45,994 bases of DNA from an uncultured Lachnospiraceae bacterium (GTDB taxonomy: Bacteria > Bacillota > Clostridia > Lachnospirales > Lachnospiraceae). The stretch is from contig CAMULB010000003.1 in assembly GCA_947089585.1 (NCBI GenBank), positions 1 to 45,994 of the forward strand, in the 5' to 3' direction. The notes under the pieces were generated by a model. The model made no database searches. It had not been told where the DNA came from and saw nothing but the letters and a program-made list of their open reading frames with translations. Below are positions 1 through 45,994 of the stretch, one piece after another; the first letter of the stretch is position 1; the number at the start of each line of letters is the position of its first letter. The position numbers and the translations under genes were made by a program.

Positions 1-1197
1 GATATCCTCCTGATTCAGATAGGCCCGATCCTCCTTGGCGGCAAAAATCGCCGCTTCATTGAGCAGATTCTCCAGATCCGCACCGGTAAATCCGGCCGTG
101 GTCTGAGCGACCTGCTTCAAATCGACCGTATCGGCCAACGGCTTATTCTTGGCATGAACGCGCAGAATCTCCTCTCTGCCGCCTACATCCGGCCGCCCCA
201 CATGCACCTTGCGGTCAAAGCGTCCCGGCCGCAGAATCGCCGGGTCGAGAATATCTACCCGGTTGGTCGCCGCCATCACGATAATGCCCTCATTGACGCC
301 GAAGCCGTCCATCTCCACCAGCAGCTGATTGAGCGTCTGTTCCCGTTCATCATGGCCGCCGCCCATACCGGTACCGCGTCTTCTCGCCACCGCGTCAATC
401 TCATCAATAAATACGATGCAGGGGGCGTTGCGCTTCGCATCCTCAAACAAATCGCGGACACGGGACGCACCGACGCCGACAAACATCTCGACAAAGTCCG
501 AACCGGAAATGCTGAAGAAAGGAACGCCGGCTTCTCCGGCTACGGCCTTCGCCAGCAGCGTCTTACCAGTTCCCGGCGGACCCACCAGGAGAACTCCTTT
601 GGGAATCCGAGCCCCCAGCTTGGTATATTTTCGGGGAAAACGCAAGAAATCCACGATCTCTTCCAGATCCTCCTTCTCCTCCCGAAGTCCCGCCACATTG
701 CCAAACGTCACCGTCTTATTTTCATCGGTTGTCATCTTCGCCCGGCTCTTGCCAAAATTCATCATCCGCGCACCGCCGCCTCCGCTGCTGGCCTGCGCCT
801 GACTGCTCATAATCACATAAAATACAAACACGATGCCAAAGCTTAAGAGCATCGGCAGAATGGAGATCAGCCAATTCTCCCCCGGAACCTCCGCCATCTG
901 GTAATCACGGAACTGATACTCCTTCATCATATCCACGATCCGGCTGACGTCCATGGTATGCAGCTTCTTCTCATCTCCGTTGCTCAATTTCACGCGCACC
1001 TGCCCGCTTGGCACCTCCCGATTGGGAAGAATCTTTACGCTGACCACCTCGCCGGCCGCCAACGCCTCTGCCAAGGCCACCTCCGTATAGCCGGATCCTT
1101 CGCGCGTATCGCTCATCTCGGTGCGATAAATGAGAAAAAGTGCAATCGCTACAACCAGGATGATATACAACCCAAATGACCTATTACGCTTATTCAA
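1..1197 (-). CDS. ftsH: ATP-dependent zinc metalloprotease FtsH (C-terminus outside window)
   Basis: Membrane-anchored AAA+ protease that extracts and degrades membrane and regulatory proteins. 399 codons are visible and the frame is open to the window edge. Reading the minus strand, there is one membrane segment at about residues 8-25, an extracytoplasmic stretch, and a second segment at about 108-131. The AAA domain follows with Walker A GPPGTGKT (206-213), Walker B FIDEID (263-268) and a second region of homology carrying the arginine fingers (about 302-330). The zinc-binding HExxH peptidase domain would lie beyond position 1. The start is a TTG, chosen because AGGAGG sits 7 nt upstream and the first membrane segment follows directly; no ATG fits as well. 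The RBS overlaps the hpt stop, so the two are probably co-transcribed, as in the conserved tilS-hpt-ftsH order of Bacillota. Confidence 0.96.
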
Positions 1198-1209
1198 CTT
1201 GAAACCTCC

Positions 1210-1734
1210 TTAATCCAATTCTACGATCCCGATGTAGGGCAGATTCCGGTATCGCTGTGCATAATCCAGGCCATACCCCACTACAAATTCATCCGGGATC
1301 TCAAACCCCGTATAAGTCACGTTCACCGGGACAACCCTGCGGTCCGGTTTGTCCAAAAGGGTACAGAGCCGCAGGCTTTTGGGCTTTCTGCTCTTTAAAT
1401 TCTCCAGCAGGTAGCTCAAGGTCCGTCCGGAATCGACAATATCTTCAACGACGATCACGTCCTTATTTTCAATGCTTTCATCTAAATCCTTGACAATCCG
1501 CACTACACCGCTGGATTTCGTGTCATCGCCGTAGCTGGACACCGACATAAAATCCAAAGATACCGGAACCGTAATCCGTTTTGCCAGCTCACAGGTGAAA
1601 AATACACCGCCCTTCAGCACGCAGATCAAATGCACCTGCTTCCCTTCGTAGTCTCTGCTGATGGCCGCACCCAATTCCTGAATCCTCTGATTTACTTCTT
1701 CCTCTTCTAATAATATACGGATTCTTTCACTCAT
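1210..1734 (-). CDS. hpt: hypoxanthine-guanine phosphoribosyltransferase
   Basis: Purine salvage enzyme that joins hypoxanthine or guanine to PRPP to give IMP or GMP in the cytoplasm. The 174-residue product has the family's usual length. The PRPP-binding loop VEDIVDSGRT is at residues 96-105, with an LKGG loop at about 40-43. An upstream in-frame ATG at 1749 exists, but it overlaps the GGAGG that serves as ribosome binding site. The ATG at 1734 lies 8 nt after that GGAGG and gives the normal MSER-type N-terminus, so I use 1734. The gene overlaps the end of tilS by 8 nt and precedes ftsH by 12 nt, which points to translational coupling in one operon. Confidence 0.95.
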   Translation of the reverse strand: MSERIRILLEEEEVNQRIQELGAAISRDYEGKQVHLICVLKGGVFFTCELAKRITVPVSLDFMSVSSYGDDTKSSGVVRIVKDLDESIENKDVIVVEDIVDSGRTLSYLLENLKSRKPKSLRLCTLLDKPDRRVVPVNVTYTGFEIPDEFVVGYGLDYAQRYRNLPYIGIVELD

Positions 1735-3130
1735 GTATCCTTCCTCCATTTACCTGTACTTCTAAAATTCTCTTTGTATCCCCCGTAACCTTGTATGCAT
1801 CGCTGATGCGGTACCCAACCGCCCACAGAACATGATTCTGCTCCGCCAGAAGCAAGAGATCCTCCCGTTCTTCCCTCGGAATCTTCTCATTGATCAAATA
1901 TTTCTTCAGCTTCTGCCGCCTGCCGGATGCGTCAATCACAAAATAATCACCCGGACAGCGCCCTCTCAGTAACAACGTATTTTTTATTTTATCATAGTCA
2001 AACCATTTCGTATACTTTTTTTGGGGAATTTTATCAAATTGTCTATTTTTGTCAAAAATACGGCTTTTCACCGTAAAATTGTAGTATTTTAGCCACAATT
2101 CTTCTCCCGGATACAGGGGCTCGCTTGCCCTGCAAAACTCCTCCGCCTGTTTTGGAACGGCCGCGCGGCACAGCCAAACGCCTGCGTAGGTTCGGACGGC
2201 TGTCAGTCCATACGGCAAGCTCACACGACGCCCGGTCTGCCTTGCAAATAATTCCAGTGTCTGTCTGACGTGCACCGACGTCAGATTCTTACCGCTTCCG
2301 GCCAGCTCCTTGAGCAGGCCAAAGACGACCGTCTCCTGAATCAGCAAGGACTCGGACAAAATGCGATCCGTCAGCACCACGCCTGGCGTCTGCGGTATTT
2401 CGACGCAGCGCGCACGGGCACGTGCCGCTAACTCCTCCACCAGCTCGTTGACCTGTGCAAAGAGCTCTGTGCTGCGGTACAAATGGGCCACCGCCTGTTG
2501 ATTGATCTCGGTCAGCACCGGCAGCACCTGGCGGCGAATCTTATTGCGGCTGTATTCGATTTCAAGGTTCGTCTCATCGGTGCAGTACTCCTGGCGGCGT
2601 TCTGCCAGAAATGCTTCGATCTCTTCACGGCTCACCGCAAGCAGCGGACGAATCAAATTGTCCCGTACCGGCAAAATTGCACAGAACCCTTTGAGTCCGC
2701 TTCCACGGGCCAAATGGAACAGCAGCGTCTCCGCGCAGTCGTTCTGATGATGCGCCACCGCAATTTTATCCGCGCCCACTGCCGCCGCCGCCTGTGCCAG
2801 CCGATCGTAGCGCAGCTGCCGCGCCCCTTCCTCCAGGGACATACGATGCTCCTTCGCGTAAGCCGGCGCGTCACAGGAATAGACCAGACAGGGAACCTCC
2901 TGCACCCGGCACAGCCGCTGGACAAACGCCGCGTCTCTTCGGCTGGCCTCGCCGCGAATTCCGTGCTCGATATGGGCCGCTGTCAGCCTGAAACCGTACT
3001 CCCCAGCCAATTCCTTTAATACCAGCAGCAGGCACACCGAATCCGCGCCGCCTGAGACGGCCGCAAGAATATGGCTGCCCCGCTCTATCATATGATGCTG
3101 TCCGGCAAAAGATAACACCTTTTGAATCAT
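1727..3130 (-). CDS. tilS: tRNA(Ile)-lysidine synthase
   Basis: Modifies the wobble cytidine of the CAU-anticodon tRNA-Ile to lysidine, using ATP and lysine, so that it reads AUA. The 467-residue product starts with an N-type ATP-pyrophosphatase domain whose PP-loop SGGADS is at residues 26-31. An IEHG(I/L)R-type motif and a FHLARGSG stretch typical of TilS follow. The C-terminal part (about 380-460) matches the TilS substrate-binding domain by its layout (GRRQKLKKYLINEKIPREER). The start follows GGGAG by 7 nt and lies one base after the spoIIE stop. The next gene, hpt, overlaps its 3' end. Essential in almost all bacteria. Confidence 0.95.
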   Translation of the reverse strand: MIQKVLSFAGQHHMIERGSHILAAVSGGADSVCLLLVLKELAGEYGFRLTAAHIEHGIRGEASRRDAAFVQRLCRVQEVPCLVYSCDAPAYAKEHRMSLEEGARQLRYDRLAQAAAAVGADKIAVAHHQNDCAETLLFHLARGSGLKGFCAILPVRDNLIRPLLAVSREEIEAFLAERRQEYCTDETNLEIEYSRNKIRRQVLPVLTEINQQAVAHLYRSTELFAQVNELVEELAARARARCVEIPQTPGVVLTDRILSESLLIQETVVFGLLKELAGSGKNLTSVHVRQTLELFARQTGRRVSLPYGLTAVRTYAGVWLCRAAVPKQAEEFCRASEPLYPGEELWLKYYNFTVKSRIFDKNRQFDKIPQKKYTKWFDYDKIKNTLLLRGRCPGDYFVIDASGRRQKLKKYLINEKIPREEREDLLLLAEQNHVLWAVGYRISDAYKVTGDTKRILEVQVNGGRIHE

Positions 3131-3131
3131 T

Positions 3132-4979
3132 TTATCGCTCCCATACCCCGGCCGTCAGCACCGTCATATCATCCTCCGCTTTGCCGCCGGTAAACAGCAG
3201 TATCCGCTCTAAGATATGCTTGGCCAGCTGGCCGGGGTTGTTGATCTGTATTGTCTCTAATATCTCTTTTACAGTTTCCTCCGGGTCGGGCACATGCAGG
3301 TAATCCAAAACGCCGTCCGAAACCAGTACCACAAAATCCCCGTCCGCAAGCTGACGGCGGCTTTTTTCAATCTCCACCTGGGAAAAAACCCCGGCGGGCA
3401 GGCTGGCCGAGGAAACTGTCTCGACCTGTTCTCCCCGTTTGATGAAGGTCGTCACCCCGCCGATTTTCAAAAATTCGCAGCTGCCGCTGTAGAGATCAAT
3501 CGCCGCCATATCGACGGTGGAATACATCCCGTCCTCCCCATGCATCACCATGGCGGAATTCATCATCCGAATCGCCGTCTCCTTCTGAAAGCCGGTCTCC
3601 AGAAATTTTTCAATCAGCTCAATGACCGTCTCGCTCTCCTTGCAGGCGCGAATGCCCGACCCCATACCGTCGGAAAGCGTGAGAATGCTCTGTCCACCCT
3701 CCAGATCGAGAAACGAAAAATTATCCCCGGAAATCTGCGCGCCGTCCTTGGCCAATCGTGCTACGCCGTGCAGCGTCTTATACTTTGGTTCCTCCTCAAA
3801 GCTGATCAGCGCCTCTTCCTTCCCTACCAACGTTTTACTGTTCTTGGCCGCAACCATGCTTCTCTTCATCCCGACGGAAACAGCCTTGGCCAGATCCTTG
3901 ACGGCAATACAGCCGCCCCATTTCGAGGACAGACGCAGCTGCAGCGATTTGCGGCCGTTGCTCTTTTCATACAAATGCGCCTCATGCGTGACGGCGCCCC
4001 GCTCCCTCAGACGATATTTGACGCTGGCAAGCAGCTGTCCCTCGTTTTTGCTGATGTCGGTATATTCTCTGGCACAGTCCTTCATGATATAGGCCATCGC
4101 GTCCAATTGCTGCGCAATTACCTCCCGATTCTCCAACAGGCGGTTGTACCAGGCCATATTCAGCCTGGCCTTCTCAAAGACGCCTACCGCCTCTTCCACC
4201 ACATCCTTGGCGTACATGCAATATTGTGAAAGCTCCTCATTGACCTCCAGATCCGGTGTTCCCCGCCGTTCGATGGAGTGCAGCAGACGATAGAACACCT
4301 GGAACATCGGACTGTTCTCCTGCTCCCAGCACAGCGCACACTGACTGCAGGATAAGCAGATCTTACCGGCGATCTCCTGCTGCATCCGTCCGACCTCTTC
4401 CGCCTCAAAACGATCCTTGGGCCGGCTCATCTGGGAAAACATTTTTGAAAGGCCGTTGAAGGATTCCGCATAGGATTTGAGCCGTTCTCCGTTCTCCGGC
4501 GATTTGACGACCTTTCTTGCCTCCCTGCTCTTCCAACCCCATCCTTCCAAAAAAGCGTGGATCACTGGCGCGGCTACGAGAATAAAGGAAAACACAAATA
4601 CACATTCCAAAATACCAATCCAGATGCTGTTGCGATTGCGAATCTGCAGCACCTCCCCCGAAATCGTCAGCGCAAACGAAGCGATCGCGCATATCGCCGC
4701 GCCCACCCAGGTGCGGCAGCTTTTGTAGGCCCACTCGACCAGCTTGACCGAAGCTGCGGCTACCAGAATCGCCATCCCGTACTTTGCCATCGCCTGCACC
4801 GGCACAAACAGCGCCATGCCAAACAAGGTAAAAATCAAAAGTAGCGTTCGATTCACTTCTTCTAACAGCAGCACGCCGAACAGACCGGGGATCAGCGGAT
4901 AGCACCCTGCCAGGGACACCCTGGATGCAAACAGGGCCAGTGCGTAGAGCAGCACTTGTTTCAGTTTCTGTTTGTTCAT
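3132..4979 (-). CDS. spoIIE: stage II sporulation protein E (SpoIIE), PP2C phosphatase
   Basis: Membrane phosphatase of the forespore septum; in Bacillus it dephosphorylates SpoIIAA and so releases sigma-F. The product is 615 residues, clearly shorter than the roughly 830 of B. subtilis, mainly because the N-terminal membrane region is reduced: I count about five to six hydrophobic segments (residues 8-145) rather than ten. Four cysteines spaced CxxCxxCxxC (208, 211, 214, 217) lie in the central regulatory region. The PP2C domain occupies about residues 385-610, with DGMGSG near 435 and VSDGVLDYL near the end supplying metal-binding Asp residues. The start at 4979 is chosen over an earlier in-frame ATG (5060) because GGGAGG lies 8 nt upstream. 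It is followed directly by tilS. Confidence 0.94.
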   Translation of the reverse strand: MNKQKLKQVLLYALALFASRVSLAGCYPLIPGLFGVLLLEEVNRTLLLIFTLFGMALFVPVQAMAKYGMAILVAAASVKLVEWAYKSCRTWVGAAICAIASFALTISGEVLQIRNRNSIWIGILECVFVFSFILVAAPVIHAFLEGWGWKSREARKVVKSPENGERLKSYAESFNGLSKMFSQMSRPKDRFEAEEVGRMQQEIAGKICLSCSQCALCWEQENSPMFQVFYRLLHSIERRGTPDLEVNEELSQYCMYAKDVVEEAVGVFEKARLNMAWYNRLLENREVIAQQLDAMAYIMKDCAREYTDISKNEGQLLASVKYRLRERGAVTHEAHLYEKSNGRKSLQLRLSSKWGGCIAVKDLAKAVSVGMKRSMVAAKNSKTLVGKEEALISFEEEPKYKTLHGVARLAKDGAQISGDNFSFLDLEGGQSILTLSDGMGSGIRACKESETVIELIEKFLETGFQKETAIRMMNSAMVMHGEDGMYSTVDMAAIDLYSGSCEFLKIGGVTTFIKRGEQVETVSSASLPAGVFSQVEIEKSRRQLADGDFVVLVSDGVLDYLHVPDPEETVKEILETIQINNPGQLAKHILERILLFTGGKAEDDMTVLTAGVWER

Positions 4980-5090
4980 TTTACTTACCTCCCATTCCGC
5001 CGGCTCGCTGCCGGCATTGCAGAGGCTATTATAAAAAGTTTCCGCTGAAATGTTTGTCAAACCAGGGACAGGTTTTCAAAAAGTTTTAGA

Positions 5091-5141
5091 CAAAAAAGAA
5101 CGGGTGAAGTCCCTTTCGAATCGATTCCAGGGAGCTCACCC
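5091..5141 (-). terminator. Rho-independent terminator after divIC
   Basis: On the minus strand, GGGTGA at the left arm pairs with TCACCC at the right, with an inner AGGGA/TCCCT-type pairing. The hairpin is followed by CTTTTTTG. It lies 30 nt past the divIC stop and separates the yabP-divIC unit from spoIIE. Confidence 0.8.
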
Positions 5142-5171
5142 ATTTTAAGAAATTAAGTGTGAACAGCAACC

Positions 5172-5534
5172 TTAAGGTTCCTTCGTCCGTTCTTTAAATA
5201 TGATCTCACCCGGATAGACCAGACCAAGCTTTGTCTTGGCAATCTGTTCCATGTACTCCGGCGTGGCCACATAGCTTTCGTAGGCTTGAATCTCTTCTTC
5301 CCGTTCCTGCTCGCTCTCCAGCTGGCTGGACAGCTGCGCCTCCTTTTCCTTCAGGTCTTCATTCTTCTGATAAAGTCTTACAATCTGCGTAGACATCCCG
5401 ATGAGAAGGAGAAACACAATACAGGAAATACACAGCATCCCCGTCTTATTCTGTCGGTAACGGCTGACCTGCCTTCTTCTTCCGGCCCGAACGGCCCGCG
5501 CGCGCCTGGCCCGCTGCTTCTTTCCTTCACTCAC
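5172..5534 (-). CDS. divIC: septum formation initiator, DivIC/FtsB family
   Basis: Small bitopic division protein of the FtsL-DivIB-DivIC type, part of the divisome complex that activates septal peptidoglycan synthesis. The 120-residue product has a very basic cytoplasmic N-terminus (an Arg/Lys-rich stretch in residues 5-25), one membrane segment at about 33-53, a coiled-coil extracellular part (about 54-85, Glu/Lys/Gln-rich) and the conserved terminal block ending LGLVYPGEIIF. It is the last gene of rqcP-yabP-yabQ-divIC, the order found near the origin in many Bacillota, and is followed by a clear terminator. Confidence 0.92.
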   Translation of the reverse strand: MSEGKKQRARRARAVRAGRRRQVSRYRQNKTGMLCISCIVFLLLIGMSTQIVRLYQKNEDLKEKEAQLSSQLESEQEREEEIQAYESYVATPEYMEQIAKTKLGLVYPGEIIFKERTKEP

Positions 5535-5573
5535 TGCAACCTCTTACCTCTCTTCCACAGGAAATTCTGACTG

Positions 5574-6047
5574 CTATCGCTTACACAACCCAATTTTAAC
5601 CGTTCTGAAAAACTTTTTCAATCGTTTTTTGAAAATTCGTCCAATTTTTTTGCATTTGCCGCCGCAGACACGCAAAGGGCGAATCAGAAACCGCATCAGG
5701 CAGACCACCGGACGCAGCAGGGCGTACAATACCTTTTCCAAAATAAAGACGCTGCCCTTGACCACAAATCTGCTCAAAAGCAAAGAGTAAACAATCATTC
5801 CCACCACCACGCCGCCGATGGAAAATCCCCGCAGATATCCGTCGTTCTCCCGATACAGCATGACAAAAATCGCGATGGCGCTCCCGGCCCAGAACAGGAA
5901 ATCCTCGATCGCAATGCACACAATACCGTGCGGAATCAGCCGCCGCATAATCCGAATCAGATCATACACAAGCATCAGAATGACCCCGGTCGCAAGAGCC
6001 TTTAACAGGATATCCGCTTCTTTTAAAATTGTCTCGCTTACCGTCAT
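5574..6047 (-). CDS. yabQ: spore cortex biosynthesis protein YabQ
   Basis: Sporulation-specific membrane protein needed for spore cortex formation in B. subtilis; its biochemical role is not known. The 157-residue product has hydrophobic segments at about 15-33, 45-64 and 75-92, then a hydrophobic stretch near 100-120 and a very basic tail rich in Lys/Arg. This is the YabQ layout. It is identified by layout and position: it follows yabP with stop and start overlapping around 6047 and precedes divIC. Expression in the mother cell is expected from the family, not shown here. Confidence 0.88.
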   Translation of the reverse strand: MTVSETILKEADILLKALATGVILMLVYDLIRIMRRLIPHGIVCIAIEDFLFWAGSAIAIFVMLYRENDGYLRGFSIGGVVVGMIVYSLLLSRFVVKGSVFILEKVLYALLRPVVCLMRFLIRPLRVCGGKCKKIGRIFKKRLKKFFRTVKIGLCKR

Positions 6048-6331
6048 TACTTAAATAAGCGTCCCAGGAAGGATTCTCCCTGTTTTGCCGCACTGCCTCC
6101 GTCGGAATAGGCCAGACTGTCAATGCGGCCTTCAATGTCGATTTCCCCCTTTTCCAGCGTCAGGCGATTGACGTGCAGCTCACTTCCCTTGATCATCAGC
6201 ATCCCCTGCTCCGTTTCGAGCAGGATCTCACCCACATCAAAGGAAAGAACGTCAATCACTCCGTTTAAAATACCGCTCCGCCGGTTGGAGAGCATAATTT
6301 TATGTACTTTCTGGGCTGATTTTTCTTCCAT
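6047..6331 (-). CDS. yabP: sporulation protein YabP (YabP/YqfC family)
   Basis: Small sporulation protein required for cortex assembly in B. subtilis, probably at the outer forespore membrane. The product is 94 residues and shows the family core HKIMLSNRRSGILNGV followed by VLSFDVGEILLETEQGMLMIKG and a conserved LHVNRLTLEKGEIDIEGRI block. I start at 6331 rather than at the upstream ATG (6349) because AGGAGG lies 6 nt before 6331 and none precedes the other. It overlaps yabQ by one base. Confidence 0.92.
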   Translation of the reverse strand: MEEKSAQKVHKIMLSNRRSGILNGVIDVLSFDVGEILLETEQGMLMIKGSELHVNRLTLEKGEIDIEGRIDSLAYSDGGSAAKQGESFLGRLFK

Positions 6332-6444
6332 AAAACACCTCCTGAACATTGGCTCATAGTTCGTCCTTTTTAAAGTATATTCGGAAATGCTCTTTTTATG
6401 ACTATTGTCAGCCCAGCTCCATCGGATTCAGCCGAACGGCGTCT

Positions 6445-6684
6445 TTACAGATAACGAAACAGCTCTTTTGCCTCTTCCTTCTTTGTCGTATCCTGAATGT
6501 CCAATACCTCAACCTTCACATTCTTCGTGCCAAATCCAATCTCGATTACGTCTCCCACCTTGACATTGGCGGAAGCCTTGGCCACCGTTCCATTGATCGA
6601 AACCCGGCCCGCGTCGCACGCCTCATTGGCTACCGTTCTGCGCTTGATCAGACGGGACACCTTCAAAAACTTATCCAATCTCAT
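6445..6684 (-). CDS. rqcP: S4-domain RNA-binding protein RqcP (YabO/Hsp15-like)
   Basis: A 79-residue protein made almost entirely of an S4 RNA-binding domain: RLDKFLKVSRLIKRR, then ANEACDAGRVSINGTVAKASANVKVGD. In B. subtilis the homologue RqcP helps RqcH add alanine tails to stalled nascent chains on the 50S subunit. The assignment rests on size, S4 signature and position directly upstream of yabP. Its AGGAGG lies 8 nt before the ATG. A 113-nt gap without a terminator separates it from yabP, so co-transcription is likely. Confidence 0.93.
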   Translation of the reverse strand: MRLDKFLKVSRLIKRRTVANEACDAGRVSINGTVAKASANVKVGDVIEIGFGTKNVKVEVLDIQDTTKKEEAKELFRYL

Positions 6685-6756
6685 TGTCTCTCCTCCTTAT
6701 ACCTTTGGTCAATCACGCTTCACAGCTGTTCCTTTTTTGCGGCTGCTTTTCCTGTG

Positions 6757-6787
6757 AAACAAAAACAGAGGACCCAAGGGCCCTCTG
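6757..6787 (-). terminator. terminator after hup
   Basis: On the minus strand CAGAGGGCC and GGTCCTCTG form a strong hairpin followed by TTTTTGTTT. It lies about 80 nt past the hup stop and so insulates hup from rqcP. Confidence 0.85.
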
Positions 6788-6869
6788 CCTCAACCACGAA
6801 CCAGAGCTTGTCTGTCACCGTTGTTTTTGCACAGCCCGAACAATCCGGGCCTCTGCCTGCTGCCGCCAC

Positions 6870-7145
6870 TTAAGCATTGATCAAGTCCTTCAATGCCTTT
6901 CCTGCCTTAAACTTCGGAGCCTTCGACGCCGGAATCTCCATCTCTTCTCCGCTCTGCGGATTTCTGCCGATTCTGGCTGCCCGCTCGGAAACCTCAAATG
7001 TGCCGAAGCCGACCAGTTGAACCTTCTCGCCCTTCTTCAATTCCTCTGTGATTACATCCGTAAATGCCTTGAGGGCCTTCTCGGCGTCTTTTCTCGGTAA
7101 GTCTGTCTTGTCAGCGATGGCTGCAACCAATTCTGCTTTGTTCAT
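6870..7145 (-). CDS. hup: HU-family DNA-binding protein
   Basis: Histone-like nucleoid protein that binds and bends DNA as a dimer. The 91-residue product has the usual length and all family landmarks: start MNKAELV, the helix pair with DAEKALKAF, the GFGTFEVSERAARIGRNP signature (about 47-64), and the C-terminal PKFKAGKALKDLIN. The beta-arm tip reads RNPQSGEEMEIPASKAPKF. It is a single-gene unit: a near-consensus promoter upstream and a terminator downstream, consistent with high expression. Confidence 0.97.
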   Translation of the reverse strand: MNKAELVAAIADKTDLPRKDAEKALKAFTDVITEELKKGEKVQLVGFGTFEVSERAARIGRNPQSGEEMEIPASKAPKFKAGKALKDLINA

Positions 7146-7215
7146 GGAAAAATTCCTCCTCTAAAATTTAATGAATAGTAATTGATTTCATTCTTCTGAA
7201 TAACCTACACACATA

Positions 7216-7244
7216 TTTATACTTGTTTTTCCCATGTTTGTCAA
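7216..7244 (-). promoter_or_regulatory. sigma-A promoter of hup
   Basis: Minus strand: -35 TTGACA (7239-7244, perfect), 17-bp spacer, -10 TATAAA (7216-7221). It lies about 70 bp upstream of the hup ATG, which has AGGAGG just before it. This is one of the best promoter matches in the window. Confidence 0.88.
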
Positions 7245-7270
7245 GGACAATTCGGGCAGAATCCGCTTTT

Positions 7271-9004
7271 TTAAAGCATTGTGTCCACCATTGCCAGAAC
7301 CGCTTTGCCCAGCGCCTGAGATTTCTCCTCGGCATCTGCCAGAGAGCTTCCCTTTACGCCGTAGTACAGCTTTACCTTCGGCTCCGTGCCTGAGGGCCGC
7401 ACGCAAACCCAGGCGTCTTCTGTCAAATCGTAGTAAAGGACATTGGAAGCGGGCAGGCCGGTCGGAGATACGGAACCGTCGGCCGATTTTGTAATCGTGT
7501 CCTTCTGGTAATCCCGCATCGCCTGCACCGGATATGCGCCAATCTCCTTCGGCAGCTCCTGGCGCAGCGTCTCCATGATCGTCTTGATCTTCTCTAAGCC
7601 CTCGATGCCCTTGAGCGTAATCGACTTCACGTCCTCTTTGTAGTAGCCGTATTTCTCATACATGTCGATCATCGCATCCCACAGCGTCTTGCCCTTTGTC
7701 TTATAGTAAGCCGCCGCCTCGCACAATACCATCGAAGCCACTACCGCGTCCTTATCCCGCGCATAAGTACCAGGCAGACAGCCGTAGCTCTCTTCTAAGC
7801 CAAATAAATAAGTACCCTTGCCTTCTTTCTCAAACTGCAAAATCTTCTGTCCGATGAACTTAAAGCCGGTCAGCACCTCAATCAGCTCGATACCGTAATG
7901 ATGCGCAATCGCATCCGCCATATTGGTGGTCACGATGGATTTGACCAAAGCGCCGTCAGCGGGAAGTCCTTCCTTTTCCTTGCGCTGGCTGATTACGTAT
8001 TCTCCGATCAAACAGCCGCTCATGTTTCCAGTCAGCGTGTGGTATGCTCCGGTCTCGCTGTCCTTGACATAGACGCCAAGCCGGTCCGCATCGGGATCAG
8101 TCGCCAAAACCAAGTCTGCGTCAATCTCTTTGGCCAGCTTTAAGCCCAGCGCAAACGCTTCCTCCGCTTCCGGATTCGGATAGCTGACGGTGGGGAATTC
8201 GCCGTCCGGCAGCTCCTGCTCCTTCACCACATGCACCTGTGAAAAGCCAAGCTCCTTCAAGACGCGGCGCACCGGAAGATTGCCGGTTCCGTGCAGCGGC
8301 GTGTATACGATCTTAATCTCGTCCTTTTTCGCATCAATCGCATCCTGATGGAGCACTAAGCGCTTCAGCTCCGCGATGTAAGCATCGTCAAGCTCACTGC
8401 CGATCACCTGATAGAGCCCCTGCTGCTTGGCCACCTCCAGATCCATCGTCTTTACCGTATGGAAGTCCGTAACATTCTTGACCTCCTGCATAATCCCACC
8501 GTCGTGAGGCGGCGTAATCTGTGCGCCATCCTCCCAGTATACCTTATAGCCGTTGTATTCCGGCGGGTTATGGCTGGCCGTAATGTTAATGCCGGCCGTA
8601 CAGCCCAATTTGCGCACTGCAAAGGACAGCTCAGGCGTCGGTCGCAGCGACTCAAATACATATGCCTTAATGCCGTTGGCCGCCAGACACAGCGCCGCTT
8701 CATCGGCAAATTCCGGCGACATTCTTCTCGAATCGTAGGCGATGGCAACTCCCTTCGCCTGATTGCCGATCCCCAGAATATAATTGGCCAGCCCCTGTGT
8801 GGCCTTGCGAACGGTATAGATGTTCATGCGGTTCGTTCCGGCTCCGATTACGCCCCGCAGCCCGGCCGTACCGAATTCCAGCTCTGTATAGAAGCGCTCT
8901 TCTATCTCCTTCTCGTCATCGGCAATCCCCCTCAATTCTGCCTTGGTTGCTTCATCAAAATAAGCATTGTCCAGCCATTCCTGATACACTTCACGATAAC
9001 CCAT
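7271..9004 (-). CDS. pgcA: phosphoglucomutase/phosphomannomutase (alpha-D-phosphohexomutase)
   Basis: Interconverts glucose 6-phosphate and glucose 1-phosphate (or the mannose equivalents), feeding UDP-glucose, glycogen and surface polysaccharide synthesis. The 577-residue product matches the PgcA-type enzymes of Bacillota. The phosphoserine loop is TASHNP with Ser144. The metal loop DPDADR is near residue 300, the sugar-binding loop GLEESYG follows, and the phosphate-binding RPSGTEPK loop is near the C-terminus. The longer open frame (to 9145) is rejected: GGAGG sits just before the ATG at 9004, and the extra residues resemble no mutase. It is downstream of a lipoprotein gene, with a small hairpin between them. 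Confidence 0.93.
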   Translation of the reverse strand: MGYREVYQEWLDNAYFDEATKAELRGIADDEKEIEERFYTELEFGTAGLRGVIGAGTNRMNIYTVRKATQGLANYILGIGNQAKGVAIAYDSRRMSPEFADEAALCLAANGIKAYVFESLRPTPELSFAVRKLGCTAGINITASHNPPEYNGYKVYWEDGAQITPPHDGGIMQEVKNVTDFHTVKTMDLEVAKQQGLYQVIGSELDDAYIAELKRLVLHQDAIDAKKDEIKIVYTPLHGTGNLPVRRVLKELGFSQVHVVKEQELPDGEFPTVSYPNPEAEEAFALGLKLAKEIDADLVLATDPDADRLGVYVKDSETGAYHTLTGNMSGCLIGEYVISQRKEKEGLPADGALVKSIVTTNMADAIAHHYGIELIEVLTGFKFIGQKILQFEKEGKGTYLFGLEESYGCLPGTYARDKDAVVASMVLCEAAAYYKTKGKTLWDAMIDMYEKYGYYKEDVKSITLKGIEGLEKIKTIMETLRQELPKEIGAYPVQAMRDYQKDTITKSADGSVSPTGLPASNVLYYDLTEDAWVCVRPSGTEPKVKLYYGVKGSSLADAEEKSQALGKAVLAMVDTML

Positions 9005-9041
9005 ATTTTTTCCTCCTGGTATAAAATAGTATTTATGCATA

Positions 9042-9058
9042 GGTCCCTCTGCGGGACC
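9042..9058 (-). other. short perfect hairpin between lipoprotein gene and phosphoglucomutase
   Basis: GGTCCC and GGGACC pair around a 5-nt loop. On the minus strand the hairpin is followed by an AT-rich but not T-pure stretch. It could be a weak terminator or an mRNA-processing or stability element. Confidence 0.45.
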
Positions 9059-9066
9059 GCTCGCCC

Positions 9067-10101
9067 CTACTCTGTCTCCAACTGCTCGTCCAACGTGATG
9101 GAAAACGCCGCCTCCTTGGAGCTTACAACCATCTTGCCGCTCCATGTCTGATAGCCCTCTGCTTCTGCCTTCAGCCGATAGGTGCCGTATTTCATCTCCA
9201 GAACCTGCGAACAGTCCGCCGCGCCCCCGTCGATTGTCACCTTGGCATCCGTCGGCGTCACATCAATCTTGACTCTGCCGTACTGCGGCCCGTCTCCCTT
9301 CATCGTATCCAAATCCACAATCAGCTCTTCAAAGCGCGTGATCGTAATCTCCTTGCTCCCTCCGTATCCTTCATTGGCCACGGAAAGCGTATGCTTCCCT
9401 TCCGGAATCTCGATCACTAAATCCGGGGTAATCGGCATTGCAGCCACATTGCCAATCGAGGCCATCCCGCCTTCAAACAAGGCCGTATTCTTGAATACCA
9501 GCGTCCCATGGCCTCTGGTGACAACAATTGTTAAGATCTCTTTGTCCATGCCGCGCATACAGATCTCATCCTGGCTGCTCAAATCATTCAACGAGATAAT
9601 TCCGTCCTCGGAAAATATCTTCAAATCTTCATCATAATAATAGTTACTGCCACGGGCAGAGACAATCGACCGCTCCTCATCAATCGTAAAATCCGTCACC
9701 CCTTCATAGAAAAAAGCGTCGGTGGCAATCTCGACCTTTGTCAGAACCTTTTTCTCCGTATAAGTCAGCTTTAAAAGCTCGCCCACCTTGAGGTCACTCA
9801 TGGTCAGGCTGTCGTTGTATCTGCCATAGATATACGTCCCGCCGTTATATTCAAATTCTTCCTGTCGACCATCCTCGGTTCCCTGCAAAAATACCCGGCC
9901 GGTTTCCGAATTGCTGTAAAGCAGGATATACAGCTGCGGGTCCGTCTCCTGTGCCGTCTCTTGCTGCTGCGCTTCCTCCTCCTGATCCCCATTTTGCATA
10001 TTGCCGTCGTCTTTACCGGAGCACCCTGCAAACAGCAGAATCGCCAAGAAGAGAACAGTCCAAGTCCATGAGGGCCGTCTTTTGTATCCTTTCTCCGCCA
10101 A
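9067..10101 (-). CDS. lipoprotein with C-terminal PEGA domain
   Basis: Predicted extracytoplasmic lipoprotein of unknown function. The basic N-terminus and hydrophobic segment (about 11-25) end in the lipobox LLFAGC, which puts the lipidated Cys at residue 27. An acidic, Gln/Glu-rich linker follows. The middle (about 60-230) resembles no family I can name. Near the C-terminus a PEGA-like beta domain is visible (VKIDVTPTDAKVTIDGG, then YGTYRLKAEAEGYQTWSG), and a related PEGKHTLSVANEGYG block precedes it. I use the TTG at 10101, preceded closely by AAGGTG; the frame also has a TTG at 10116. It lies 40 nt after the CotS-like gene and is probably co-transcribed with it. Confidence 0.75.
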   Translation of the reverse strand: MAEKGYKRRPSWTWTVLFLAILLFAGCSGKDDGNMQNGDQEEEAQQQETAQETDPQLYILLYSNSETGRVFLQGTEDGRQEEFEYNGGTYIYGRYNDSLTMSDLKVGELLKLTYTEKKVLTKVEIATDAFFYEGVTDFTIDEERSIVSARGSNYYYDEDLKIFSEDGIISLNDLSSQDEICMRGMDKEILTIVVTRGHGTLVFKNTALFEGGMASIGNVAAMPITPDLVIEIPEGKHTLSVANEGYGGSKEITITRFEELIVDLDTMKGDGPQYGRVKIDVTPTDAKVTIDGGAADCSQVLEMKYGTYRLKAEAEGYQTWSGKMVVSSKEAAFSITLDEQLETE

Positions 10102-10155
10102 ATCATCACCTTCCAATTTCTCTTTTGCGACTATTTTACCACATTCTACTAATAA

Positions 10156-11160
10156 TTAAAACATCAGATTGGAGGAAATTATCTGCAAAAAACGCTCTTT
10201 TGCCCCCATTTGCTCCACGACCCGTGATAATTTTTCCATATTTCTTCCACACACCCAGGCTTTGCTGGTGTTGTAATAGTGATTTGAGATTTTCCAAAAT
10301 TTCTCCGGATAAGCCAGACGAATATAGAGCTGCTTTTTTTCATCGTCACTGAGCGCGCGTTTTTTCTCATAAGCCTGCAGCAGCTCCATCCCCAGCCCCG
10401 GATTCCAATTGTGCTTCTCCATAATTTTTCGCATAAAATTGCTCAGATCACTGACTTGCACATCATAAATTGCCCGTTCAAAATTGAGAATCGCCACGCC
10501 TTCTCTGGAAAAAAGTACATTGTGATGATTGAAGTCTCCATGGCAAATGCCGTAAACACTGTTGGCTGCTGATTGATTTTGCGCCTTTTCGATTTCCGCA
10601 TTCTGCAGCCGAATCACTTCATCGCCCTGAGTCAAAAAGCTGTTGCAGCGGCGCATAAATTCCATCTCAAAATCATTTTTCTTTTTCTTGTTCCGAATAT
10701 AGTTTTTGACTTTTTTTAACTCCCTGCTGTGCTTTTGATTCTCCAAAAGCAGCGCGTCGGGGCGAACTTTGAGGAAATCAGGAATCTCCTCCTGATACCG
10801 ACGCAGAATCGTATGTAGCTGGGCCAGCTGTGAGACCGCCCTTAGGATATCCTCCCGGCTCTTGGCATCGCATTCCCGTCCCTCATACCAGTCCCGCATC
10901 AGATACGCCGTCTCATCTGCATCCACCGCAATCGTGCGTCCCTGCGTCGTTTTGACAATACAATCCACGCGCTTCTGTCCGTTCTCGCGAAGAAATGCAA
11001 GCACCTTATACAGGAAATCCGCCCTGGCCTCGGAACCGTTATATTCTTTGATAATTTTCAATCCCTGGTCGGTATCGCAGATGGTCGCGCCTCTGCCTTT
11101 GCCGGTCTGATTTACCGCCAGCGGATATTGTTCCAGGATTTGATTAACTCGATTATACAC
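10156..11160 (-). CDS. CotS-family spore-coat kinase-like protein
   Basis: Protein-kinase/aminoglycoside-phosphotransferase fold protein of the CotS/YutH group found in spore coats. The 334-residue product has the N-lobe start ending in GLKIIKEYNG, a hinge YLMRDWYEG, and the catalytic loop CHGDFNHHN (H-x-D....N). The usual metal-binding Asp of the DFG-like motif is Asn here (ILNFERA). That substitution may be normal for clostridial members; I cannot check. The typical VSDLSNFMRKIMEKHNW block follows. The start is a GTG preceded by GGAGGGG at 5 nt. Neighbouring sporulation genes fit a spore role, but the substrate is unknown. Confidence 0.85.
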   Translation of the reverse strand: MYNRVNQILEQYPLAVNQTGKGRGATICDTDQGLKIIKEYNGSEARADFLYKVLAFLRENGQKRVDCIVKTTQGRTIAVDADETAYLMRDWYEGRECDAKSREDILRAVSQLAQLHTILRRYQEEIPDFLKVRPDALLLENQKHSRELKKVKNYIRNKKKKNDFEMEFMRRCNSFLTQGDEVIRLQNAEIEKAQNQSAANSVYGICHGDFNHHNVLFSREGVAILNFERAIYDVQVSDLSNFMRKIMEKHNWNPGLGMELLQAYEKKRALSDDEKKQLYIRLAYPEKFWKISNHYYNTSKAWVCGRNMEKLSRVVEQMGAKERFLQIISSNLMF

Positions 11161-11232
11161 GAAGACCCCTCCATACGATGTTCTTGCACCTATTCTAAGT
11201 GTTCTTTCTATCTTATGAAGAGGTTTATTCTT

Positions 11233-12609
11233 CTATTCCCATTCTGCCGCTTTTTGCAGTAAAATTTCTTTTGTATTCTGTTTGGGATCATTCAGCACCA
11301 AAAGCAGCAGCCTTTCCAATAATTCTCCCAGCTCTTTTCCCGGCTTTCGTCCTGCCGCGATCAAATCATGCCCGTTGACTGCCAGCTGCTTTAAGCTCAC
11401 GCATTCTCCATTTGCCAGAATTTGCTGGTAAATCTCCCGATATGCTTCGATATAGGCCAGCTTTTCCTTGCGCCGAAACCTGCTCTTGCCCATCACGTCC
11501 GCCTCCTTGACCAAAAATAAGCTTGGATACTGGCGCAGTCCGATCCGGTACATGGCCTTTCGGATCTCAGAATAAATCAGCGAAGGCTTGTCATCGTGCC
11601 AATACACCAGACTCGTCACCCGGTCGATGGTATCGCAATCAAATTTCAACTGCCGCATAATCTGTTTCGCCAGCACAGCGCTCTCCTTGTGATGACCCGG
11701 AAAATGATAGACCCCCCGTTCATCCATCTGAATGCAGGCCGGCTTGCCCACATCATGAAACAGGATCGCAAGCCGCAGCACCCGGTCCGCCGGAATATGC
11801 TTTAAGGCGTGCATCGTATGATCGCCGACGCAAAAGCAATGATGCGCATTGTTCTGCGGCGTCTGAAACATCGCGTCCAGCCAAGGGAAAATCTCTCTGG
11901 AAATACCGGTCTCATACAGCGTCCGCACTCTCTGCGGACAAGGCGACAGCAAAAGCTTGACCAACTCTGCCTGAATCCGCTCGGCGCTGATCCTTTTTAA
12001 GGATGAGGCCAGCCTGGGAATACACCGCCGTGTCTTGCGCGCAATCTCAAATCCCAGCTGCGCCGCAAAACGCACGGCACGCAGCATCCGCAGCGCATCC
12101 TCTGAAAAGCGTTCCTGCGCATCTCCCACACAGCGAATCTGACGCCGTTTTAAATCTCCCAGCCCGTCAAATGCATCCACCAGTCCGTGCATCTCATTAT
12201 ACGCCATCGCATTGATCGTAAAATCGCGACGTTTTAAGTCCTCCAACAGGCTGCCGGTAAACGTAACCTCAGACGGATGACGTGCATCCTCATAAGCTCC
12301 GTCTACACGGTAGGTCGTCACCTCATATCCAACCCGGTTGCGCATGACCGTAACCGTGCCGTGCGCAATTCCGGTATCAATGGTATGGCCAAACAGCCGC
12401 TTTACCTGATCGGGCCTGGCAGAGGTGGTAATATCCCAGTCCTGGGGCGTTTTTCCCATCAGACTGTCGCGGACACATCCCCCCACTGCATACGCCTCAA
12501 ATCCTGCCTCCTGCAGCGTATGCAGGATGTAGCTTACATCCTCAGGGAGTACAAGCCGCAGGGAGTATTTTTCGTCCTTGCTTGCTTCCAATTCCATCCT
12601 GTTACACAT
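11233..12609 (-). CDS. cca: CCA tRNA nucleotidyltransferase
   Basis: Adds or repairs the CCA 3' end of tRNAs. The 458-residue product is a class II enzyme. It has the nucleotidyltransferase motif GGCVRD (43-48) with catalytic DxD (Asp57, Asp59), the RRDFTINAMAY motif, and the EDALRMLRAVRFA stretch for nucleotide choice. An HD domain follows with HDVGK near residue 289. The first ATG is used (GAGGTGG upstream); a second in-frame ATG four codons later has a poorer RBS. It is the first gene of a minus-strand run leading to the CotS-like gene. Confidence 0.95.
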   Translation of the reverse strand: MCNRMELEASKDEKYSLRLVLPEDVSYILHTLQEAGFEAYAVGGCVRDSLMGKTPQDWDITTSARPDQVKRLFGHTIDTGIAHGTVTVMRNRVGYEVTTYRVDGAYEDARHPSEVTFTGSLLEDLKRRDFTINAMAYNEMHGLVDAFDGLGDLKRRQIRCVGDAQERFSEDALRMLRAVRFAAQLGFEIARKTRRCIPRLASSLKRISAERIQAELVKLLLSPCPQRVRTLYETGISREIFPWLDAMFQTPQNNAHHCFCVGDHTMHALKHIPADRVLRLAILFHDVGKPACIQMDERGVYHFPGHHKESAVLAKQIMRQLKFDCDTIDRVTSLVYWHDDKPSLIYSEIRKAMYRIGLRQYPSLFLVKEADVMGKSRFRRKEKLAYIEAYREIYQQILANGECVSLKQLAVNGHDLIAAGRKPGKELGELLERLLLLVLNDPKQNTKEILLQKAAEWE

Positions 12610-12702
12610 TCGACCACCTCTATCTGCCTTTCAATCCCCGTCCAGCGAAACGGAGCCTTTCTTTTTATTCACCGCTGAAATTATATCATACTACATATTT
12701 AT

Positions 12703-12741
12703 AAAAAAAGCAAAGGCCTGACCTTGCGGCCACGCCTTTGC
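12703..12741 (-). terminator. terminator after the chemoreceptor gene
   Basis: On the minus strand GCAAAGGC and GCCTTTGC form the stem, followed by TTTTTTTATAAA. It lies about 130 nt past the chemoreceptor stop. No gene lies between 12610 and 12869; this hairpin is the only feature I see there. Confidence 0.85.
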
Positions 12742-12869
12742 CTGTCTGAACCTGCGCCATACATGTGCGGATCAGTTCCCATCCATTATTACAAAATCGC
12801 GATTCTTGCGCTCTGTGCGCTCACTTGCAGCAGGAGCATGTCTTCCTCACTGCCAACCGCCGTAAAAAA

Positions 12870-14579
12870 TTACTCCTCACTCTGCTCCAACAGCATAAAC
12901 TGGCCCACCAGCTCATCCAAAGTAACAGCCTGCGCTGAGAGCTCTTCGCTTGTGGCAGAAGACTCCTCAGCCGCTGCAGAGTTATTCTGCACTACTTCGG
13001 AAATCTGGTTGACACCCTGCTCTGCCTGACGCATCGTCACGGTCTGGTCTCCCATCATGGTACTCAAGCTCTTAGAAACATCTGCAATCTGTTTGATTCC
13101 ATCCACTACAATCTGAATCGACTCGGATGCATTCTCCACCGCATGATTGCCTTCTTCAATCTCACGCAGGGAGCCTTCGATCAGATCTCTGGTGTCCACA
13201 GCTGCCTTGGCGCTCTGCTCGGCAAGCTGGCGAATCTGATCTGCAACAACCGCAAACCCACGGCCCGCTTCACCGGCTCTTGCAGCCTCAATCGAAGCGT
13301 TCAGGGATAACAGATTCGTCTGTGAAGCAATCGACTCAATCTCGGAAATAATATTCCCGATCTTCATAGAGGTATCATTGATCTTCTTCATGGCATCAAC
13401 CATGGTATTCATCTCGGCCCGGCTGTTGTCGGCCTCATCTGCATATTTCTTTGCCTGTATGTAAGATTCTTCCGCCTGTTCGGCGCTCCGCTCCATCGTC
13501 TCGGCAATACTCATGATCGTTGCCTGCAGCTGTTCTACCGCACCAGCCTGTTCGGTTGCGCCTTCCGCCAGATGCTGTGCAGATTCCGCCAGATTCGAGG
13601 AACCGGCTGATACCTGGTCGGACGCTTCTCCGATTGAACGCAACGTATCGGTCATCTGGTTGCGCAAGCCCCGCATCGAATTGATCAAACGTAAGAAATC
13701 ACCGGTATAGGAATCAACAATTTCAGACCGAACCGTATAATTGCCGCTCGCCATCTCACCTAAAACCACACCGATATCGTTGATGATGACGTTGAGCTTT
13801 GTAGCCATATCTGTTGCTTCCTTAACCATATCTGCAACTTCATCCTCTGCCGCCAGCTCCGGGAAGGGGGAGGTCAAATCTCCGGCTGAAAAAGCCCGGA
13901 ACCGTTCGCCCAGCTCCCGCATCGGCATCGCAATCCCCTGTGCAAGTGCCTTGCCGATCTTCAGGGAAATCAGCATTGCAATCACAATTACAATTATAAT
14001 CACGCCTGCCAAAATCCAGGTTAATATATTCAAGGTTGTGGCCAGACCGTTTCCTTCTGTCACCTTCACCTGCAAAAGGCTATCCAATTTTACATAAATG
14101 CTATTATATGCCGGCGCAAGCTGTTCCAGCGCAATGTCCTGCGCCCGTTTGCATGCCTCACGGTCCGTCGTTGCGCCAATCGCGAGGATCTGCTCATCCA
14201 GCTGCCAGTATGACACCAGCTCCGCTTCGATCTCATCGTAGGTCTGTCTGCCTTCTTCCGATACGATGCTGTTCTCTACCTGGCCAAAATACTCTGTAAA
14301 AAGTTTTTTATTCTCTGCGTGCTGTTCCACCACCGATGTGATCGCTTCCGCATCGTCATAGCCAATTGCCGCCCGCAGCGAGGATCTTGCATCCGCAAAT
14401 TCAAACATTGCCTTGCCGATATCTCCCTGGGCAAAGCCAAAATTATGCAACGCATAGGAGTACCGATTGGATACAACAAGTAGCGCGATCAGACCTACCA
14501 GCGCCGCAACCGCTGCTATGGCCGAAACCATACGAAAAGATTTTACAAGTCTTTTCTCAATTCTTTCTTTATTGAACAT
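12870..14579 (-). CDS. methyl-accepting chemotaxis protein
   Basis: Membrane chemoreceptor that signals to CheA/CheW. The 569-residue product has a first membrane helix at about 17-37, an extracellular helical ligand domain of the four-helix-bundle type (about 38-183), a second membrane helix at 184-206, then a HAMP domain and a further HAMP-like stretch to about 310. A long coiled-coil signalling domain reaches the C-terminus. The hairpin tip has the invariant block [19 protein letters not shown], which contacts CheA and CheW. The ligand is unknown. It is preceded by GGAGGAG at a normal distance and ends in its own terminator, so it is probably monocistronic. No flagellar or che genes are in the window. 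Confidence 0.95.
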
Positions 14580-14618
14580 CTTAAATTTCTCCTCCTCCGT
14601 CTTTCTTCATATTCAATC

Positions 14619-14716
14619 ACCCTGGCATACTTTTATCAATGGATCAGTCTACCGCACGTCTATTATAATACTTTTTTGTCAAAGATACAATGATTTTTAC
14701 TATTTTATGCCAGGGT
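14619..14716. repeat. 11-bp perfect inverted repeat flanking the chemoreceptor promoter region
   Basis: ACCCTGGCATA (14619-14629) and its exact reverse complement TATGCCAGGGT (14706-14716) are separated by 76 bp. The enclosed AT-rich segment contains a TATAAT-type -10 in the minus direction, toward the chemoreceptor. It could be a pair of operator half-sites or the arms of a long stem-loop. The 14580-14854 gap otherwise holds only the plus-strand promoter listed next. Confidence 0.6.
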
Positions 14717-14736
14717 ATTCGTAAAATTTTTTGTCA

Positions 14737-14765
14737 TTGATTTTAGAACTGCAAAACGATATAAT
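14737..14765 (+). promoter_or_regulatory. probable sigma-A promoter of the HAD phosphatase gene
   Basis: Plus strand: TTGATT (14737-14742), 17-bp spacer, TATAAT (14760-14765). It lies about 90 bp upstream of the ATG at 14855. Confidence 0.7.
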
Positions 14766-14854
14766 CAAAAAACAGAATTATTTTCAGAAAACGGCAGGAA
14801 TCGAATTGTTTTCCCACTGGATTCTGCCAAAGCTTCAGGAAAGGATGAATCTTC

Positions 14855-15538
14855 ATGCATACAACCAGGAATACCGTTATTTTTGACCTCGACGGCACGC
14901 TGCTCAACACGCTTACCGACCTAACCTCCAGTGTCAATCATGTCATGTCCCTGCACAAATTCCCCCGCCACAGCCAGGAAGCGGTGCGGCAGATGGTGGG
15001 AAACGGCATCTACGTCTTATTTGAAAAAGCGCTGCCCGGCGGCCGGCAAAATCCGGCTTACGAATGCTGCCTGAAAGAATTCCAGCGTTATTACGCCGCG
15101 CATATGCAGGAAGAGACTGCCCCCTTCCCCGGAGTCCTCGCTCTGTTGGAGCAGCTGTCGGAGGAAGGCTACGCGCTTGCGGTTGTTTCCAACAAATTCG
15201 ATGCCGCCGTAAAGGCCTTGTGCCAGGATTACTTTGCTCCCTACATTGAGACCGCGATCGGCGAATCCCCCGCCATTGCCCGCAAGCCGGCGCCGGACAC
15301 GGTCTTTGCCGCCATGAAACAGCTGAATGTCACAAGAGAGCAATGCATTTATGTCGGGGATTCCGAGGTCGATCTTGCCACGGCCCGCAATGCCGGCATT
15401 CCCTGTATCAGCGTAGACTGGGGCTTCAAAAGCCGTGCGTTTCTGCTGGAGCACAAGGCCGCCGTGATTGTATCCGACACCGAAGCGCTGCTGCGCTGCA
15501 TACATGACGGCGGCCCGGCCATCAATACAGCGCCCTGA
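14855..15538 (+). CDS. gph: HAD-superfamily phosphatase, phosphoglycolate phosphatase-like
   Basis: Cytoplasmic phosphomonoesterase of the Gph/PGP type. The 227-residue product shows HAD motif I DLDGTLLNT (Asp11 nucleophile, Asp13 acid/base), an inserted alpha-helical cap (about 18-85), motif II VVSNK near 110, motif III Lys in the ARKPAPD stretch, and motif IV GDSEVDLATARNAG near 168. The true substrate may be phosphoglycolate or another small phosphoester; sequence alone does not decide. Its 3' end overlaps the convergent TetR gene by 17 bp. It is one of only two plus-strand genes in the window. Confidence 0.88.
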   Translation: MHTTRNTVIFDLDGTLLNTLTDLTSSVNHVMSLHKFPRHSQEAVRQMVGNGIYVLFEKALPGGRQNPAYECCLKEFQRYYAAHMQEETAPFPGVLALLEQLSEEGYALAVVSNKFDAAVKALCQDYFAPYIETAIGESPAIARKPAPDTVFAAMKQLNVTREQCIYVGDSEVDLATARNAGIPCISVDWGFKSRAFLLEHKAAVIVSDTEALLRCIHDGGPAINTAP

Positions 15539-16055
15539 CTGCCCTGGCCACCTCGGAAAGCACGCGTATGATCGTCTCCGGGTCCTCCCCCTGGTGGTTG
15601 AGATAGGCATGATAGGCGCCCTGGATCAGACAGGAGAAGAGAATGCTCTTCTCCACGTCATTGCGATAATGCGGATATTTCTCAAAAAGCTTTTCCTTGA
15701 TCCCCACCTCCAGACGGTTGCCCAGCCGGCTCTGCCCTTTTTGTGAAAACAAAATCGAAATCAGGGAAATGTTCGACAAAAAGGACAAACACAGCGCCTG
15801 AATCAGCCCCTCCATATGCTCTGCTCCTGCGTCCTGTTCCCAGGAAATTCCGCTAAGAATGGCCTGCACCAGCTCCTCCTCCAACGCATCCGCAAGATCG
15901 TAAATATCCTGATAATGAGCGTAAAACGTCGATTTATTGATACAGGCACAGCGACACAGCTCCATTACGGTCATTTTCTCCAAAGGCTTTTTGGCCCGCA
16001 GCTCAATAAACGCGCTCTTGATCGCGCGTTCTGTTTTTTCAATTCTCAGATCCAT
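15522..16055 (-). CDS. TetR/AcrR-family transcriptional regulator
   Basis: DNA-binding repressor-type protein of 177 residues. The N-terminal helix-turn-helix domain is clear: RAIKSAFIELRAKKPLEKMTV then a recognition helix region INKSTFYAHYQDIYDL. The C-terminal domain resembles the TetR_C group common in Clostridia (a short helical domain ending in a SCLIQGAYHAYL region). GGGGAG precedes the ATG. It is divergent from glgB across 242 bp that contain repeated CCGAC motifs, which could be its operators. It converges with the HAD gene. The ligand and targets are unknown. Confidence 0.88.
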   Translation of the reverse strand: MDLRIEKTERAIKSAFIELRAKKPLEKMTVMELCRCACINKSTFYAHYQDIYDLADALEEELVQAILSGISWEQDAGAEHMEGLIQALCLSFLSNISLISILFSQKGQSRLGNRLEVGIKEKLFEKYPHYRNDVEKSILFSCLIQGAYHAYLNHQGEDPETIIRVLSEVARAVRALY

Positions 16056-16112
16056 AGACTCCCCTGCCGCTCCTTATTACTACCGCTTAACTGCAAAATC
16101 TTCCGAACGTAC

Positions 16113-16215
16113 TTTTTCCGACCATTCGATCATTTTGTCGCTTTTCCGACTGTTTTGCTCTTCCGTCGTTTTTCCGTCCATCCAACTCCATTGTCGGTTT
16201 ACAGCCGACTGTTTT
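16113..16215. promoter_or_regulatory. cluster of repeated CCGAC motifs in the tetR-glgB divergent region
   Basis: CCGACTGTTTT occurs twice (16146-16156 and 16205-16215). TTTTCCGAC occurs twice (16114-16122 and 16142-16150). An inverted GTCGG lies at 16193-16197, forming GTCGG-N7-CCGAC with the last copy. This spacing between divergent genes fits binding sites for the adjacent TetR protein. No strong sigma-A promoter is obvious; the GTCGG/CCGAC hairpin plus T run is also weakly terminator-like. Confidence 0.45.
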
Positions 16216-16297
16216 TTCCATTAAAATCATTATAGCGAATCAAACAGCGGTTGTCCAGCTATGGTTACAGCCTGCTCGTCTATTTTGGAGGGATCAA

Positions 16298-18469
16298 ATG
16301 GATTTATATGGATTTTACACAGGAAAAATTTTTGACACATATCAATATCTTGGCGCTCATACCGAAGCGCAGGGCGTTACCTTTCGCACCTTTGCGCCAG
16401 GTGCATGTCGCGTGTCTCTGATCGGCGAATGCAACCACTGGCAGGAGACTGCCATGCAGAAGGTATGCGACGGCAATTTCTGGGAATGCTATATTGCCGA
16501 GGCTGCGCCCGGCATGATGTACAAATTCCGCATCTACCAGAACGAGCAATCCTTTGTGGATCACTGCGACCCTTATGGCTTCGGTATGGAGCTGCGCCCG
16601 AATACCGCTTCGATTGTCCGCGACATGAACTGCTATACCTTCGGCGACTCGGACTGGATGAGCTCCCGCACGGACTGTCAGAATCAGCCCCTCAACATCT
16701 ACGAGCTTCATCTTGGTTCTTTTCGCAAACCGGCAGAGGCTGCCGACGCCTGGTATCGCTATGAAGAGCTTTCCGATCATTTGATTCCCTATTTGAAAGA
16801 ACACGGATACAACTATCTGGAACTCATGCCGCTGAACGAATATCCCTGCGACGAATCCTGGGGCTACCAGGGCACCGGCTTCTTTGCTCCGACCGCCCGC
16901 TATGGCACCGCCGACGGCTTAAAGGCGCTGATCGATTGCTGCCACCGCAACGGCATCGGCGTGCTGATGGATTTTGTACCGGTGCATTTTGCAATCGACG
17001 ACTATGCGCTGGCCAACTATGACGGTACCCCGTTGTATGAATACCCGCACACCGACGTCGGCGTCAGCGAATGGGGCAGCCACAACTTTATGCATTCCCG
17101 CGGAGAAGTCCGCAGCTTCCTTCAATCCGCCGCAAACTATTGGCTGACGGAATATCACATCGACGGTCTGCGCATGGACGCCATCAGCCGGGCGATCTAC
17201 TGGCAGGGAGACCCCGCCAGAGGCGTGAACCACAACGCCGTTGATTTTCTCAAATACATGAACCAGGGCTTAAAGCAGCTGCACCCATCTGCGATCCTCT
17301 CGGCGGAGGATTCCACCTCCTTCCCCGGCGTCACCAAACCGGTTCCGGAGGGCGGTCTGGGCTTCGACTACAAGTGGGACATGGGCTGGATGAACGATAC
17401 GCTCGACTATTTCCGTACAGCCCCGGAATACCGCAGACGTGATTACCACAAGCTAACCTTTTCCATGATGTACTACTATGACGACCGCTTCCTGCTGCCG
17501 CTCTCTCACGATGAGGTCGTTCATGGGAAAGCCACCATCCTGCAAAAAATGAACGGTCAATACGAGGACAAATTTCCCCAGGCCAGAGCTTTTTATCTCT
17601 ACATGTACGCACACCCCGGAAAAAAGCTCAATTTCATGGGCAATGAGATCGGCCAGCTGCGGGAGTGGGACGAAAAACGCCAACAGGATTGGGAGATTCT
17701 CTCCTACCCCATCCACGACGCATTTCACCGCTTTATCACCGACTTGAATCGGATCTATCTCGCCCATCCAGCGCTGTACGAAAACGACTATACACGTGAA
17801 GGATTTCAATGGCTGGACTGCCATCAAGAAGCGCGCTGCATCTATGCGCTGGAACGCATCGGCACAGATGAACGCATTGTGGCGCTTTTCAACTTTTCAG
17901 ATCAAGAGCAGCGTGACTTTCCCTTACTGCTGCCGGCTGCACCTGCGCTTCGCCTGCTGATCGCCAGTGACCAGCAGCAATACGGAGGCGAAAAGCAGTA
18001 TCCATCGGTATTGCAGCCGAATGAAGAAGGAATCTATTCCTTCACGTTAGGTCCATTCTCAGCGGCGTATTATCTGGTGCAGCATGAGACTGCCGACCCA
18101 AGCACTGCCGACCGTGACCTTGCTGCCGCGGAAAATGACATAAACGCAGCGGCTGGCGTCACGGAGCATGCACGCACTGCGGACGACGTCACGGAAACTG
18201 CACGCACAGTGGACGACGTCGCGGGGCCCGCGCACACAGCAGCCAACAGCGCGGAGACTGCACGCACAGCAGCCAACATCACAGCGGCCGCATACACAGC
18301 AGCTGACTTCACGGAAACTGCCCACACTGCGGCCAACGTCACGGAGACTACTCACACTGAGTCTTTCGAGCTTCACCACCCTGAACAGCTCCCTGCTCTG
18401 GTTCCAGCCGCTTCTGGCCCAAAGAAAAATAAAAGCCGTTCCAAGCGCGGAAAGCGAAAGCATCGTTGA
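16298..18469 (+). CDS. glgB: 1,4-alpha-glucan branching enzyme with unusual repetitive C-terminal tail
   Basis: Creates alpha-1,6 branches in glycogen (GH13, CBM48 at the N-terminus). The CBM48 domain is at about 15-105, followed by the catalytic barrel. Catalytic residues are visible: nucleophile Asp294 (GLRMDA), acid/base Glu337 (LSAEDST) and Asp405 (SHDE). The all-beta C-domain ends near residue 597. A roughly 126-residue extension follows: six to seven tandem 10-residue units (622-688) of the form T-E-x-A-R/H-T-A-x-D/N-V, then a Lys/Arg-rich end (KKNKSRSKRGKRKHR). Ordinary Bacillota GlgB proteins end soon after the C-domain. GGAGG lies just upstream of the ATG. No other glycogen genes are adjacent. 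Confidence 0.93.
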   Translation: MDLYGFYTGKIFDTYQYLGAHTEAQGVTFRTFAPGACRVSLIGECNHWQETAMQKVCDGNFWECYIAEAAPGMMYKFRIYQNEQSFVDHCDPYGFGMELRPNTASIVRDMNCYTFGDSDWMSSRTDCQNQPLNIYELHLGSFRKPAEAADAWYRYEELSDHLIPYLKEHGYNYLELMPLNEYPCDESWGYQGTGFFAPTARYGTADGLKALIDCCHRNGIGVLMDFVPVHFAIDDYALANYDGTPLYEYPHTDVGVSEWGSHNFMHSRGEVRSFLQSAANYWLTEYHIDGLRMDAISRAIYWQGDPARGVNHNAVDFLKYMNQGLKQLHPSAILSAEDSTSFPGVTKPVPEGGLGFDYKWDMGWMNDTLDYFRTAPEYRRRDYHKLTFSMMYYYDDRFLLPLSHDEVVHGKATILQKMNGQYEDKFPQARAFYLYMYAHPGKKLNFMGNEIGQLREWDEKRQQDWEILSYPIHDAFHRFITDLNRIYLAHPALYENDYTREGFQWLDCHQEARCIYALERIGTDERIVALFNFSDQEQRDFPLLLPAAPALRLLIASDQQQYGGEKQYPSVLQPNEEGIYSFTLGPFSAAYYLVQHETADPSTADRDLAAAENDINAAAGVTEHARTADDVTETARTVDDVAGPAHTAANSAETARTAANITAAAYTAADFTETAHTAANVTETTHTESFELHHPEQLPALVPAASGPKKNKSRSKRGKRKHR
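18161..18360 (+). repeat. 30-bp tandem repeats inside the 3' end of glgB
   Basis: Six full 30-bp units start at 18161, 18191, 18221, 18251, 18281 and 18311, with a partial seventh at 18341. Typical unit features are an ACGGA(A/G)ACTGC start and a GCC/GAC-AAC/GAC-GTC end. A more degenerate unit precedes at 18131. The period is a multiple of three, so copy-number change keeps the reading frame. Confidence 0.9.
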
Positions 18470-18490
18470 TCGTGTCGGTCTGAGAGCAAA

Positions 18491-18529
18491 GTGCCCAAGC
18501 CTCCCTCATTCATGCGGGGGCTTGGACAC
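18491..18529. other. hairpin downstream of glgB without T tract
   Basis: GTG-C-CCAAGCC pairs with GGCTTGG-A-CAC, with CCC/GGG inside. Neither strand has a T run after it, so it is more likely an RNA-stability hairpin or part of a composite termination region than a simple terminator. It lies in the 18470-18769 gap, which holds no gene. Confidence 0.5.
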
Positions 18530-18646
18530 CTTATGCGCCGGGCACGGGTGATTTCGCGACATCACACCTTTTGTGCGCGTGCGCATCCCTATTTTTTCTG
18601 AAAAGATACTTCCGCGCTTTCGCGTAACAGGGGCTTTCCGATTAAG

Positions 18647-18688
18647 AAAAAAATTCCCTTGCAGCTGGTACTTTACAAGGAAATTTTT
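18647..18688. terminator. bidirectional terminator between glgB and the SGNH protein gene
   Basis: The left arm AAAAATT-C-CCTTG pairs with the right arm CAAGG-A-AATTTTT. A-rich left and T-rich right flanks give a T tract in both directions, as expected between convergent genes. Confidence 0.75.
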
Positions 18689-18769
18689 AACTCATATGCT
18701 TCACGACATCGCCCGAATGTAATCAGGCAGCAGGCGGCTTTGTCGCATCATGCTTCTTCACCGCTGTCC

Positions 18770-20752
18770 TTATTTCTTCTTGCTTGTTTTCTTCTTCGGT
18801 TTCGGCTTGGGCTTCTCAATCTTGGCCTTTACCGTCTTTGAATACGCACTGTAATACGTCTTGTCAAACTGTTCTTTATAGGTCTTGACCCGGTAATAGT
18901 AGGTCTTGCCGACCTTCGCCTTCTTATCATAGTAATAGAGCTTTTTGTTGGAAGAAATCGTGGCAATCTTCTTAAACCCGGGGTTCTTCTTCGTCGAACG
19001 GTAGATCACATATCCTTCGGCTCTGCTGTTACGGTTCCAGGCCACACGAATGCCCTTTTTCGAGGTTGCCGAGGTCACTTTGGCCGTAACCGTACCCGGA
19101 ACCATAATCCGTACCTTTTCACTGTAGTCTGTCTCTGTCAGAACGTGATCTGCAATCGCCGTGACCTTATAATAATAATATTGATTGACCGCCACCGTCC
19201 GGTCTGTATAAGAATTCGTCTCAGACTTTCCAATACAGGTATAAATCTTCGTATTGCTGTCATAGCGGTAAATCCGATATTTTGTAGCATCGTTGACTTT
19301 CTTCCAGGTCAGCTTCACCTGTCCGCCATTGGCCGTGCTGCTGGTCACTTTCGCCGCCAGCCCTTTCGGCGGCTGGCCGGATACATAGAGCGTATAGCTG
19401 GCGGAAGCGTCGCTGTCTTCATTGCTGTTTACACGAATGACCGTACTTCCCATCTTATTCGCCTTTACCATGCCTTTTTCCGACACCGTAGCTACCGTCG
19501 GCTTACTGCTGAACCATTCCAACTCACTGCCGGAAAGCCAGTTTTTCATCTGCGGATTCAATCGCAGCTCATCACCCGCCATCACCTGATAATATTTCTT
19601 GCCGAAGCTTAGCTGAGGCTTCTGAGCATTGTGAACCGTAACACGGCATACCGCCGTAAGGCCGCTGGCTGTTTGTGCAAAAATCGCCGTCGTCCCTTCC
19701 GAGATTCCGGTCACTTCTCCGGTCGCCGCATTGACCACTGCAATGCCTGAATTGAGACTCTTCCACTGTAAATACGAACCTCTGCTTCCAGCGGACACGG
19801 TGCCCCACAACCGTTCCTTCTCCCCAATCGAAAGTACCAGCTCCGACTGGTTGAGCGTAATCTTATCACCGGCCAGCTCATTTAAGGCCAGCAGCTGCGG
19901 ATCACTGAGATCACAATGTGACAGGTCCTTGGCCAGCGCCGTCGGATTCTCGCCAAAAATTGCCTGATACAGACAGGCCGCAGCCAAATAATAACCCGCA
20001 TAGCTGGGATGCTTCTTATCGGAAGAGATCATGCCGATTGACGGATACAGTCTCCCGCCATAATAGATCTTCATGCCCGCAGGAACCATTTCCACTCCCA
20101 ACTCCTCCTCCAGCCTGCTGTATCCATACAGTGTTCGCTCCTGAAATTCCTGCAGCGAAAGAATTACTTCCTGTCCGTCTACGATCGTCCCTTTTCCATT
20201 GCTGTAGGGCGCCGTCTCATAGAGAAGCACCTGGGCGTGCTCCTGATATGCGTAAATATAGGTACATAGCTGCCTTACTGCTGGAAGCATCTCTGTCTCA
20301 TATTTCTCAATCGCCGCTTTGGTTTGATCCTGGAGAATGATATAATCGTACTGTTCCTTCTTCAATTCAGCCAGCAGCTTCTCATAGTAGTCCCGATAAT
20401 CGCTGTTCCAAAATGCATAGTAGGACAGATACGCGCTGCCGTTTACGATCGCTTTGACTTTCACATTCTTATTGTTGCTCTTTGACAGTTCCTGCAAAAT
20501 CGTATTGACACCATATTTTTTCGTTCCGATCTTGGTGAAGCTGTTGCCGATCATCAGGATCTTAACCTGCGGTTCACTGGCCTGTCCCGTATCCGTCGCG
20601 TTGGCTGGGTCAGAACCATACGACGGTTCTGCGGCGCTCATGCGTGCACCCATACAGCCCCAAAAAACAGCAAAAAGGAGACAGAGGAGCAGAAGCTTGA
20701 TTCCGGTTGTTTTGTTTGTGTTTGTCTGAATCTGTTTTGTACTTTTTTTCAT
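18770..20752 (-). CDS. secreted SGNH-hydrolase protein with Ig-like and fibronectin type III domains
   Basis: A 660-residue exported protein. The N-terminus has a membrane/signal segment at about 18-35, probably cleaved near MSA-AEP. An SGNH/GDSL-type esterase domain follows (about 63-270). Its catalytic Ser is Ser71 in MIGNSFT and the dyad Asp245-His248 is in the DKKHPS motif; this group includes carbohydrate esterases. Bacterial Ig-like (BIG2) domains follow (about 300-455, with SLNSGIAVVNAATGEVTG and SSKPTVATVSEKGMV), then two fibronectin type III domains (about 458-645). A Lys/Pro-rich tail (KPKPKPKKKTSKKK) could bind anionic wall polymers. A good promoter lies upstream. The substrate is unknown; acetylated glycans are a guess. 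Confidence 0.85.
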   Translation of the reverse strand: MKKSTKQIQTNTNKTTGIKLLLLCLLFAVFWGCMGARMSAAEPSYGSDPANATDTGQASEPQVKILMIGNSFTKIGTKKYGVNTILQELSKSNNKNVKVKAIVNGSAYLSYYAFWNSDYRDYYEKLLAELKKEQYDYIILQDQTKAAIEKYETEMLPAVRQLCTYIYAYQEHAQVLLYETAPYSNGKGTIVDGQEVILSLQEFQERTLYGYSRLEEELGVEMVPAGMKIYYGGRLYPSIGMISSDKKHPSYAGYYLAAACLYQAIFGENPTALAKDLSHCDLSDPQLLALNELAGDKITLNQSELVLSIGEKERLWGTVSAGSRGSYLQWKSLNSGIAVVNAATGEVTGISEGTTAIFAQTASGLTAVCRVTVHNAQKPQLSFGKKYYQVMAGDELRLNPQMKNWLSGSELEWFSSKPTVATVSEKGMVKANKMGSTVIRVNSNEDSDASASYTLYVSGQPPKGLAAKVTSSTANGGQVKLTWKKVNDATKYRIYRYDSNTKIYTCIGKSETNSYTDRTVAVNQYYYYKVTAIADHVLTETDYSEKVRIMVPGTVTAKVTSATSKKGIRVAWNRNSRAEGYVIYRSTKKNPGFKKIATISSNKKLYYYDKKAKVGKTYYYRVKTYKEQFDKTYYSAYSKTVKAKIEKPKPKPKKKTSKKK

Positions 20753-20794
20753 TCTTATTCCTCGGTTTGGTGCGTGTACTGGTTATTCCGTTTT

Positions 20795-20823
20795 ATTATA
20801 CAAAAAGAAACACTGATAATCAA
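20795..20823 (-). promoter_or_regulatory. sigma-A promoter of the SGNH protein gene
   Basis: Minus strand: TTGATT (20818-20823), 17-bp spacer, TATAAT (20795-20800), about 40 bp upstream of the ATG. The rest of the gap 20824-21068 shows no gene. Confidence 0.75.
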
Positions 20824-21068
20824 TGGGGATTTTGCGAGTTTTTATCATTATGTGCACACGATGCACCGTTTATGTATGGAATAAATGATTGGCGCTATGG
20901 AGCTGACTGTTTCTATCACTGCAAAAAGAGCGAAGAAGCCCTTTATATCCCCGCACTATTTTGTATTTTTTGCAACTTTTTGTAATATTTTCCAAATCGT
21001 AATTCATATCTTTATTCCTGAACGCACCGCCGGCAGATCAGATACAGCAGAAAAAACCTCTTGATCAC

Positions 21069-21113
21069 CAAAGCACCCGGCACTTGCATTGAATACAAAT
21101 GCCGGATGCTTTG
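21069..21113 (-). terminator. terminator after the large surface protein gene
   Basis: CAAAGCA-C-CCGGCA pairs with TGCCGG-A-TGCTTTG. On the minus strand a TTTTTTC run follows about 12 nt later, so the T tract is slightly displaced. Confidence 0.7.
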
Positions 21114-21146
21114 ATTACTTCTTAAGGCAAGCCTTATGCCGTCTCT

Positions 21147-24100
21147 TTATTCCCCGGTTTTGGGACTCTTGAGGCTCTGTGCGCCTGTTCTGGTTCTGCC
21201 GGAATCCGCAGTAACGCTGTTTGAATTTTTCTCTTTGGTGGCCGCTGTATCATCCTTATCGCTCTGTTCGGCCTCTTCATCCGTCAGCCCCTTTGGCACT
21301 TTTTTCTCCGGTCCACTGGGAATGATACTCCCGTCGTCCTTTTTCCGATCATCCTTGTCCGAGATGTCCTCTTTTTCTCTGTCCTCGTCCGGTTCCTTCC
21401 TTTCATCGCCATCTTCCCCGTCTGCATCCGCTTCATTCTCCGGATCGCTGCGGTCGGCTCCGTCGGTCGGATCGCCGTCGTTACCACTTCCGCCAGTCGG
21501 ATCGTCACCGTCATCGCTTCCGCCTGGAAGCTCCGAATCATTGTGGTCGGCTCCGCCGGTCGGACTGTCGCTGTTACCGCTTCCGCCTGACGTTTCGCCG
21601 TTGTCGGTTCCGTCATCGGAGCCTCCGGTCGGATCCTGGTTGGCTCCTGCGCCAGTATGCATCACTTTGTCAACGACAGCAACATAATCGGAAGCATGGG
21701 AGAAGGAAAGGGTCGTGGAGCCGTCTGCCCCAATCTGTCCGGCATTGCGGAATACCAGCTTGCCGGAGCTGTCATAATAGTACAGGTTCCCATAGCTGCC
21801 GCTGTTCTCGCTGCCAAGGTTCAAGGTCAAATTTGCCCGGAACCCGAATTCTCCGTTGTGAGTCAGAGAAAGCTGTGTCACCGGCTTGCCCTCCGCAATA
21901 GAGGATACCAATGCAGAGGGAACCTGATCCGTCCCAATGGTCACTTCGAGGTCAATGTCCTTTAATGCCGTTGCATTCACCTCTGTCCCGTCAATGCTCC
22001 AGCTATAGCTTCCCATGTCTACCACAAGGTCTATCGCTTTGCCTTTGATGGCCTCCAGCACTTCCTTGGGCACGACAGTCGCCTTTTTCATATCAATCTT
22101 CACAGAAGTCCCTGCTTCTGCTTTTTCAATTTCCTCTTTGATCTTTGCAATCTCTTCTTCCGTCAGCCGCTCTCCTGCCGGCACTTCTTGCGTACCGTCT
22201 TTACGCTTGGCATCTGACGCTAAGAATTCTCGGTCCTCTGTGATCGTCACAGTCTGACCCTGCGCAAAGCCTTCCCACAGGATGTCCGTATAGAATTCAC
22301 TTTCCGTCGGCAGCGTAAATTTGCTGTTTTTATCCACCACCACATACTGACAGCTTTCGTCCGGATACTTCAGAACCACCACACAGTTGTAATACTGCGC
22401 CTGGAACCGGATTTTTTTGTATCGTCCCTCTGCAATATCGCTTTCCCCTGCCCACTCGGAAAGAATCAGGCCCGACAGATGATTTGCGTCCTTAAATGCA
22501 TTCGTCGCTTCCCCCTGGATCTCCGCCTCTGAAAGGTTCTCTCCTTCCACTGCCAGCAGCTTGCTGCCGCCTGCAATGATTCCGTCTTCGCCGCGGTAGG
22601 TATAGGACACGTCCAGCGTAGTTCTGCCGCTGTAGAGCGCAACCAGATCAAAGCTCACCATTTCCTTGGGAAGCACTTGATCGGAATCGGCTCCGAGCAG
22701 CATCCAGCCTTCTCCTTCCATTCCCATAACGTCCTGCGGCGGCTCCAGCTCTGCCAATGCTTCCGCTACGGTTGTCCCTTCCCGATAGGATGTTGCGATC
22801 GGCTGGGAGATTTCCTGACTGTCTTGTCCGATATACCTTGCGTTCCATGTGACCTGGCAGCTCTTGTAATCTGCAACAGCCGAAACGCTCGTGACATCTC
22901 CGACCCTTGTATTCCAATTGTGGGTGCTGTCGCTGTAGCTCAACAAAAATTCTGCAAAATCGTCTGCTTTCGCGTCCTTAGGCAATTCCAAGGCAGCCAG
23001 TACGTCTTTATAGGTTGCTTCCCTGTCTATAAATACCGGAATCACAACGGTCTTTTGCCCGTCTTGTTCCGAAACATAGGTAAGGCTTACATTTGCACAG
23101 CCTTTATCATAGGAAGCGGAAAGATAACAGTTCATATCCTCTGTACTGTCAAACAGTAATTCCGTGTCTTCTCCTGCCTGTATGCCCCACCAATTGTAGT
23201 TCCAGGTTGTGACAACGCCCTCTATGGCTTTGGGCAGCACACCCAATTGCTTTAAGGTTGCACGTCTGCCTACATTTTCAGCGGTTCGAGTGACATTACC
23301 ATAGGCATAGCTGCCGTCTTCCTGCTCCATCAAGCCGGAGATATTAAAGGTGACGTTTTTCACGTCCTCCCGGTAGGTATTACCCGATTTCACTTTAAAA
23401 TACCATGGCTTCGTATAGCTCCAGCTGCTCAGCTCCTGGGACATAGAGTAACGGTTCCCATACTTGTCTTTCAGGTCCAGCTCCTTCAGCGCCCACTCAC
23501 AGGGGTATGTGTCATCGGTAATGGGAATTGACCCGACGTATTCGTTCTGCGCTCGATTGTACCTTAATGCAACGTCAAGCGAAGCGGAAACATTCGTCAC
23601 CTGAGGCTTGAAATAGGCATGAAAAACCTTATTTTCATCTGGATTTTGATCCTCAATCTTAATTCGGATGTCAAGCGTCTCCCCAGGCTTCACAAACTGC
23701 CCGTTTTTATCAATGGTAATGCTTTGGATCACCGGGCCTTCTACATCATAACCAGCTTCGTCTACGTGGAAGCTGCATGCGCCTTTTTCTTCAAGTCCCT
23801 CACCTTCTGTAAGATTCGTCGTGTTATTATTTCTATCCTTGATCAGGAGCTGCGACAGTCTCCATTCTCCCGGATGGGTGGATGCCTCAATTTTAACTGT
23901 CCCGATGTATGCCTTAGCAGTCTCATCATAACGCAAATCGACGCTTTCAATCGTTGCATAGCTGATCGTACTCAAGCTAAACCACGCTGTTCCAACGGAA
24001 GGATTCTGCTCGTCTGCCTCCACCTTCAGCGTGAGCCTCTCTCCTGCCTTTACGGTCTCTCCATTTCGCTCCAGGGTAATTCCTGTAACAACAGGATTTT

Positions 24101-26102
24101 CCTCATCATAGTCACCGGGCGCTACAATGTAGTACCGCGCGCAATCCTCCTGCCCGTCCCCCTTGAAATCTGATAACAATGCACGATTGCCATTCTTGTC
24201 ATCAATCTCTAAATAGTCCAGATTCCATCTACAGGGATAGGTCTGATCTGTAATCGCAACCTCTCCAACATACTCACAGGTGTCAGCATGATAGCTCAGA
24301 GAAACACTCTTGGTTCCTTTGCCATACACAGCTGCGCGAAAGCGTACATATGCCTGCTTCTCCGGATTGTCTTCTTTTACTTTTACTCTGATTTCCACCT
24401 TCTCTCCCGCTTTGACTACGCGCCCATTTTCCCCGATCTCAATACTTTCAATCACCGGCGGTTCTAGATCGTATTGCTGGTCTACGGTAAAACTCACGTC
24501 CGTATCCGGCGCAATGTCCTTTGGGTCAAAATTATAATAACCTCCTTTTGACGAATGCACCTCAATCTTATATAATTCCCACTCTTCGGGATAAATTTTG
24601 TCGTCTACCAAAAACGTTCCTGACAGATTCCCCGAAGCTCGATCGTATGTAACTTCAAAATCTCTTCTGTGTGAGGAATGAGCCTGACATTGATAATACA
24701 TTCTCACCCAGTCAACGTTCACGCCTTCACACTGAAGTTTAGCCGTATACGTTACACTGTCTCCTAAGTTTAAAGTTCCATCCGCATTGCTGGCATTTTT
24801 TTCCATCTTCAGATCGGAAAGGGTTACTGACCCTTCTTGAGGCTTATTTTGAATGGTAAACTGGTAAAGATATTGGCCGTCCTCTCCTCTTACTTTTCCC
24901 TCTACATAGTTATTTCTTTCATCTTCCACGCGGATGCTGGACACAACAAAATTACTCTCCCAAAGCTGGCTGGCAGAAAGCTGCGCCGTATACAGGTTTT
25001 CTTCGCTGCTTTTTATAAATTCCAGCATCTTTCTGCTGCCATATCTGGTGCTAAGCAGCTCCACGGCAATTGATTTGACATCGCTGTCTGAGTCATAAAC
25101 ATACAAATTAAAATGAACCGTATCCTCTTGCGTTAAGGTCTGCCCATTTTCTACCAGCTCAAATCGCTCAATCACCGGCTGATTAATGTCATAAGAGCCA
25201 TCCAAGGGCAAAATATCCTCTGCGCCCTCGCGCTGTGGAAGCATAAATGTGCTCTGCTCTGCACCGCCAGGCAATCCCTCTTCCCCGGTTGGCTGCATGT
25301 TTTTCTCGCTGGCTTCTGAATCCTCGCCGATCTGTGCGTCTTCCTCTGCAGCTCCGGCTTCCGGCTGCTGCCCTTTTGCTGTGTCTTCGGGCTGCGGCGA
25401 CTGAACGTCTGTGGACAATTGTTGGTCCGGATTCTGTGAACCGTCCTTAGACGCTTCTGATGCCTGCCCCTGATCAGGAGCTGTTGGCTGCTGACCTATG
25501 TCCGTCCCCGCAGCAGACGACTGGCCTTCGTCTGCCGACGGCTCGTCCTGGCCGTCATTTGCCGGCTGCTGCGTCTCATTTGCAGACGACTCATCCGTAG
25601 ATGACTTGTCCTGGCCCGGATTTGGCTGCTGCATCCCATCTGCCGACGGCTTGTCTTGGCCGGGAGCGGCTGGCCGCTGGCTTTCATCCGTGGACGGCTC
25701 GTCTTGGCCACTCTCCGCTGGCCGCTGGCTTTCATCCGTGGACGGTTCGTCTTGGCCACTCTCCGCCGGCTGCTGCATATCCTTGGAAATCCCATCGCCT
25801 GCTTCCTGCTGGCCGGCGGACGGCTGTGCTGCTGCATCTGCCGACTCATCCTGGCCGCTGGTGATTGGTTGCTGACGCTCGTCCGCCCCCGCAGACGGCG
25901 ACTGATTCTCTTTGGCTGACGCCCCGTCCTGGCTCGAAGCGGCTGGCTGCTGGCCTTCCTCTGACGTTATGCGTCCGCTTTCTGTGCTTTGGCATTCACT
26001 GTCGTTTTGCTCTGCTGCTGCACCCTGGATTGGAGAGGCTGATGTAATTGCCAAGGATACTGCCAGCATGACTCCCAGTAATTTTCTGCCTGATTTTCTC
26101 AT
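21147..26102 (-). CDS. large secreted repeat protein ending in SPKTG, probable sortase substrate
   Basis: A 1651-residue surface protein of unknown function, probably an adhesin or scaffold. A signal peptide is visible (MRKSGRKLLGVMLAVSLA.. to about AAA-EQ). A low-complexity region of about 270 residues rich in Gln/Asp/Ser/Pro/Glu follows. Five beta-sandwich-like repeats of about 116-124 residues then start near 25178, 24830, 24458, 24095 and 23735, each opening P-V-I-x-S-I-x-I-x-x-N-G and closing with a W-x-L-x-x-L-x-I-x-D-x-x-G/N block. Further unassigned beta-rich domains and a Gly/Asp-rich acidic tail end the protein. The last six residues are SPKTGE. (S/N)PxTG is the kind of motif cut by clostridial class B sortases, but the usual hydrophobic segment and basic tail are absent. 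The start at 26102 is set by AGGAGG 8 nt upstream. Confidence 0.85.
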   Translation of the reverse strand: MRKSGRKLLGVMLAVSLAITSASPIQGAAAEQNDSECQSTESGRITSEEGQQPAASSQDGASAKENQSPSAGADERQQPITSGQDESADAAAQPSAGQQEAGDGISKDMQQPAESGQDEPSTDESQRPAESGQDEPSTDESQRPAAPGQDKPSADGMQQPNPGQDKSSTDESSANETQQPANDGQDEPSADEGQSSAAGTDIGQQPTAPDQGQASEASKDGSQNPDQQLSTDVQSPQPEDTAKGQQPEAGAAEEDAQIGEDSEASEKNMQPTGEEGLPGGAEQSTFMLPQREGAEDILPLDGSYDINQPVIERFELVENGQTLTQEDTVHFNLYVYDSDSDVKSIAVELLSTRYGSRKMLEFIKSSEENLYTAQLSASQLWESNFVVSSIRVEDERNNYVEGKVRGEDGQYLYQFTIQNKPQEGSVTLSDLKMEKNASNADGTLNLGDSVTYTAKLQCEGVNVDWVRMYYQCQAHSSHRRDFEVTYDRASGNLSGTFLVDDKIYPEEWELYKIEVHSSKGGYYNFDPKDIAPDTDVSFTVDQQYDLEPPVIESIEIGENGRVVKAGEKVEIRVKVKEDNPEKQAYVRFRAAVYGKGTKSVSLSYHADTCEYVGEVAITDQTYPCRWNLDYLEIDDKNGNRALLSDFKGDGQEDCARYYIVAPGDYDEENPVVTGITLERNGETVKAGERLTLKVEADEQNPSVGTAWFSLSTISYATIESVDLRYDETAKAYIGTVKIEASTHPGEWRLSQLLIKDRNNNTTNLTEGEGLEEKGACSFHVDEAGYDVEGPVIQSITIDKNGQFVKPGETLDIRIKIEDQNPDENKVFHAYFKPQVTNVSASLDVALRYNRAQNEYVGSIPITDDTYPCEWALKELDLKDKYGNRYSMSQELSSWSYTKPWYFKVKSGNTYREDVKNVTFNISGLMEQEDGSYAYGNVTRTAENVGRRATLKQLGVLPKAIEGVVTTWNYNWWGIQAGEDTELLFDSTEDMNCYLSASYDKGCANVSLTYVSEQDGQKTVVIPVFIDREATYKDVLAALELPKDAKADDFAEFLLSYSDSTHNWNTRVGDVTSVSAVADYKSCQVTWNARYIGQDSQEISQPIATSYREGTTVAEALAELEPPQDVMGMEGEGWMLLGADSDQVLPKEMVSFDLVALYSGRTTLDVSYTYRGEDGIIAGGSKLLAVEGENLSEAEIQGEATNAFKDANHLSGLILSEWAGESDIAEGRYKKIRFQAQYYNCVVVLKYPDESCQYVVVDKNSKFTLPTESEFYTDILWEGFAQGQTVTITEDREFLASDAKRKDGTQEVPAGERLTEEEIAKIKEEIEKAEAGTSVKIDMKKATVVPKEVLEAIKGKAIDLVVDMGSYSWSIDGTEVNATALKDIDLEVTIGTDQVPSALVSSIAEGKPVTQLSLTHNGEFGFRANLTLNLGSENSGSYGNLYYYDSSGKLVFRNAGQIGADGSTTLSFSHASDYVAVVDKVMHTGAGANQDPTGGSDDGTDNGETSGGSGNSDSPTGGADHNDSELPGGSDDGDDPTGGSGNDGDPTDGADRSDPENEADADGEDGDERKEPDEDREKEDISDKDDRKKDDGSIIPSGPEKKVPKGLTDEEAEQSDKDDTAATKEKNSNSVTADSGRTRTGAQSLKSPKTGE
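25681..25776 (-). repeat. 48-bp tandem duplication in the low-complexity region
   Basis: Two adjacent 48-bp units (25681-25728 and 25729-25776) differ at about four positions and encode GQDEPSTDESQRPAES-type 16-residue units. More degenerate copies flank them (QDKPSADG.., QDKSSTDE.., QDEPSADE..). Unit number can change without a frameshift. Confidence 0.85.
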
Positions 26103-26210
26103 CAATGATTCCTCCTCAGTTAAAAATGCATAACCTAAAACCTTTTTAATCAAATATCACACCTTTGTCCGATGTAATGCTCCCTCCTTCCCCGTAAAAA
26201 TCATATTTAT

Positions 26211-26969
26211 TTACTCCTCCTCGATCCGCACCGCTACGATCAAAAGGCGCTTCTCATCCCGGTCGCTGTAGCAGGTGGACAAGGTAAGAATACGCTGCTC
26301 TTTAGAAACCTCTGTACTTTCCCGAAAATTTCCTTTGCAGCCCCAAACATCGCCAAGATATCTCTGCAGCTCGGAACGATTGGAAAAATCATACGCATCG
26401 GGAATCAGCGCATCGGAGAATTCTGCCGCTGCAAAAATTTCATAAGTGAACGCGCTTTTCGGTGTATAAATTTTGATTTGGCTGTTTTCCTCAAAAAACG
26501 CCTTGTCCTCAAATTGATGCAGATCGGCGAACATACCTCCGTTTTTTAAATTGTGCCCATATAATACCGTCACAGGATCCTTGAAATCTCTGCGGTTGAC
26601 CCCTTGGGAATAGATTGCTCCCGGAAGCCCCTCCGTCAAATCAACCGTATGGTTCAGATAGTAATTGTCATAGGGGTCTGACGTATCTGTTTTCTGTAAA
26701 ACAGGGTAGTCAATATTTGTGCCTGGCACGGTAATCCATGCATAAATATCAGGATTTTTGGCCTGCAGCGTGCCAAAATCAATGGTCACCTCCCCGGCTT
26801 CATCGGCAGTCTTAACCTCCTCCACAGACAAATCCGTAAAGAATGTGGGCAAAGCCTCTGGCTCTGCCAAAACGCCGGTATTGTCGCCTTGCAAACTTGT
26901 AATTGAAACAACAAGGCCAAACAAGACAGTAAAGCAAGCCGCCAGTATTGTCTTTTTTTCTAATTTCAT
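26211..26969 (-). CDS. srtB: class B sortase
   Basis: Membrane-anchored transpeptidase that cleaves a sorting motif and attaches the protein to the wall. The 252-residue product has an N-terminal membrane anchor (about 8-26) and the sortase barrel. Catalytic His139 is in LYGHNLKNG, Cys233 in TLSTC and Arg241 in DEKRLL. The extra helices between strands and the overall length fit class B rather than A or D. GGGGAG lies 8 nt before the ATG. It is directly upstream of the SPKTG protein, 108 nt away with no terminator, so enzyme and presumed substrate form one operon. A TATAAT-type -10 lies near 27036 on the minus strand with no convincing -35. Confidence 0.94.
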   Translation of the reverse strand: MKLEKKTILAACFTVLFGLVVSITSLQGDNTGVLAEPEALPTFFTDLSVEEVKTADEAGEVTIDFGTLQAKNPDIYAWITVPGTNIDYPVLQKTDTSDPYDNYYLNHTVDLTEGLPGAIYSQGVNRRDFKDPVTVLYGHNLKNGGMFADLHQFEDKAFFEENSQIKIYTPKSAFTYEIFAAAEFSDALIPDAYDFSNRSELQRYLGDVWGCKGNFRESTEVSKEQRILTLSTCYSDRDEKRLLIVAVRIEEE

Positions 26970-27180
26970 TGTATTTTCTCCCCATTTCCTTTGAAAAAAA
27001 TTATGAAACTCTTTTCCGATTACTTAGTATCAATTATACAATTAATTTCTCGAAAATGGAAGTTTTTTGCGCAAAAATTTTTATATATATTTTAAAAAAA
27101 TAGAAGAAACTGATAATTTTTACTTATTAACGTATCATTTCTCTTTCTCTATATTATAAGTCATAATAATTTGTCCATTT

Positions 27181-27216
27181 AAAACAAAAAAGCAAGGATT
27201 TTTTTAGTATCCTCGC
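27181..27216 (-). terminator. terminator at the end of the polysaccharide operon
   Basis: On the minus strand GC-G-AGGAT pairs with ATCCT-T-GC around an A-rich loop, followed by TTTTTTGTTTT. It lies about 90 nt past the wbpE stop. The surrounding 26970-27305 gap is very AT-rich, with loose repeats of CTATATTT, and holds no gene. Confidence 0.85.
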
Positions 27217-27305
27217 CTTTCTCTATATTTCACTATATTTTTTTACTATATTTCATAAAATATATACTTTATTTTGCTTCCTGATCATTTTCTCTGTCAA
27301 ACTGA

Positions 27306-28433
27306 TCACAGCACCTGCTTTTGTATGATCTCTGCAACCGCCCGCTGCTCTTCTTCCTCAAGATACGGATGCATCGGCAAAGAAAGCACCCGTTGACACA
27401 GCGACGTAGTGACAGACAAATCACACTTCACACAGTCTGTTTTCGCAAACGCCTTCTGGCTGTGCATCGGCTTTCGATAATAAATCATACTTGGAATATT
27501 CGCCGCCTTTAATGCCGACTGAATGTGCTCCCGCTGCTGCTGATCCTTCAGCAAAATCGAATATTGCGCCCAGCTGGACACATATCCCTCCGGAACGGCC
27601 GGCGCCTTCACCAGATGTGCCAGCAGCTTCGTATAGCGGCCGGCAGCTTCATTGACCGCCTGCAATTCATATTCCGCAAACGCCTTGAGCTTGACAAGCA
27701 GCACCGCCGCCTGAATTGTATCCAGTCTGGAATTCAGGCCAATTCGGACATTGTCATATTTGTCCGTCCCCTTCCCGTGAATCCGCAGCGACCGTATCAG
27801 CTCCGCCAGCGCGTCATCATCGGTAAATACCGCGCCGCCGTCGCCGTAGCAGCCCAAGGGCTTTGCCGGGAAAAAGGAAGTTGTCGCGATCTCACCGAAG
27901 CTGCAGGCTTTCTTTCCACAGATCGCGCCGCCGAATCCCTGTGCGGCGTCCTCTAGGATTTTGAGATGGTATTTTTCTGCAATCGGCCTGATGCGGTTAT
28001 AATCGGCTGGCTGACCAAAGAGATCGACCGTGATGACTGCTCTTGGAATCAACCTTCCCTCTGCCAGCACCGCTTCAATTGCCTCCGTCAGAGAATCTGG
28101 AGAAATGTTAAAGCTGTCCTCCTCAACATCCACAAAAATGGGCGTGGCTCCGGTAAAGGAAACGATTTCTCCTGTCGAAAAGAAGGTGAAATCCGGTACA
28201 AACACGGCATCCCCCGCCCCGATGCCCCAGGCCATGACCGCTAAGGAGAGCGCGTCTGTCCCGTTGGCACAGGTGATGCAATGCTTTACGCCGACGTAAG
28301 CGGCAAGCTGGCGCTCCAGTTCCGTTACCTGGGGACCGGAAATGTAGTTGGCCTCAAGCAGCGCTTTTTGAATGCTTGCGTCGAGGTCGGTTTTTAACTG
28401 GGTGTATTGTTTTTTTAGGTCTCTGAATTCCAT
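27306..28433 (-). CDS. wbpE: DegT/WbpE-type UDP-3-keto-uronate aminotransferase
   Basis: PLP-dependent sugar aminotransferase. In the WbpA-B-E-D-I pathway, WbpE moves an amino group from glutamate to the 3-keto group of UDP-GlcNAc-3-keto-uronate. The 375-residue product begins MEFRDLKKQY, typical of WbpE/WlbC-like enzymes. PLP is held by Lys191 (FFPAKPLGCYGDGG) and Asp162 (EDAAQGFGG). The specific assignment rests on that resemblance and on WbpA, WbpB, WbpD and WbpI homologues in the same cluster. It is the last gene of the locus, about 8 kb from its pathway partners, and GC-richer than the genes just upstream of it. AGGAGG precedes the ATG. Confidence 0.88.
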   Translation of the reverse strand: MEFRDLKKQYTQLKTDLDASIQKALLEANYISGPQVTELERQLAAYVGVKHCITCANGTDALSLAVMAWGIGAGDAVFVPDFTFFSTGEIVSFTGATPIFVDVEEDSFNISPDSLTEAIEAVLAEGRLIPRAVITVDLFGQPADYNRIRPIAEKYHLKILEDAAQGFGGAICGKKACSFGEIATTSFFPAKPLGCYGDGGAVFTDDDALAELIRSLRIHGKGTDKYDNVRIGLNSRLDTIQAAVLLVKLKAFAEYELQAVNEAAGRYTKLLAHLVKAPAVPEGYVSSWAQYSILLKDQQQREHIQSALKAANIPSMIYYRKPMHSQKAFAKTDCVKCDLSVTTSLCQRVLSLPMHPYLEEEEQRAVAEIIQKQVL

Positions 28434-28464
28434 GATTGTTCCTCCTGAAAAATAGCATAATCTC

Positions 28465-29709
28465 CTATGCTGACTTTGATTTCAATGTATAAATGAGATA
28501 AGCGGTACTCAAAATTCCTGACACCAGGGTTACGATTACGGTTGCAAATGCCGCACCAATTGAACCATATATTGAGATCAGCACAACATCCGCCAACACA
28601 TTCACCGTTCCGGATATCGCTGCTACAAGCAAGTTAAATTTCAGCTTTCTTTGGGCCACCAATAAGTTTCCAGATACTATGCGAAACGTTGCAGAAAAAA
28701 AGTAGTTGATCGACAAAATACGAAAAATCAATATAGAATCCGCATACTGCTTTCCAAAAAACAGAGGCACAATCCAAGGTGCCAGCAAAACCAAAGTAAC
28801 CGATAAAAATAAATTAAAAATGCCAAAATATGTCATTATTTTCTTGTACCATTGCAAACACCAGAGTCGATCCTTCCTCCTCTCTGCAAAATAAGGATAC
28901 AAATAAGTCACCAAAGCCCCTGGTATAAACGTTAAGGCAGACGGAACGATTACTCCCACCTTATAGCTTGCCAGTATCGCTTCATCCGCTACTACAATCC
29001 CAATCACAAAAACATCCAGTAAATACAGTAATTGCGCCAACCCGTTATTACACATTGAAATGACGGATATCTTCATCATGGCAATCTTTTCTTGACGCTC
29101 AATTCTCCTATCATTGGTCAGAATCGGAATCCGCAAAAGGAATACGCCATAGAAAACCGTAAACAAATATGCAGCATAATAGCCAACAATCAGCCCCTTT
29201 TCTTTGAAATACCATGCACAGCACACAGAAATAACCAATACAAAAAATGTATTGATTACAGACAATCTCACATACTCCTGATTTCTTTTACGTGCCCTTA
29301 GATAAACGCTCATTAGCTCATAGACAAGCTGAACGACAGGCAAAAACAGAAGCATATCTAACAAATCACTTGCACCATTGACAGTCAGCGGCGCAAATCT
29401 GGCAATCAAAAATAGAACAGCGCCCAAAAAAAGATTGCAGACAGTCCCCATACGAATACAATATCCCAACATCGTATTCGTATAAGACTCTTCTCCGCCC
29501 TGTTCACTGCACATTTGCAGCATCCCAGACACAATTCCCAGCCCACTAAATAAAAGCAAAATATTATAAATATTCCACGAATAGGTGAATATTCCGTATT
29601 CCTGTTTTGTCAAAATCCGCACCATAATCATACTGCTTAAAAATGTCAGCACTTTATTGATCACATTTCCGCCAAATATATGAAAAAAACCCGTGCGAAA
29701 TAATTGCAT
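28465..29709 (-). CDS. wzx: polysaccharide flippase (Wzx/MATE-like, RfbX family)
   Basis: Membrane transporter expected to flip the lipid-linked repeat unit to the outside face. The product is about 414 residues with roughly 12 hydrophobic segments spread over its whole length. The start motif VINKVLTFLSSMIMVRILTKQEYG is typical of polysaccharide-biosynthesis flippases. The ATG at 29709 is preferred to the one at 29724 because GAGAGGA lies 8 nt upstream of it. It is AT-rich relative to the flanking wbp genes and is closely spaced with its neighbours. Confidence 0.9.
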   Translation of the reverse strand: MQLFRTGFFHIFGGNVINKVLTFLSSMIMVRILTKQEYGIFTYSWNIYNILLLFSGLGIVSGMLQMCSEQGGEESYTNTMLGYCIRMGTVCNLFLGAVLFLIARFAPLTVNGASDLLDMLLFLPVVQLVYELMSVYLRARKRNQEYVRLSVINTFFVLVISVCCAWYFKEKGLIVGYYAAYLFTVFYGVFLLRIPILTNDRRIERQEKIAMMKISVISMCNNGLAQLLYLLDVFVIGIVVADEAILASYKVGVIVPSALTFIPGALVTYLYPYFAERRKDRLWCLQWYKKIMTYFGIFNLFLSVTLVLLAPWIVPLFFGKQYADSILIFRILSINYFFSATFRIVSGNLLVAQRKLKFNLLVAAISGTVNVLADVVLISIYGSIGAAFATVIVTLVSGILSTAYLIYTLKSKSA

Positions 29710-29727
29710 GAGGCGTCCTCTCATCTT

Positions 29728-31437
29728 TTATCTGCCTCCAAAATAATATTCCAGAGACCCCAACACAGTCAGTGCCATCATCTTCTCGATTGCATTCCCT
29801 GTAGCATACATATCATGTACAATTTCCTGAAGCTTTGATGAGGCCATACGATCCAGTCTTTTCACTTTTTCTTGATAATACTGATCAAAATATACACAAA
29901 TCTCCGGCTTCTTTGCCAGCCAGTAATCAAGCGGATTCATCGAAAAATTGCTCTGTTCCTTTCTTATCATTTGTTTCAGCTTCTTGGGACCTCGCTCCAC
30001 AATCTTCCGGCAAAACCGCTTCATATCAGAATCTGTAATGTAACCATTGATTGATTCCCAGCGGAATTGCGCCGCCTGTGGATATTTTCTCAAAATCCAC
30101 TGTTTATAAAGATTGTGGTTCATTCGCATTTTTACCGGAATACGCAAACATAGCTCAATAAAATCTACATCTAAAAACGGAGAGCTCACCTCTGTATAAT
30201 TTTGGCGGATCAAGTGAGTGCAATTGGCTCCTTGAAACGCACGCACATACAGCAGGTACAGCTCATATTCGCAAAAACGATCCCGATAAGCAGACGATAG
30301 TATATCTCTATATCGCTCCGAATACATTCCTGACGGAACACGGCGCTCCCGGTCTGTCTCAGATGAGAAAAAACTGCCTATAATCACGTCACCGCACTGC
30401 CCGGTATGCTCCAGCCCATACTCCTGCACCGCCAGAGATTTAAGCAAACGGTTTCCGCCGGTAATCCCCGCATAAAGTGATAATCCGTAATTCATGGAGA
30501 TGATCTCATCTATATCATACAAAAACCGGCAATCATCCAATGGTTTGACCAGCAGCTCGTCTCCCCAATAACGACTGATCTCTTTGGCGATCTCTTCATC
30601 TAAATAGTCCGCTTTACAATATGTCAGACAAAGTAACTTACGTTTCTCCAATTCATGTGCAGTCCACACATTCATTCGTGAATCCAGACCGCCGCTTAAG
30701 TCTGCCAGAAAACGATATCCGTATTCTACATCCTTTGCATATTCCATAGCAACTGCATTACGAAATAAGCGATCAATTCGGTCAATCCATTCCTCCTGCG
30801 AAAGCCCTGATTCTTCCTTTACTCTAAAGGTATGATAATTTTTTACCCCTACCCCTTCTTTTTTTATACAAAGATAAGTTCCGCCACGCAATCGTTTGAT
30901 TTCCTGCGCATATGTTACATCACTTTCCATAAACCCAAACGTCAGCATTTGATAGGCTGCCTCTTCACACAAATGCAGCTCTTTACCATCCGCTTTACAT
31001 GCGTCCAAAATATAATTGACCTGAGAAGCCACATAAAACTTCCCTTCCATGAAGGCATAAAAAACTGCGTTGTCTCCAATATGATTTGTATACACGAACC
31101 ATTCATCCAACGCCTTATCATAAAGTGCGGCCGAGAAGCTGCCCCGAAATGCAACAATAAACTTTTCTCCTAACCGCTGATACATCGCAATGACTAATGA
31201 TGCGATATGGTCAACAGCATATTGTTCAAACAAACTGCTCTTATTGAGAAGATATCCCTCCACTATCACAATAAACTGGTCGTCTTCAACCAAGCATTTA
31301 TCATCGGAAAACTTCTGCAAGGTGTTTCGCTGAATCTGAAATTTCCGATTTGAAAGCTCTGTTTTGATACAGTTTTTTTCAACCACATTTTTTAATTCTA
31401 TTCTATTTTTGCTGTTACTGATAAAAAATCTTGGCAT
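29728..31437 (-). CDS. asparagine-synthetase-like protein lacking the glutaminase cysteine
   Basis: A 569-residue homologue of class II asparagine synthetases. The C-terminal half has an intact PP-loop for ATP, SGGLDS (248-253), and later synthetase-domain blocks such as SSPFLDVDFIELCLRIP. The N-terminal half still has the Ntn-type fold pattern (VEGYLLN, FRGSFSAALYD) but begins MPRFF, so the catalytic Cys at position 2 is missing and it cannot release ammonia from glutamine in the usual way. Related proteins in polysaccharide loci (WbpS, WbqG) are linked to converting uronic acids to uronamides. With a uronic acid made in this locus, amidation or ligation of an amino group to that carboxyl is a plausible role; this is inference. 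Confidence 0.82.
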   Translation of the reverse strand: MPRFFISNSKNRIELKNVVEKNCIKTELSNRKFQIQRNTLQKFSDDKCLVEDDQFIVIVEGYLLNKSSLFEQYAVDHIASLVIAMYQRLGEKFIVAFRGSFSAALYDKALDEWFVYTNHIGDNAVFYAFMEGKFYVASQVNYILDACKADGKELHLCEEAAYQMLTFGFMESDVTYAQEIKRLRGGTYLCIKKEGVGVKNYHTFRVKEESGLSQEEWIDRIDRLFRNAVAMEYAKDVEYGYRFLADLSGGLDSRMNVWTAHELEKRKLLCLTYCKADYLDEEIAKEISRYWGDELLVKPLDDCRFLYDIDEIISMNYGLSLYAGITGGNRLLKSLAVQEYGLEHTGQCGDVIIGSFFSSETDRERRVPSGMYSERYRDILSSAYRDRFCEYELYLLYVRAFQGANCTHLIRQNYTEVSSPFLDVDFIELCLRIPVKMRMNHNLYKQWILRKYPQAAQFRWESINGYITDSDMKRFCRKIVERGPKKLKQMIRKEQSNFSMNPLDYWLAKKPEICVYFDQYYQEKVKRLDRMASSKLQEIVHDMYATGNAIEKMMALTVLGSLEYYFGGR

Positions 31438-31453
31438 AAACCCCTTCTCCTTC

Positions 31454-32698
31454 TCAAATTGATTCCTTGAGATTTTTCACAAAAGCTTTATAATTTCGCT
31501 CAGAATCAAACCGTTCTTGCCATAGCTGATAAGAGTTTTCTCTCATGTTTGCAATCTCTTCCTCCGAAGCATCATAGATCCTGTTGATTGCGTCAGCAAC
31601 CTCTGCAGCAGAAGGATTTTCTGGTAATAGCACGCCATTATCACGAATACACTCTGGTATCCCGCCTACTGCCGTTCCAATTACCGGGATTCCATAGGCT
31701 AACGCCTCTTGAACAGATACGGGACAGCCTTCTGTGGCGGATGTAGTAATAAAACAGTGGACAGAATGATTCTCATAAAAGTCCATCACTTCCTCATTTT
31801 TAACATGTCCCAAAAAAGAATAAGAAGTACAAACCGTATTTAACTTTTCTTTTGCTAAATTTTCGATTTTTTTTCGGCTTTCCCCATCACCAAAATGAGT
31901 CCAATGTATCTTTTGATCTGAGCATAAAGACAAAGCATCAATAATTAGCTCAATCCGTTTCAGGGGAATCATATTTGAACAGCTCACCAGTTCGAACGTT
32001 GCCCCCTTTTCTATCTCATTTCTTTTTCCTTTCGCTTTCACCCCCATTCTGGCCAAATACAATTTTGCTTCTAATTCATGTTTTTCAACATAAGTATCAA
32101 TATAATAGTCTCTTCCGGCTTTACAAATAAAATAAACCGCACTGATACTTTTTGTCATATAATGCTTAAACGGCTGCCAATTTCCTGGACAGCGCTCATT
32201 ATATAAGTCATATCCATGGGTTCTTGTAATTACACTCAAGCCTTTTCTCTTCTTCTTTGCCATTAACAGTCCTAAAGTACAATGATTATACCAATAGGTG
32301 TAAAACACTGCTTCTTGATCCAACAGCTTTAAATTCTCTACCTGATCTCTGATATTGATAGCTCTCGCAAAAAAAGATAATGTAAAATAAAAGCATTGCC
32401 TTATATTCCTTTTACATTTTTTCAATAACCATATTTCCTTCCAAAACAATGACGAACAAATTGTCTGGAAAAAATATATTATTTTTTCTTTTCTATTCAA
32501 ATAATCTTTCAAATGTATCACAGAAACGGAATCATTCACTTCTGTGATACATGCTTTATTTTGAATCTGTTCTTTTGATGCGCAGGTAAGAATCGTAACT
32601 TCATATTCCATTGATATTTCATTGAGTTCCGGCGAGATAAATGTTTTCTCACCCATTCCATAGGGGTAGCTCAATGTAAACAAATACATCTTTTTCAT
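31454..32698 (-). CDS. glycosyltransferase, GT4-like (GT-B fold)
   Basis: Probable repeat-unit glycosyltransferase of 414 residues. The N-terminal domain starts MKKMYLFTLSYPYGMGEKTFI. The C-terminal nucleotide-sugar domain has SCSNMIPLKRIELIIDAL, HFGDGE, and TSATEGCPVSVQEALAYGIPVIGTAVGG, the GT4 donor-site block with its E-x7-E pattern. It resembles the gene at 35093-36292 in arrangement and in several motifs, so the two are paralogues. AAGGAG lies 8 nt before the ATG. Donor and acceptor cannot be told from sequence. AT-rich. Confidence 0.88.
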   Translation of the reverse strand: MKKMYLFTLSYPYGMGEKTFISPELNEISMEYEVTILTCASKEQIQNKACITEVNDSVSVIHLKDYLNRKEKIIYFFQTICSSLFWKEIWLLKKCKRNIRQCFYFTLSFFARAINIRDQVENLKLLDQEAVFYTYWYNHCTLGLLMAKKKRKGLSVITRTHGYDLYNERCPGNWQPFKHYMTKSISAVYFICKAGRDYYIDTYVEKHELEAKLYLARMGVKAKGKRNEIEKGATFELVSCSNMIPLKRIELIIDALSLCSDQKIHWTHFGDGESRKKIENLAKEKLNTVCTSYSFLGHVKNEEVMDFYENHSVHCFITTSATEGCPVSVQEALAYGIPVIGTAVGGIPECIRDNGVLLPENPSAAEVADAINRIYDASEEEIANMRENSYQLWQERFDSERNYKAFVKNLKESI

Positions 32699-32731
32699 AC
32701 AAAGCTCTCCTTGTTTTTAAACGCAAACTTA

Positions 32732-33958
32732 TTATCGAGATGCCGGAAGTGACATATCGCCATTTTTCATAAAATTACTCCATTGATAAAACTGCTGCGA
32801 AGGAACATAACTGTCATTGCATGTGCCTACAAAGTAAACAAGCACGACTATCATTCCAGTAAACAATAACGCCAAACCAAAAAACAGCTGACAATTCGTA
32901 TACTTTTTCTTAATACTTAATACATGTCTTCCTGAGAATTCTTCCACCAGTTCCATAATAATCGGGATAAACAATATCGGAAAAAATAATTGCATTCTAT
33001 TATAGACATCCGCCTGTCTAAGCATAACCAAACATAACAAAAAAAGTAATAAAATATAATGTAAATATTTTCTATATAAGATTTTTTTTGCGCTGTATCT
33101 CATAAAATACAATAATATTAAAAAGAGATACACATACATCAACGTCGCTTTTGTTGAAACGTGCTGATTCTCCACAACTGCCCGATCAACCAAATAATGC
33201 GACATTTTCAAAAGAAATTCTGTAAACACGGGGATATATATTTTGCTCGTAAGATGCACCATCCACGGAATAAACATATAAATTGAAGAAAGACCAATTG
33301 CAATCAGTATCATGGTCAGCTTATTACTCACTAAAATCAGTAAACGAAATCCCAGCAAAAGAATTGCTGTAGAATGGATCATACAAAGCAGTAAATAGAC
33401 AGCAAAGCATCTTTCTTTACGATAATTTTGAACCAAATCAAAATACAAAACAAATCCAAATATGGCAAAAACGATTGTTTGTCTGACTAGGGAAAGATAA
33501 ATATAATTATAACTTAAAAAAACAAAAACATAGCAAATCCTGACCGTTCTAAGCTTCATCTTTTCATTTTGAAAAAGATGGCTTATTTGCTTCATCATTA
33601 AACCGTATACCACAAAACAGGTGAACACTGCTAAAAACTGATACACTCCTATTTTACTGAGGAGCCAAGCAATAACGGAATACAGCTTATATACTGCTAC
33701 ATATCCTGTTACCGTCATCTCCATCAGCGTATTTCCCAATGAATTTGCTTGTAATCCTATTGCCTGCAAAAAAGACAATTTATTATAATGAACCATCATT
33801 AAGTAATACCGATAAAGATCATAGCCATTATCAGGCCAAAAAAAGAAAAAGAGTCCAGACAAAACGACAACCGATACAAATAAGTATCCTTTTATACTTT
33901 TTTTTGGCATCACCCATATCAACAAGCTTAACAGGACAATCAATATTATTATCTGCAT
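32732..33958 (-). CDS. wzy: EpsG-like oligosaccharide polymerase (Wzy candidate)
   Basis: A polytopic membrane protein of 408 residues with about 10-12 hydrophobic segments. EpsG-family landmarks are the early FFFFWPDNGYDLYRYYLMM block and a central SLVRQTIVFAIFGFVLYF segment. It is the only polymerase candidate in the locus and would join flipped repeat units outside the membrane. The ATG at 33958, 13 nt after the previous stop, gives a normal membrane start; the longer frame to 33997 overlaps the upstream gene and adds only a basic stretch. Very AT-rich. Confidence 0.85.
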   Translation of the reverse strand: MQIIILIVLLSLLIWVMPKKSIKGYLFVSVVVLSGLFFFFWPDNGYDLYRYYLMMVHYNKLSFLQAIGLQANSLGNTLMEMTVTGYVAVYKLYSVIAWLLSKIGVYQFLAVFTCFVVYGLMMKQISHLFQNEKMKLRTVRICYVFVFLSYNYIYLSLVRQTIVFAIFGFVLYFDLVQNYRKERCFAVYLLLCMIHSTAILLLGFRLLILVSNKLTMILIAIGLSSIYMFIPWMVHLTSKIYIPVFTEFLLKMSHYLVDRAVVENQHVSTKATLMYVYLFLILLYFMRYSAKKILYRKYLHYILLLFLLCLVMLRQADVYNRMQLFFPILFIPIIMELVEEFSGRHVLSIKKKYTNCQLFFGLALLFTGMIVVLVYFVGTCNDSYVPSQQFYQWSNFMKNGDMSLPASR

Positions 33959-33971
33959 GACACACCATCTT

Positions 33972-35090
33972 TCAACAAATCTTTTGCATATCGTCAACCA
34001 CTTTCTGCGCCCTTGATATCCATTGATTCGCTTCTAACGCTATCATTAGAGATTTTCGCTTTACTCTTATCAGTGAATAATCTTTATGAAGTTCCTTGAG
34101 CAGCCTCGCCAAAGCTTTCCTGCTATATTCAATGCACCAACCTGTATCGTTCTCCATGACAAATTCACCGGCTGCCGTTCGGTCCGCAGCAATCACAGGC
34201 ATTGTCTTGCCCAGATATTCAAATAATTTGATCGGCATTGCCATCTCTCTATACAAATCTGGCTTAAACCACGCCATACAAATATCCGCATTGCGGTAAT
34301 GCTTTTCTAAATCTTTACCAGAATCATGCACTATATGAATTCTATCGCAAAGCCATGGTTCATACTGCTCTTTCGCTTTCTCCCAATCCGGCTGCCTGCA
34401 GCAAAATGTCATTTCAACAAATTCTAATCTTCCTACTGTCTGGAACAGCTTCTCAACTGCATACTGATTTCCGATTCCTCCGACATAAAACAGTTTTAAT
34501 TTCTCATGTCCGTCTTCAGCCGCATAATATGCTTCTTTATCTTGAATAAACGTTTCTTCTGGTTCCGCGCCCGGTGGAAGCTCCTCCATTTTATCTTCCA
34601 GCCGTGGCCTGGCCACATATTTTGCCACTTTCTTATTTGGCACATAAAATTTTTCCAATATTCTCTCATACTGCCATAAATCATAGCGATACATAAAAAT
34701 TGCGAAAATATATCTTAAACCACGAACATTTTCTTTATATTCTGGAAATTTCCAATAGATATCACGATAAAAAAGTCCCGTCTTTATTCCATTTTTTTTA
34801 CAGAACTTCAAAAAACCAAAATCCAAAAAAGGATACGTCGGCAAATGGTGTCTCTCTGTCAACAATGTTGGCATAGTACTGCTCTCTGAATATACAAAAT
34901 CATATTTTATCCCTCTTTGAATATTCTTTCTTATCTTTTTAATAGCCTCTTTTCTTTCCTTACCATATCCCATTACAACATCAACTTCATATCCAAGGTC
35001 ACGAAATCCCTGCAACATTTTTGGAGGCCTGACATGTGAGCCGTAATTGCCCTCTAAGGAATTTGGAATATGAAATATGCACCTTCTCAT
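33972..35090 (-). CDS. glycosyltransferase, GT-B type
   Basis: A 372-residue probable glycosyltransferase. The N-terminal part has HIPNSLEGNYGSHVRPPKMLQGF (acceptor domain of a GT4-like enzyme). The C-terminal part has LFYVGGIGNQYAVEKLF, then HYRNADICMAWFKPD and AMPIKLFEYLGKTMPVIAADRTA, the donor-binding region with its conserved Glu (KLFEYL). It starts two bases after the upstream glycosyltransferase, with GGGAGG across the junction. Donor sugar unknown. AT-rich. Confidence 0.85.
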   Translation of the reverse strand: MRRCIFHIPNSLEGNYGSHVRPPKMLQGFRDLGYEVDVVMGYGKERKEAIKKIRKNIQRGIKYDFVYSESSTMPTLLTERHHLPTYPFLDFGFLKFCKKNGIKTGLFYRDIYWKFPEYKENVRGLRYIFAIFMYRYDLWQYERILEKFYVPNKKVAKYVARPRLEDKMEELPPGAEPEETFIQDKEAYYAAEDGHEKLKLFYVGGIGNQYAVEKLFQTVGRLEFVEMTFCCRQPDWEKAKEQYEPWLCDRIHIVHDSGKDLEKHYRNADICMAWFKPDLYREMAMPIKLFEYLGKTMPVIAADRTAAGEFVMENDTGWCIEYSRKALARLLKELHKDYSLIRVKRKSLMIALEANQWISRAQKVVDDMQKIC

Positions 35091-35092
35091 CG

Positions 35093-36292
35093 CTACAGTT
35101 CCTCCCCCGTTTTTTCAGCAAGTAATTTTGCAAATTTCTTATAATTTTCTTCATCGTAATAGCGTTCTGCCCATATTTGGTATGCATGATCACTCAGCTT
35201 CTGATATTCTTCCCGCTTAAACCTTTTTTCTACGATCTTCTGCACCTGCTCAGCTATATGCCCCTTCTTCAAAAGCAATCCGTTTTCTCGATCAATTATT
35301 TCTCTATTTCCGCCAACATCTCTGGCAGCTGCTGGGATCCCCATAGACATTGCTTCCATAATGGATACTGGCACACCCTCTGAATCGCTTAAATTCAAGA
35401 AAAAATCTACGTCGTATTGCTCATAGACTTTCGCAATTTCGTTGTTCTCTACATTTCCCAGAAAATGATAACTGCCATCCTGCAATTTATCTCGCGCATA
35501 TTGTTCTAATGTTTGTCTTAACTCACCATCTCCCAAATGGATCCAATAAAACGGAAGATTCAGTAAAGCTAAAGTATCTATAATTAAATCAATTCTTTTT
35601 ACAGCAATCATCGAAGAGCAGGACGCAATACAAACGACTTTTTTCTCTTTCAGTTCTTTTCTATAATCTGATTTTTTCGTCCCTAAACGACTGATGCATA
35701 ATTTTGATGAAATATTTGTATATTTATGTTTAAAATACTGATAACCATCATCGGAAATAAAATAAATTTCATCCATAGTGGAACCAATATATTCCCGAAA
35801 CGGTAAATAACAATATTTATTTTCCTCCTCATACAAATCATAGCGATGTGCTCTGGAAACAGCTTTCACAATTGTATTAAACCTTTTCTTTAACCGGCAT
35901 GCCGTATATGCTCCTCTAGATAGCCAAAAAGAGTAAAGGTAAATGTCTGTATTTTGCAGGACGCATTCCTTTCTTAAAATTCTCTCTGCTGCATTTTGCC
36001 ATAACAAATAGGCTGCAAGATACATATATTGTTTTCCCTTACATTTTTTTCTTTCTTCCTTTACCACCTGATCTGTTATAAATTGCCATAACATTTGTAT
36101 CAAAGCATAAAACGAAAAGGATGGTACGATATAGAATTCCAGATTGTAATTCTCTGCAATTTTTTGTAAACGCTCTTTGTTCCCTGGATAAGTGAACACA
36201 ATGATTCGATCAAATTGTTCCGCTATATAAGAAATTTCATTCTTAAAAAAAACTCCATCCATCTCCCCCGGAAACATAATCAATTGTTTCAT
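35093..36292 (-). CDS. glycosyltransferase, GT4-like (GT-B fold)
   Basis: A 399-residue glycosyltransferase with the C-terminal donor domain well visible: SCSSMIAVKRIDLIIDTL, HLGDGELRQTLE, SDSEGVPVSIMEAMSMGIPAAARDVGG (E-x7-E pattern). It is a paralogue of the gene at 31454-32698; both share the SRAHRYDLY/TRTHGYDLY block in the middle and a YQIWAERY/YQLWQERF end. AAAGGAG precedes the ATG by 6 nt. Donor and acceptor are not deducible. AT-rich, like its neighbours on the downstream side. Confidence 0.88.
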   Translation of the reverse strand: MKQLIMFPGEMDGVFFKNEISYIAEQFDRIIVFTYPGNKERLQKIAENYNLEFYIVPSFSFYALIQMLWQFITDQVVKEERKKCKGKQYMYLAAYLLWQNAAERILRKECVLQNTDIYLYSFWLSRGAYTACRLKKRFNTIVKAVSRAHRYDLYEEENKYCYLPFREYIGSTMDEIYFISDDGYQYFKHKYTNISSKLCISRLGTKKSDYRKELKEKKVVCIASCSSMIAVKRIDLIIDTLALLNLPFYWIHLGDGELRQTLEQYARDKLQDGSYHFLGNVENNEIAKVYEQYDVDFFLNLSDSEGVPVSIMEAMSMGIPAAARDVGGNREIIDRENGLLLKKGHIAEQVQKIVEKRFKREEYQKLSDHAYQIWAERYYDEENYKKFAKLLAEKTGEEL

Positions 36293-36303
36293 GTATGGCT
36301 CCT

Positions 36304-36478
36304 TTTTATCAACTCAATTAAAACACTTATTTTCACTGCTGGTACACCTGCGATGATGTTTCCTTCTTCTGTAAAAATTTCTTTACTACAGCATTTGCCC
36401 CGACCATAATTTCCTTGTTCCATCATTGCCCAAACCATATGTTCCTATCGCTTCCAATTACGCTTCCTCCCGTACATT
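36304..36478 (-). pseudogene. remnant of a hexapeptide-repeat acetyltransferase
   Basis: On the minus strand one frame reads CTGGSVIGSDRNIWFGQ, stop, WNKEIMVGANAVVKKFLQK. The next frame continues EGNIIAGVPAVKIS. Together these follow the C-terminal pattern of left-handed beta-helix acetyltransferases (IGxxVWxG...IGANAVVTK...IxAGVPAKxI), broken by one stop and one frameshift. Only the C-terminal end remains. It lies between wbpD and the AT-rich glycosyltransferase block and looks like a scar from an earlier gene arrangement. Confidence 0.6.
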
Positions 36479-36484
36479 AACCGC

Positions 36485-36979
36485 CTACAATACCTTCCCC
36501 CACTCGTCCACCCGTCCAATCACCCGCGCCGGAACTCCAGCCACCAGCGCATAGTCGGGCACATCCTTCGTCACAACCGCTCCCGCAGCCACAAGTGCAT
36601 ATTTGCCTACCGTATGACCACAGACAATCGTCGCATTCGCACCAATACTTGCTCCCCTTTGAATCAACGTTCTTTGATAACCCTCGCGTCCTTTCGGATA
36701 CTCCGCACGCGGTGTCAAATCATTGGTAAACACGCAGGACGGCCCGCAAAAAACACCGTCCTCCAGCTCCACACCTTCATAGAGCGAAACATTATTTTGA
36801 ATCTTACAGTGATTTCCGATCCGAACTCGATTGGATACATTGACATTCTGTCCCAGCGAGCAATGTTCCCCGATCCTTGCCCCGGACTGGATGTGGCAGA
36901 AATGCCAAATCTTTGTGCCAGAACCAATCTGCACATTCTCATCCACATAACTGCTCTCATGGACAAAATAATCCGCCAT
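36485..36979 (-). CDS. wbpD: UDP-3-amino-uronate N-acetyltransferase (WbpD/WlbB type)
   Basis: Acetylates the 3-amino group of UDP-GlcNAc3N-uronate using acetyl-CoA. The 164-residue product is a left-handed beta-helix protein with hexapeptide repeats (VQIGSG, ARIGEH, VRIGNH, ASIGAN). It carries the family's NVSLYEGVELEDGVFCGPSCVFTND block and the VAAGAVVTKDVPDYALVAGVPARVIG end. The start MADYFVHESSYVDENV is typical for WlbB-like enzymes. It overlaps wbpB by 23 nt, with GGAAGGAG ahead of its ATG, so the two are translationally coupled. Confidence 0.92.
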   Translation of the reverse strand: MADYFVHESSYVDENVQIGSGTKIWHFCHIQSGARIGEHCSLGQNVNVSNRVRIGNHCKIQNNVSLYEGVELEDGVFCGPSCVFTNDLTPRAEYPKGREGYQRTLIQRGASIGANATIVCGHTVGKYALVAAGAVVTKDVPDYALVAGVPARVIGRVDEWGKVL

Positions 36980-38072
36980 TTACGCTTTCTCCTTCCTGGC
37001 CAAACATCCCTTCCATCTCCACACTTGCAAACTCGACAAGCGGCAGCTTTACCGGCTCCCCCGTTTTCTGACTCTTGTATACCGCCAGTACCAGCTCCAG
37101 CGCATTGCGGCCAGCCACTGCATCCACATAAGGCCTGCGTCCTGTCTGAATGGCATCCGCCACATCGGCAAACAGACTGGTATGTCCGTTGCCATAGACA
37201 TTGCTCGTCGCTTCCTCCAGGCCCTTGTTTTCCTTGTCTGCCTCTGTCTCATCGGCAAACTCCCACACATCAATGTTGTTCGTAGACTTGCCGCCGATCT
37301 TCACCGTACCATTTTCACCAAATACGTACAGCGTCTCCTCCAAATTCTGCGGATAGACATTCGTCGTCCCTTCAATCGTAGCGATTGCGCCGTTTTTAAA
37401 CTGAACGACGGCCATCCCGATATCCTCTGCTTCCAAATAATGATGGAATTGCTGGCGTGTCTGTCCGTACACTTCTTCAATTTCGTCGCCAAATGTCCAG
37501 CGCAGCAGATCAATGCCATGAATACACTGGTTCATCAACGCCCCGCCGTCCTGCGCCCAGGTGCCGCGCCACGGCGCCTGTGTGTAATAATTCTGATTGC
37601 GGTTCCACCGTACATGAATTGAGCCATGCGACAGCTTCCCAAACCGTCCTTTTTCCAAGGCTGCCCGCAGCTTCTGCACCGCTACATTAAAGCGATTCTG
37701 ATGACAGGCGCATACCTGTACCTGCTTTTCTCTGGCCAAAGCTATGATGCGATCGGCGTCTGCCAGGGACATCGCCATCGGCTTTTCAATGATCACATGA
37801 ATTCCATGTGCAATACAGTAAAGCGCAATCTCGGCATGGCTGCCACTTTCCGTCGCGATACTGATCAGCTCCAATTCCTCTGCTTCGATCATCTGCTTGT
37901 AATCGTTATAGCGTTTGATGCTGCTGTCCTGTTCCAGATTGTGCTTGGCCAAAACCGCTTCCATATGCTCTGGCTCGATATCACATACGGCTGTAATCTC
38001 GAACTGATTATTGATTGCGGCCTTGATGTGGTTGGTGGAAATCCTTCCACAGCCGATTAATGCATATTTCAT
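36957..38072 (-). CDS. wbpB: UDP-GlcNAc-uronate 3-dehydrogenase (WbpB/WlbA type, Gfo/Idh/MocA family)
   Basis: NAD-dependent oxidoreductase that makes the 3-keto sugar nucleotide for WbpE. The 371-residue product has the N-terminal Rossmann motif ALIGCGRISTNH and the catalytic EKPMA motif with Lys97. A C-terminal beta-sheet domain typical of the family follows, including WRGTWAQDGGALMNQCIHGIDLLRW. The frame begins at a TTG (38081), but AAGGAG lies only one base before it and 10 before the ATG at 38072, so I use 38072. Its place beside wbpD and wbpI supports the specific role. Confidence 0.92.
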   Translation of the reverse strand: MKYALIGCGRISTNHIKAAINNQFEITAVCDIEPEHMEAVLAKHNLEQDSSIKRYNDYKQMIEAEELELISIATESGSHAEIALYCIAHGIHVIIEKPMAMSLADADRIIALAREKQVQVCACHQNRFNVAVQKLRAALEKGRFGKLSHGSIHVRWNRNQNYYTQAPWRGTWAQDGGALMNQCIHGIDLLRWTFGDEIEEVYGQTRQQFHHYLEAEDIGMAVVQFKNGAIATIEGTTNVYPQNLEETLYVFGENGTVKIGGKSTNNIDVWEFADETEADKENKGLEEATSNVYGNGHTSLFADVADAIQTGRRPYVDAVAGRNALELVLAVYKSQKTGEPVKLPLVEFASVEMEGMFGQEGESVNGGLFCP

Positions 38073-38116
38073 ATTTTGCAATCTCCTTCATCATCCATTT
38101 TTGCAATCCTCTTCCA

Positions 38117-39202
38117 TCATGCGCCGCACTCTTGCAGAGCTTCTATTGCGGAGACAATTTTTGCCGCCGCTTGTCCATCGCCAAACGGCAAATAACCTGC
38201 ATCCACCGTCTGCGGATGATTTAGCTTTTCCAATATCTCGTTCTGTTTTGGCCTGGCAAGTTCATTGCGGTTCTCAATCATTGTCTCCGGCCAGCAGACA
38301 AAATCAAGAATTGTCACACACTTTTTTCCGGCAAAAAATGCTTCCCGCTGCAATCCACCAGAATCGGTGACGATCTTCTTCGCATGATTGACCAGGCAGA
38401 TGCTGTCAAGATAGCCAACCGGTTCTGTAAAAAGGATCCTTGATAATCCATATTTTTCCTGCAATCGTTTCGCCCTGGCCTTATTACGGGGATGAACCGG
38501 ATAGACCGTCGGCGCGTCCAGCTGCTCCATGGCGGTGAGAATTTCCAGCAAATCCCGATCGTCACTGGTATTTTCTTCCCGATGGCAGGTCAGATAATAA
38601 AATTCCTGCGGCAGCGCACAGCCTTCGCCAGTGAGTCCGGTCAGTACAACCTCCCCCGGCGCTCGTTTTCTACTGTATGCCGTAAAGGCATCAAACATTG
38701 GATCCCCGACAAACCGTGCCCGTCTGGCCAAGCCCTCCTGCTCCATGCATTTCATTCCGCTCTCGGTACTGGCCAGAAGCAGACTGGAAACATGATCGGT
38801 GCAGATGCGGTTGAGCTCCTCTGGATTTGTCCGACTATGCGTGCGTGCTCCCGCCTCCACATGGCAAATGGGAAGATGAAGCTTGGCCGCCGTAAGAGCT
38901 GCGGCCAGCGTCGAATTGGTATCTCCGTATAACAGCACTACGTCCGGGTGCGTTTCAAGCATCGGCGCTTCCAACGCCATCATCATTTTTCCGGTCATCT
39001 GTGCATGGCTGCCTCCGGAAATACCAAGGTTATAATTGGGCTTGGGAATCTCCAATTCCTCAAAAAACTGCTCCGACATGTTATAGTCAAAATGCTGCCC
39101 TGTGTGAACCAGAATTTCCTGATGCTGTTTGCGAAGTTCTCTGCTCACCACCGCCGCCTTAATAAACTGCGGCCTTGCCCCAACTACCGTTAATATCTTC
39201 AC
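38117..39202 (-). CDS. wbpI: UDP-2,3-diacetamido-glucuronate 2-epimerase (WbpI type)
   Basis: Non-hydrolysing 2-epimerase of the WecB superfamily. The 361-residue product has VGARPQFIKA at the N-terminus, HVEAGARTHSRTNPEELNR in the middle and DSGGLQREAFFAGKKCVTI near the end. The early block HTGQHFDYNMSEQFFEELEIP resembles WbpI/WlbD enzymes more than the WecB type. That, with the wbpA/B/D/E homologues here, points to UDP-GlcNAc3NAcA as substrate and UDP-ManNAc3NAcA as product. A plain UDP-GlcNAc epimerase is the alternative. The start is a GTG two bases after the wbpA stop; GAGG lies in the wbpA end. Confidence 0.88.
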   Translation of the reverse strand: MKILTVVGARPQFIKAAVVSRELRKQHQEILVHTGQHFDYNMSEQFFEELEIPKPNYNLGISGGSHAQMTGKMMMALEAPMLETHPDVVLLYGDTNSTLAAALTAAKLHLPICHVEAGARTHSRTNPEELNRICTDHVSSLLLASTESGMKCMEQEGLARRARFVGDPMFDAFTAYSRKRAPGEVVLTGLTGEGCALPQEFYYLTCHREENTSDDRDLLEILTAMEQLDAPTVYPVHPRNKARAKRLQEKYGLSRILFTEPVGYLDSICLVNHAKKIVTDSGGLQREAFFAGKKCVTILDFVCWPETMIENRNELARPKQNEILEKLNHPQTVDAGYLPFGDGQAAAKIVSAIEALQECGA

Positions 39203-39204
39203 CT

Positions 39205-40521
39205 CTACAAAACCTCGACTTTCTCATTTATCCGCAGCCCCTTTGTGACATTTTTCGTATCAAATACTGCCTGGGCATGGTCAATGACCATCTGATAATC
39301 GACATTGGTATGTCCGGTTGTGATCATCACCAAATCATATCCGGCAATGATCTGAGGAGAAATTTCTTCAATTCCCTTCACAGTCTCGCCGTTTTCGCGA
39401 TACTCCGCCACCCAGGGATCGTAATAGTCCACCTCCGCGCCAACCCGGTGCAGTTCTTCGATCACACGGATGGACGGACTCTCGCGGTAATCGTCAATAT
39501 CCTGTTTGTAGGCCACGCCGAGCACCAGCACCTTGGAACCGTGAATCGCTTTCTTCTGCCGATTCAAAATATGCATCGCCCGGTCGATGCAGTAGCCCGG
39601 CTGTCCGTCATTGATGACCATGCTGTTCTCGATCAAGGTCGTGTGAAAGCCATATTCCCGCGCTTTCCAGGTAAGATAATAGGGGTCAAGGGGAATACAA
39701 TGACCGCCTAAGCCCGGCCCCGGATAAAACGCCTGGAACCCATAAGGCTTTGTCTTGGCTGCGTCGATCACTTCCCATACGGAAATGCCCATCTCATGAC
39801 AGAGCCGTCCCAGCTCATTGATGAGTCCGATGTTGATATTGCGGTAGGTATTTTCAAGAATTTTTTCCATCTCTGCAATTGCAGGGGACGAAACCGGATG
39901 AATTTCCCCTTCCAGCACCGAAGCATACATGGCCGCAATCACTTCTCCCGCATCCTTGCCGATTGCTCCTACCACCTTCGGTGTATTTTTGGTCTTATAA
40001 ATCAGATTGCCCGGATCCACGCGCTCCGGTGAAAATCCAAGGTAAAAATCCTCGCCACAGGTAAGGCCGGAGCCCTGTTCCAGAATCGGCTTGATCAATT
40101 CCTCCGTCGTTCCGGGATACGTTGTGGATTCCAGCACCACCATCGTCTGCGGCTTTAAATACTTTGCTACCTCAGCCGCGGAATCGCGCACATAGCTGAT
40201 GTCTGGTTCTTGGTGCTTGTCCAGAGGAGTCGGCACGCAGATCGCAATAAAGTCTGCATCCTTGACAAAGGAAAAATCGGTTGTAGCGGAAAGCATCCCA
40301 TCCTCCACCAGCTTTTTCAAATCCGAATCGACAACATCACCGATGTAATTGTGGCCTGCATTTACCAGTTCCACTTTTTCCTGCTGTATGTCAAATCCGA
40401 TTGTTTTAAATCCTGCCTTGGCCTTTTCCACTGCCAGCGGCAGGCCCACATAACCCAATCCCACCACTCCGGCGATGATTTTTTTGTCCTCAATCTTTTT
40501 TAAAAGCGCTTGTTTATCCAT
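39205..40521 (-). CDS. wbpA: UDP-GlcNAc 6-dehydrogenase (WbpA type)
   Basis: Oxidises UDP-GlcNAc to UDP-GlcNAc-uronate with two NAD, the first step of the diacetamido-uronate pathway. The 438-residue product has the NAD motif GLGYVGLP (21-28), the block CVPTPLDKHQEPDISYV seen in WbpA-like enzymes, and the catalytic Cys275 in GGHCIPLDPYYL. A C-terminal UDP-binding domain with the GVAYKQDIDDYRESPS motif follows. The frame extends upstream to 40599, but AGGAGG lies 9 nt before the ATG at 40521 and the extra residues match nothing. wbpI follows two bases after its stop. Confidence 0.93.
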   Translation of the reverse strand: MDKQALLKKIEDKKIIAGVVGLGYVGLPLAVEKAKAGFKTIGFDIQQEKVELVNAGHNYIGDVVDSDLKKLVEDGMLSATTDFSFVKDADFIAICVPTPLDKHQEPDISYVRDSAAEVAKYLKPQTMVVLESTTYPGTTEELIKPILEQGSGLTCGEDFYLGFSPERVDPGNLIYKTKNTPKVVGAIGKDAGEVIAAMYASVLEGEIHPVSSPAIAEMEKILENTYRNINIGLINELGRLCHEMGISVWEVIDAAKTKPYGFQAFYPGPGLGGHCIPLDPYYLTWKAREYGFHTTLIENSMVINDGQPGYCIDRAMHILNRQKKAIHGSKVLVLGVAYKQDIDDYRESPSIRVIEELHRVGAEVDYYDPWVAEYRENGETVKGIEEISPQIIAGYDLVMITTGHTNVDYQMVIDHAQAVFDTKNVTKGLRINEKVEVL

Positions 40522-40542
40522 TGCCAATTTCCTCCTGATTTT

Positions 40543-40574
40543 CCGGCCGCCCTGCCCTTGAATGGGCAGCCGGC
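40543..40574 (-). other. GC-rich hairpin in the leader of wbpA
   Basis: GCCGGC-TGCCC and GGGCA-GGGC-GGCCGG form a strong hairpin in the 94-nt gap between the truncated glycosyltransferase and wbpA, ending about 10 nt before the wbpA AGGAGG. No T tract follows, so it may be an mRNA-processing or stability element that separates wbpA expression from the genes upstream. Confidence 0.5.
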
Positions 40575-40615
40575 TATTTCCGGTTACTCCTGTCTTCAAG
40601 CATTGAAGTACAAGA

Positions 40616-41467
40616 CTATTTCATCAAATCTAAAAATTTCTTTGCCAACACGCTGTACTCATAATTTTTCAGTACCGCCTCGCGCCCATTCTTCCCCATC
40701 TGAATCCGTTCTGCCTCGCTCATACCCTGAAGTGTTTGGATTCCCTCCACAATTGCGTCTGGATTGCCCGCTTCAATCGTGAGGCCGCACTGATATTGCT
40801 CCGCAAATTGATTGGGCGCATTGACGGCGTACAGCATAGGCTTTCCGGCCATCATCACATCAAAAATCTTATTCATCGCAATTCCGAAACGATACAGTGG
40901 AGAATCCTTAACACCGACGTAGCAGCAATCAAAATATTCCACTAGCCTGGGAATCGCTAATTTGGGAACAGCGTCCAGAAAGATGAGATTGGAAACGCCC
41001 GCTTTTCTTGCTTTGTGCATCAGCCGTTCCTTTTCCACGCCGTCCCCTACCAGAACAAACTGTACCCGCTCGTCCTCCTGGGATCGAATTGCCGCTTCAA
41101 TCAAAACATCTAAGGCATTGCTCAAAGCATGTCCGCCAAAATACCCAACGATGAATTTGTTGTCCTTTTTCAACTCTGCAAGCACGGTTCGATGCGCTTT
41201 GGGAATTTCCTGCGGGCGCTCCCAGTCATCGCGCACAATTCCGTTGTTGATATGGACAAATGCACGTTCCTTTAAGCCATGCACCACCATATACTCCTTC
41301 GCATGCGACGCTAAGGAAACCACCAGATCGGAATGGCGATACGCAGAATTCTCCGCCCGCTGCATAAGCCATACAAAGGGGTGACGCCTGGACATTCCCC
41401 CAACCTCTATCAAAGTAGCTGGCCACAGGTCATGTACCTCATGAATCAATTTTGTTTTCTGCATCAT
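40616..41467 (-). CDS. N-terminally truncated glycosyltransferase, paralogue of the upstream gene
   Basis: A 283-residue protein that aligns with residues from about 135 onward of the 41467-42714 glycosyltransferase: LIHEVHDLWPATLIEVGGMSRRHPF here, LLHEIHDMWPITPMEMGGMSKFHPF there, and so on to the end. It keeps the C-terminal donor domain (GYFGGHALSNALDVLI, FVLVGDGVEKERL, RFGIAMNKIFDVMMAGKP) but lacks the first 130 or so residues of the N-terminal acceptor domain. It is not obviously dead: AGAAGGA precedes its ATG and the start overlaps the upstream stop in TAATG. It may be inactive, act with a partner, or be a remnant of a tandem duplication. Confidence 0.85.
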   Translation of the reverse strand: MMQKTKLIHEVHDLWPATLIEVGGMSRRHPFVWLMQRAENSAYRHSDLVVSLASHAKEYMVVHGLKERAFVHINNGIVRDDWERPQEIPKAHRTVLAELKKDNKFIVGYFGGHALSNALDVLIEAAIRSQEDERVQFVLVGDGVEKERLMHKARKAGVSNLIFLDAVPKLAIPRLVEYFDCCYVGVKDSPLYRFGIAMNKIFDVMMAGKPMLYAVNAPNQFAEQYQCGLTIEAGNPDAIVEGIQTLQGMSEAERIQMGKNGREAVLKNYEYSVLAKKFLDLMK

Positions 41468-42714
41468 TACAATTTTCCTTCTTGTATCACTGTTAAAAAT
41501 TGCTGCGCCAACACCTGATAATTAAAATGCTCGATCACGGCTTTTCGTCCCCTTTGGCCCATCTCAATTCGTTCCTCTTCTGTTTTCTGCTGCAATTGCA
41601 TAATTCCCTCCGCCAGCGCCAGCGCGTTCTCTGACTCCACACTGATTCCACACTGAAATTCCTCAATATAATTGTTTGGAGCCTCAATTGCATATACAAT
41701 CGGCTTTGCAGACATCATGGCGTCAAACAATTTATTCATGCAAATACCAAAGCGAGACATACGATTCTTCTTGATTCCAACATAAATGCCATCCACATTT
41801 GCCAGCAAAGAAGGGATACAGCTTTTCTTCACCGGCGGCATAAAGCAGACTGGTGCCCCCAGGCCTTCCGCATATTGGCGCAAATTTTCTTTGTCCATGC
41901 CGTCTCCCACAAACAATGCGCAAATCTGCTCATTCTTCAGTCTTGTGACCGCATCAATCAGGTACTCTAACGCATAGGATTTGGTATGGCTGCCAAAAAA
42001 ACAAATCACAAATTTCCCCTGTTCTTTCCAGCGATCCAGCTGCTGCTGACAAGCTTCTGGCAGACTCTTTTGTTTCTGCCACTCTTCCAGTACAATGCCA
42101 TTGGGTATGGAGACAAATTTTTCTTCCGCCATTCCATGACGCATCAAATATTGTTTGGCAGCCGGCAGCAAAGAAACGACCCGATCAGAGTGGCGGCAAA
42201 AACTGTTTTCCGCCAGCTGCATCACGGCAATAAAGGGATGAAATTTGGACATACCGCCCATCTCCATCGGTGTAATCGGCCACATATCATGAATTTCATG
42301 GAGAAGAATTACCCCCCCCCCGCTCCGATTGGCCAACCGCCGCAGCCGCTGTCCCGCATACGTATCCAGCGGATACGTCGAGGAGGTGATAATTGCATTG
42401 GGCCGATACTTCCTGACAATCCATTTTGCCTTCAACCAGATCTTCGATACAAACCGCGCCATCGTAATTGCCCGCTTAGCCCCGTTGCCCTCATAGGCGC
42501 CTGTTTTAATCCAGCAGTATGTAATTCCGTCAATCAATTCCTCTGTAAAATCCTTTTCCACCCTGGGATTACGGCTGCGCAGATGTGAATAATCACCGGC
42601 CAGAATCGTCACCTGATGCCCGGCCTTCACCCATTCCCTCGCCATATAATAAGGTCTGTATTCCATTCCCATCTCCAACGATCCCGCATAATGGTTAATC
42701 AGCAAAATGTTCAT
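41467..42714 (-). CDS. glycosyltransferase, GT4 (WbuB-like), with internal G10 tract
   Basis: Probable repeat-unit glycosyltransferase of 415 residues. The N-terminal acceptor domain starts MNILLINHYAGSLEMGMEYRPYYMAREW. The donor domain has CFFGSHTKSYALEYLIDAV, LFVGDGMDKENLR and RFGICMNKLFDAMMSAKPIVYAI. WbuB-like enzymes transfer amino-deoxy sugars such as FucNAc; the donor here is unknown. The frame also has an ATG at 42720, overlapping the previous stop, but GAGGG is correctly spaced only for the ATG at 42714. An uninterrupted run of ten G encodes Gly-Gly-Gly just before VILLHEIHDMWP; any one-base change in it ends translation within about five codons. Confidence 0.9.
   Translation of the reverse strand: MNILLINHYAGSLEMGMEYRPYYMAREWVKAGHQVTILAGDYSHLRSRNPRVEKDFTEELIDGITYCWIKTGAYEGNGAKRAITMARFVSKIWLKAKWIVRKYRPNAIITSSTYPLDTYAGQRLRRLANRSGGGVILLHEIHDMWPITPMEMGGMSKFHPFIAVMQLAENSFCRHSDRVVSLLPAAKQYLMRHGMAEEKFVSIPNGIVLEEWQKQKSLPEACQQQLDRWKEQGKFVICFFGSHTKSYALEYLIDAVTRLKNEQICALFVGDGMDKENLRQYAEGLGAPVCFMPPVKKSCIPSLLANVDGIYVGIKKNRMSRFGICMNKLFDAMMSAKPIVYAIEAPNNYIEEFQCGISVESENALALAEGIMQLQQKTEEERIEMGQRGRKAVIEHFNYQVLAQQFLTVIQEGKL
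42312..42321 (-). repeat. homopolymeric G10 tract in a glycosyltransferase gene
   Basis: Ten C on the plus strand, ten G on the coding strand, about 395 nt into the gene. The current length keeps the frame open. With nine G the next codon is TAA; with eleven G a TGA follows after GGT AAT TCT TCT CCA. This is the layout of a slipped-strand phase-variation switch. I noticed no comparable C or G run elsewhere in the window. Confidence 0.85.
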
Positions 42715-42716
42715 CT

Positions 42717-43415
42717 TCATCCCTCAAAGTCTTTTCCCAGCACGGCAAGCACCGTCCAAAACATCTCTTTCAGATTCTGCATAAAACTAAAATTCCGAAT
42801 TTCATCCAAATTGTAGCGCATCTTCTGTGGCAGAATTTCTTCTATATAAATACGGTCCGCATCCTCCCCGGTTGCCAGCAGCTCATCCTCATTCTTATAC
42901 AAAATAGAGGCCAGGCTGGTGACACCGGCCGGCAGCAGCAGGGTTGCCCGCATCTCCTCGCTGTATTGTGCAACATACTTCGGCACCTCTGGGCGCGTGC
43001 CGACAAAGGTCATCGTTCCCCGCAGCACATCAATCAGCTGACAGATTTCATCCAGCCGCAGCTTGCGAATCCAGGCCCCAACCCTGGTAATGCGCGGATC
43101 GCGCTTCAATGTCACCTGCGTGCCAAGCTGCTGGGCGTGCTGTACCATGGTGCGAAATTTAAAAATCCGAAAATGGCGTCCGTACTGCGTCACTCGCTCC
43201 TGGCGAAAGAAAACCGGCCCCGGCGAGTCCAGCTTGATCGCAATCGCCAAAAGCAGAAACAGCGGCGCTAGAACCACCAGCATCAGAAGCGAAACCACAA
43301 GATCAAAGCCCCGCTTTAACAGCAGGCTCATTTTTCTTTTTGCCAGAATCTCATAGTAATCCTTCACCGGGTCGCAGCGCATAAATTCCGGAAGCTGCTC
43401 CCACTTTTTCAGCAT
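42717..43415 (-). CDS. initiating phosphoglycosyl transferase (undecaprenyl-phosphate sugar-1-P transferase)
   Basis: Starts repeat-unit assembly by moving a sugar-1-phosphate from a nucleotide sugar to undecaprenyl phosphate at the inner membrane face. The 232-residue product is a small monotopic enzyme of the WcaJ_C/PglC group. It has a re-entrant hydrophobic helix at about 35-60 with the KRGFDLV entry, DSPGPVFFRQERV, FKFRTM, and the catalytic Asp122-Glu123 dyad (RLDEICQLIDVLRG), then the FVGTRPEVPKYV end. It overlaps DegT by 7 nt and the next gene's frame by 4 nt. The sugar moved is not determined; the adjacent aminotransferase suggests an amino sugar. Confidence 0.94.
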   Translation of the reverse strand: MLKKWEQLPEFMRCDPVKDYYEILAKRKMSLLLKRGFDLVVSLLMLVVLAPLFLLLAIAIKLDSPGPVFFRQERVTQYGRHFRIFKFRTMVQHAQQLGTQVTLKRDPRITRVGAWIRKLRLDEICQLIDVLRGTMTFVGTRPEVPKYVAQYSEEMRATLLLPAGVTSLASILYKNEDELLATGEDADRIYIEEILPQKMRYNLDEIRNFSFMQNLKEMFWTVLAVLGKDFEG

Positions 43416-44617
43416 TTGAGATACCTCTTCACAATTCGGCTGTACTGCTCGATCACATACGCAACCTCCTCATCGGTCAAAAGCGTATGCAGCGGAAGCG
43501 TGATTTCATTTGCAAAATGCGCATAAGCCATCGGATAATCTGCGATCTCAAAGCCCATCTTCTGATAACCGCTCATCATCGGCAGCGGTTTGTAATGTAC
43601 ATTGGTGGAAATTCCCGCCTGTGCCATCGCAACGATGATCTCCTGGCGCTGGTCGGGCGATATCCCCGGCACTCTCGTCAGATACAAATGGCCGGAGCTC
43701 TGCCATTCCTTCGTATAATGCGGTAATACTTCGATTCCCAAGGGCTTTAAGGCTGTGTCGTATGCTTCAATCAGCTCTTTTCTTCGCTTGAGAATCATTG
43801 GGTATCGTTTCAGCTGCGCCAAACCGATTCCGGCCATAATATCCGTCATATTGCATTTGTACCAGGGACCGACAATATCGTATTCCCATGCGCCGAGCTG
43901 TGTCTTGGCCAAAGCATCCTTTGACTGGCCGTGCAGAGAAAACAATTGAATCTGCTGATACAGCTCTTCATCGGCAATGCCGGGAATGCTGTTCCAGGTC
44001 AGTGCTCCGCCCTCGGCCGTCGTCAGATTTTTGACCGCATGAAAGCTAAAGCTGGAAAAATCCGCAATCGCTCCTACCATCCGTCCATGCCAGGACGCGC
44101 CAAAGGCATGCGCCGCATCCGTACAGACTGCAACCCGTCCCAACGCCTCCTGGATTTGGTTCGCCGGCTGAAAAATCCCTCTTTTTCGTTCCACAATTGA
44201 AAAAATTCGCGCATAATCACAGGGAATCCCGGCCAAATCCACCGGGATCACTGCCTTTGTCCGCTCATTGATGGCCGCCTCCAAAGCCTCGTAGTCAAGC
44301 TCCAGCGAATCCTTCTGGATATCAATCATCACCAAGGTCGCTCCGACATGGCATACCACTGACGCACTTGCCGTATAGGTATAGGCGGGCACAATGACCT
44401 CGTCCCCCGAACCAATCCCCAGACAGCGCAGCGCCATTTCTGCACAGGCAGTCTGTGAATTCAGGCAGACCGCTTTCTCTACCTGGCAATATTCTGCAAT
44501 CCTGCGTTCAAATTCTTTTGTCTTGGGCCCGGTGGTAATCCAGCCGGAGCTCATAGCCGCCGCTGCCTCTTGAATCTCCAGATCCGTTAAATCCGGCGGT
44601 GAAAATGAAATATTCAT
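43409..44617 (-). CDS. DegT/DnrJ/EryC1-family sugar aminotransferase
   Basis: A 402-residue PLP-dependent aminotransferase acting on a keto-sugar nucleotide. PLP site: Lys196 (SFHAVKNLTTAEGG) and Asp167 (CTDAAHAFG). The N-terminus ISFSPPDLTDLEIQEAAAAMSSGWITTGPK is typical of C4 aminotransferases (ArnB/PglE-like), which normally act after a 4,6-dehydratase. No dehydratase is in the window, so its substrate would come from a gene elsewhere. It is the first gene of the polysaccharide operon, with AAGGAG 7 nt before the ATG, and overlaps the phosphoglycosyl transferase, so it probably makes that enzyme's sugar. Confidence 0.9.
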   Translation of the reverse strand: MNISFSPPDLTDLEIQEAAAAMSSGWITTGPKTKEFERRIAEYCQVEKAVCLNSQTACAEMALRCLGIGSGDEVIVPAYTYTASASVVCHVGATLVMIDIQKDSLELDYEALEAAINERTKAVIPVDLAGIPCDYARIFSIVERKRGIFQPANQIQEALGRVAVCTDAAHAFGASWHGRMVGAIADFSSFSFHAVKNLTTAEGGALTWNSIPGIADEELYQQIQLFSLHGQSKDALAKTQLGAWEYDIVGPWYKCNMTDIMAGIGLAQLKRYPMILKRRKELIEAYDTALKPLGIEVLPHYTKEWQSSGHLYLTRVPGISPDQRQEIIVAMAQAGISTNVHYKPLPMMSGYQKMGFEIADYPMAYAHFANEITLPLHTLLTDEEVAYVIEQYSRIVKRYLKC

Positions 44618-44952
44618 CCTGTTACTCCTTATGGCCTTTCCTGCTTATCTCCCCATTTAAAACAATAGATATTTCCGGCACATTGAATCCTAAATGTCGC
44701 CTTCTATTCCAGATCTCCTATAAGATCTCTCACAGTTCAATCAGAACTCTTCCCGAATCTCACTCTTTAAAAAATTCTTTGTGTTTATTATATGGATAGA
44801 ATACAATATTTTTTACTTTTTATACCCTAAAATTTTGAAAAAAACTAAACACAGCTATATACTATCACGGTTATCCACAAAATACAAGCAAATTTTTCAA
44901 TTCTAGCGCATGCCCTCAAAAACGGGTAGATCAAGTTTTCATTCTGCCTTTG
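44618..44952 (-). promoter_or_regulatory. AT-rich leader and promoter region of the polysaccharide operon
   Basis: This stretch of about 335 bp has no credible gene. On the minus strand a TATAAT lies near 44790, without a clear -35, and other AT-rich -10-like sites lie further up. The transcribed leader would be about 165 nt. It contains AGTTC-TGATT-GAACT, a small hairpin, next to a direct repeat of GAGATCT. Long leaders of this kind can carry antiterminator sites, but I see no direct proof. Confidence 0.4.
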
Positions 44953-45025
44953 AAAAAACAAATGCCAGGGCATGTCTGAAATGCATTGCACAAAGCAATC
45001 CCGTTCAAACACTCCCTGGCATTTG
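44953..45025 (-). terminator. long-stem terminator after the TIM-barrel gene
   Basis: CAAATGCCAGGG (44959-44970) and CCCTGGCATTTG (45014-45025) are perfect 12-bp inverted arms around a 43-nt interior that itself holds a small hairpin (ATTGC...GCAAT). On the minus strand a TTTTTT run follows directly, ending transcription upstream of the polysaccharide operon promoter. Confidence 0.82.
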
Positions 45026-45048
45026 ATGTTCCACTCGGACAAATCGCA

Positions 45049-45134
45049 GCTTCCTATTGTTCATCCTCATATCCGAGACATTGTCCCATTAGCTTCCTAT
45101 TGCTCATCCTCATATCCGAGGCATTGTCTCATTA
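45049..45134 (-). repeat. 43-bp tandem duplication across the stop codon of the TIM-barrel gene
   Basis: Two adjacent 43-bp copies (45049-45091 and 45092-45134) match at 40 of 43 positions. The right-hand copy encodes the protein's last residues (MRQCLGYEDEQ) and stop; the left-hand copy lies just past the stop, in another frame. The period is not a multiple of three. Confidence 0.9.
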
Positions 45135-45994
45135 ATTTCTGATGCTTTCTGACATATTCAATGTCGTCTACCCAGCCAATATCATTCATTCTTCTGTTTC
45201 CCTCAAACTCTGAGCAGATATAGCCCTGATAATTTCCTTCCGCAAGCGCCTTTAGGATCGCCGGATAATCCATGTTGTCTACTTGTCCCGTTTCATCAAA
45301 TTCATAGAATTTTCCATGCACATACACGAGCTTATTCGCATATTCCTTTAAGGTCTCATAGGAGAAATTTTGGTTCCGATCATACGGATTGGGCATTGTG
45401 CAATGGAATCGCACCGCCCGCCAATCCGTTTCGGTGGGATGCAGACGCAAAAATTCGTCTTTGAATTCCTCCAGGCAAAAGCCTCGCTTCTCCTGATAGC
45501 ACTGAATCTGTCTTTCTCTTAACGCCAAAAGAACCTCTTCATTCACACCATTGTTCCGAACCTCACACCCGACATCTGCCATACTGATGCAGTACTCATA
45601 CGAGCTGAAATCTACTTGAAGCCCTACATAGGGAATCCCCACACGCTCTGCCATTTCCAAATATTTCTCCTGGCAAGGATCTGCCACACAGGTAGGATTA
45701 TGACATTCCAGCGCCATCATAACGTCATACTCCTGCGCAATTGGCAGCAGCCGTTCCACCAGCTTTACATCGGTCAGCCGATAGGGACTGATTCCCTGAT
45801 CTCCCACATGCTCGTTATGCAGAATGCGGACGGTATGGCATCCAAGCTTCGCCGCAGTACGAATATACAGTACGCTTCGCTCATACAATTCATCATCCGT
45901 CAGCTGTCTGTCATGCCACATCGCCCGATCCGAAAAATGGTCCAGACATACCGGCTCCAGATCATATCTGCGCATCCAGCCGTTCCACTTGTCC
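45097..45994 (-). CDS. sugar phosphate isomerase/epimerase-like TIM-barrel protein (5' end outside window)
   Basis: Member of the AP-endonuclease-2/xylose-isomerase-like TIM-barrel superfamily. About 299 codons are visible and the frame is open to the window edge, so the start is outside. An internal ATG at 45975 is unlikely to be the start, because the preceding residues (DKWNGW) continue the same fold. Barrel strands with typical polar ends are visible: TVRILHNEH, MMALECHNP, GLQVDFSS, RFHCTMPNP, LVYVHGKFYEF and YICSEFEG. The Glu, Asp, His and Glu in these could be the metal ligands. The substrate is unknown; sugar catabolism is likely. It is separated from the polysaccharide operon by a terminator and belongs to a unit lying to the right. 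Confidence 0.8.
   Translation of the reverse strand, partial: DKWNGWMRRYDLEPVCLDHFSDRAMWHDRQLTDDELYERSVLYIRTAAKLGCHTVRILHNEHVGDQGISPYRLTDVKLVERLLPIAQEYDVMMALECHNPTCVADPCQEKYLEMAERVGIPYVGLQVDFSSYEYCISMADVGCEVRNNGVNEEVLLALRERQIQCYQEKRGFCLEEFKDEFLRLHPTETDWRAVRFHCTMPNPYDRNQNFSYETLKEYANKLVYVHGKFYEFDETGQVDNMDYPAILKALAEGNYQGYICSEFEGNRRMNDIGWVDDIEYVRKHQKLMRQCLGYEDEQ

Follow-up and report, generated by a model that had tools for sequence, protein, structure and literature searches.

A G10 tract at the module joint of a GT4 glycosyltransferase gene as a probable phase-variation switch in a Lachnospiraceae polysaccharide locus

Homopolymeric G or C tracts in surface-glycan genes serve as contingency loci in Campylobacter and Neisseria; Cj1295 of Campylobacter is reportedly an example of a poly-G contingency locus, and the phasome is said to have been studied in Neisseria. 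In Helicobacter pylori, slippage in the poly-C tract of the futC-type fucosyltransferase gene gives a truncated or full-length transferase, and to our knowledge this system has no spare C-half of a second specificity, unlike the locus described here. Alg13/Alg14 is a split GT-B enzyme with its acceptor and donor parts on separate chains.

According to the excerpted part of PMC10937113, natural two-chain GT-B enzymes are known only near Alg13/Alg14, and an active enzyme can form from the N and C domains of engineered GT-B proteins when these are co-expressed as two chains. The pili of the gut commensal Bifidobacterium breve are described in abstract as being switched by replication slippage at an intragenic G tract, with a range of lengths in the population (PMC9187656), and capsule promoter expression in M. 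gnavus is reported to be non-bimodal (PMC13121745). No published case of poly-G phase variation in Lachnospiraceae was found in open PMC papers, and none of a tract acting by module exchange was found in literature listings.

We analyzed a window of 45,994 nucleotides from an uncultured Lachnospiraceae bacterium, in which a G tract lies within a GT4 glycosyltransferase gene, P0001. Like the Campylobacter and Neisseria loci, this is a G tract in a surface-glycan gene that sets the frame ON or OFF, in a genome with many tracts; it differs from them in belonging to another phylum and in that the joint at which the tract sits is shared by an orphan half gene from the enzyme's own family. As in the futC-type system, slippage would give a truncated or a full-length transferase. 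With B. breve it shares the gut commensal setting, the intragenic position of the G tract and, as read from database proteins, a range of tract lengths, whereas the latter concerns actinobacterial pilus genes, with no glycosyltransferase and no partner half gene in the abstract (PMC9187656). Poly-G switching of glycan genes and a G-tract switch in a gut commensal (Bifidobacterium) are already known; what is new is the lineage, the pairing with an orphan half and a module joint as the site of the tract. The results would extend surface-glycan homopolymer phase variation to a probable gut clostridial lineage, and provide a concrete set of 17 tracts.

The tract-bearing gene and its surroundings comprise the following features:
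43409..44617, minus strand: DegT/DnrJ/EryC1-type sugar aminotransferase
42717..43415, minus strand: initiating sugar-phosphate transferase (Bac_transf), just upstream of P0001
41467..42720, minus strand: P0001, 417-aa GT4 (type B) glycosyltransferase holding the tract; Pfam Glyco_transf_4 and Glycos_transf_1 above cut-off, GT-B model
39205..40599, minus strand: nucleotide-sugar dehydrogenase (TIGR03026, above cut-off)
38117..39202, minus strand: UDP-GlcNAc 2-epimerase, wecB (TIGR00236, above cut-off)
36957..38081, minus strand: Gfo/Idh/MocA oxidoreductase
36485..36979, minus strand: hexapeptide acyltransferase
32732..33997, minus strand: EpsG-family (polymerase-like) membrane protein
28465..29724, minus strand: Wzx-like flippase (Polysacc_synt_3)

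Together with three further GT4-like genes, these make up a Wzx/EpsG-type polysaccharide locus, which presumably makes a capsule; its polymer would be exposed at the cell surface. P0001 matched both the N- and the C-terminal GT4 domains above the Pfam cut-offs (scores, with cut-offs in brackets: PF13439 54.2 (28.5), PF13579 51.3 (29.7), PF13692 47.4 (27) and PF00534 41.9 (26.4)), and no NCBIfam model reached its cut-off. The predicted structure has two Rossmann domains, with MshA, BshA and other GT4 enzymes as best Foldseek hits. Elsewhere in the window, a sortase gene (26211-26969) adjoins a gene (21147-26153) for a 1668-aa protein that has a signal-like start and ends in SPKTGE directly at the stop, without a hydrophobic tail.

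The tract itself was first noted in a sequence-only reading, which described a run of ten G within an otherwise intact glycosyltransferase gene. The run is indeed there, in frame within the 417-aa ORF 41467-42720(-), and is read as C10 on the plus strand:
42312..42321, minus strand (C10 on the plus strand): G10 tract, codons 134-136 (GGG) plus the first base of V137
42309..42311, minus strand: TAA that follows the tract at once on its 3' side; the present frame reads it as GTA-A, and a tract with one G fewer or two more turns it into a stop

No other homopolymer in the window exceeds a length of 8. In 545 kb of DNA not chosen for tracts, G runs numbered 1435 at G4, 265 at G5, 24 at G6 and 1 at G7, and a second population stood above this decay at lengths of 8 or more (n=14, including the run in the window); because the G4-G7 counts decay so steeply, G10 lies beyond run-length expectation. 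Lengths 6 to 13 were then read through the real flanks. The frame was open at 7, 10 and 13, stopped by TAA right after the tract at 6, 9 and 12, and stopped by TGA after NSSP at 8 and 11, so that the two outcomes given in the earlier reading, an immediate TAA on loss of one G and a downstream TGA on gain of one, are both borne out at lengths 9 and 11. An intragenic repeat far above background is a mark of contingency loci, as is a frame toggled between open and stopped by unit changes, and both are seen here. Mapped onto the predicted model (mean pLDDT 93.9), the break comes after helix 119-132 and before strand 138-143, in the loop that links these two elements of the N-terminal Rossmann domain; the OFF form would therefore lose the end of the acceptor domain together with the whole donor domain, which upholds the earlier statement that the donor domain is lost in both outcomes and widens the predicted loss. 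No RNA element matched Rfam within the window.

Evidence that the length varies came from database proteins, for which tract lengths were read back from the amino acid sequence, so that homopolymer assembly errors are possible in the lengths other than 10. P0003 (414 aa, 99% identical to P0001) has two substitutions and one Gly fewer, and its RSGGVILL reads as G7, in frame. P0123 (138 aa) is 100% identical to the N-terminal part of P0001 and ends in RSGGG-NSSP-stop, which reads as G8, OFF. Their clusters, which are 90% clusters rather than exact sequences, hold 12 member sequences (3 contigs) and 11 member sequences (1 contig), respectively. Near-identical copies thus appear to vary in length and to include ON and OFF forms, as contingency loci do. 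The same site is occupied in another lineage, where L085 and P0111 are ON (RGGVIL) and P0130, 88% and 83% identical to that kind, reads as OFF with GGG-NSDS-stop. A Gly run ends 6 of 113 truncated relatives at the joint (P0123, P0130, P0160, P0161, P0174 and P0178). Among 34 aligned copies, two have a run of 9 or 10 at the site (L085, G9 ON; the type-A copy of L095, G10 ON), one (L087) has an interrupted GGGGGGAGG, and in 31 a G run longer than 4 is absent. The pattern that would speak against a switch, a fixed length with the same glycines encoded by mixed codons, is not what we found. The earlier identification of the tract as a phase-variation switch is supported by proteins that read as G7 (full length) and G8 (truncated). 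The same-genus genomes G001-G005 had no close copy of the locus (best E 7.9e-9), which is why it is untraceable among close kin here.

We conclude, with a probability of roughly 0.85, that slippage at the G10 tract at the module joint switches P0001 ON and OFF in a surface-polysaccharide locus, with G7 and G8 versions in the databases. Tract length would change through slipped-strand mispairing during replication, and the OFF product, of about 131 native residues plus a short tail, would probably be inactive alone. Since the P0001 gene follows that of an initiating transferase, it may be a sugar placed early in the repeat unit that distinguishes ON from OFF cells.

The position of the tract within the enzyme family was examined by splitting the GT4 relatives at the HExHDxWP motif, which begins 5 to 7 residues after the tract. 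The corresponding parts of P0001 are:
42325..42720, minus strand: N-module (residues 1-132), which A- and B-type enzymes of the family exchange; the predicted OFF product minus its short tail (compare P0123)
42277..42300, minus strand: HEIHDMWP motif (residues 141-148), the joint at which A-B chimeras pass from one partner to the other

C-halves fell into types A (P0002-like) and B (P0001-like), with fully supported separation in the tree, whereas A and B types were mixed in the N-module tree. Over 15 A and 17 B rows, mean N-module identity was 0.663 between A and B, 0.686 within A and 0.669 within B; the C-half values were 0.461, 0.592 and 0.547. N-modules were at least 90% identical in 67 of 12753 A-B pairs, and three such pairs combined a 100% identical N-module with about 48% identity in the C-half. 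The best break lay 7 residues after the motif start in 9 of 14 pairs selected by hand among 25 listed, and at +9 in two; the remaining three had their best breaks at -8, +18 and -19. These comparisons indicate that the first ~133 residues are exchanged between A and B C-halves within this GT4 family, that HExHDxWP acts as a recombination joint with wide C-half exchange, and that the G tract is located at the evolutionary joint of the two exchangeable modules of P0001. Tandem full-length A and B genes are found in L095 and L098; the idea that A and B are always tandem genes homogenized by conversion was rejected, as most loci carry one gene only.

Directly downstream of P0001 lies a gene that begins at the same joint:
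40616..41467, minus strand: P0002 (283 aa), an orphan half that corresponds to the C-terminal part of a type-A GT4, its start lying 8 residues ahead of the HEVHDLWP motif

Its start codon overlaps the P0001 stop (TAATG). P0002 matched a GT4 family in Pfam, and in its predicted model, which is well ordered (pLDDT 94.4), the N domain is reduced to the last strands. P0236 is 83% identical to P0002 and starts at the same site. In L085 and L087, a type-A half lies directly before the B gene, and the operon order (initiating transferase, GT pair, dehydrogenase, epimerase) is that of the window. A GGAGG precedes the TTG start of the L085 half. The L087 half has an in-frame TAG, which may be an error as L087 is a MAG, and the tract at its joint is interrupted. 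A lone C-terminal chain with an intact frame and a start is thus encoded by P0002 and by the L085 half; the L087 half is broken. Orphan halves occur in 3 of 46 loci (the window, L085 and L087), all among the four loci with a tract or an eroded tract (hypergeometric 0.00026, or 0.0045 if L085 and L087 are taken as one lineage among 37 loci). The 46 loci are the window plus three sets of 30, 7 and 8, leaving out L112 (partial), L214-L216 (22-24% identity) and the duplicates L205, L209 and L213; flanks were shorter than 1.2 kb on one side in three loci and about 1.1-1.5 kb in eight others, so distant orphan halves could be missed. In the C-half tree (49 rows), P0002 and P0236 fall in a different supported group of full-length type-A enzymes from the L085 and L087 halves, which suggests two losses of the N-part and two origins of orphan halves. 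The B clade is partly unresolved in the same tree, and therefore the window and L085 tracts, which have like flanks (Gn-TAATTCT), need not be independent. P0352, labelled a half in the tree, was read as the C-terminal frame of an OFF gene. No further orphan half was found when P0002 was searched against 392 and 391 more genomes, and no further carrier of a tract with an orphan half when the B gene was searched in 145 relatives of the L085 genome.

The tract, its frames, the locus, the length variants and the set of tracts in the assembly (below) are all accounted for if enzyme B is simply switched ON and OFF, but this fails to explain the intact orphan halves that start at the cut, beside tracts. 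The likeliest of the rival accounts is that P0002 is left over from a tandem type-A gene and that the tract is a plain ON/OFF switch, which we regard as plausible at somewhat under even odds. The tandem full-length pairs in L095 and L098 and the broken half in L087 fit a leftover; the intact 283-aa frame of P0002, the cut of P0236 at the same site and two separate losses to the same end residue beside tracts argue against one.

The joint shared by tract and orphan half suggests a further reading, which we hold tentatively and consider rather unlikely: the OFF state would free the N-module of B to pair in trans with P0002, so that the tract picks the donor module. Slightly more doubtful still is the broader proposal that the G tract is a module selector, with slippage swapping glycosyltransferases so that the polysaccharide is changed instead of lost, and that this arose in two lineages. 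If true, it would amount to a GT4 enzyme naturally built from two chains and to a phase switch that trades one glycan structure for another instead of giving it up, of relevance for phage resistance and immune recognition of commensals; only then would P0001/P0002 resemble Alg13/Alg14 in having acceptor and donor parts on separate chains, and two differences from that enzyme would remain, the GT4 family matches of P0001 and P0002 and the position of the cut inside the N domain. Trans pairing would be consistent with the confinement of orphan halves to loci with a tract or an eroded tract (3/46), the seemingly twofold loss of the N-part, N-modules that are interchangeable across A and B beside distinct C-halves, the shared cut of P0236, the GGAGG before the L085 half, and the coincidence in L087 of an interrupted tract with an in-frame TAG. 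Against it, the TAATG overlap leads one to expect reduced P0002 translation in the OFF state, orphans are known from two lineages only and short flanks could hide distant ones, the TAG of the L087 MAG may be spurious, and the wider genome searches added no orphans. The engineered separate-chain GT-B enzymes speak for pairing (excerpt of PMC10937113), but they were cut in the inter-domain linker rather than inside the N domain, and one cleaved pair, NB1//CB1, was inactive in the same excerpt.

The chimeras bear on another alternative, in which P0002 is a silent cassette whose C-half is placed onto P0001 by recombination at HExHDxWP, the tract being a separate ON/OFF switch. In its favor, A-B chimeras that diverge at the joint after near-identical N-modules are common. 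However, a swap should leave an orphan B half and none was present in the loci compared, a start codon and ribosome site would be needless, yet both intact halves have them, and the shared DNA at the joint is short; we judge the cassette clearly unlikely. It is very improbable that every cell makes both products through transcriptional or ribosomal slippage at the tract: long G runs can also slip at the RNA level and a TAA stands at the tract, but proteins that read as other DNA lengths exist.

The tract in P0001 is one of several in this genome. The assembly (303 contigs, 90.75% complete) has 17 G tracts of at least 9, merged from 41 overlapping hits. Of the 16 with both flanks present, 12 are in or against genes: seven for GT, EpsG or sugar-acyltransferase proteins, three for methyltransferases, one for a GNAT acetyltransferase and one without a family. 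Of the remaining four, one precedes padR and three occupy promoter-like spacers upstream of genes for Big_2-like or BspA-LRR proteins. At one G9 tract (L047, G000:C162), a frame break in the assembly separates a GT2 domain ahead of the tract from a GtrA domain behind it; the two parts are likely one gene in the OFF state. In L040, L043 and L050, a G10 stands between a TTGACA/TTGAAA-like box and TAAAAT (spacers 19, 20 and 15) ahead of genes for secreted Big_2-like or BspA-LRR proteins, and these tracts are likely promoter-spacer switches.

TA follows 13 of 16 long tracts in this genome and 44 of 83 in other genomes, compared with 37 of 694 G4-G6 runs at the same loci (p 9e-27). For this comparison, 80 places were taken from among the matches listed, passing over those of G174, those close to the end of a contig, repeats that were nearly identical and all entries from G147 onward; 99 tracts (16 own plus 83 others) were then classified. 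The flank is nearly always TAA or TAT and occurs in genes and promoter-like spacers alike. TAA as a purpose-built instant stop was rejected, because TAT is equally common after coding G tracts (TAT 11/30, TAA 9/30); judged by eye, the TA flank is not a -10 box in the coding cases either. A sequencing or assembly error in the homopolymer is scarcely tenable for the G10, for although the assembly is fragmented and the C117 tract ends a contig, G10 keeps a conserved gene intact, other named genomes carry G9 and G10 at these very codons, and the common 3' flank of the tracts differs from that of short G runs. Chance or artefact was rejected, given the run-length decay and the tracts that other genomes carry at this site.

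Family-wide, 55 of 299 genomes contain G9TAA; its matches number 124, the reversed control has 39, and 21 of those come from a single genome (totals summed by hand). Of 22 coding tracts in other genomes, 20 were run against Pfam, and 4 proved glycan- or surface-type (a GT4 pair, acyltransferase 3, WcbI and a BspA-type LRR), so that the glycan bias of the present genome is not family-wide; the other classes include SBPs, AraC-type regulators, Iso_dh, DegV and five without a family. One family genome, G174 (68% complete), has at least 73 places with G9 and suitable flanks in 1.6 Mb, which far exceeds the other genomes among the matches listed.
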